From: Chloroflexota bacterium
GTDB lineage: Bacteria; Chloroflexota; Dehalococcoidia; Dehalococcoidales; JAFGLR01
Direction of reading: 5' to 3'
Length of the DNA stretch: 32,348 nucleotides
Assembly (NCBI GenBank): GCA_016210585.1
Contig: JACQTX010000094.1
Span: forward strand, 1-32,348
Shown: positions 1 to 32,348 of the stretch, in pieces
Numbering within the stretch: position 1 is the first letter of the stretch
Layout: every line of letters starts with the position of its first letter
The notes under the pieces: generated by a model
The model's input: the letters and a program-made list of their open reading frames with translations, nothing else
Databases searched by the model: none
Told to the model about the DNA's origin: nothing
Translations under genes and position numbers: made by a program

Positions 1-47
1 GAGTTTATCCTGAGTGAAACCGAAGGGCTGGAATGACGGATTGTGTC
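1..47. repeat. Composite fragment of two dispersed palindromic repeats
   Basis: Bases 1-27, read on the minus strand, begin CCCTTCGGTTTCACTCAGG. This matches the repeat inside the nrdR tail at about 2028-2045 at 16 of 19 positions. Directly after it, GCTGGAATGAC (about 28-38) matches the outer end of the second repeat family at 3423-3496. Two short repeat families therefore lie end to end at the window edge. The element is probably cut by the start of the window. I see no gene between here and the end of dnaJ at 177. Confidence 0.5.
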
Positions 48-176
48 CTATTTTCGGGGTAATAATGGACAGAAATAAATGGGCCATTTGCGGTAATGGG
101 TATCTACGGCTATTCGCTAGGTGCTTGCTATAAGTGGCCCATAGGCTCTCGTTGACTGGCCGCTCGCGCTCCGGTG

Positions 177-1262
177 TCAGGCGGGTGGCTTGGCGCCTTT
201 CTTCGGACGGCTGAAGCTCTCGGAGAGGGCTTTCAAGAGCTTGCGTTGCTCATCGGTCAGGGACTCCGGCGTGACCACCTTCAGCTTGACAAGCTGGTCT
301 CCACGGCCCCCTTTGTGGAGGTGTGGGATGCCCTTGTTCTTCAGACGGAAGATACTGCCGGTCTGGCTGCCGGCGGGTATCTTAAGCTTGGCCGCACCCT
401 CCAGCGTGGGCACCTCCACATGGTCACCGAGGGCGGACTGGGCAAAGTTGACCGGTAGCTCATAGAGGACGTCATCGCCCTCCCGGGTAAATAGCTCATG
501 GGGCAGCACGGCAAAGGTTATGTAGAGGTCACCGGCCTGGCCGCCCCGGTCCCCGGCGCCGCCCTCGCCGCTGAGACGCACGTGGGCACCATCGGCAATA
601 CCAGGAGATATCTCCACCACAATATTGCGCAGGCGTTTCTGCCGGCCGGTGCCCCGGCATTTCTCACAGGGATCGGTAATGACCTTCCCCTCGCCGCCGC
701 AGCGGCCGCAGGTAACCATATTGACAAACCGGCCGAAGATATTCTGCTGGACACGGCGCACGTAGCCAGCACCCTCGCAGGTGGGACAACGGCTGGGCTG
801 CGAGCCCGGCTTGCACCCGGTGCCCCGGCACAGTTCACAGGCTTCCGTACGCTCGACCTCTATTTCTTTTTCGCAGCCAAAGGCCGCCTCTTCGAGCGTA
901 ATGGCGATATCGCAGCGCAGGTCTTCGCCGCGGCGCGCCTTCGTCTGGCTGCGGGCATTGGCGGCGCCAAAAAAGGTATCGAAGATATCGCCAAAGCCAC
1001 CAAAATTGAAGTTGTCAAAGTCCTGGCCAAAATCACCGTTGTTGCCGGCATGACCGTAGCGGTCGTAGCTGGCGCGCTTCTCCGGTGTGGAAAGGCACTC
1101 GTAAGCCTCGTTTATCTCCTTGAACCTATCGGCGGCGCCGGAATCATGGTTATGGTCGGGATGGTATTGGAAGGCCAGACGGCGGAAGGCCCGTTTTATC
1201 TCCTCATCGGTGGCATCCCTGGCCACGCCGAGAATCTCATAGTAGTCTTGTTTTACTGCCAT
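177..1262 (-). CDS. dnaJ: Chaperone protein DnaJ
   Basis: DnaJ is the J-domain co-chaperone that binds unfolded proteins in the cytoplasm and stimulates the ATPase of DnaK. The protein is 361 residues, normal for the family. The N-terminal J domain (about residues 4-66) contains the HPD triad in YHPDHNHD. A Gly/Phe-rich linker follows. Four CxxCxGxG-type zinc motifs are complete (CELCRGTG, CPTCEGAG, CGRCGGEG, CEKCRGTG), and the C-terminal substrate-binding domain is intact. The ATG at 1262 is preferred because MAVKQDYYEILGV is the canonical beginning; an in-frame GTG at 1304 adds 14 atypical residues. It is divergent from nrdR. No HrcA-type CIRCE element is visible upstream. No dnaK or grpE lies in the window. 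A stretch near its 3' end is duplicated in inverted orientation at 32218-32348. Confidence 0.97.
   Translation of the reverse strand: MAVKQDYYEILGVARDATDEEIKRAFRRLAFQYHPDHNHDSGAADRFKEINEAYECLSTPEKRASYDRYGHAGNNGDFGQDFDNFNFGGFGDIFDTFFGAANARSQTKARRGEDLRCDIAITLEEAAFGCEKEIEVERTEACELCRGTGCKPGSQPSRCPTCEGAGYVRRVQQNIFGRFVNMVTCGRCGGEGKVITDPCEKCRGTGRQKRLRNIVVEISPGIADGAHVRLSGEGGAGDRGGQAGDLYITFAVLPHELFTREGDDVLYELPVNFAQSALGDHVEVPTLEGAAKLKIPAGSQTGSIFRLKNKGIPHLHKGGRGDQLVKLKVVTPESLTDEQRKLLKALSESFSRPKKGAKPPA
247..377 (-). repeat. Inverted long repeat, left copy (3' part of dnaJ)
   Basis: These 131 bases of dnaJ reappear in opposite orientation at 32218-32348 with only two differences by direct reading. One changes an isoleucine codon (ATC) to threonine (ACC); the other is a silent GGA/GGC change. 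The shared stretch begins at CCCGCCGGCAG on the coding strand and runs to the window end in the right-hand copy, so its full length is unknown. Confidence 0.9.
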
Positions 1263-1310
1263 ATTTTCTCTATCCCGGAGCCTCCTGAGATACAAGAAGC
1301 TCACAATATC

Positions 1311-1340
1311 ATCTTAGCAAACTAGATGAAACCGGTGCAA
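1311..1340 (-). promoter_or_regulatory. Possible dnaJ promoter
   Basis: On the minus strand TTGCAC is followed after 18 bases by TAAGAT, about 50 bases before the dnaJ ATG. This is a weak sigma-70-like match. An AGGAGG lies about 18 bases before the ATG and a closer GGGATAGAG may be the real ribosome-binding site. Confidence 0.3.
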
Positions 1341-1459
1341 GAGACGGCAACCAAGGTCTGCCAGCTTACATTGCAGGCCGGATTTCCCACCCCGACCATT
1401 GAAGGCAGGTGAGGAGGCTTGCCCTGCTGGGACAATCGCTGCATTTGGGTAGTGGACTA

Positions 1460-1488
1460 TTGACAAACACTATAGCTTGTGGTATCTT
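1460..1488 (+). promoter_or_regulatory. nrdR promoter with NrdR box in the spacer
   Basis: TTGACA (1460-1465), a 17-base spacer and TATCTT (1483-1488) form a near-consensus housekeeping promoter 38 bases before the nrdR ATG. The spacer contains ACACTATAGCTTGTGG (1467-1482), which matches the published NrdR-box consensus ACACWATATATWGTGT at 13 of 16 positions. A protein bound there would cover the space between -35 and -10, so autorepression by NrdR is the simplest reading. A much weaker second site (1501-1516, 10 of 16) lies downstream; NrdR boxes usually occur in pairs. Confidence 0.7.
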
Positions 1489-1526
1489 TAGCACACACTA
1501 CCACAAATTGTAGTAAGATAAATGCT

Positions 1527-2111
1527 ATGAACTGCCCTTACTGTAGCCATGATAGCTCAAAAGTGGTGGACTCGCGCAGTGTGGATGACGGCATCCGCCG
1601 TCGGCGGGAATGCCTGGGCTGCCGCGCCCGCTTCACCACCTACGAGCGCCGGCAGCCGGCCGGCCTCTTTGTCATCAAGAAGGACCGCCGCCGCGAGGAG
1701 TTCAGCCGGGAGAAGCTTCTGGGCGGCATCCGCAAGGCCTGCGAGAAAAGGCCATTGCCCACGGGCGCCATTGACAAGATTGTGGAGGATATCGAGGCCG
1801 AGCTCTACCAGACGGGCAAGGCGGAGATACCCAGCACCAAGATTGGTGAGATGGTGATGGAGAAGCTCAAGGGCCTGGACTACATCGCCTACATCCGCTT
1901 CGCCAGCGTCTACCGTGCCTTCGCCGATATTACCGCCCTGAAGCAAGAGGTGGACACGCTCGTTAGTGGGGCTGGCAAGCTGGCTATCCCTACCAATCAG
2001 CTACCACTCATCCCCGACGAGGCAAGCCCTTCGACTTCGCTCAGGCCTGCTCTGAGCCGAGCCGAAGAGACAGGCACGCTGGGCCGGGGACACCGGAGGA
2101 CTCGTCCATGA
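1527..2111 (+). CDS. nrdR: Transcriptional repressor NrdR
   Basis: NrdR is the zinc-ribbon/ATP-cone repressor that senses ATP versus dATP and represses ribonucleotide reductase genes. The start MNCPYCSHDSSKVVDSR at the ATG 1527 is canonical; an in-frame start at 1479 would lie inside the promoter and is rejected. The zinc ribbon uses Cys3, Cys6, Cys29 and Cys32, followed by FTTYERRQ. The ATP-cone spans about residues 46-136. The family is usually about 150 residues, whereas this frame has 194. The extra C-terminus runs through a palindromic repeat at 2027-2069 and has low-complexity S/T/R-rich sequence, so it probably reflects repeat insertion. Target candidates are its own promoter and the box upstream of nrdJ. 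Confidence 0.95.
   Translation: MNCPYCSHDSSKVVDSRSVDDGIRRRRECLGCRARFTTYERRQPAGLFVIKKDRRREEFSREKLLGGIRKACEKRPLPTGAIDKIVEDIEAELYQTGKAEIPSTKIGEMVMEKLKGLDYIAYIRFASVYRAFADITALKQEVDTLVSGAGKLAIPTNQLPLIPDEASPSTSLRPALSRAEETGTLGRGHRRTRP
2027..2069. repeat. Palindromic repeat inside the nrdR 3' end
   Basis: CTTCGACTTCGCTCAG (2029-2044) is followed after 7 bases by CTGAGCCGAGCCGAAG (2052-2067). The arms pair at 13 of 16 positions. The left arm matches the repeat fragment at 1-27 of the window. It lies within the reading frame and encodes the Ser/Arg-rich tail of NrdR. Confidence 0.65.
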
Positions 2112-2155
2112 ACACGTATAAGATTGAGACAGACTAGAAGAGGGAGGTTGTCAAA

Positions 2156-2476
2156 ATGAGTCAGGAGCGTATCAATAGAATAAGGGATATCTGGCAGTAT
2201 ATTCTTGATCGCATGAGAGAGAGACGAATTACACCTGAAAGACTTTCCAGTCTCACAGGTTATCCAGTGGACAGGATAAGAAGAGGAATCAAAGGAGAAC
2301 CCGTAGAGATAACAGACGATTTCCTGCGTGAGTGTGTTATGGCTTTCGGTTTGACGAGTGGTCGGACAAGATCTTATGAAGAGACAGTGGATACTCTATC
2401 TTTTGATGAATGTGTTAATATGCTTAAGCCGCCACCCGCAATGCCCCCGCGACAAGGCAACTTCTGGGATTGGTGA
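2156..2476 (+). CDS. Small HTH-like protein next to an ImmA/IrrE peptidase
   Basis: This 106-residue protein is preceded by a good Shine-Dalgarno (GGGAGGT, about 8 bases before the ATG). Residues about 20-65 (RITPERLSSLTGYPVDRIRRGIKG and onward) have the spacing of a helix-turn-helix of XRE type: a variable first helix, the LSSLTGYP turn, and a basic recognition helix. The C-terminus is Pro/Trp-rich. It starts 45 bases after nrdR and ends 19 bases before the metallopeptidase gene, so the latter two probably form one unit. XRE regulators commonly pair with ImmA/IrrE peptidases, which cleave or inactivate them. The codon use is visibly AT-richer than nrdR or nrdJ, suggesting acquisition. The HTH assignment is by eye and uncertain. 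Confidence 0.65.
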   Translation: MSQERINRIRDIWQYILDRMRERRITPERLSSLTGYPVDRIRRGIKGEPVEITDDFLRECVMAFGLTSGRTRSYEETVDTLSFDECVNMLKPPPAMPPRQGNFWDW

Positions 2477-2495
2477 TGGCTAGGAGCAACCATAA

Positions 2496-3350
2496 ATGAA
2501 TCATTCCAATGATGTTAATGTAAGGCGATTGTCTGTGGATGAAAGCGTCCGTCTTGTAATCGAGCGAGCGCGTCAACTCGCGGAGCAGCTTATTGAACAC
2601 AGAGGACATTCTAACCCACCGTTTTTACCCGAAGAATACGCCCCGTTACAAAGTGTTAAAGCAATTATGAAATCAGACCTGGGACAATCGAGTGGTGTTC
2701 TGCTTAGGTATCCAGATGGCTACGTCATAAAAGTTAATGCCAATCAGCATATTGTGAGACAGAACTTTTCTTGCGCACATGAAATTGGTCACGTATTACT
2801 TGATGACCTTAACTTGGTTCCTCAAGTCGAAGAGGTTGCCTATCGAACATTCAATCCACAAGCTAACGGAGAAGCTAGAGCAAAAGCTAGAGAACGTTTA
2901 TGTGACATTGCTGCTACAGAACTACTTATGCCAAGTTTTGTGTTTAAGGAGTACTTATCCAGCTTCGGTGCTTCTGTCCATGCCGTTGAACGGTTGGCGC
3001 ACGTCTTTAGAGTCTCCATTACATCTGCCGCGATGAGGATTGCTGAGATTAGCTCAGAACCTTGTCTTGCTTTGTTGTGGCAACCCTTACGGGGGCCAAA
3101 ACCTCCCTGCCTTCGACTGTCTTGGTGTGTCGGCCCCAGCACAAATGCCGGCATAGTGAGGAATGCGCCAGTCCATACGCAAGTACGTATGCCATCATCA
3201 CTTCACAGAGCGTATGATGAGAATGCGTCCGTCAAATCTTTCAGACAGTTTAGACTGGGCAATACCATTAAGCGGCTGCCTACGGAATCTAAAGGTTTCG
3301 GCAGCGGCGAAAACAGGTACGTTATTTCTCTTGCATTTCCTAGCAGATAA
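2496..3350 (+). CDS. ImmA/IrrE family metallopeptidase
   Basis: ImmA/IrrE peptidases are zinc proteases that relieve repression by cleaving XRE-type repressors in mobile elements and stress responses. HEIGH (residues 95-99) supplies the two zinc histidines and the catalytic glutamate. Glu133, ten residues before LLMP, aligns with the third ligand of the family motif. The start at ATG 2496 follows TAGGAG by about 9 bases. The catalytic part ends near residue 190; the remaining roughly 90 residues (after CLALLWQPLRG) resemble no domain I know and are rich in Pro, Ser and Arg. They may be a read-through tail created by a frameshift. It lies between nrdR and nrdJ, in AT-richer DNA, together with the HTH-like gene. 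Confidence 0.85.
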   Translation: MNHSNDVNVRRLSVDESVRLVIERARQLAEQLIEHRGHSNPPFLPEEYAPLQSVKAIMKSDLGQSSGVLLRYPDGYVIKVNANQHIVRQNFSCAHEIGHVLLDDLNLVPQVEEVAYRTFNPQANGEARAKARERLCDIAATELLMPSFVFKEYLSSFGASVHAVERLAHVFRVSITSAAMRIAEISSEPCLALLWQPLRGPKPPCLRLSWCVGPSTNAGIVRNAPVHTQVRMPSSLHRAYDENASVKSFRQFRLGNTIKRLPTESKGFGSGENRYVISLAFPSR

Positions 3351-3368
3351 AGGGAATTCCAATAATCT

Positions 3369-3392
3369 ATGATGCTGGACAACCAGCATCAT
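3369..3392. terminator. Perfect 10-bp hairpin after the peptidase gene
   Basis: ATGATGCTGG (3369-3378), loop ACAA, CCAGCATCAT (3383-3392) form a perfect stem 18 bases after the metallopeptidase stop. It is followed by AAAGGG rather than a T run, so it is not a textbook intrinsic terminator. It could instead be an operator or an mRNA 3'-end stabiliser. Confidence 0.4.
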
Positions 3393-3409
3393 AAAGGGTG
3401 AAAATGTGC

Positions 3410-3425
3410 ACACAATACAATCTGT
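3410..3425 (+). promoter_or_regulatory. Candidate NrdR box upstream of nrdJ
   Basis: ACACAATACAATCTGT matches ACACWATATATWGTGT at 13 of 16 positions, the same score as the box in the nrdR promoter. It lies 120 bases before the nrdJ ATG. The last three bases overlap the outer end of the palindromic repeat at 3423-3496, so part of the match comes from the repeat and may be fortuitous. I could not find a convincing -35/-10 pair next to it. Confidence 0.45.
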
Positions 3426-3496
3426 CATTCTGGCGAAGGCCAGAATCCAGACACCACATCCCCACCCTCTGGATTCCAGCTTTCGCTGGAATGACA
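3423..3496. repeat. Palindromic intergenic repeat, two nested hairpins
   Basis: Two 29-base arms (3423-3451 and 3468-3496) are inverted copies of each other with five differences, separated by 16 bases. Each arm is also a hairpin: TTCTGG/CCAGAA in the left arm, TTCCAG/CTGGAA in the right. The differences between arms fall so that both small hairpins remain paired. The core is of the widespread class of short intergenic palindromes with TCATTCC...GGAATCC sequence. It lies between the candidate NrdR box and nrdJ. Confidence 0.8.
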
Positions 3497-3545
3497 TTTT
3501 CGGACTTGCGCGTCTATTTCGTGGCAAGGAATTTTGGAGAATGCT

Positions 3546-6101
3546 ATGTCTGCTGACGAAAGAGATAATGGCAGCAGGTCTCTGAACCTGAACGAAGTTC
3601 TAAAGGTCGTAGTTGCTGATGCGGAGTCCATGGGCCTGCGTGATAGGGACAAGATCGAATGGCTTACTGGCCAGGTGATCGCCCGCCTGGAGCGGCAGAA
3701 CCCCTTGCCTACCCTGCCGGGGATGGAAGACCTTGTGCCCAGGAGCCGCCGCCCGTCAAGACGGCAGCCTACCGATTTTGAAATCCAGGCTATTGTCCAG
3801 GAAATCCTGGCCAGCAGCCCACCAGCCGGACCACAAACTCTATCTGGAGAGGAAGAAGATATGCCCATCAAGACCAAGACCGTCCCTGTTTCCAATATTG
3901 AACTCACCGCCAATGCCCTCCAGGTCTTGCAGAAAAGGTACCTGACAAAGGACAAGGAAGGCAAGGTCATCGAGACGCCGGAGGAAATGCTCCGCCGGGT
4001 GGCCCAGGCCATCGCTGCTGCCGAGCCTGACGCCGATAGGCAGAAATGGGCAGGGGCCTTCTACCAGGTGATGGCTGACCTCGCCTTCTTGCCTAACTCG
4101 CCCACCCTGATGAACGCCGGGCGGGAGCTGGGGCAGCTCTCGGCCTGCTTTGTCCTCCCTGTTGATGATTCGATGGAGTCCATCTTCAACGCCGTGAAAT
4201 ATACGGCCCTCATCCACAAGAGCGGCGGCGGCACCGGCTTTTCCTTCTCCCGGCTCAGGCCGGAGAAAGACAGGGTCGGCTCCACCGGTGGCGTGGCCAG
4301 CGGCCCCGTCTCCTTCATGCGCGCCTTTGACACGGCTACGGACGTCATCAAGCAGGGCGGCATGCGCCGCGGCGCCAATATGGCCATTCTCAACATCAAC
4401 CACCCTGATATACTGAAGTTTATTACCGCCAAGGAAGACTCCAATGCCCTCACCAACTTCAACCTGTCTGTAGCCGTGACCGCCGAGTTCATGGAGGCCG
4501 TCGAGGCAGGCCGGGACTATGACCTCATCAACCCGCACACCAAAGAGGTCACCGGCAAGCTCAATGCCAAAGAGGTCTTCGCTAAGATTGTGGATATGGC
4601 CTGGCGGACGGGCGACCCGGGCATCGTCTTTATTGACCGTATCAATGGGGATAACCCCACCCCGCAGCTAGGCCACATCGAGTCCACTAATCCCTGCGGT
4701 GAGCAGCCCCTTTTGCCCTATGAGTCTTGCAACCTGGGCTCAGTTAACCTGGCCCGTATGCTGCGTGCCAAAAACGGCTCTCTTGATGTGGACTATGACC
4801 GGCTGGCCCGCACGGTGCGGGTGGCCGTCCGTTTCCTGGATGATGTTATTGACGTCAACCGGTTCCCCCTGCCTGAGATTGCCGATATGACCCGCAAGAC
4901 CCGGAAGGTGGGGCTGGGGGTAATGGGCTTCGCCGATATGCTCGTGCAGATGGACATCCCCTACGACTCCGAGGAGGCGTTGGCCCTGGCAGAGAAGCTG
5001 ATGGGTTTCATATCCTTTGAGGCAACGGAGGCCTCGAAGGAGCTGGCCCAGGAGCGCGGCGTCTTCCCCGCTTTTGCCGGCAGTGTCTATGATAAGCCGG
5101 ACGGCTTCAAGGTGAGGAATGCCACCAGGACGACCATCGCGCCCACCGGCACGCTGAGCATCATCGCCGGCTGCTCCAGCGGCATTGAGCCGCTCTTCGC
5201 CCTGAGCTACACGCGGAACATTCTGGACGGTGCCCAGCTTGTGGAGGCCAATCCCTACTTCGAGGACGTCGCCCGGCGGGAGGGCTTCTACTCCGAGGAG
5301 CTAATGCGGGAGCTGGCCAAGGGCACCCACCTCAGCGAGATTGACGCTGTGCCGGAGAGGGTCAAGCGTGTCTTTGTCACCGCCCACGACATCAGTCCGG
5401 AGTGGCATGTCCGGATGCAGGCGGCCTTCCAGAAGTCCACCAACAACGCCGTTTCCAAGACCGTCAACTTCCCTAACAGCGCCACCAGAGAAGACATCGC
5501 CGGGGTCTATATGCTGGCCTACCAGGAAGGCTTGAAGGGCATTACCATCTTCCGGGACGGCAGCCGGGAGACACAGGTCCTGGTTACCGGCAAGACGGCC
5601 AAGAAGGCCGAAAGTCAGGCTCCCGGCAGTGCGGTAATTACCCCGAGGAAAAGGCCCGAAGAAACGAATGGGCGTACGAAAAGGGTAAACACTGGTTGTG
5701 GTTACATGTATGTGACGGTCAACTCTGATGAATATGGCATATGTGAGGTTTTCTCCCTGCTTGGCAAGTCCGGCGGGTGCGCCGCAGGACAATTGGAAGC
5801 TATCTGTCGCCTGATTTCGCTGGCATTGCGTTCCGGGGTAGACGTGGCTTCTGTTGTCAAACAGCTTCGTGGTATTCGCTGCCCGTCCATCGCTTGGGAG
5901 AACGGCAAGTCCATCCTCTCCTGTGCTGATGCCATCGGTAGTGTCCTGGAAAGCTATATCGGCGGCGACGCTGATAGCAAGCCCAAAGCGGAAGACTACC
6001 ACCTGGCGAAAATGGCCGGGCAGTGCCCGGAGTGCGGCAGCCTCCTGGCCTACGAAGAAGGCTGCTTCAAATGCCACACCTGCGGCTATACCAAGTGCTA
6101 A
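3546..6101 (+). CDS. nrdJ: Adenosylcobalamin-dependent ribonucleotide reductase, class II
   Basis: The enzyme reduces ribonucleotides to deoxyribonucleotides using an adenosylcobalamin radical, independent of oxygen. From ATG 3546 it has 851 residues. Cys201 in GQLSACFVLP is an expected redox cysteine. NPCGE supplies Asn382, Cys384 and Glu386 of the active-site loop; APTGTLSI and the GCSSGIEP loop follow. Residues about 710-800 (from CGYMYVTVNSDEYG) form the TSCPD domain common in long NrdJ proteins. The C-terminus is a zinc-ribbon-like tail (CPECG...CHTCGYTKC) probably used for re-reduction. GGAG sits six bases before ATG 3546; a TTG at 3534 overlaps that site and is rejected. An internal ATG at 3861 also has a strong purine-rich site and begins the conserved part, so it is a real alternative start. 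NrdR control is likely. Confidence 0.96.
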   Translation: MSADERDNGSRSLNLNEVLKVVVADAESMGLRDRDKIEWLTGQVIARLERQNPLPTLPGMEDLVPRSRRPSRRQPTDFEIQAIVQEILASSPPAGPQTLSGEEEDMPIKTKTVPVSNIELTANALQVLQKRYLTKDKEGKVIETPEEMLRRVAQAIAAAEPDADRQKWAGAFYQVMADLAFLPNSPTLMNAGRELGQLSACFVLPVDDSMESIFNAVKYTALIHKSGGGTGFSFSRLRPEKDRVGSTGGVASGPVSFMRAFDTATDVIKQGGMRRGANMAILNINHPDILKFITAKEDSNALTNFNLSVAVTAEFMEAVEAGRDYDLINPHTKEVTGKLNAKEVFAKIVDMAWRTGDPGIVFIDRINGDNPTPQLGHIESTNPCGEQPLLPYESCNLGSVNLARMLRAKNGSLDVDYDRLARTVRVAVRFLDDVIDVNRFPLPEIADMTRKTRKVGLGVMGFADMLVQMDIPYDSEEALALAEKLMGFISFEATEASKELAQERGVFPAFAGSVYDKPDGFKVRNATRTTIAPTGTLSIIAGCSSGIEPLFALSYTRNILDGAQLVEANPYFEDVARREGFYSEELMRELAKGTHLSEIDAVPERVKRVFVTAHDISPEWHVRMQAAFQKSTNNAVSKTVNFPNSATREDIAGVYMLAYQEGLKGITIFRDGSRETQVLVTGKTAKKAESQAPGSAVITPRKRPEETNGRTKRVNTGCGYMYVTVNSDEYGICEVFSLLGKSGGCAAGQLEAICRLISLALRSGVDVASVVKQLRGIRCPSIAWENGKSILSCADAIGSVLESYIGGDADSKPKAEDYHLAKMAGQCPECGSLLAYEEGCFKCHTCGYTKC

Positions 6102-6109
6102 GGAGTATA

Positions 6110-6138
6110 TTGACAAACTACACGGAAACGTGTATGAT
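6110..6138 (+). promoter_or_regulatory. Promoter/operator of the restriction-modification unit
   Basis: TTGACA (6110-6115), a 17-base spacer and TATGAT (6133-6138) form a strong sigma-70-like promoter nine bases after the nrdJ stop. The spacer contains a perfect palindrome, TACACG-GAAA-CGTGTA (6119-6134), which overlaps the first bases of the -10. This is the expected place for a repressor site. No CCWWGG sequence (the CfrBI site) is visible between nrdJ and the methyltransferase. No separate controller gene is present. Confidence 0.7.
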
Positions 6139-6218
6139 AAGGGGAGCCCATGCGGGGTAAGGGGCAAAAGGAGACTTGTATTTGACAACGACCTGTGAAA
6201 GATTGAGGAGCGTGCCAA

Positions 6219-7646
6219 GTGGTCACAAGAGAATATGTCGATGACCTGAAATTAATAGGAACTTCGGAGTTCTGTAAGTTAGGCAAGGAACGGAATGTCG
6301 CGAAGGTCCTTTCGCTTTTAGAGAATTTAGGCCGGTTGCCACCACAGTTCGAAGGCGACTGCCTCGTCCCGCTATTGAGCAACAGCGATGACCGCGTTAG
6401 GTTTTTAGCCGCCAAGAATATCGGAAAACTAGCTAATGACAAGTATTTAGAATTACTCAGTCCCGTGGCAAAGAGCGACACCGCCTCGAAAGTGAGAAGG
6501 GAAGCAGTATCGGCTATCGGGCGAATGCGCTCGCGCAAGGCAATCCCTTTTCTCATAGAGATGACTGACGACATAGACCCCAAAGTGGTTATGCAGGTGA
6601 TCAGAGCTCTATTGGTATTTAAGCATGATGCAGATATCCAGAGGGTGCTGAAAAGATTAGCCAATCACCCTAACGAAGTTATACAGTCGGTTATTTCCAA
6701 CGAGTTCCGCGGCCCGAAGCACAATGGCACAAATTCACCGAAGCACACAGAGTCACCAGACCATATGAAGAACGTCGTTGTTCTCGGTGACGTCAGAGAG
6801 GTACTTAGGTCAGTACCAGATGAGTCGATTCATTTAACATTTACATCGCCACCTTATTACAACGCCAGGGACTACTCAATATACCGCAGTTATAGAGAAT
6901 ACCTGGAATTCCTGGCGGATGTTTTCAGGGAAGTCCACCGAGTAACGAAAGAGGGAAGATTCTTTTTACTGAATACCTCGCCGATAATAATTCCTAGGAT
7001 GAGCAGACAATACTCAAGTAAACGGTACCCCATACCATTCGATATACATCCTTATTTGACCGACATGGGGTGGGAATTCATAGATGACATCGTCTGGATT
7101 AAACCCGAGGCTAGCGTCAAAAACCGCAATGCGGGATTCTTGCAACACCGAAAGCCTCTGGCCTACAAACCTAACCCGGTAACCGAGTACGTGATGGTTT
7201 ACAGGAAAAAGACAGAAAAACTCATCGACTGGTCAATTAGGCAATATAGTTGGGACACGATCCAGAAGAGCAGGGTTTCGGGAGAGTATGAAACCACCAA
7301 CACCTGGAGAATCGACCCAGTGTTTGACAGAGTACACAGCGCGGTCTTCCCGTTAGAATTGTGCATCAAGGTTCTGGAGTTTTATTCGTATGCGGGTGAC
7401 GTAGTGTTTGACCCGTTCGCTGGCAGCGGGACTCTTGGGAAGGCCGCTCTGAAGCTAAACAGGTTCTTCTTCATGACTGAGAAGGAATGGAAGTACGTAG
7501 CGCTCATGCGTCAGGAGATTAACACGTTTCAGAATGTCAAACCGAGTCCTCGTTTTCTTGATATAGGCGCGTTTCAGTCCTTGGGAGGAGGTTTTGATGA
7601 CGTTAACGGACACTGTGCTGCAAAACGTAATCCGGAAACTGATTAA
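6219..7646 (+). CDS. DNA methyltransferase (beta class) with N-terminal HEAT repeats
   Basis: This 475-residue protein probably protects host DNA by methylating cytosine N4 or adenine N6 with S-adenosylmethionine. Residues about 1-170 consist of alpha-helical HEAT-type repeats (for example LLSNSDDRVRFLAAKNIGKL and KVRREAVSAIGRM). The catalytic part begins near residue 183 (KNVVVLGDVREVL). Motif IV is TSPPY (209-213), and the SAM-binding DPFAGSGT lies at 398-405. Motif IV before motif I is the beta-class order, and TSPPY is typical of N4-cytosine enzymes. Start is GTG 6219, eight bases after GAGGAG. The 3' end overlaps the endonuclease gene by 50 bases, implying translational coupling. HEAT repeats on a modification enzyme are unusual and may serve protein or DNA contact. 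The DNA is AT-richer than nrdJ. Confidence 0.88.
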   Translation: MVTREYVDDLKLIGTSEFCKLGKERNVAKVLSLLENLGRLPPQFEGDCLVPLLSNSDDRVRFLAAKNIGKLANDKYLELLSPVAKSDTASKVRREAVSAIGRMRSRKAIPFLIEMTDDIDPKVVMQVIRALLVFKHDADIQRVLKRLANHPNEVIQSVISNEFRGPKHNGTNSPKHTESPDHMKNVVVLGDVREVLRSVPDESIHLTFTSPPYYNARDYSIYRSYREYLEFLADVFREVHRVTKEGRFFLLNTSPIIIPRMSRQYSSKRYPIPFDIHPYLTDMGWEFIDDIVWIKPEASVKNRNAGFLQHRKPLAYKPNPVTEYVMVYRKKTEKLIDWSIRQYSWDTIQKSRVSGEYETTNTWRIDPVFDRVHSAVFPLELCIKVLEFYSYAGDVVFDPFAGSGTLGKAALKLNRFFFMTEKEWKYVALMRQEINTFQNVKPSPRFLDIGAFQSLGGGFDDVNGHCAAKRNPETD

Positions 7647-8496
7647 GAATCAAGATTATCGGATTGAGGTAGTAACCCTTATTGACGCCGAGTTTCTCCA
7701 GTATGCAGTTGATTTCTTTGGACAAGTGGTACAGGCCAAACTCAAAAGCACAACTATCGGTAGCGAGTGGTATAGGGACGAATTGCTGAAGAGCGGTCTA
7801 TCAAAAGAAGACCTAGCCATAAATTCCGGCTTGAACATGAAAACCATACAGAATATGTATAACAGCACTACCAGGACGGTAGTCTTAGATGCTGCAGTGG
7901 AGCATTATGAGGCTCTTTGCAGTACGGTCAACAGTCTTGTCGAAAGCGGAAAGGACATAAATATCAACCTAAGCATAAAATTCCACGGAGTAAGTGTAGA
8001 CCTGAACCTGAATGAGAGCCTCATCGTGATTAATACTCTGGCAGTAAAAAGGGCAGCCCTCAGGGGTGGCTTGTGGAGCACAGCCGGCAAACGTGCAGAA
8101 AAACCTTTACTTACAACGCTGTGCCAGTTGTTCAATGTGCCGGTGAAATACTATGATCGAAAGCAATGGCCATATACCGTTCGTGAAACCGACTTCTACT
8201 TGTTCACCGGGGGTACCAAGAACTACAAATGCGAAGTGAAGCTTATGGGTAAGGGTAATCCAGAGAGCGCGGATGCAGTATTCGCTAGGGATGCTAATAT
8301 TCTCGTTGCGGACAAGCTGTCAGACACGAACAAAAGGCAGCTATCTCACAGGGGCATTGAGTGGGTGGAACTGAGAAGCAAGCGAGGGTATAAGAAGTTT
8401 TTCGAGATCCTCAATCACATAGCTATACCCGCGACCGAATTCTCTGGCACTTTGGACAAAAGGCTAGACGAGATTCTTGCAGATATATTTGGCTGA
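7597..8496 (+). CDS. Type II restriction endonuclease, CfrBI-like
   Basis: This is the probable cognate nuclease of the methyltransferase. It has 299 residues. The C-terminal half contains RETDFYLF and CEVKLMGKGNPESADA. Glu197/Asp199 followed by Glu213-Val-Lys215 fits a PD-(D/E)xK metal-dependent nuclease site. The EVKLMGKGNPESADA block resembles the CfrBI family as I remember it, an assignment consistent with a TSPPY N4-cytosine-type partner. The N-terminal half, including LSKEDLAINSGLNMKTIQNMYN (read in two parts: LSKEDLAINSGL, NMKTIQNMYN), looks like a helical or HTH-like recognition region. ATG 7597 follows GGGAGGAGG; a TTG directly before it is ignored. It overlaps the methyltransferase by 50 bases, so the nuclease would be translated after it. 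Family placement is tentative; nuclease function is more secure. Confidence 0.78.
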   Translation: MTLTDTVLQNVIRKLIKNQDYRIEVVTLIDAEFLQYAVDFFGQVVQAKLKSTTIGSEWYRDELLKSGLSKEDLAINSGLNMKTIQNMYNSTTRTVVLDAAVEHYEALCSTVNSLVESGKDININLSIKFHGVSVDLNLNESLIVINTLAVKRAALRGGLWSTAGKRAEKPLLTTLCQLFNVPVKYYDRKQWPYTVRETDFYLFTGGTKNYKCEVKLMGKGNPESADAVFARDANILVADKLSDTNKRQLSHRGIEWVELRSKRGYKKFFEILNHIAIPATEFSGTLDKRLDEILADIFG

Positions 8497-8526
8497 CCTC
8501 CCTCGTGAGGGAAGTTCTCAATATGA

Positions 8527-8916
8527 GTGCTTTCTCTCGGGGTGCTTGTCTTCGTCACAGCTCTGGGTAAGTGGGGAATTGACTATGCCTGGGCGGAAAA
8601 TGACAGACAGGCATCCGTAAGAGCCTGGGAATCATTTTGTGGACTGACTGACGTCCAGAAACAGCAGGTCGCGGCTGACATCACGTCAGGGCTGATGCCG
8701 CAGCTCCGTAATGAAGTAATCCAGGTGCTTGAGACCGATGTCAGCACCATTCCACAACGGGTAACGCAAGTCGAGATTCTGTTGAAGACAGACCGGAACG
8801 AGATGTTGCTTTCCACATTCAAGTCTGTCCCCCAGGCTATAGGTCATCTTGCCGGACTGGTAGCCGATAAGCCGGACATTTCCATGGCTAGGGTGCGGCA
8901 GGACAAAGCACCCTAA
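8527..8916 (+). CDS. Hypothetical protein with N-terminal hydrophobic segment
   Basis: I do not recognise this 129-residue protein. The frame opens at GTG 8527 with a hydrophobic stretch (LSLGVLVFVTAL) that could be a signal anchor cut short at its N-terminus. The rest is mainly helical and polar, with a possible amphipathic region from VTQVEILLKT onward. GAGGGAAG at 8507-8514 is better placed for an ATG at 8523 in a different frame, which stops after about 16 codons, so the true N-terminus may have been altered by a frameshift. It starts 31 bases after the endonuclease and may belong to the same transcript. Function unknown. Confidence 0.5.
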   Translation: MLSLGVLVFVTALGKWGIDYAWAENDRQASVRAWESFCGLTDVQKQQVAADITSGLMPQLRNEVIQVLETDVSTIPQRVTQVEILLKTDRNEMLLSTFKSVPQAIGHLAGLVADKPDISMARVRQDKAP

Positions 8917-9339
8917 CAAATCCTCCCCTTTTGCATATTTCTCCCCAAATCAACCACGGAATCAGGTAAGCAATGGGACAGCCAGCGCCCCTTCGGTAGG
9001 CCCAGGACATATCTGCTGGAACAAGCATCAGGACTTAGAACTTGCCTCCTTTCATCCGGCTGCCCAGTACTTTGTGTCGTCACAAATAGAGCGTGCTTTT
9101 CTGTATCCCTCTCAGCTTTTTAAGGGCACTTTCCCCACGGAATCCGTAGCACTACGGATAGACGGAGTGGGCCGGGCATACTAAGCTGAAAGACGGCAAA
9201 CAAAAAGAGACCCTCGCGCCGGCCAGCGAACAGAGAGTCTCCCGGTACAGGCACGGCACCCGCACCTTCGGCTTTTTTTACAATCGAATCAGACCACAGG
9301 CAAAGACCGAAGTGGGGAACGGGCCTGGAGGAGTATGAT
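8917..9339 (+). promoter_or_regulatory. 423-bp leader region with nested inverted repeats
   Basis: This gene-free stretch precedes the giant oxidase gene. TTTGTG-TCGT-CACAAA (9071-9086) is a perfect palindrome with operator geometry. Downstream lies a nested structure: outer stem TCAGCTT/AAGCTGA (9112-9118 with 9183-9189), inner stem CCCAC/GTGGG (9134-9138 with 9167-9171), and terminal hairpin ATCCGTA/TACGGAT (9142-9148 with 9153-9159). A further stem GAGACCCT/AGAGTCTC (9207-9214 with 9234-9241) has one mismatch. CACCTTCGG (9261 onward) can pair with CCGAAGTG just before the ribosome-binding site. It matches no riboswitch class that I know. Structure is seen; function as a leader RNA is inference. 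Confidence 0.45.
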
Positions 9340-12300
9340 ATGAAGCGGCTTATCCTTACCATTGTGACCGTTATCACCATCCTGGGCTTAGCCCTACCCA
9401 CCGCCGTGCCAGCAGCGGCAGCACCGGTGCCCGGCGGCACTCTTGACCCCACCACCATCCCCAAGTATGAGGCACCTCTCCTTATCCCGCCAACCATGCC
9501 CCGCACCAGTGAGCTACAGGAACCAAACGGCCCGGTTGACTACTACGAGATTGCCGTCCGCCAGTTCCAGCAGCAGGTGCTGCCACCCGGTATGCCCCTG
9601 ACCACTGTCTGGGGCTACGGCTCGGTCAACCACCCGGGCAGCTTCAGCTATCCCGCTTACACCGTTGAGGCCACCTATAATAAGCCCGTCCGCGTCAAGT
9701 GGATAAACGGCCTGGTTGACGCCCTCGGCAACTTCCTGCCGCACCTGTTGCCGATAGACCAGACCATCCACTGGGCTAATCCGCCGGGTGGCATTGCCGG
9801 CCGTGATAATCACGGCATGGACCAGGCACCTTATACCGGGCCCGTGCCCATCATCACCCACCTGCACGGCGCTCATGTGACGGAAGAAAGCGATGGTTTC
9901 CCGGAGGCGTGGTTCCTGCCGGCAGCCAATAACATTCCCGCCGGCTATGCTACAGTCGGCTCCTACTATGACGCTTTCAAAGCCGAGGCTGAGGCTAAAT
10001 ACGGGCAGGCCTGGCAGCCCGGCACCGCCGTTTTCCAGTATCCCAATGACCAGCGGGCGGCCACCCTCTGGTTCCACGACCATACGGTCGGCATGACCCG
10101 CGCCAATGTCTATGCCGGCCCCGCCGGATTTTATCTGTTGCGTGGCGGTCCGGATGATGTGGTCACGGGCACGCTACCCACCGGGGCTCGTGAAATCCCG
10201 CTGGTCATTCAGGACAAGTCCTTCAATGCTGACGGCTCCCTTTTCTATCCGGGTGACCGGGCCTTCTTCGAAGGGCTAGACCCTGCCCAGCTACAGATAC
10301 CCTTCGCACCGGATGCTGCTCTCGGTGGGGAAAGCGATGTTGCCCCCATCTGGAACCCGGAGTTCTTCGGCAATACTATGGTCGTTAATGGCCATACCTG
10401 GCCTTACCTCGATGTCGAGCAGCAGCGCTACCGCTTCCGCCTGCTCAACGCTTCTGACTCCCGTTTCGTCATCCTGAAGCTAAACAATGGTGACCCTATC
10501 TGGCAGATCGGCTCGGACGGCGGCTTCCTGCCCGCGCCCGTCCAGCTAACTGAGCTGCTGCTGGGCCCGGCCGAGCGGGCTGACATCATCGTTGACTTTA
10601 CCGATGTCCCCGCCGGCACCAATCTCATACTACAGAACATCGGCCCGGATGAGCCTTATGGTGGCGGTGTGCCGAGTGTTGACTTTGTCTCCGCTGACCC
10701 GAATACCACCGGCCAGGTGATGCAGTTCCGCGTGATTGCACCCACCGGTGCTGACTTCAGCACGCCGCCGGTGCAGCTAGGCCTGCCTGCCCTTACCCCG
10801 CTCGGTGCCGCCGATAACACCCGCCAGGTATCCCTCAATGAGCTGGACTCAGCTACCGTTGCCGTCCCGGCGGATGAGGAAGGTAACTGGGTGCTTGATG
10901 CCAACGGCAACCTGGTGCTTGACCCAGCGGGTATCCCCTTCGGCCCGGCAATGGCCAGGCTGGGCACACTCAATCCTGACGGGACAGGTAATCCGCTGGA
11001 GTTTGAAGCCCCTATCACGGAGAACCCGGCCCTGGATCATACCGAGGTCTGGGAAATCTACAACTTCACTGCGGATGCGCATCCCATCCATATTCACCAG
11101 GTCCAGTTCCAGGTGGTCAACCGGGAGAGTATTGCCACAGGTACTATCACCGGGCCGGAACCCGGGGAGGTCGGCTTCAAGGACACGCTCATCGCCTACC
11201 CGGATACTATTACTCGCTTCAAGGCCAAATTCGATATCTCCGGTCTCTACGTCTGGCACTGCCACATCCTCTCCCATGAGGATAACGAGATGATGCGGCA
11301 GTTCTACATCGGTTCGCCGCCGGCGGCGCCAGCTAGCCTGTCGGCAATGCTGGTCAGCGCCACCCGGGTGGACCTCACCTGGACGGATAGCTCCACTACC
11401 GAGTCGGCCTTCCGCATCGAGCGCTCCACCGATGGAACTACCTTCGCTGAGATCGGCAGCGTCCTGCCGAACGCCACCAGCTTCAGTGATACGGCCCTCG
11501 AGCTGAACGTCACCTACTATTACAGGGTGATAGCGACCAGCCCCATCGGTGACTCGGCGCCATCAAATGCTGTTTTCATGTCTGTGGCCGTGCCGGAGGT
11601 ACCAACGGACCTGACCGCTATCGTCATGAGTGTCACGCGAGTGGACCTTATCTGGACAAACCAGTCGAGCAATGAGGCGGGCTTCCGGATTGAGCGCAGC
11701 CTGGACGACTTCGCCACTGCACCTGGTGTCACGTTTGCCGTCGCACCCGGTCAGAGGACCTTCAGCGACATTACGGTGACCGCTACCAACACCTACTCCT
11801 ATAGAATTGTTGCCTTCAATGCCGTCGGTGACTCCGCACCGTCCAACACGGCAACAGCAAAGGTGACCGCCAGGCTACAGGCGGGGCCAATAGACCCCCG
11901 CTCCATTTATCAGAATAATCCTTACACCGGTCTTCCCGGCTATTACCAGGATGACCAGGGGACACGGGTGGCGCTGCTGCCCATTACCGGCGATGGCCTC
12001 AACGCGCCCACCCAGATTTACGATGAGCCGGTTCCGACCAATCCCTACTCGGTGTTCCTTGGCTACGGGACGGAGGCCTTCTACTACATGGCGTCATCCG
12101 TTTTCGATACCAGCGCCGGCAATGGGCTGGCCGAGTTCGCTATTGAGGCAGCTTTCGGCGGCGCCGGTGATGCCATGCCCGGCCAGGAGTTCGTCTTCGC
12201 CCGGACCCGCATCAGGATAGACGTCCCCGTCCCGGGTGCCTATACCATCCAGCACCCTTACGGCACCATCACCTTAGACGCGACCCAGGCCGATATTGAT

Positions 12301-15300
12301 GCCGGGAAAGGCATCAACTATACCAGTGACATTGGGGTGGAGCGTGATTTTGCCGCGGCGACCGTTGACAATGGCGGCATCAGCCGTTTCCTGCACCAGA
12401 CTACTCCAGCGCCGCCAGCCGGCTGGATTGGTGATGGCGGCTCAGTCGGCCCGGTCACCGGCAGTCCCACCGGCTACAATAAGGTAAGGGTCACCGGCCC
12501 AGCCGGCAGCAACCTGGGCGGTCCGGGCATTGACTTCGTCGAAAGCAACCTGTTCAGCGTCTCGGGGCGGCTCCAGACCGCAGCAACACCTATCCCCAGC
12601 TTTGCCATGAGCCTTGACCCGACCACCGGCATTGCACCGGCTGCCGTAACCTTTACCGATACGTCAACGGGCACGCCCACCGCCTGGCTATGGGATTTCG
12701 GTGATGGTACTACCAGCACAGAGCAGAACCCCGTCCATCAGTATGCCACGGCCGGGGACTACACCGTCAGGCTGACGGTGGCGAATGCTGCTGCCAGGGT
12801 GGCCACGTCCCGGGTGGTGAGGATTTACAGCGCCCCGGCGGCCAGCTTTACCTACACCCTTCCCAATGGCATCCCACCGGTAGGTATCAGCTTTAGCGAT
12901 ACCTCCACCGGTAACCCGGCAAGCTGGCTGTGGGACTTCGGTGATGGCAGCACCAGTGCCCTGCGGAATCCCGTGCATACCTATGCCGCGGCCGGGGCTT
13001 ACACCAACACGCTTAAGGTGACGAACCCGGCAGGCACCGCGACCGCTTCCCAAACCCTGCGGATTTCCAGCAACCTCACCGCCGGCTTCACGTTGGGCCT
13101 CAACCCGGCGAACGGTGTGGCACCCGTCACGGTAACCCTTACCGATACCTCCGCAGGCGCCGTTACCGATTGGCTATGGGACTTCGGGGATGGCACCACC
13201 AGCACCCTGCAAGCACCGCCGGCCAAGACCTATGACGCGGCGGGCAACTACAAGGTGACACTCACGGTGACCGATGCCGAAGGCTCTGCAGCTACATCAC
13301 GGACTATAAGCATTTATAGCGTGCCGGTGGCCAGCTTCACTAAGAGCGCCGCCACCGGTGTGCCCCCGCTGACCGTCAAATTCACCGATACTTCCACCGG
13401 TAACCCGACAAGCTGGCTGTGGCAGTTCAGTGACGGCGTTACCACCACTACCAGCAATATCGCGAATCCGGTCAAGACCTTTAGCCGGGCAGGACAGTAT
13501 AGCGTCACCCTGACGGTGACAAACCCGGCAGGGACGGATGTCACCTCACAGACGGTAGCGGTCTCCCTGGCTTTTGCCGGGCCGAACCCCATCGTCCTTA
13601 AGCTGGGGCCTATTGCCCCGCGGTCAATCTATCAGGGTAATCCGGACACCGGCCTGCCCGCCTACTACGAAGATGACCAGGGGGCGCAGGTGTCATTGCT
13701 GCCCATTATCGGCAATGGTGTCGTTGGGCCCACCCAGGTTTTTGATAATGTGGTACTGACCAATCCATATTCAGTGTTCCTGGGCTTTGGCACCGAGGCC
13801 TTCTACTATGTAGCGTCATCCGTTTTTGACACCAGTGCCGGCAAGGGGCTGGCCGAGTTCGCTATTGAAGCCGCTTTCGGCGGCGCCGGTGATGCCGTGC
13901 CCGGGCAGGAGTTTATCTTCAACCGGACACGTATCAGGATAGACGTCCCCGTCCCCGGCACCTATACCGTGCAGCATCCCTACGGGACAATCAGCTTCAA
14001 CGTGACGCAGGCGGATATTGATGCCAGAGGAGGCATCAACTACACCAATGATGTCGGCGTGCAGCGTGATTTCCTCACCGCCGGCACGGGCAACCTGTCC
14101 CGTTTCCTGCACCAGACCGTCCCGGCGCCGCCAGCCGGCTGGATTGGCGATGGCGCCTCGGTCGGCCCGGTCACCGGCAGCCCTACCGGCTACAATAAGG
14201 TCAGGGTCACCGGTCCGGGTGGCTTCTTTGCCGAGTCCGCCCAGTTCATGGTGTCCGGGCGCCTGTATGTGCCGCCCCCGGCGGTCAGCTTTACAGTAAG
14301 CCTCGACCCGGCCAACGGTGTGGCTCCCGTGAATGCAACCTTCACCGATACCTCCACCGGCGATGTTGTGAGCTGGCTGTGGGACTTCGGCGACGGCGCC
14401 ACCAGCAACTTGCCTAATCCCACCAAGACTTATACAGAGGCGGGTAACTATGCAGTCACGCTCACGGTAAGCAACGTTGGCGGAACGGCTTCCACATCCC
14501 AGGTGGTGAGCGCCTTCACCCCACCGGTGGCCAGTTTCACAAAGGTGCTCAGCCCGGCGAATGGCGTGGCCCCGGTCACGGTGACTTTCACCGATACCTC
14601 TACAGGCAATGTCACAAGCTGGCTCTGGGACTTCGGTGACGGCACCACCAGCAATTTGCAGAACCCCACCAAGACCTATACCGTGGCCGGTAACTACACC
14701 ATCACCCTGACGGCAACGAACCCCGCCGGGTCGGCTTCCGTTTCTCAGACGGTCAGCGTTTACACGCCGCCGGTAGCCAGCTTCACCAGGTCTCTCAGTC
14801 CCGCGGATGGCATTATCGTGGGCAATACCCCTGTTACGGTCACATTTACCGATACCTCCACCGGCAATATCACCGGCTGGCTGTGGGACTTCGGTGATGG
14901 CACTACCAGTAATGTGCAGAATCCCATTAAGGCCTACGCCGTGGCCGGCGACTACACCATCACCCTGACGGCCACGAATGCCGCCGGGTCGGCTTCTGCT
15001 TCCCAGGCAGTAACCATTCTCGGCCCGCCAAAGGCCCCCAGCGCTCTCACTGCAACCATTGTAAGTCCCACCCAGGTGGACATCACCTGGACGGACAACG
15101 CCTTCAGCGAGACGAGTTTCCGCATCGAGAGGGGTGTAAACGGGGGTGCCTTTGCTGCTATAGGTACCGCTCCGGCTAACGCCACCGTGTTCAGCGACCC
15201 GGCTGTAGCTCTGAACAGCACCTACCGCTACCAGGTTATTGCCGTGAATGACTACGGCGAATCGGCACCATCTAACGTGGTGCAGATTCTGGTGGGCCTG

Positions 15301-18252
15301 CCGGCAGCACCCACCAACCTGGCCGCGCCGTCCATCACCGCAACGCAGGTAACCCTGACCTGGACGGACAACGCCGTCAACGAGAGCGCCATCCTTGTCC
15401 AGCGCGCCACCGACGGTAATTTCCGCAATAGCCTGGTCACCTTCACCCTGGGGCGGAACGTAACGACATATACCGACCTCACCGTGCTCAGTGCGACAAG
15501 GTATTTCTACCGTGTTTTGGCCCAGAACGGTGTGGGGCAGTCGGCACCCACCAACGTGGTGAGAGTGGAAACGCCGGTGGCCAGTGTCCAGAGCATTCCC
15601 GCAGCGCCCACCACACTAGGGGCAACCCGGGTGGAAGCGGGACGCATTGACATCCAGTGGACGGACAACGCCAGCAACGAGGCCGGCTTCCGCATCCAGC
15701 GTTCTACCGCGGCCACCTTTACGGAAAACCTGTTTGTGACCACGGTAGCATCGAACAAGACCAATTTCTCCGACCGCGGGGCCAGTGCCGGCATAACCTT
15801 CTACTACCGTGTCTTTGCCTTCAATAGCGCCGGTAGCTCGGCACCTTCAAATGTCATATCCGCCACGCCCCCGGCGCCCACCGCGGCACCGGTGGCGCCA
15901 TTGAACCTGAATGGCCAGGTGCTCATCGGGTCGGTGGCTGTGGAGCTTACCTGGAATGATGCTTCTAGCGACGAGGCCGGCTTCCGTATCGAGCGGGCTG
16001 ATGACCCGGGCTTCACCCAGAACGTCAAGCGCTGGACGGTAGGGGCCAGCTTTAACAGGTATAAGGATGTTACCGGTGCCCGGGACAGTACCTACTACTA
16101 CCGTATCGTGGCCCACAATGCTATCGGGGAAACGATCTCGTCCACCTTCACCGTCAAAGCGGCCTCACCGGACTCTGCACCGAAAAACCTGGTGGTCGTC
16201 TCGGCTTCTGACAGGATGGTTGACCTAGAATGGGAGGATACCACGAATAATGAGACTGGCTTCCTCGTGGAGCGGGCCACCGATGCGGCTTTCACGGCTG
16301 ATGTCACCAGCTTTAACGTGCCCAACCCGGCCTTTGCCCTGGATAACACGGGGCCGGGTCCCGCACAGGGGGACGGCTCGGCCAAGATACGGTTCTCTGA
16401 TGTCACCATTGAGGCACTCAAGACATACCATTACCATGTCCGGGCTGTAAACGACCTCGGGCAGTCCGCAGATTCCGCCGCGGTGACCACCGCTGTAGCC
16501 GTAACCACTCTCCCCGGTGCACCATTCGGACTGGTCGCAACGCCAGCAGCCCTCGGGCGGAACGACCTCACCTGGATAGACAATGCCAATAACGAGACAG
16601 GCTTCCGTGTCGAGCGCTCCACGGACGACGTTACGTTCGCCGCTATCGCCGACCTTGATGCCAATGCCACATCCTACTCTGACACGGCGGCCACGTCAGG
16701 CGCCACATACTCGTATCGTGTCATCGCGCTGAACACCCTGGGTGAATCGCAGGCCTCGAATGTGGCAGTGGTGACCTCCCTTGCTATTCCGGCGCCATCG
16801 GAACTGAAAGTGGCGTGGGCCTCACCCCAGGCCAAACTGACCTGGATAGATAACTCTGCCACCGAGACTGGCTTCCGTATCGAGCGCTCTACCAACAACT
16901 TCACTACCATCCAGGCTACTTTCAGTGTTGCGGCTAACACGACCACGTTTAATGACGCTGGTATCACTGTGGGTATTACCTACTCCTACCGCGTCGTCGC
17001 CGTTAGTGACATAGGCGATTCCCCGGTCTCCAATGTGGCCACCATAAAGGTTATGCCGCCCGCTGAGCCTGCCGAGATAGGAGCATCGGCGGTGCCCGTT
17101 ACGGTGACGATGAAAGCTGGCGGCGAGCTGGAAGCACCGGAGCCAGTCATCCTGAATAGCTCTGGCAAGACGACGAAGGCAGCCAGGCTGGAGAGCCGGG
17201 GTAAGAAAGTCGCCATCGCTATTCCTGCCGGCACCACGATGCGCAAGGCTGATGGGACACCATTGACCACAATAACGTCGGCGCAGGTGGTGACACCACC
17301 GCCACCACCGGCGAGCAATGTTATCGTCGCCAGCCAGGACTTCGGGCCGGACGGCGCTAGCTTCAGTCCCGCCATCACACTCACCATCAGCTATGACCCA
17401 GCCAGTCTGCCCGCCGGTGTGACTGAACGGGACCTGGCTATCGCTTTCTGGGATGGTGCCAAATGGGTAACGCTAGAGACTACGGTTGATACACAAAATA
17501 AGACGGCTTCGGCCCAGGTGACCCATTTCACGGCTTTCGCTCTGCTTGGTGCCCAGACGCCGCCACCGGCACCGGCGCCCATGCTCAATATTGTCTCGCC
17601 TAAACCGGGCGACACCCTTGTCGCCGGCAGCATCACGGTTACCGTCAGCGTGGCTGAGTTCCAGCTTGTGCCGCCGGGGACAGTGGCCATCCCCGGTCAG
17701 GGACATCTCCATTACTATCTGGATGTGCCGATACCCACCACGCCGGGAGCACCTGCCGTGACCGCGCCCGGCACCTACAAAGCCACACCCGGGACAGCCG
17801 TGGCGTGGGAGAATGTCATGCCGGGAACGCACACCTTTGGCGCCCAGCTTGTGAACGTGAACCACACGCCATTGGAGCCTCCGGTGACGGCAACGGTTAC
17901 CGTGACCGTAACCCAGCCTGTCGTCCCACCGGTGCCACAACCACCGGCCATACCGGCACCCACTGTCCCACCCGCACCCGTGCCAACACCCGCACCTAGC
18001 CCAGCACCTGTGCCAATGCCGTCACCCACGCTGGTGCCCGCCCCGCTGCCCACGACAGCGCCCGGACCCATTATCACGGTGGTGCCTGCCCCGGTGCCCG
18101 CACCCTCCGTCATCGTAGTACCGGCCCCGGTGCCGGCAGCGGGACCAGCACCCCAGGGTGCTAGCTGGTGGCTAATTGGCAGCATTATCGGGGCCGTTGT
18201 CGTGCTGGGGCTGCTCATCTTCCTGGTGCGCCGTCCCAGGTCAACCGGCTAG
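9340..18252 (+). CDS. Giant secreted multicopper oxidase with FN3, PKD and a duplicated module
   Basis: This is a 2970-residue extracellular, membrane-anchored protein. A signal peptide (about 1-27) is followed by a complete multicopper oxidase with all four copper motifs: HLHGAH (174-179), HDH (246-248), HPIHIH (581-586) and HCHILSHEDNEM (640-651), the last with Cys641, His646 and Met651 for the type 1 copper. Such enzymes oxidise phenols, metals or bilirubin-like substrates while reducing oxygen. Then come two FN3-like domains (about 662-847), module A (849-1078), four PKD domains (1087-1410, WLWDFGDG signatures), module A' (1423-1642), three PKD (1648-1893), seven FN3 (1896-2570), a ZU5/Ig-like region (2577-2735), a beta domain (2748-2860), a Pro-rich stalk, a transmembrane helix (about 2943-2963) and a basic tail. 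GGAGGAG precedes ATG 9340. The substrate is unknown. Confidence 0.93.
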   Translation: MKRLILTIVTVITILGLALPTAVPAAAAPVPGGTLDPTTIPKYEAPLLIPPTMPRTSELQEPNGPVDYYEIAVRQFQQQVLPPGMPLTTVWGYGSVNHPGSFSYPAYTVEATYNKPVRVKWINGLVDALGNFLPHLLPIDQTIHWANPPGGIAGRDNHGMDQAPYTGPVPIITHLHGAHVTEESDGFPEAWFLPAANNIPAGYATVGSYYDAFKAEAEAKYGQAWQPGTAVFQYPNDQRAATLWFHDHTVGMTRANVYAGPAGFYLLRGGPDDVVTGTLPTGAREIPLVIQDKSFNADGSLFYPGDRAFFEGLDPAQLQIPFAPDAALGGESDVAPIWNPEFFGNTMVVNGHTWPYLDVEQQRYRFRLLNASDSRFVILKLNNGDPIWQIGSDGGFLPAPVQLTELLLGPAERADIIVDFTDVPAGTNLILQNIGPDEPYGGGVPSVDFVSADPNTTGQVMQFRVIAPTGADFSTPPVQLGLPALTPLGAADNTRQVSLNELDSATVAVPADEEGNWVLDANGNLVLDPAGIPFGPAMARLGTLNPDGTGNPLEFEAPITENPALDHTEVWEIYNFTADAHPIHIHQVQFQVVNRESIATGTITGPEPGEVGFKDTLIAYPDTITRFKAKFDISGLYVWHCHILSHEDNEMMRQFYIGSPPAAPASLSAMLVSATRVDLTWTDSSTTESAFRIERSTDGTTFAEIGSVLPNATSFSDTALELNVTYYYRVIATSPIGDSAPSNAVFMSVAVPEVPTDLTAIVMSVTRVDLIWTNQSSNEAGFRIERSLDDFATAPGVTFAVAPGQRTFSDITVTATNTYSYRIVAFNAVGDSAPSNTATAKVTARLQAGPIDPRSIYQNNPYTGLPGYYQDDQGTRVALLPITGDGLNAPTQIYDEPVPTNPYSVFLGYGTEAFYYMASSVFDTSAGNGLAEFAIEAAFGGAGDAMPGQEFVFARTRIRIDVPVPGAYTIQHPYGTITLDATQADIDAGKGINYTSDIGVERDFAAATVDNGGISRFLHQTTPAPPAGWIGDGGSVGPVTGSPTGYNKVRVTGPAGSNLGGPGIDFVESNLFSVSGRLQTAATPIPSFAMSLDPTTGIAPAAVTFTDTSTGTPTAWLWDFGDGTTSTEQNPVHQYATAGDYTVRLTVANAAARVATSRVVRIYSAPAASFTYTLPNGIPPVGISFSDTSTGNPASWLWDFGDGSTSALRNPVHTYAAAGAYTNTLKVTNPAGTATASQTLRISSNLTAGFTLGLNPANGVAPVTVTLTDTSAGAVTDWLWDFGDGTTSTLQAPPAKTYDAAGNYKVTLTVTDAEGSAATSRTISIYSVPVASFTKSAATGVPPLTVKFTDTSTGNPTSWLWQFSDGVTTTTSNIANPVKTFSRAGQYSVTLTVTNPAGTDVTSQTVAVSLAFAGPNPIVLKLGPIAPRSIYQGNPDTGLPAYYEDDQGAQVSLLPIIGNGVVGPTQVFDNVVLTNPYSVFLGFGTEAFYYVASSVFDTSAGKGLAEFAIEAAFGGAGDAVPGQEFIFNRTRIRIDVPVPGTYTVQHPYGTISFNVTQADIDARGGINYTNDVGVQRDFLTAGTGNLSRFLHQTVPAPPAGWIGDGASVGPVTGSPTGYNKVRVTGPGGFFAESAQFMVSGRLYVPPPAVSFTVSLDPANGVAPVNATFTDTSTGDVVSWLWDFGDGATSNLPNPTKTYTEAGNYAVTLTVSNVGGTASTSQVVSAFTPPVASFTKVLSPANGVAPVTVTFTDTSTGNVTSWLWDFGDGTTSNLQNPTKTYTVAGNYTITLTATNPAGSASVSQTVSVYTPPVASFTRSLSPADGIIVGNTPVTVTFTDTSTGNITGWLWDFGDGTTSNVQNPIKAYAVAGDYTITLTATNAAGSASASQAVTILGPPKAPSALTATIVSPTQVDITWTDNAFSETSFRIERGVNGGAFAAIGTAPANATVFSDPAVALNSTYRYQVIAVNDYGESAPSNVVQILVGLPAAPTNLAAPSITATQVTLTWTDNAVNESAILVQRATDGNFRNSLVTFTLGRNVTTYTDLTVLSATRYFYRVLAQNGVGQSAPTNVVRVETPVASVQSIPAAPTTLGATRVEAGRIDIQWTDNASNEAGFRIQRSTAATFTENLFVTTVASNKTNFSDRGASAGITFYYRVFAFNSAGSSAPSNVISATPPAPTAAPVAPLNLNGQVLIGSVAVELTWNDASSDEAGFRIERADDPGFTQNVKRWTVGASFNRYKDVTGARDSTYYYRIVAHNAIGETISSTFTVKAASPDSAPKNLVVVSASDRMVDLEWEDTTNNETGFLVERATDAAFTADVTSFNVPNPAFALDNTGPGPAQGDGSAKIRFSDVTIEALKTYHYHVRAVNDLGQSADSAAVTTAVAVTTLPGAPFGLVATPAALGRNDLTWIDNANNETGFRVERSTDDVTFAAIADLDANATSYSDTAATSGATYSYRVIALNTLGESQASNVAVVTSLAIPAPSELKVAWASPQAKLTWIDNSATETGFRIERSTNNFTTIQATFSVAANTTTFNDAGITVGITYSYRVVAVSDIGDSPVSNVATIKVMPPAEPAEIGASAVPVTVTMKAGGELEAPEPVILNSSGKTTKAARLESRGKKVAIAIPAGTTMRKADGTPLTTITSAQVVTPPPPPASNVIVASQDFGPDGASFSPAITLTISYDPASLPAGVTERDLAIAFWDGAKWVTLETTVDTQNKTASAQVTHFTAFALLGAQTPPPAPAPMLNIVSPKPGDTLVAGSITVTVSVAEFQLVPPGTVAIPGQGHLHYYLDVPIPTTPGAPAVTAPGTYKATPGTAVAWENVMPGTHTFGAQLVNVNHTPLEPPVTATVTVTVTQPVVPPVPQPPAIPAPTVPPAPVPTPAPSPAPVPMPSPTLVPAPLPTTAPGPIITVVPAPVPAPSVIVVPAPVPAAGPAPQGASWWLIGSIIGAVVVLGLLIFLVRRPRSTG
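11884..12573 (+). repeat. Duplicated module A (first copy) inside the oxidase gene
   Basis: This encodes about 230 residues from GPIDPRSIYQNN to VSGRL. The same module recurs at about 13606-14265 with strong protein and DNA identity. Shared landmarks are PRSIYQ, NPYSVFLG, GTEAFYY, SSVFDTSAG, GLAEFAIEAAFGGAGDA, RIRIDVPVPG and WIGDG. I know no named family with this combination. Each copy is followed by a PKD block, suggesting that module plus PKD domains were duplicated together. Confidence 0.85.
12595..15018 (+). repeat. PKD-domain repeats in the oxidase gene
   Basis: Seven PKD units of about 80 codons carry the signature FTDTSTG followed by WLWDFGDG. Four lie at about 12598-13572 and three at about 14281-15018, separated by module A'. 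The fourth unit has a degenerate signature (WLWQFSDG). PKD domains are beta-sandwich spacers found in surface proteins and often take part in polysaccharide or cell-surface contact. Confidence 0.85.
13606..14265 (+). repeat. Duplicated module A' (second copy) inside the oxidase gene
   Basis: This encodes about 220 residues from GPIAPRSIYQGN to VSGRL, parallel to the copy at 11884-12573. It lacks about ten residues near its end (the NLGGPGIDF part of the first copy) and has scattered substitutions. Long identical DNA stretches, such as the one encoding LAEFAIEAAFGGAGDA, point to a fairly recent duplication or continuing gene conversion. Confidence 0.85.
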
Positions 18253-18270
18253 AGGCACGTGGCACTCAAC

Positions 18271-18302
18271 GCAATAGCCCCCGGTCTTCCGGGGGCTATT
18301 GC
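18271..18302. terminator. Bidirectional 14-bp hairpin between convergent genes
   Basis: GCAATAGCCCCCGG (18271-18284), loop TCTT, CCGGGGGCTATTGC (18289-18302) form a perfect 14-bp stem 18 bases after the oxidase stop and 84 bases before the end of the convergent MFS gene. No strong T run follows on either strand, but strength and position indicate transcription termination for both genes. Confidence 0.75.
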
Positions 18303-18385
18303 TATTGGACAATATCCCAAAAGTCTTTCATTCTTTATGTGCAGCGTAATCCGCCAGAACAAACTACCCGGACAGCAGTGAGTTT

Positions 18386-19630
18386 TCAGCCGCGCAGGGA
18401 TTTATGCTTGCGGATAGTGGCAATGAGAGGGATGGATGCAAAGCACAGAATGGAGAGTGTCAACAGGACGGGATAGTAGCTCCCGGTGCGGTCATAGACG
18501 AAGCCGGCAATAACCGGGCCAACGGCGCTCCCGCCCAAGAAGGCCAGATACAAGGCGCCTTGCAGCGCGCCATAGTGCTTCAGTCCGAAGAAGCTGGCCA
18601 CCAGCATGGCCATGTTGGGCGCCCAGCCACCCTGCCCCAGCCCAATCAGCACTGAGTAGAGCCATACATAGGGTAGAGAATAGGCCTGTATGATGACGAT
18701 CAGGGCTGAAGCGGTAAAGGAAAAGGAAAGGCCCGCCGCGTATTTGGGGCTAATTCTGTCGCAGAGATAGCCAAAGAAGAACTTACCGGCCGCGCTGGAC
18801 AGCCCAACAATACCGATAGTAACCACCGCCGAGGTGGTGGCAAAACCATGCTCGCTCAGTATGCTGACCTGGTTTTGCACGGCGGCCGTGTTCGCCAGCC
18901 CATAGATGGCAAAGGTCACTGCCGCTATCCAGAAGGCGCCCGTGCCCAGTCCCTCCTTCAGATTCAGTCCTGCCGTCATCCCCGGTCTGGAGGCGCTCCC
19001 GGACGGCACCTGTGCTACGGCGTCACCGTAGGCCCGGAGGCCCTTAGCGCGCGGGTAGTCCCTGACGATGATGAACACCATTGGTAGCATGACGGCGAGC
19101 AAGGCCGATGCCATGATGAGGTAGGCACCGCGCCAGCCCAGGCCGGGCACGAGGTAGTTCCCGATTAGCGGTGCCAGTGCCAACCCGCCAAAGCCGATGC
19201 CGATAAAGGCTAGCCCTTGCATCGTCCCACGCCGGCGGGAGAACCAGTTGGTGACTGCCGCACTGACCGGCACCGGCCCTATCAGCATCCAGCCGAAGCC
19301 AAGAAACAGGTGTAACAGATAGAAATTCCAGATAGCCGAGGTCCGGCTGAGCAGAAACAGGGAAAGGGACATGACTATTGTCCCGGCCAGCAATACCCGC
19401 CGTGGCCCGTGCCAATCAGTCAGCCGGCCCACTGCAGGCGAGATGGCCGCCGCGGCCAGGCAAAACACCAGAAAGGCCGTCGCTACCTCGGTGCGGCTCC
19501 AGGTGAACTCAGAGGCAATGGGTTTGTTGAGGACACTAAAGCCGTAGAAGCCGAAGCCCCAGTTCAGCGTGAGCGTAACAAATCCTGTCAGGATTATCCA
19601 GTAACCGTAGAAGAACCTACTGGTGTTCAC
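18386..19630 (-). CDS. MFS transporter
   Basis: This 414-residue protein is a major facilitator superfamily permease with 12 predicted membrane helices. It resembles the oxalate/formate antiporter and monocarboxylate transporter branch (MNTSRFFYGYWIILTGFVT, WSRTEVATAF). A motif-A-like loop GRLTDWHGPRRVL lies between helices 2 and 3. SRRRGTMQGLAFIGIGFGG and YDRTGSYYPVL are also typical. It probably exchanges or takes up small organic acids across the cytoplasmic membrane; the substrate cannot be read from sequence. The start is GTG at 19630 with a weak GAGAAG upstream. It is convergent with the oxidase gene. Upstream lies a possible gene remnant overlapping its first codons. Confidence 0.9.
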   Translation of the reverse strand: MNTSRFFYGYWIILTGFVTLTLNWGFGFYGFSVLNKPIASEFTWSRTEVATAFLVFCLAAAAISPAVGRLTDWHGPRRVLLAGTIVMSLSLFLLSRTSAIWNFYLLHLFLGFGWMLIGPVPVSAAVTNWFSRRRGTMQGLAFIGIGFGGLALAPLIGNYLVPGLGWRGAYLIMASALLAVMLPMVFIIVRDYPRAKGLRAYGDAVAQVPSGSASRPGMTAGLNLKEGLGTGAFWIAAVTFAIYGLANTAAVQNQVSILSEHGFATTSAVVTIGIVGLSSAAGKFFFGYLCDRISPKYAAGLSFSFTASALIVIIQAYSLPYVWLYSVLIGLGQGGWAPNMAMLVASFFGLKHYGALQGALYLAFLGGSAVGPVIAGFVYDRTGSYYPVLLTLSILCFASIPLIATIRKHKSLRG

Positions 19631-19780
19631 TAAGTCTTCTCAAACCTATCGGGCCAAAGGTGGGCTTGCTCGCCTTACGGACCATGGTGGGGTCAAATTC
19701 GGAGGCCTTGTAGCGGTTTATCACTTGGAGTAGAATAGCAGCCGCATAGGGCAATGTCAATGCCGCCTTGACAAAAGCGG
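19618..19780 (-). pseudogene. Possible protein-coding remnant upstream of the MFS gene
   Basis: A minus-strand frame free of stops, without a convincing start, reads VKAALTLPYAAAILLQVINR and then YKASEFDPTMVRKASK before stopping just inside the MFS gene. Composition and codon use look protein-like. The ALTLPYAAAILL segment is reminiscent of MmgE/PrpD proteins, of which another fragment lies at 24807-25199, but the likeness is too short to trust. Confidence 0.25.
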
Positions 19781-19806
19781 CTTATCCGCATACAGTATGA
19801 CCTATC

Positions 19807-20163
19807 ATGGCCGAAAAGGATGTTCGCCTCGAAGAAATTCCCCTGGACTCGCCAAGGCTGAGGGATTTTGTCAGGTTTCCCTGGCAGCTCTACAAGGGTG
19901 ACCCCTGCTGGACACCGCCGCTTAAGGGCGACCTGCTGGGGAGCCGTTTGCTGGGATTGCCCGGCTTGCTGACATCCAGGCACCCTTACCATCGTCATGC
20001 CCCTGACATAGCCCTGCGCTATCTAGCGGTGCCATTTTCGCGGGACGCTCGGGCGATCCGTGGCTTTGTATACAAATCGGCTCACCTTGTGGATGCAATG
20101 ACAGGTCTCGTCTCGCCAGATGTCGTTGTCAGGCTATATGAAGGCATCGCGTTACCTGGCTAA
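19807..20163 (+). pseudogene. Truncated GNAT-like N-acetyltransferase
   Basis: The first 65 or so residues (RLRDFVRFPWQLYKGDPCWT, PPLKGDLLG, HPYHRHA) match the N-terminus of a family of roughly 380-residue GNAT-type proteins with the FxxFPWxLYxxDPxWxPPL signature. After HPYHRHA the expected continuation is lost and the frame runs into unrelated sequence, ending 12 bases inside the convergent ligD. The acetyl-CoA binding domain is missing, so this is a decayed 5' fragment. The break point near base 20010 could mark the insertion edge of the end-joining cluster. Confidence 0.6.
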
Positions 20164-22860
20164 CTTCAGTTTTTGCTTCAGATCGCTCTTGGCCGCCAAG
20201 ATATTGCCCCACAGGTCGCCAAGCTGCGCCAGCCGGTCCGGCACATTGAGGATAGTGAAGTCAGTCGGGTAGACCGCGCCTAGCTCATCCCAGTGCAAAG
20301 GCGTTGAGACCGTGGCTTCAGGTGATGGACGGAGCGAATAGGCGGAAGCCAGCGTTTTGCCACGGACGTTCTGGTTATAGTCCAGGAATACCTTGCCGCT
20401 CCGTTTTGCCACTGCCCAGTCGGTGGTGACTGATCTCGGATGGCGTTTTGTCAGGAACTGGCAGATGGTCTTTGCGGCGGCGTGAACAGCGTGAAAATCG
20501 AGCTGGCGCAGTATCGGCACATAAACATGAAGCCCGGTAATGCCCGATGTCTTGACGAAGGACGATAGCGAGAGCTCATCGAGGGTTTCCTTCAGCCAGA
20601 GAGCGACCTGGCAGGTCAGGGCAAAGCCTTCCCGGTTCAGTTGCGGCTCAGCACCGGGCAGCTCAGTCCCGGAGTAGATATATGGGTCCAGGTCAAAGAT
20701 GATAAAGTCAGGGTACCTGCTGAGAAAATCCACTCTATCTGCCTCGTCAGTCAGATTGTCAGGGACTTCCCTATCCGGGCCCGGGCTGACGCGGGAGAAC
20801 CAGCTATGGAACTCCAGGTCAGCGAGCTGCCCCAGCCACATGAGAGTGGGAAGATTGTTGCAGAGAATGTAATCACGGCGCTTCTCACTGCGTTCTGCCA
20901 GTGGCACGGTAACTACGAAATCGGGGGCCGGGCCGTTCCAGTGCTTCTGGAAGAAGTGCTCGCCGTGGATACCATCCGGGTAGCGGCTCAGTGTGATAGG
21001 GCGGTCGCGTAGATGTCTCAGGAGATGTGGTGAGACTCCGGCGAGATAGATGAGCAGGTCTCGCTTTGTCAGGGCGGGCCGCCCATCAAGGGCGGGCCAC
21101 AGCTCTTTGCCCAGGTTATTAAGCTCTATTCTATACTGGCCAATATCCAGCATGAAACTGTCCCGATGGTCTCCCAACTGCTTTAAGATACGTGTGACCG
21201 CATCGTCAGGCGCCGCACCGGTTTCTTTCGAAGAGACCGGCGTGGGCGGCATAATGCCGATTTGACTGCGGTGCACCTGCCCAGGGGGTTTATCATGGCG
21301 AAGGCGCAGGAAAACGGGCACACGGAGCTTTCCATCCCGTGTCCATTCCGCGAACTTGACCTCAGCCACGAGCTCCGGCCTGACCCATATCACCGGTGCA
21401 TTCACCTCTGGCACTATGGCGAAGGGGCACTGCTGTGTCTTGATGGCTTTCAGTCTTGTTTGCAAGTCCTCGAGGGAACGGTCATCAAATCCGGTGCCAA
21501 CATGGCCAGCTGATATCAGCTGGTCCTCCTCATTGTAGTAGCCGAGCAAAAGCGCACCGAAAGTGCCCGACCGGCCGCCCTTGCCTTGTGTATAGCCACC
21601 GATGATGAAGTCATCCGTCCTAGTGGACTTTATCTTAAGCCAGTCAGCAGAGCGTTCTCCCGGCCTATAGAGGCTATCTTTTCTTTTGGCGATAATACCT
21701 TCCAGGCCCGTAGCAATAGCACCCTCGTAGATAGCAGTGCCGTCGCCTTCGAAATGCTCCAGCAGGCGCACCGAGGGTGAAGGGTGTAAGATACGCCTGA
21801 GCAGCTTTTTTCTCTCCACCAGGGACACCTCCAGCAGGCTGTAGCCGTCCAGGTACAGAATATCGAAGACATAGTAGGTAATGACCGCTGCCTTTTGCCC
21901 CTGGCTTTCTTTCCGATGCATTGCGTCCAGGAATCCCTGCAGGCATTGGAAGCATATTCTGCCTCGCACATCCAGAGCGATGATTTCACCATCCAGCACT
22001 AGCTGGCCAACGGGTTGTCCTTTCAGGTCATCCCTGACACGGGCGTATTTCTCAGTTACATGACCACTTCGGGAAAGCAGACGGACCGTGCCCTGATTGA
22101 TTGTAGCAATAATACGATAGCCGTCCAGCTTCGGCTCGAAAAACCAGTCAGGGTTGGAAAAAGGCTTTGTTGCGGTGGCAGCCAGCATCGGCGCTATCAC
22201 TTCCGGGAACGGTGCTTTACGACTTCCGGGAAGGCTTGATAGTCCTGCAACAGCAACGGGACGCGGTGCGGTGCCCGCCTTAAGATCAGCAATGGTTGGC
22301 CCGGAAAGCACCGAGGCATCTTGTCCAAGGACTTCATTTCCCGAGGTGGCAAAGTCATCCTGATGCTTGATAAGCAGCCAGTCTTTTTCGCCGCGTTTCA
22401 TTTTGACCAGCGTCCAGGAGCCCTTAAGTTTGTGGCCGCGCAGAAAGAAGGACAGCTTGCCATTAGCCAGGCCCTGCCGTATGCGCTCTTGAGCGCTGGC
22501 CCTGTCATGGAAGTATAGCTCACCATCATCATCGGGGGAATAGTCGCCGCGGTCCCAGACTATAACCTGGCCGGCGCCATATTCTCCTTTGGGAATGGTC
22601 CCTTCAAAGGAAGCGTAGTCGAGCGGGTGGTCTTCCACCATCACAGCCAGGCGCTTGACCTGAGGGTCCAGCGAAGGTCCGCCGGGAACGGCCCAGGATT
22701 TCAGCACGCCCTCAAGCTCCAGGCGGAAATCATAGTGTAGCCGGCGCGCGGCATGTTTTTGCACCACGAAGATGAGAGTCCCCTCACCCTCCATCCCGGT
22801 TCCCGGTAATGGCTCGGGAGTAAGACCCAGCGTGCGCTTCTCTTGATATTCCTTAAGCAT
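20152..22860 (-). CDS. ligD: Multifunctional DNA ligase D (phosphoesterase-ligase-polymerase)
   Basis: LigD repairs double-strand breaks with Ku by trimming, filling and sealing ends. The 902 residues contain three domains in the order phosphoesterase, ligase, polymerase. The phosphoesterase (about 1-195) has His36, His42, Tyr43 and Asp44 in KHAARRLHYDFRLELEG and His78 in DHPLDYASFEG. The ATP-dependent ligase (about 220-540) has the adenylated Lys244 in EPKLDGYR, then LDGEI, EGIIAKR and DWLKIKS. The archaeo-eukaryotic primase-type polymerase fills the C-terminus, with ELWPALDGRPALTKRDLL, IIFDLDP and SGITGLHVYVPI. All key residues appear present. On the minus strand TATAAT (22879-22874) lies only 13 bases before the ATG and no Shine-Dalgarno is visible, so a nearly leaderless mRNA is possible. 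Ku is encoded 1 kb away. Confidence 0.96.
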   Translation of the reverse strand: MLKEYQEKRTLGLTPEPLPGTGMEGEGTLIFVVQKHAARRLHYDFRLELEGVLKSWAVPGGPSLDPQVKRLAVMVEDHPLDYASFEGTIPKGEYGAGQVIVWDRGDYSPDDDGELYFHDRASAQERIRQGLANGKLSFFLRGHKLKGSWTLVKMKRGEKDWLLIKHQDDFATSGNEVLGQDASVLSGPTIADLKAGTAPRPVAVAGLSSLPGSRKAPFPEVIAPMLAATATKPFSNPDWFFEPKLDGYRIIATINQGTVRLLSRSGHVTEKYARVRDDLKGQPVGQLVLDGEIIALDVRGRICFQCLQGFLDAMHRKESQGQKAAVITYYVFDILYLDGYSLLEVSLVERKKLLRRILHPSPSVRLLEHFEGDGTAIYEGAIATGLEGIIAKRKDSLYRPGERSADWLKIKSTRTDDFIIGGYTQGKGGRSGTFGALLLGYYNEEDQLISAGHVGTGFDDRSLEDLQTRLKAIKTQQCPFAIVPEVNAPVIWVRPELVAEVKFAEWTRDGKLRVPVFLRLRHDKPPGQVHRSQIGIMPPTPVSSKETGAAPDDAVTRILKQLGDHRDSFMLDIGQYRIELNNLGKELWPALDGRPALTKRDLLIYLAGVSPHLLRHLRDRPITLSRYPDGIHGEHFFQKHWNGPAPDFVVTVPLAERSEKRRDYILCNNLPTLMWLGQLADLEFHSWFSRVSPGPDREVPDNLTDEADRVDFLSRYPDFIIFDLDPYIYSGTELPGAEPQLNREGFALTCQVALWLKETLDELSLSSFVKTSGITGLHVYVPILRQLDFHAVHAAAKTICQFLTKRHPRSVTTDWAVAKRSGKVFLDYNQNVRGKTLASAYSLRPSPEATVSTPLHWDELGAVYPTDFTILNVPDRLAQLGDLWGNILAAKSDLKQKLKLAR

Positions 22861-22873
22861 CTGTAATATCTAT

Positions 22874-22879
22874 ATTATA
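22874..22879 (-). promoter_or_regulatory. -10 box of ligD
   Basis: TATAAT on the minus strand ends 13 bases before the ligD ATG. The transcript would have a 5' leader of only a few bases. No good -35 is visible 16-18 bases upstream. Confidence 0.45.
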
Positions 22880-22924
22880 GCCTTCTTTGGCATGGCCCGT
22901 AGTATGGATTACGGCGAAAGCAGC

Positions 22925-22940
22925 TATAATTGAAATAGGG
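22925..22940 (+). promoter_or_regulatory. Shared end-joining promoter element (DUF72 gene)
   Basis: TATAATTGAAATAGGG lies 17 bases before the DUF72 start. A nearly identical block, TATAATAGAAATAGGG, occurs on the minus strand before the Ku gene (24681-24666), 15 of 16 bases the same. The TATAAT part is a perfect -10. Confidence 0.55.
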
Positions 22941-22957
22941 GTACTCCGGAGGAAAAT

Positions 22958-23872
22958 ATGGCACGGGTGCTTATCGGGATCTCTTCCTGGGCAGACAAGT
23001 CTCTTATGGAGAGTGGCTTTTATCCTGAGGAGATTAAGACGCCGGCAGAAAGGCTGCGTTACTACAGTCAGAATTTCCCGGTTGCCGAGATAGACTCAAG
23101 CTATCACCACTTTCCGACTCGCCGTGACCTGGACCTTTGGCTGGGTAATGCTGTCGAGGGATTTGTCTTTGATGTGAAGGCCTTCAGCCTGTTTACGCAC
23201 CACCCTACCCCTTTTAACTCTTTGCCCGGAACGATAAGAGATGAGTTTGGCCCACGGATAAAGGCCAAGGGCAATGTTTACTTGCACCACCTGCCCCCAG
23301 AAGCGGTTGACAGTCTGTGGCAGGGCTTTGTCCGAACAATTGAGACCTTCCGGCGCGCCGGAAAGTTTGGGGCGGCCCTCTTTCAGTTTCCGCCATGGTT
23401 CCACCCCGATAGCAAAAACTTCGACTACATGGCGCACGTTAGAGAGAGATTATCGTCATACCCGGTTGCCGTTGAGTTCCGCTTCGGCGCCTGGCTGGAT
23501 GAGGCTAACCGCAAAAAGACCCTGGGCTTCTTGAAAGAGCACGGGATGGCCCTGGTCTGTGTTGACGAGCCTCAAGGTTTTGCCTCCAGCGTGGCGCCTA
23601 TCGCCGAGGTCACCGCGCCTCCTGGCTTTGTCCGGTTTCACGGGCGTAATAGAGAAGCCTGGGGACGGAAGGATGTCACGGCTGACGAGAAGTTCCGCTA
23701 TCTGTATGAGGAAAATGAGCTGGAAGAGTGGGTGCCCAGAATACGCGCCATGGCACATGAGGCTGATGAGCTACACATCATTTTCAAGAATAAGCACGCT
23801 GATTTCCCGGTAAGAAATGCCCGCCAGCTTGGCCGCATGCTGGGCGCGGCGTCCGGGACTCTTACTATCTAA
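22958..23872 (+). CDS. DUF72 (YecE-like) protein in the end-joining cluster
   Basis: This 304-residue protein belongs to the DUF72 family, a TIM-barrel-like fold of unknown activity, cytoplasmic. Typical features are the N-terminal IGISSWADKSL, the YYSQNFPVAEIDSSYHHFPT block, FVFDVKAFSLFTHH, and VAVEFRFGAWL. It is close to the usual family length of 250-300. CCGGAGG sits six bases before ATG 22958. It lies between ligD (divergent) and Ku (convergent, 6-base gap). DUF72 genes are often seen near DNA-end-repair genes or elsewhere without clear meaning. The promoter element shared with Ku suggests co-regulation, which is inference. Confidence 0.9.
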   Translation: MARVLIGISSWADKSLMESGFYPEEIKTPAERLRYYSQNFPVAEIDSSYHHFPTRRDLDLWLGNAVEGFVFDVKAFSLFTHHPTPFNSLPGTIRDEFGPRIKAKGNVYLHHLPPEAVDSLWQGFVRTIETFRRAGKFGAALFQFPPWFHPDSKNFDYMAHVRERLSSYPVAVEFRFGAWLDEANRKKTLGFLKEHGMALVCVDEPQGFASSVAPIAEVTAPPGFVRFHGRNREAWGRKDVTADEKFRYLYEENELEEWVPRIRAMAHEADELHIIFKNKHADFPVRNARQLGRMLGAASGTLTI

Positions 23873-23878
23873 GGCTTT

Positions 23879-24655
23879 TCAGCGCCTCCGAGCGGCCACA
23901 GCTTCTATGCTGGCTTTCAATGCTGACATCAGGTCGGGGACCTCCTCGATCTTGGGCTCGGGAGCCGCCACAACCTCCTCTCCCTGGATCTTAGCTTCGA
24001 CAACCTTTTCCAGCGCCTGCCGGTATTCGTCCTTATACTGCTCAGGTTGGAAGCGGCTCGTCATCACATCAATAAGCGACCGGGCTACTCCAAGCTCGGT
24101 CGCCCTGGTCTCCATTTCCGGTATGCTGATTTCGGAAGGCGATAAGACCTCGTCCTGGTAGTGAAGCGTATGTAAGACCAGCAGCTTGTCCAGTGGTCGC
24201 AAACAGCAGAGGTGCTCCCGCCTCTGGAATGACACCTTGGCTATGCCGATTCGTCCTGACTCACGCAAGGACTCCCTGAGCAAACAGTAGGGCTTGGCGG
24301 CAAACTCTTCCGGTTCCAGGTAGTGGCTGCCGTAGAAATAGGTGGGGTCAATCTCTTCTGCCTTAACAAAGCTCAGTATCTCAATCACGTGAGTCGTTCT
24401 GACAGGCACCCGGAAAAAATCGCTCTCCTGCAAGACCACATACTGGTCTTTCCCATATTCGAACGCACGAACAGTATCTTTGATACTGAAGTACTCATCA
24501 TCTTGCTCGCAGTGCAGGACTTGTTTCGGTCTGGTGAGACATTTCTTGTGAAGCAGATGAAAGCTGAGGGCATGGGTAGTAGCCGCCACATACATCTTGA
24601 CCGGTATGCTCACCATGCCGAAGCTAATGGCCCCCTTCCAAAAGGCTTTTGCCAT
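23879..24655 (-). CDS. ku: Non-homologous end-joining protein Ku
   Basis: Bacterial Ku forms a homodimeric ring that binds DNA ends and recruits LigD. The 258-residue protein begins with the canonical AKAFWKGAISFGMVSIPVKMY and contains LHKKCLTRPKQVLHC, the family's YxxL and FYxxxYYLEP-like segments (here TYFYGSHYLEP), and the conserved LVLHTLHYQDEV. The C-terminal tail (EEVVAAPEPKIEEV, then a basic end) matches the variable LigD-interaction/DNA-binding tail. GGGAGGTGG precedes the ATG and TATAAT lies 20 bases upstream of the start. It is convergent with the DUF72 gene with six bases between stops. Confidence 0.96.
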   Translation of the reverse strand: MAKAFWKGAISFGMVSIPVKMYVAATTHALSFHLLHKKCLTRPKQVLHCEQDDEYFSIKDTVRAFEYGKDQYVVLQESDFFRVPVRTTHVIEILSFVKAEEIDPTYFYGSHYLEPEEFAAKPYCLLRESLRESGRIGIAKVSFQRREHLCCLRPLDKLLVLHTLHYQDEVLSPSEISIPEMETRATELGVARSLIDVMTSRFQPEQYKDEYRQALEKVVEAKIQGEEVVAAPEPKIEEVPDLMSALKASIEAVAARRR

Positions 24656-24665
24656 GCGTCCACCT

Positions 24666-24681
24666 CCCTATTTCTATTATA
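24666..24681 (-). promoter_or_regulatory. Shared end-joining promoter element (Ku gene)
   Basis: TATAATAGAAATAGGG on the minus strand, 10 bases before the Ku ATG, matches the element before the DUF72 gene (22925-22940) at 15 of 16 positions. The trailing AGGG merges with the Shine-Dalgarno GGGAGGTGG, so part of the similarity may come from ribosome-binding sequence. Confidence 0.5.
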
Positions 24682-24806
24682 CGCCATAACCAGTCCAAAG
24701 AACTCCGGTAGTCCTTGGAGTGGTCCAAAAGGGGTTGCCGAGACACCTGGATTCTGAGATATAATCAAATGACCCCGAGTAAAAGCAGTCGGCGCGTTGG
24801 AATAGA

Positions 24807-25199
24807 TTGGCTGCCGTTTCCTTTATGTGGGGGGATATGTTTACCGAGGAAATAGTCAAGTTCGCAGAGGCAATAACATATGAGCATCTCCCTGGTGCTG
24901 CAAGATATGCCCATCCGCCGGAGATGGGAGCGGGACTCACTAACATGGGCGGCGAGATAGTTATCAAGCTGCGGGATGGCACAAGCTATTCATGTAAGGT
25001 CCAAAATTCCAAAGGCAGTCCGCAGGACCCTCTTTCCGGGGAAGAGATGGACAACAAATTCAGGGACTGTGCCGGCCTGTTCTTGCCGGCAAGTGATACG
25101 GACCGAGTATTACACTTCATATCGCATTTTGAAACACTCGCCGATGTGGCCGAGCTAATGGACATCCTGACGTTCGGAGCTGTATGCCACTCCTCATAG
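24807..25199 (+). pseudogene. C-terminal fragment of a MmgE/PrpD family protein
   Basis: The frame encodes the C-terminal part of a MmgE/PrpD (2-methylcitrate dehydratase-like) protein. IVIKLRDGTSYSCKV, KGSPQDPLSGEEMDNKFRDC and the closing SHFETLADVAELMDIL follow the family's final beta-strand/helix pattern. Normal members have about 450-480 residues; only some 130 remain, without the N-terminal catalytic part. A possible re-start at ATG 24837 follows a G-rich stretch. It starts 150 bases from the Ku gene in divergent orientation and looks like the remainder of a gene truncated by insertion. Confidence 0.6.
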
Positions 25200-25234
25200 A
25201 TGCCCACTCGCCTTTTGCCTGGGACCAAATGAGA

Positions 25235-25501
25235 TTACAGAGGTCCGGCAGCAGGGCCGGTGGCATACACCAGTGACCCCACGACATTTACAGCGCCGCT
25301 CTCGGAAAGAGCTTGCACGGCGCCCGTAGCCAGTCCCTCAGCGCACCTGGCATCCAGGGAGCGGTCTTTCTGCATGATGGTTTGGGTGATGTCACTCATG
25401 GTGGACGGTCCCCTGGCAAGACATGCCATGACCAGGCCTAGCAGGGAATTCACCGTGAAGTCGGCACATATATTGTCAATAAGGAACTGTAGCGTTTTCA
25501 C
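25235..25501 (-). CDS. Small hypothetical protein downstream of the hydrolase
   Basis: I do not recognise this 88-residue protein. The GTG at 25501 is chosen because GGAG lies seven bases upstream; an upstream in-frame start at 25615 would overlap the hydrolase 3' end. The sequence KTLQFLIDNICADFTVNSLL followed by GLVMACLARGPSTMSDITQTI has the length and helix pattern of a small winged-helix-like domain. It follows the hydrolase gene by 68 bases on the same strand and may be co-transcribed. Function unknown. Confidence 0.5.
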   Translation of the reverse strand: MKTLQFLIDNICADFTVNSLLGLVMACLARGPSTMSDITQTIMQKDRSLDARCAEGLATGAVQALSESGAVNVVGSLVYATGPAAGPL

Positions 25502-25569
25502 ATTGTCTCCTCGTTTCGCTTCGCTGGATGTTCCGTATTCCCTCGCTGGCGCATCTGTCTCGGATAAGG

Positions 25570-26337
25570 CTAGCGCTTTAGATGCTCTCCGAAAAACTGG
25601 AACACCTTCTGCCACGCATCCATTGCCTGTTGGGGTCGGTAACGGTCCGTGTGATAATACCAGAACCCGTGGCCTGCACCATCGTAGCGATAGAACCGAT
25701 AGCTCTTTCCGTGCCTCTTGATCTCTTCCTCAAGGCGATTTACCTGCTCCGGCGAAGGGCTCTGGTCGTCGTTGCCAAAGATGCCCAATAGCGGACAAGA
25801 CAGGTCTTTCGTATAGTCAATAGGGGCGATAGGTTGGGCCGCAGTTAGCTCCTCTTTCGGGGCGACTACCCGGCCACCCCAGCAGTCCACTGCTGCATCT
25901 AGCCCCGCAAGCCGGCATGCGACCAGAAAGGAGTGACGCCCGCCGGAGCACGTGCCGATGATGCCCACTTTGCCATTGCAGTAGGGCAACGTTCTGAGGT
26001 ATTTCATTGCCCCACGACAATCACCCACCACACTAGCATCGGAAACACCACCCGCACTGCGGGCTAATGCGGCTATCTCCTCTGGTAACCCGTGTCCGAG
26101 CCGACAGTAGATATCAGGGCAGATAGCCAGATAACCGTGCTGTGCAAACCGGCGGGAGGTTTCCCGATAGAACTCATCCCATCCCGGCAGATGGGCCACC
26201 AGGATTATACCCGGGAACGGACCCTTGCCAAGCGGCCGTGAAAAATAGGTATGGATAAGGTCACCATTGTAGCCCGTGACGCTGACTGTCTCGGCCAGCA
26301 TACCTTCATACTCATCAGTCCTGAACTGGTTCCACAC
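25570..26337 (-). CDS. Dienelactone hydrolase family protein
   Basis: This alpha/beta hydrolase of 255 residues belongs to the dienelactone hydrolase family, which opens lactones or hydrolyses esters in the cytoplasm. The nucleophile is Cys130 in GTCSGG, the acid is an Asp in GNDDQSPSP, and the histidine is in GAGHGFW. HLPGWDEFYRE and DCWGGRVV are typical of a Chloroflexi/actinobacterial branch. The GTG at 26337 is preferred: GGAGG is seven bases upstream and VWNQFRTDEYEGMLAETV is the usual beginning. An in-frame start at 26463 adds 42 atypical residues. The substrate is unknown. The small gene downstream may be co-transcribed. Confidence 0.9.
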   Translation of the reverse strand: MWNQFRTDEYEGMLAETVSVTGYNGDLIHTYFSRPLGKGPFPGIILVAHLPGWDEFYRETSRRFAQHGYLAICPDIYCRLGHGLPEEIAALARSAGGVSDASVVGDCRGAMKYLRTLPYCNGKVGIIGTCSGGRHSFLVACRLAGLDAAVDCWGGRVVAPKEELTAAQPIAPIDYTKDLSCPLLGIFGNDDQSPSPEQVNRLEEEIKRHGKSYRFYRYDGAGHGFWYYHTDRYRPQQAMDAWQKVFQFFGEHLKR

Positions 26338-26532
26338 GGCGTTTCCTCCATAGTTTCCGATAATAGAGTCTTGACCTTGGGTTACCCGGGTTTTGTGCTC
26401 ATATTGTGCTCCTGGCCAGGCTGCGGAGCAGGAAAGAAAGGAGATGGGAGCTTTGCTGGCCATTATAGCATATTGCTAGATGTCATAGAACATAAGGTCA
26501 GCATGCGGCAAAGTCCAATCGTTGCTTCCCCA

Positions 26533-26697
26533 TTAGGCCCTCTCCCCCACGAGGCGCTGTATAGGTAGCAAAGCAGCCTCCAGCACAGGCTTACCCTTCT
26601 TCACTGACAGCCTTAGTCCGGTGTCCTAGGCTACTTCTTGAAAGTCTCTCGTAACTGTTGTTATGTCCAGCGTTTTCAATAGAGGCCGGTCTGACAT
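26533..26697 (-). pseudogene. Short frame interrupted by an amber codon
   Basis: From ATG 26697 the minus strand reads MSDRPLLKTLDITTVTRDFQ, then EVA, a TAG at 26628-26626, then DTGLRLSVKKGKPVLEAALL and PIQRLVGERA before TAA at 26535-26533. Both parts look protein-like and are in the same frame, so a single TAG breaks a 54-codon gene. No Shine-Dalgarno precedes the ATG. I do not recognise the family. A nonsense mutation in a remnant is the simplest explanation. Confidence 0.4.
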
Positions 26698-26724
26698 GGT
26701 GTGTTTGCATCGGGTGCGGTGAGA

Positions 26725-26760
26725 GCTACCAATGTGCTATAATACGCTACATTCGGTAGC
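26725..26760 (+). promoter_or_regulatory. Promoter with inverted repeat before the MalT-type regulator
   Basis: TATAAT (26738-26743) is flanked by an interrupted palindrome: GCTACC-AATGT (26725-26735) on the left and ACATT-C-GGTAGC (26749-26760) on the right, with one bulged base. A protein bound to the repeat would straddle the -10. The -35 is not recognisable, as expected for an activator-dependent promoter. The start codon is 61 bases downstream of the repeat. Confidence 0.5.
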
Positions 26761-26820
26761 CCCGAGGATTAGGCCTTGCCAGGGTTACCCTGATGCTGGC
26801 GGGACCACAGGTGGTATCTC

Positions 26821-29502
26821 GTGGAGACGCAATCAGACCGCAACATCCATGCCTATTGGTTGACGGCGACCAAGCTTGAACCCCCACGCCTGCGCCAGGA
26901 TGTAATCCCCCGGCAGAGATTGCTGGCTGAGCTTCATGATGCCGTTGTCAGTCATCCCCTGACCCTGGTCTCTGCCCCCGCCGGCTACGGCAAGACAACC
27001 CTGCTGGCAGCGTTCGTCCGCACTTACCCTGATGTTCTCACTACCTGGCTCTCGCTTGACCAGGAAGACAACGAACCGGCACGGTTCCTGTCTGCCGTTA
27101 TCGCCGCTATTCAGCAGGCAGCGCCCAACTGCGGAGGACGGGCCCAGGCTATTCTTTCCAATCTCCCCAATCCTGGCGCAGAGGCCCGCCGCATCATCGG
27201 TGTGCTGGTCAACGAGGTGCTGGAAACAGTACCTGACGCCATAATCATTGTTCTTGAAGACCTGCATCTGGTCAGCGAGCCGGCTGTGTGCGTGGCCATA
27301 GACTATCTTCTGGAGCGCCTGCCGCCCCAGATGCATCTGGTAGTATCATCCCGTCATGACCCACCATTGGCCCTGGCGCGCCTGCGGGCGCGGGGGCAGC
27401 TGGCTGAGGTGCGCCTGGGCCAGCTGCGCTTCACACTGGACGAAGTGACATCCTTTATGAACGAGCAGCTGGGACTTGGTCTAGCGCCGCGAGAGCTCGC
27501 CAGTCTGCACGCCAGCACGGAGGGGTGGCCGGCCGGTCTCCGGCTTTTGGCCAGTTCGCTCGATCAGATTCCCGCATCTGCCGACCGGGCTGCCTTCGTT
27601 ACCCGCCTTGCCGAGACCAGCACCCACATCTTTGACTTCCTGGCTGACGAGGTGCTGGCCCGCCAGAGTGCCAGCGTCCGGACTTTTCTCCTGAAGACTT
27701 CCGTCCTGCTAGAGCTAACTCCCAGGCTGTGCCAGGCCGTTACCGGGCAAAGCGATGCGCCGGCTATTCTGGAAGATATCTACCGCCGCAGTCTCTTCCT
27801 TATGGGGGTGGACGAAGCCGGCACAGCCTATCGCTACCACCATCTGTTTGCCGAGTTCTTGCGCCGCCGGCTGGTAAGAGACATGCCAGAGCTTGTTGTT
27901 GAATTGCACCGAAAGGCGGCCGAAGCCGAAGATGTCCCGATGCGCGCCATTTCGCATTACCTGGCGGCACAGCTCTGGGAGCAGGCAGCGAAGATGATAG
28001 AGCAAGCAGGCGAGCAGCTTCTGCGGAATGGACTACGGCGGCGGCTGGTTGACTGGATTGGGAGCCTTCCCCTTTCAGTCCGCGAGACACATCCCCGCCT
28101 CATCTATTTCCTGGGTGTCGCTGCTCTCCAGAAGGGTGACCTGGAGCAGGCATCAGCACTGCTGGAGCGTGCCCGGCGCGGCTTTGAGATGGCCAGTGAC
28201 AGGGCCGGACAAGGCGAAGCCCTGCAAGAGCTAGCGGGGGTAACCAGCCAGCAGCATGACTGGACGCGGCAAGCAATACTCATTGAGCAGGCACTGACTT
28301 ATCCTTTGCCGCTACATGGCCGGGTGCAGCTGCTCATGTCCCGGGCCTGGCGCGCGGTGTATGCGGCTGACCTGAGCAGGGCGGATGCCGATGTGGACGA
28401 GCTCATCAGGCTTACGCTCGAATCCGGAGAACCGCGTGCCTTTGCCATCGTGGCTCCCATTCTCCGGGGACACCTGGCATTATTGCCCGGTGGGACCATC
28501 CGCCTGGAGCACTACTGCCGTCAAGCCCTGGCCCGCTTCGGGGAAGATGCGGGTGTAGTGCAGGCCGGGGCACATTGCCTGCTGGGTTACATCTATTCGC
28601 TGCGCGGCCAGATTGAGGAGTCCGTTCGGGAGGCTGAGCGCGCAGGCGAAATCAGCCAGGGCCTCGGCGGTTTTCATTTCTTGGACTGGGAGGTAGACAT
28701 AGTATTAACATCCGCCTATATGGCTCGTGGCGATTACACGGCTGCGGAACGCCGCTGGGCGGAGCGCCTGCCTGTGTATGAACAGACACCCGCTATCAGA
28801 CCATGGATGCCCACGTTTCTGCTCCGTCTTGGGCAAGCGCAATGGCTGCAAGGCAAACTGGAACAGGTGCGGGAGACTGAGGCCGACCTGGTCTCCCTTG
28901 TTGATGAGCGGGCTCTACCCGAGTTGTCAGTCTCGCGGGCACTTGTGCGGGCATTCGTGGAAATGGGCGACCAGCACTATGCCGAGGCAGAGCACATCCT
29001 TCGGCCGGCGTTGGCGCTTGAAGGGCAAAGCCCTCATTGCCTCGTCTTTACCAACGCTCACCTGATGCTGGCGTATCTGTATTTGCTATGGCACCGTGCC
29101 CAGCAGGCCTTGTCTGAGCTTGCCCCGCTGTTGGCAGACTGCGAGCGCCGTGCTCTGCCCGGACTCGTCCTTCGTGAAGGCGCGGCCATAGTGACACCCC
29201 TGCTGCGCCTGGCGGTAGAGCGTGAAGTCCATGCACCCTACGCGGCGCACCTGCTCAGCATCCTCGGTGCCAGTCAGGAGCCACGCCGTGCCTATGTGCC
29301 GGAAACAGGGCAAACCCTCACTATCCGTGAGGTTGAGGTCCTCCGCCTGATTACCACCGGCGCCAGCAACCGGGCTATTGCCCACAGAATGGTAATCAGC
29401 GAACGCACGGTCAAAACGCACGTGACCAATATCCTCAGCAAGCTGAACGTCCAGTCCCGCACCCAGGCGGCGGCGCGCGCCCGTGACCTCAGGATAGTCT
29501 GA
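26821..29502 (+). CDS. LuxR family regulator with MalT-like ATPase (LAL type)
   Basis: This 893-residue cytoplasmic protein is a STAND-class signal-integrating transcription activator like MalT. The NTPase domain has a P-loop APAGYGKTTL (Lys58, residues about 52-61) and a Walker B region IIIVLEDLHLV; VVSSRHDPPLALARLRARG is typical of the class. A winged-helix segment and a long TPR-like helical region (about 400-820) follow, where inducer and partners usually bind. The LuxR-type HTH occupies about 833-893 (LTIREVEVLRLITTGASNRA, then VISERTVKTHVTNILSKL). GTG 26821 is taken as start; it lacks a clear Shine-Dalgarno. Inducer and targets are unknown. The FMN-barrel gene downstream on the same strand is a candidate target. 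Confidence 0.93.
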   Translation: METQSDRNIHAYWLTATKLEPPRLRQDVIPRQRLLAELHDAVVSHPLTLVSAPAGYGKTTLLAAFVRTYPDVLTTWLSLDQEDNEPARFLSAVIAAIQQAAPNCGGRAQAILSNLPNPGAEARRIIGVLVNEVLETVPDAIIIVLEDLHLVSEPAVCVAIDYLLERLPPQMHLVVSSRHDPPLALARLRARGQLAEVRLGQLRFTLDEVTSFMNEQLGLGLAPRELASLHASTEGWPAGLRLLASSLDQIPASADRAAFVTRLAETSTHIFDFLADEVLARQSASVRTFLLKTSVLLELTPRLCQAVTGQSDAPAILEDIYRRSLFLMGVDEAGTAYRYHHLFAEFLRRRLVRDMPELVVELHRKAAEAEDVPMRAISHYLAAQLWEQAAKMIEQAGEQLLRNGLRRRLVDWIGSLPLSVRETHPRLIYFLGVAALQKGDLEQASALLERARRGFEMASDRAGQGEALQELAGVTSQQHDWTRQAILIEQALTYPLPLHGRVQLLMSRAWRAVYAADLSRADADVDELIRLTLESGEPRAFAIVAPILRGHLALLPGGTIRLEHYCRQALARFGEDAGVVQAGAHCLLGYIYSLRGQIEESVREAERAGEISQGLGGFHFLDWEVDIVLTSAYMARGDYTAAERRWAERLPVYEQTPAIRPWMPTFLLRLGQAQWLQGKLEQVRETEADLVSLVDERALPELSVSRALVRAFVEMGDQHYAEAEHILRPALALEGQSPHCLVFTNAHLMLAYLYLLWHRAQQALSELAPLLADCERRALPGLVLREGAAIVTPLLRLAVEREVHAPYAAHLLSILGASQEPRRAYVPETGQTLTIREVEVLRLITTGASNRAIAHRMVISERTVKTHVTNILSKLNVQSRTQAAARARDLRIV

Positions 29503-29658
29503 CCAGTCTCTACGACCTATCCATTCTCCAAAATCATACCTCCCACAAGACGAATTCCTACCTTCGTACGATGAAATCCCTATTCCCAGGGACTAAAGTA
29601 GTCCTGTGTAGTTGGGACTGTCCCCGGGTCTGACCGGGAACTGTTGCGGAGGCTGACC

Positions 29659-30093
29659 TTGCTGAACGCGCTGCGCGAGCGGATGGTGGCACATCTTGCT
29701 ATGAATCGGGTGGGTATGCTGGCTGTTTCCGGGCCGGAAGGCATGTGCGCCATGCCAGTGAGATACCAGACCAAGGACCTGGCCATTGACTGCCTGGTGC
29801 CTCGCTGGGCTGATGCCGCTTATTACGTGGAAGAGACTTCTAAGGTGTTGCTGGTGGTGCCAGCGGCGTTCCCTTCGCACAAAGACGCCCGAATATGCTG
29901 GCTGCAGTACCGCGGCAAGGCCCGCCTGATGACTACTCCGGATTGGAGTGGCCTGCTGCCAAGCGGAGAATCCCCGGCCCTGGCCGCTGACCTCTACAAA
30001 GTCATTCACCTGGTGCCAGAACGGATAGACTTGCTGGACGAAAGCCAGGGCTGGGGTGCCAGGGAAACGCTGGAGTTGGACAGCGCGTACTAA
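29659..30093 (+). CDS. Pyridoxamine 5'-phosphate oxidase-like FMN-binding protein
   Basis: This 144-residue protein resembles the split-barrel flavin-binding family (PNPOx-like): LRERMVAHLAMNRVGMLAVS, then a second strand MPVRYQTKDLAIDCLVPRWA and ETSKVLLVV. Members bind FMN, F420 or heme and act as small reductases or sensors in the cytoplasm. GGAGG lies six bases before the TTG at 29659, which I prefer to the TTG at 29644 because the latter overlaps the ribosome-binding site. The last 20 residues (ERIDLLDESQGWGARETLEL) fit the family's C-terminal strand. It lies 156 bases after the MalT-type regulator. Confidence 0.7.
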   Translation: MLNALRERMVAHLAMNRVGMLAVSGPEGMCAMPVRYQTKDLAIDCLVPRWADAAYYVEETSKVLLVVPAAFPSHKDARICWLQYRGKARLMTTPDWSGLLPSGESPALAADLYKVIHLVPERIDLLDESQGWGARETLELDSAY

Positions 30094-30167
30094 CCGGGAA
30101 GGGGGCGAGGACATGGACTCGTAGCGTTATCAGGGACCAAAGTCTTCACAATAAGGAGGGACAGACA

Positions 30168-30665
30168 ATGACTACTTCAGACATATTACGAATAGTCCAC
30201 ATCATTTTCGGCATCTATCTCGCTGGTAGCTATCTCTTCATTGTTCCGATTCTTGAACCGAGGCTGAGACGGCTGGGGGCTGCTATCCATGGCCCCGTTA
30301 TGAGCGCACTCATGCCCATACTGACCCCTATAAACGGGGCTAGCTTCGTCATTGTGGTAGGGACAGGTGTGGCCTTGGCGCTCAGCAGCCGCGCCTTCAA
30401 TAGTCTGTTCGCCACCGCATGGGGTTGGACCATTATTGTTGGCCTCGTGGCGACTTTGGCGGCGATCGTGGTTGGCTTTGGACTCCTGACGCCCAGGGGA
30501 ATCCGTATGGACAAACTGGGGCGCAGTGTCCGGGGTCGTGCCCCCACCCCGCAGGAAGGCCGGCAGCTCCAGGAGCTATCAGCGCAGGTGGAGACCCTCA
30601 GCAGAGTGAACCTGGTGCTTGTTGTCATTGCCCTGGGCACGATGGTCGCGGCCCGGTATGTGTAG
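30168..30665 (+). CDS. Four-helix integral membrane protein
   Basis: This 165-residue protein has about four membrane helices (near residues 8-28, 52-72, 83-105 and 145-163). The N-terminal ILRIVHIIFGIYLAGSYLFI has the conserved histidine pattern of small DUF2269-like membrane proteins, but I would not name a family with certainty. A cytoplasmic loop (about 108-142) is polar and Arg-rich. AAGGAGG precedes the ATG by about nine bases. It lies 75 bases after the FMN-barrel gene on the same strand and may share its transcript. Function unknown. Confidence 0.75.
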   Translation: MTTSDILRIVHIIFGIYLAGSYLFIVPILEPRLRRLGAAIHGPVMSALMPILTPINGASFVIVVGTGVALALSSRAFNSLFATAWGWTIIVGLVATLAAIVVGFGLLTPRGIRMDKLGRSVRGRAPTPQEGRQLQELSAQVETLSRVNLVLVVIALGTMVAARYV

Positions 30666-30830
30666 CTGTGCTATTCTCGGGCAATGAAAAGAGGAAGACA
30701 AACCAGCGCAAGTAACACTAACTCCGCACCAGCGGGAGAAGGAGGTGGGGCCAGCATTACTCTATTGTTCGTAGGTGGGTAAACCTTTCGCAAGACCACA
30801 GCAAACAAGGAAAAATTGAAGGAGGTTACC

Positions 30831-31259
30831 ATGTCAGAGCAGAACAAGGCAGTTGTCCGCCGCTTCCTCGAAGAGATACTTAACAAGAAAAACCTGGCAG
30901 CAATCGACGAGCTAGTCTCCCCCGATTTCATAGACCACGCGGTGCCACCCGGGGCGCCACAGGGCATATCAGGGGCCAGGCAATCGCTAGGCATGTGGAT
31001 AGGCGCCTTCCCTGACCTGCATGTCACGGTCCAGGACCTCATTGCCGACGGGGACAGGGTCGCCGTCCGGCTAGCCTTCAACGGCACACACAAAGGCGAA
31101 ATAATGGGCATCGCCCCGACCGGCAAAAAAGTGGCCGCGGAGGGCATAGAAGTCGAGCGAATTGCGAACGGTAAGTATGCGGAGCGCTGGGAAGTCTTTG
31201 ATATGCTTAGCGTAATGCAACAGCTTGGCGTGGTGCCGTCAGGCCCGGCAAGGCGGTAA
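30831..31259 (+). CDS. SnoaL-like / ester cyclase family protein
   Basis: This 142-residue protein belongs to the NTF2-like SnoaL group: NKAVVRRFLEEILNKKNLAA, IDELVSPDFIDHA, MWIGAFPDLHVTVQDLIADG, DRVAVRLAFNGTHKGEIMGI, and the closing ERWEVFDMLSVMQQLG. Members form a cone-shaped pocket and include polyketide cyclases and steroid isomerase relatives; most have unknown substrates. AAGGAGG sits eight bases before ATG 30831, so the in-frame start 15 bases earlier (TTG) is rejected. It is the last intact gene on the plus strand before the recombinase remnant, whose broken frame overlaps its 3' end on the other strand. Confidence 0.9.
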   Translation: MSEQNKAVVRRFLEEILNKKNLAAIDELVSPDFIDHAVPPGAPQGISGARQSLGMWIGAFPDLHVTVQDLIADGDRVAVRLAFNGTHKGEIMGIAPTGKKVAAEGIEVERIANGKYAERWEVFDMLSVMQQLGVVPSGPARR

Positions 31260-32172
31260 CCATACGCTGGTTACGTGCTGCTATGATTCTTGGAAGACAG
31301 TCTTGATGATGGATTCCCGGGGGCTGCTGTAGTCTGTAGCGCAGCTCCCTGGGTCTTTCCAGACCCAGGCAATTGGCTTTCTGAAGCACGGTTACACGAT
31401 TCCGCCCCAATCCCCGGGCAATATCAGCCACGCTAATCACTGTGGAATAGAGTTCCTTCAGCTTTTCGGTCTCCTCTTTGGTCCAGCGCCGGCTTTTTAT
31501 GGAATTTGGCCTGACCCATTACCGGCATATCTTCAGGACGGACGCCTTTTCGCCGATGGCCGCCCATGAGCGGCCGGGCAGTGCCGCCATTATCGCCTCC
31601 CGTGATGATGACGGCCATACCAGCTTCAACAAGCCCTCCTCTTCCCCACCCCAGGGCTTGCCCCGGCTGAGATGTGATGCGGCACGCCTGATCTTGACCA
31701 CTTGCCGCAGCCCTACCTTCCAGCATAGCATTACCTCAATGTCAGTGGCCTTATGCTTCACCTCGACCCGGTCAATAAGGAGCTTAAGCAGGCGGTTGCG
31801 GAGCCGGCTCGGGTAACGCTCCCACTCATGGTCAAGATTTTCCAGGAAATGGGCCACCTTTTCCAGGTCGAGTGCAGTCGCCTTCGGTGCCACAGATGTG
31901 CGTCTTAGCAGGTCGAGTCTAGCCTTTGTCTCACGGAAGAAGCGCCAGTAGGCCTCTTCCCGTTCCGGGTCGCCACAGCCCAGGTAAGGCTCCAGGTTTG
32001 CCAGGCGTCTCTCGTAATCAGCCTCCTGGCGTCGCCGCTGGCTTTCCTCTAAGCTGTTTTGATTCACTTCCGACTTATTACTCAGAGCGTTAAGTAGTTT
32101 ACAATCCTGCATAACGAACATGAGGTTCTTGAAAATACCGTTTGATAAGGTGAGGTTGACGTTGGCGACTTC
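31207..32172 (-). pseudogene. Serine-recombinase C-terminal pseudogene with two Myb-like domains
   Basis: A minus-strand frame opens at 32172 after a TGA and lacks the N-terminal catalytic and recombinase domains. It starts with LSNKSEVNQNSLEESQRRRQ and a coiled-coil (YERRLANLEPYLG, FRETKARLDLLRR), as in the zinc-ribbon/coiled-coil part of large serine recombinases, then the strand-rich RNRLLKLLIDRVEVKHK. Two Myb/SANT-like units follow: GEEEGLLKLVWPSSSREAIM to ALPGRSWAAIGEKASVL, and RRWTKEETEKLKELYS to IARGLGRNRVTVLQKANCLG. A TAA at 31521-31519 separates them in the same frame. It is a decayed mobile-element integrase. It probably ends near LERPRELRYR, before the overlap with the SnoaL-like gene. 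Confidence 0.6.
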
Positions 32173-32217
32173 TCAGATAGCCTCTGGTATTTACGATCAG
32201 TTCCTGTTGGTTCCTGG

Positions 32218-32348
32218 CCCGCCGGCAGCCAGACCGGCAGTACCTTCCGTCTGAAGAACAAGGGCATCCCACACCTCCACAAAGGGGGCCGTGGCGACCA
32301 GCTTGTCAAGCTGAAGGTGGTCACGCCGGAGTCCCTGACCGATGAGCA
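32218..32348 (+). pseudogene. Second, truncated copy of the 3' part of dnaJ
   Basis: The plus strand encodes [20 protein letters not shown] followed by [20 protein letters not shown] and TDE, the same segment as dnaJ residues near its C-terminal domain, with Thr instead of Ile at one place. The frame is not connected to any upstream dnaJ sequence: similarity begins abruptly at 32218 after the recombinase remnant. It is cut by the window end. It is the right arm of the inverted duplication with 247-377. Confidence 0.85.

Follow-up and report, generated by a model that had tools for sequence, protein, structure and literature searches.

The locus studied here raises the question of what a solenoid of HEAT repeats does at the front of a DNA methyltransferase that is encoded beside a restriction nuclease. 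The window, which is the whole stretch of 32,348 nucleotides that was analysed, carries on its plus strand a gene for a HEAT-fused beta-class DNA methyltransferase of 475 amino acids (6219..7646, GTG start; from ORF calling, Pfam and PADLOC), followed by a gene for a CfrBI-family restriction endonuclease of 299 amino acids (7597..8496, ATG start; from PF09516, PDLC03496 and AlphaFold2). A beta-class methyltransferase overlapping a CfrBI-like nuclease by 50 bases had been described in the initial annotation; both reading frames are present, and ORF calling in the window gives an overlap of exactly 50 bases.

The explanation that is considered probable as a whole is that of an acquired type II operon of the CfrBI superfamily, belonging to a HEAT-bearing subfamily in which the HEAT part would act as a DNA-gripping aid. 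We infer that the beta-class methyltransferase of the upstream gene would protect the host DNA, that the PD-(D/E)XK nuclease of the downstream gene would cut unmodified DNA at the same site, and that the start of the nuclease inside the methyltransferase gene would couple the translation of the two. A strong ribosome-binding-like sequence, GGGAGGAGG (7583..7591, same strand), can be read directly within the methyltransferase gene ahead of the nuclease ATG as a putative ribosome-binding site.

Domains and folds of the two proteins

The catalytic domain of the methyltransferase (residues 184-440; 6768..7538, plus strand) was delimited by VIA-align to TTHA0409 (2zig), which aligns with Z 26.8 and rmsd 2.7 over 231 residues within residues 184-454. 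It matches Pfam N6_N4_Mtase (PF01555) at E 4.3e-36, and the methyltransferase matches the PADLOC MTase_II model PDLC03246 at E 3e-82. The translation contains motif IV, TSPPY (residues 209-213; 6843..6857, plus strand), and motif I, DPFAGSGT (residues 398-405; 7410..7433, plus strand). In an alignment of 74 methyltransferases, from which partial or unusually long ones were excluded, TSPPY is invariant in 74/74, as are D398, P399, F400, G402, G404 and T405 of motif I. As TSPPY comes before DPFAGSGT, which is the motif order of the beta class, the enzyme was assigned to that class. Its product would be N4-methylcytosine (m4C), a guess from kinship with M.CfrBI; by class, presumably either N4-cytosine or N6-adenine would be possible.

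Ahead of this domain lies the HEAT-repeat solenoid (residues 4-163; 6228..6707, plus strand), identified by HEAT_2, AlphaFold2 and VIA-align, and joined to it by an inter-domain linker that forms a block of low pLDDT (residues 164-183; 6708..6767, plus strand). Residues 1-182 alone match Pfam HEAT_2 at E 2e-17, with HEAT and HEAT_PBS also above their cut-offs. AlphaFold2, run with 74 sequences, predicts eleven paired helices across residues 4-163 (pTM 0.73), with a mean pLDDT of 95-98 across residues 51-160 and a weak linker at about 161-180. For the HEAT part, VIA-align ranks highest an alphaRep HEAT-like protein (Z 18.4, rmsd 2.2, 152 aligned residues), which covers model residues 11-166. 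The N-terminal region is thus predicted to fold as HEAT repeats by AlphaFold2, VIA-align and Pfam together, with matches well above what chance would give, and the earlier estimate of about 170 N-terminal residues agrees with helices that run to 163 and a linker that runs to about 183. TTHA0409 (2zig), CcrM (6pbd), M.BceJIV (8urk), the rotifer N4CMT (8s9m) and M.PvuII (1boo) share the catalytic fold (Z 21 to 27, residues 180-455); their alignments begin at residue 178 or later and so leave the HEAT part unmatched. PADLOC model PDLC03276 was considered as an existing model of the HEAT fusion and rejected: the whole methyltransferase aligns to it from residue 66, and the HEAT part alone has no match to it.

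The nuclease matches Pfam RE_CfrBI (PF09516) at E 9.5e-23, with 81.2 bits against a gathering score of 25, and the PADLOC REase_II model PDLC03496 at E 5.8e-94, so that the label of a CfrBI-like nuclease stands. It has PD-(D/E)XK-type residues, D199 and E213-V-K215, of which D199, E213 and K215 are invariant in 54/54 rows of an alignment that excludes loci with partial or unusually long methyltransferases. In the AlphaFold2 model (pLDDT 85.4), D199 lies just ahead of strand 200-203, and E213 and K215 lie on strand 209-215; the model therefore points to the PD-(D/E)XK arrangement of an acidic residue followed by (D/E)-x-K on core strands. Foldseek gave no match to the model under E 0.001, and the nuclease sequence found no match in the PDB. 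BsoBI comes first in VIA-align (Z 9.5, rmsd 4.2, 217 residues), while Ecl18kI, PspGI, EcoRII and Bse634I, which we take to be cutters of CC..GG targets, align lower (Z 5.6-6.7); all five are 7-14% identical to the window nuclease. The likeness to BsoBI and the CC..GG cutters may be read as a hint at the level of the fold only, with middling Z. Domain and fold evidence together support the original reading of the locus as a type II restriction-modification pair, in which a methyltransferase fused to HEAT repeats stands beside a nuclease of the CfrBI family. In one relative (L009:1162-2232, minus strand), nuclease similarity ends at about residue 250, so that the C-terminal part is missing, and the ORF appears to run into HicB-type antitoxin-like sequence, presumably as a broken or fused nuclease.

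Distribution of the family and origin of the pair

A nuclease-first scan, with eight nucleases as query against one genome per species in 84,980 species, confirmed 214 nuclease relatives, of which the best 80 were analysed; the viral contigs added one more. HEAT repeats and catalytic domain are encoded in the ORF directly upstream, on the same strand, in 77 of these 80 genome loci (best 80 of 214), and likewise in the viral locus; in the three remaining genome loci (L065, L080 and L090), the methyltransferase is cut by the contig end. HEAT repeats had been called untypical of type II methyltransferases, which is right in that the M.CfrBI type has none and too strong within this subfamily, where the search of domain architectures found the fusion to be fixed. 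The architecture is widespread and fixed, not freakish, and the HEAT front end is the standard build of a little-described restriction-modification family found in many bacterial and archaeal phyla. Of 78 pairs with both genes, 55 overlap by exactly 4 bases and 67 by any length, counts that are approximate as they are taken from longest-ORF starts. In the open-licence PMC literature, no paper was found that combines CfrBI and HEAT repeat, nor any title or beginning of an abstract on a HEAT-methyltransferase fusion.

The methyltransferase tree has 75 rows, 74 of them genome loci, and those with a named phylum cover 22 phyla of bacteria and archaea, which defines, among type II restriction-modification systems, a branch that is widespread in both domains and sharply conserved. 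Phylum labels change 30 times on this tree, between the least possible number of 21 and a shuffled mean of 40.9, and therefore both inheritance and apparent transfer have shaped it. Poribacteria stand in one piece, Bacteroidota show nine changes and Chloroflexota three changes for three rows; the rows nearest to the window are a Dehalococcoidia bin and four other bins.

The pair in the window looks horizontally acquired because its G+C content (0.471 for the methyltransferase, 0.457 for the nuclease) is foreign to that of the flanking genes (0.591 upstream, 0.611 downstream). Among the 41 genomes searched as relatives, the system occurs in one, which is its own genome, where the methyltransferase gives a self match of 100%. 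The upstream flank is a ribonucleotide reductase-like gene, identified by reading; in the same-family genome G417, the reductase is present and 70% identical, and the ORF that adjoins it is unrelated. Further along the window, an ORF of 2970 residues (9340-18252) resembles, by eye, a multicopper oxidase at its front; many repeats like those of PKD and fibronectin come next, and a membrane segment closes the C-terminus.

Since the 80 loci were found through the nuclease, they are unable to show HEAT repeats without one. A methyltransferase-first census was made in one phylum (400 genomes) and in viral contigs, and 16 of the 400 genomes were positive. Their N-termini, classed by eye, comprise six HEAT fusions, two in which HEAT lies in a different frame beyond a G tract, and eight of the CfrBI type; two subfamilies therefore occur side by side in one phylum. 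Five of the six HEAT fusions have the nuclease. The sixth (L207, in genome G240) and the viral methyltransferases L192 and L190 keep the HEAT part with no CfrBI-type nuclease seen alongside. The L207 orphan sits, by eye, between an aldehyde dehydrogenase-like and a deoxyribose-phosphate aldolase-like gene. In the viral protein L190:3683-5374, HEAT and catalytic domain are preceded by an additional helix-turn-helix at the N-terminus (HTH_31, 6.4e-12), and an apparently unrelated nuclease-methyltransferase pair comes next after it. Two phage methyltransferases (L193:3992-4840 and L194:3983-4837) are 63-64% identical in the catalytic part and have neither HEAT repeats nor nuclease; they likely serve phage self-protection.

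Relation to CfrBI, target site and control of the operon

The CfrBI system, for which enterobacterial plasmids with a CfrBI-family annotation (L020-L022) served as representatives, also has its nuclease in RE_CfrBI. The plasmid methyltransferases are 49-50% identical to the catalytic domain of the window enzyme (window residues 177/183-430/433), whereas the first 176 window residues are without a match; the plasmid N-terminus is not HEAT, its best Pfam match (residues 1-110) having E 0.092. One plasmid enzyme, P0003, matches PDLC03246 end to end, a model that the window methyltransferase matches as well. The plasmid genes are divergent with 76 bases between them, whereas those of the window are tandem and overlapping; the plasmid nuclease has 355 amino acids against 299 in the window, and PADLOC assigns the two nucleases to separate models (PDLC03571 for the plasmids, PDLC03496 for the window). 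No plasmid bearing the window type of nuclease was found at tblastn E 1e-5. By the Pfam family of its nuclease and the type of its catalytic domain, the window pair belongs to the CfrBI restriction-modification family in the wide sense. It differs from CfrBI proper, which has divergent genes and an M.CfrBI-type N-terminal domain in the place of which the window has HEAT repeats. The HEAT-methyltransferase cassettes accordingly form a subfamily separate from classical CfrBI, in which the methyltransferase starts differently and the two genes diverge.

The window system could also be CfrBI under another name, with the same specificity and the HEAT part as an inert spacer. The identity of 49-50% in the catalytic domain and the match of both nucleases to PF09516 speak for such a reading, which is nevertheless improbable given the different N-terminal domain, the tandem as opposed to divergent genes and the separate nuclease models. 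About ten HEAT residues never vary (listed below), and the notion of a spacer is strained because a spacer would not need invariant residues.

The CfrBI target we take to be CCWWGG, and it was followed as a candidate for the window enzymes through site avoidance. The window contains 22 CCWWGG sites against 49 expected. This deficit was rejected as evidence of the target because the ratio of observed to expected sites is 0.82 over 848 kb of the host, where other palindromes are much lower (GRGCYC 0.41, CAGCTG 0.37). Pooled relatives, with loci under 5,000 bases excluded, give 0.70 for CCWWGG (place 27 among 499 motifs, counting from 0), and GGWWCC (0.54) and CATATG (0.32) are again lower; the avoidance of CCWWGG is mild only. 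The open-licence PMC literature yielded no paper combining CCWWGG and methyltransferase, and CCWWGG is not among the Chloroflexi methylation motifs in the accessible part of one compilation (PMC6329791). One copy, CCTTGG at window positions 7579-7584, overlaps the ribosome-binding-like sequence of the nuclease; a site at this place is not common to the relatives, where it occurs in 3 of 78.

A candidate sigma70-like promoter, TTGACA-17-TATGAT (6110..6138, plus strand), has 11/12 consensus matches and lies ahead of the methyltransferase gene; it is a weak candidate because the region has six promoter-like matches against 3.6 expected. Its spacer holds an inverted repeat, TACACG/CGTGTA (6119-6134). 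This repeat would suit a methyltransferase that regulates its own operon through the HEAT part, as the N-terminal region is described to do in M.SsoII in the passages available on that enzyme, and the helix-turn-helix of viral L190 also fits, as it marks the N-terminus as a place where regulators get attached. We nonetheless hold such autoregulation to be very unlikely. The inverted repeats upstream of the relatives that were read have, by eye, no common sequence, which speaks against a shared operator among them. To our knowledge, HEAT solenoids are not readers of sequence. There is no CCWWGG within the 170 bases before the window methyltransferase gene, and among 73 relatives such a site occurs in the 150 bases upstream in only 5. 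In CfrBI, divergent overlapping promoters are switched by methylation of the CfrBI site in the M promoter, according to the retrieved portion of PMC12707154, and the divergent promoters that this switch needs are absent from the window.

Role of the HEAT arm

Divergence of the HEAT arm is over twice that of the catalytic domain (mean distance 0.96 vs 0.35), and within the arm K70, R94, E95, S98, G101, R102, Q126, R129, F134 and H150 are invariant in 83/83 sequences. Polar residues invariant at the 90% level occupy 14 of 49 positions in B helices and 0 of 44 in A helices (Fisher P 5e-5), and the mean net charge is +5.7 for B helices against +1.3 for A helices. The B (second) helices of HEAT solenoids face inwards, and they were assigned to the concave side by this rule and not from coordinates. 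Several of the basic residues (R61, R93, R94, K70 and R102) presumably fit the general HEAT/alphaRep consensus; only K66, N67, E95, S98, Q126, R129, H150, N152 and E153 look specific to the family, and these are not purely basic.

The conserved inner groove would, in the explanation preferred here, grip DNA beside the target and so help a minimal catalytic domain to hold and search DNA, a job for which other beta-class methyltransferases have additional DNA-binding domains. Taken alone, the proposal of an auxiliary DNA-gripping module for the methyltransferase is tentative, with chances somewhat short of even. The AlkD and AlkC glycosylases also have a paired-helix solenoid; that of the window protein may share their basic inner face, and differs in being fused to a methyltransferase, so that a likeness of function is a lead only. 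In AlkD, the basic inner face holds the DNA backbone, and the same source, as far as its consulted sections go (PMC4433238), describes HEAT-repeat proteins of that shape as lacking affinity for DNA. AlkD is absent from the 50 VIA-align matches listed for the whole methyltransferase model and from the 60 sequence matches listed, and the former absence counts against a grip on DNA. So does the place of several basic residues in the common HEAT consensus, as alphaReps with that consensus bind proteins. The phage catalytic relatives L193 and L194 have no HEAT repeats, which means that some functions do not require HEAT. If the arm does grip DNA, HEAT solenoids would gain a second role on DNA beside that in the AlkD glycosylases.

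A role as a protein-docking arm, binding either its cognate nuclease or a partner subunit of the methyltransferase, is nearly as likely; modification and cutting would then be coupled physically, or the nuclease would be restrained until methyltransferase accumulates. Most HEAT and alphaRep solenoids bind proteins, alphaReps are the nearest of the solved structures, and the pairing with the nuclease is fixed in 77 of 80 loci (best 80 of 214), although the nuclease-first census was able to find only loci with a nuclease. The HEAT-less phage enzymes L193 and L194 are also without nuclease, whereas the orphans L207, L192 and L190 keep HEAT without one. A co-evolution test on 78 pairs gave a partial correlation of distances of 0.62 between HEAT and catalytic domain and of 0.26 between HEAT and nuclease (jackknife 0.21-0.29); the latter is positive, as docking would have it, but the tie of HEAT to the catalytic domain is the closer one. 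The correlation with the catalytic domain is in turn expected, since fused domains co-evolve anyway. A grip on DNA was leaned to because HEAT is kept in the orphans and tracks the catalytic domain over the nuclease.

The joint between the DNA-gripping candidate and the methyltransferase is interrupted in one group of relatives. In family f20, a related family of the same class, 5 of the 20 searched genomes have the methyltransferase, and in all five the match begins only past the HEAT region. A run of G lies between the HEAT and catalytic frames, with 9 in L184 (position 1494), 15 in L185 (1484), 13 in L186 (1339), 14 in L187 (1483) and 15 in L188 (minus strand, a C run at 2276), and the two frames differ by 1 or 2 in 5/5 loci. 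The linker of the 83 intact fusions never has a G or C run longer than 5, and the longest homopolymer in the window linker (counted as residues 162-185) is 3. As a linker run of 9-15 G puts the two domains in different frames while intact loci have at most 5, the tract suggests phase variation, and methyltransferase genes with contingency tracts are familiar from pathogens. The alternatives of a programmed shift, of two truly separate proteins and of an assembly error stay live because five of five loci out of frame has a probability of 0.13 under random frames, and the stretch in L186 also has Ns and C runs that indicate poor assembly. Slippage in the tract could join and unjoin HEAT and methyltransferase, together with the translationally coupled nuclease, with the HEAT protein made in both phase states. 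That such a phase-variable joint goes together with a HEAT arm acting as a conserved DNA- or partner-gripping module is conceivable, at about one chance in three. If true, a HEAT solenoid would serve DNA work outside the glycosylases, and these relatives would offer a natural on/off experiment on the joint. Two closely similar species already differ in the length of the tract, which is 9 in L184 and 14 in L187.

What the first reader, a model, noticed from the sequence alone, without database searches (positions are those of the whole stretch)
9340..18252. 2970-residue multicopper oxidase fused to a long FN3/PKD surface array
A full four-copper oxidase at the N-terminus is carried on roughly 2300 residues of beta-domain spacers and a C-terminal membrane anchor. 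This would hold an oxygen- or metal-active enzyme far from the cell surface. In a lineage with a class II reductase and probable anaerobic relatives, it points to oxygen scavenging, metal (Mn, Fe) oxidation or lignin/humic phenol attack. The architecture is unusual.
Basis: partly seen in the sequence, partly recalled or inferred. Interest (0 to 1): 0.6.

Follow-up and report, generated by a model that had tools for sequence, protein, structure and literature searches.

The report
Copper oxidase on giant surface stalk
A bacterium related to Dehalococcoides-type Chloroflexota carries a complete laccase-like copper enzyme built onto a 2,300-residue membrane-anchored stalk, and one unnamed building block of that stalk turns out to be encoded next to copper-oxidase genes in several unrelated bacterial phyla, which suggests the two work together outside the cell.

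Summary
Observation confirmed. Window 9340-18252 is one uninterrupted 2970-codon gene with its own ribosome-binding site and a 14-bp hairpin after the stop. It encodes a signal peptide, a complete CotA-type three-domain multicopper oxidase (MCO; all 12 copper ligands; model TM 0.88 to CotA), 9 FN3 and 7 PKD domains, an anchor cassette, DUF4399, a Pro-rich stretch and one C-terminal TM helix.

The stalk, without MCO, is a resident protein type in other genomes of the class; the MCO's nearest kin (57-68% identity) are stand-alone secreted enzymes of Nitrosomonas, Geobacteraceae, Nitrospirota and others. So the gene looks like a natural fusion of an acquired oxidase with a lineage-typical stalk. 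GP-module genes sit within 10 kb of MCO genes far more often than chance (5 of 12 unselected loci, 0.28 expected), some beside diheme MauG-type cytochromes and SCO1: a link not found in the papers I searched. The genome holds five further MCO genes, including an anchored MnxG-like one, but no detected complete heme-copper oxidase or cytochrome bd.

Most likely function: surface-tethered, O2-coupled oxidation of Mn(II)/Fe(II) or phenolics. Substrate unproven.

The parts
9327..9333 (+). ribosome-binding site GGAGGAG, 6 nt before the ATG
   Evidence: sequence printed
9340..9423 (+). Sec-type signal peptide (residues 1-28)
   Evidence: hydropathy peak at residues 4-12; 56% identical over 27 residues to the signal peptide of a diheme MauG-type protein in the same genome
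9424..11313 (+). CotA-type three-domain multicopper oxidase (residues 29-658), all 12 Cu ligands
11314..11877 (+). two FN3 domains (659-846)
11878..12585 (+). GP module copy 1 (847-1082), unnamed all-beta module
12586..13575 (+). four PKD domains (1083-1412)
13600..14271 (+). GP module copy 2 (1421-1644), 76% identical to copy 1
14272..15027 (+). three PKD domains (1645-1896)
15028..17070 (+). seven FN3 domains (1897-2577)
17071..17619 (+). C-terminal cassette domain (2578-2760), 35-43% identical to the matching part of other anchored proteins of this genome and of the class
   Evidence: E 1e-39 to 1e-41; 3e-21 to the MnxG-like MCO
17620..17934 (+). DUF4399 domain (2761-2865), 69% identical to the one in the MCO-less stalk protein of G084
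17935..18153 (+). Pro-rich linker, probably wall-spanning
18154..18249 (+). C-terminal TM helix and RRPRSTG tail (2939-2970)
   Evidence: hydropathy up to 2.97 at 2945
18271..18302 (+). hairpin GCAATAGCCCCCGG-TCTT-CCGGGGGCTATTGC after the stop, probable terminator; no U-run, so not scored by the scan
   Evidence: sequence; scan negative

Best explanation
A natural fusion protein: a secreted CotA-type (laccase-like) multicopper oxidase set at the tip of a giant, membrane-anchored stalk of the kind this lineage makes without an oxidase. Shown: complete copper sites including equivalents of CotA's proton-relay acids (D185, E647), signal peptide, C-terminal TM anchor, domain order, and homology of stalk and oxidase to separately existing proteins. 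Inferred: the enzyme is displayed tens of nanometres out, takes one electron at a time from a substrate at the T1 copper and reduces O2 to water at the trinuclear centre. Inferred from neighbourhood statistics: the stalk's GP modules are functional partners of MCOs, holding the substrate or a mineral surface or docking partner redox proteins. Most likely substrates are Mn(II)/Fe(II) or humic phenolics outside the cell. The GP module's exact role is a guess.
For: MCO fold and ligands. MCO-less stalk homologues with the same modules and anchor in other genomes of the class: G084 2040 aa (also with DUF4399), G063 2117 aa. Nearest MCOs are stand-alone. GP modules next to MCO genes: in the Nitrosomonas MAGs (L012/L013) directly downstream of the sister MCO, in a Nitrospirae MAG (L014) two genes upstream, and beside other MCO types, some with SCO1 or diheme MauG. 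5 of 12 unselected GP loci have an MCO within 10 kb against 0.28 expected, P about 1e-5. The same genome has an MnxG-like 1662-aa MCO sharing the C-terminal cassette, and a split-MCO cluster with a diheme MauG protein and cassette-bearing anchored proteins.
Against: No biochemical data. No detected complete heme-copper oxidase or cytochrome bd, so O2 may rarely be available to the cell. The MCO's own neighbours (R-M genes upstream, MFS, LigD, Ku) contain no electron-transfer partner. Some GP loci have no MCO nearby (7 of 12 unselected; several on short contigs). The 12 loci are not all independent lineages.
Confidence: 0.62

Rival explanations
1. Surface electron-transfer component working with solid metal oxides, as proposed for OmpB/OmpC of Geobacter: the MCO passes electrons to or from minerals rather than mainly reducing O2.
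For: OmpB is a surface MCO with an FN3 domain, needed for Fe(III) oxide reduction (PMC5566968; PMC3495685). This genome lacks detected terminal oxidases and carries a split-MCO plus diheme MauG cluster.
Against: The MCO is CotA-like with an intact trinuclear O2 site. No multiheme cytochrome partner lies beside it. OmpB was not available for sequence comparison.
Confidence: 0.15
2. Oxygen scavenger protecting an oxygen-sensitive anaerobe at its surface.
For: No terminal oxidases found; MCOs reduce O2 to water. MCOs of a distant branch occur in five genomes (family f8) of the same order.
Against: An MCO needs a continuous electron donor outside the cell, and none is evident. Only 8 of 156 genomes of the order carry this broad MCO type.
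Confidence: 0.12
3. Copper detoxification (CueO-like cuprous oxidase).
For: Weak CueO family score, 130 bits.
Against: Far below the CueO cut-off of 525 bits. Few Met residues (10 in 658) and no Met-rich insert. No copper-export genes nearby. A 2300-residue stalk is not needed for this.
Confidence: 0.08
4. Assembly chimera of an MCO gene and a separate stalk gene.
For: Draft MAG in 254 contigs; the tail contains 81%-identical DNA repeats that could confuse an assembler; fusion seen in one genome only.
Against: In-frame join at a domain boundary, uniform GC and codon usage, one RBS at the start and one hairpin at the end, and 11 kb from the contig ends. The repeats lie inside the tail, not at the MCO junction.
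Confidence: 0.04

Closest known systems
CotA laccase / bacterial bilirubin oxidase (Bacillus; PDB 1gsk, 9bd5, 7z5p)
   Same: three cupredoxin domains, 12 Cu ligands, equivalents of D116 and E498, about 33% identity, TM 0.88 normalised to CotA
   Different: CotA is a ~513-residue spore-coat protein without a stalk or TM anchor; here the domain is ~630 residues with insertions
Stand-alone secreted MCOs of Nitrosomonas, Geobacteraceae, Nitrospirota, Methylomirabilota, Myxococcota, Anaerolineae (L007-L025, L042, L045)
   Same: 57-68% identity over the whole MCO domain for the close set, same clade
   Different: 650-740 residues, no FN3/PKD/GP tail; in L012/L013/L014 the GP module is a separate neighbouring gene
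OmpB of Geobacter sulfurreducens / MofA of Leptothrix
   Same: extracellular MCO; OmpB carries an FN3 domain; related clusters carry SCO1 and cytochrome c genes (PMC5566968)
Giant GP/FN3/PKD stalk proteins of the same class (G084 2040 aa, G063 2117 aa)
   Same: same modules, cassette, DUF4399 (G084) and TM anchor
   Different: no MCO domain; in G084 a GP module stands at the N-terminal tip where the window has the MCO
G235 MCO (1228-aa frame, same order)
   Same: MCO followed by three PKD domains
   Different: MCO of a distant branch, TAT-like signal, no FN3, GP module or giant stalk

Membership tests
CotA-type three-domain multicopper oxidase | 12 copper ligands in four motifs | tested here: met
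CotA-type three-domain multicopper oxidase | CotA fold | tested here: met
CotA-type three-domain multicopper oxidase | oxidase activity | not testable with these tools
   needs expression
CueO copper efflux oxidase | passes NCBIfam equivalog cut-off (525 bits) | tested here: not met
   130 bits
PhsA o-aminophenol oxidase | passes NCBIfam equivalog cut-off (950 bits) | tested here: not met
   208 bits
OmpB/MofA surface MCO | MCO plus FN3 domain, secreted | tested here: met
OmpB/MofA surface MCO | gene cluster with cytochrome c and copper chaperone | tested here: not met
   window neighbours are R-M, MFS, LigD, Ku
OmpB/MofA surface MCO | closest sequence kin | not tested
   OmpB/MofA sequences not available in the collections reached
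GP-module giant surface protein | GP modules with FN3/PKD, cassette and C-terminal TM anchor | tested here: met

The most novel reading that the evidence does not exclude
The unnamed GP module marks a widespread, undescribed extracellular copper-oxidase system (MCO plus GP-module surface protein, in some loci with diheme MauG-type cytochrome, SCO1 and a histidine kinase/LuxR regulator) spread across Chloroflexota, Nitrospirota, Nitrosomonadaceae and Myxococcota. The window protein is its fused one-piece form, used by a bacterium without terminal oxidases as its way to couple extracellular metals or humics to O2 or minerals.
Probability: 0.3. Interest if true: 0.75.

Novelty: new variant of a known kind. 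Interest (0 to 1): 0.55.

Why it matters
Which bacterial copper oxidases act on minerals and humics outside the cell, and with which partners, is poorly known. The fusion, plus the neighbourhood statistics across phyla, give an unnamed domain a testable partner (the MCO), and offer a single-gene, tetherable enzyme for assays of Mn(II), Fe(II) and phenol oxidation. It also puts six MCO genes, one MnxG-like, in a lineage thought of as anaerobic.

Tried and rejected
GP-module fold: model pLDDT 71; Foldseek found nothing with E under 0.4. VIA-align gave Cu,Zn-SOD-like beta sandwiches at Z 6.0, 94 residues, 3.8 A, below the level that means more than a common arrangement, so no fold is claimed. GP module in Pfam (E up to 1) and NCBIfam: no family. 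Long N-terminal extension of the L020 MCO frame: its sequence looks like a non-coding open frame, not a fusion. COX1 hit in the own genome: a 139-residue protein with only the first helices of COX1, not an oxidase. Papers on MCO with PKD, MCO in Dehalogenimonas or Dehalococcoidia: nothing on this architecture. Promoter scan upstream: no sigma-70-like site.

Full report
WHAT IS THERE. The ORF at 9340-18252 (+) is 2970 codons with no internal stop, preceded by GGAGGAG 6 nt before the ATG and followed by a perfect 14-bp hairpin. It encodes a protein of about 310 kDa with one cysteine, C641, which is the T1-copper ligand. Order: signal peptide, MCO (29-658), FN3x2, GP module, PKDx4, GP module, PKDx3, FN3x7, a ~180-residue cassette, DUF4399, Pro-rich linker, TM helix, RRPRSTG tail. 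'GP module' is my name for the unnamed ~235-residue module that begins G-P-[IV] (called GPI in my notes; it has nothing to do with GPI anchors).

THE OXIDASE. Pfam and PDB sequence searches place it with CotA laccase. An AlphaFold2 model from 23 relatives has pLDDT 86 and pTM 0.89, and its best solved matches are CotA structures with TM 0.88 normalised to CotA at 33% identity. All 12 ligands and the two proton-relay acids of CotA (D116, E498) have equivalents. NCBIfam equivalog cut-offs for CueO and PhsA are not met. Closest sequences (57-68% identity) are stand-alone secreted enzymes from Nitrosomonas, Geobacteraceae, Nitrospirota, Methylomirabilota, Myxococcota, Planctomycetota and Chloroflexota. 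In a tree the query groups with Nitrosomonas and planctomycete enzymes (support 96, short branch), while MCOs of two genomes of its own class fall at the base and others of its order in a distant branch. Horizontal acquisition is likely, as an inference.

THE STALK. GP modules occur in 6 of 393 sampled genomes of the class (own genome included) and 5 of 400 of the phylum. In G084 and G063 they form giant proteins of 2040 and 2117 residues with FN3, PKD and the same C-terminal cassette and anchor, but no MCO. G084 also has the DUF4399, 69% identical. G084's protein starts with a GP module where the window's starts with the MCO. The simplest history is an oxidase placed in front of a resident stalk.

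A FUSION AND NEIGHBOURHOOD LINK. A profile of the GP module found it next to the same MCO subfamily as a separate gene: directly downstream in two Nitrosomonas MAGs (L012, L013) and two genes upstream in a Nitrospirae MAG (L014). 11 of 21 genomes picked for having the MCO subfamily also hold GP modules. Many of those loci lie beside other MCOs: with SCO1, twice, in N. supralitoralis (L121); with diheme MauG-type proteins in L125 and L130 and, further along the cluster, L120; and in L097, L124 and L131. In the Chloroflexota genomes found only by their GP module, 5 of 12 loci have a Cu-oxidase_3 gene within 10 kb; 0.28 expected from MCO density; Poisson P about 1e-5. In the MCO-picked genomes it is 5 of 17, 0.45 expected, before counting the L012/L013/L014/L121 pairs, which the Pfam search missed. 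Some of these genomes are related, so the true significance is lower.

THE ORGANISM. The phylum is Chloroflexota: G740, 'same phylum', matches a Brevefilum contig of the same length. The MAG is 91% complete. No cytochrome bd was found, and the only COX1 match is a 139-residue fragment-like protein. It has five further MCO genes at three loci: a 1662-aa MnxG-like protein (MnxG profile E 7e-41 but far below its cut-off) sharing the C-terminal cassette; a split-MCO cluster with a diheme MauG protein of 1146 aa and cassette-bearing anchored proteins; and a split pair with a cupredoxin.

MECHANISM. Shown: competent-looking copper sites, secretion signal, anchor, stalk. Inferred: substrate oxidised at T1, O2 reduced at the trinuclear centre, away from the membrane; GP modules hold substrate, mineral or partner proteins. 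I favour Mn(II)/Fe(II) or phenolic oxidation; OmpB-like electron transfer, O2 scavenging and copper detoxification are rivals in falling order. OmpB is a real precedent for a surface MCO with an FN3 domain (PMC5566968; PMC3495685), but I could not compare sequences.

NOVELTY. CotA-type MCOs and MCO-PKD or MCO-FN3 fusions are known kinds or have examples here (G235 and Micromonospora). The architecture with GP modules, and the cross-phylum GP-MCO link, were not found in the papers searched; that library is partial.

Noticed in passing
6219-8496: Low-GC (47%) restriction-modification island: a HEAT-repeat/N6-N4 DNA methylase fusion (475 aa) followed by a CfrBI-like restriction endonuclease; the methylase's codon usage is very unlike its neighbours (RSCU r 0.18).
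   Followed up: partly
L157 4604-9592 (G000:C20): Second giant MCO in the same genome, 1662 aa, MnxG-like by profile, with four copper motifs and the same C-terminal cassette and TM anchor; Cu-oxidase_3 frames of 1599-1900 aa occur in other Chloroflexota genomes.
   Followed up: partly
L159 130-10929 (G000:C11): Split-MCO cluster: two MCO halves (511 and 583 aa), an 827-aa anchored protein, a 1146-aa diheme MauG-type protein with Ig domains, and a 468-aa anchored protein, next to sensor-kinase and regulator genes.
   Followed up: partly
   Followed up: partly
20152-24655: NHEJ pair: LigD (902 aa) and Ku (258 aa), with a DUF72 gene between them on the opposite strand.
   Followed up: no
2496-3350: ImmA/IrrE-type metallopeptidase gene directly before the class II ribonucleotide reductase gene and after nrdR.
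   Followed up: no
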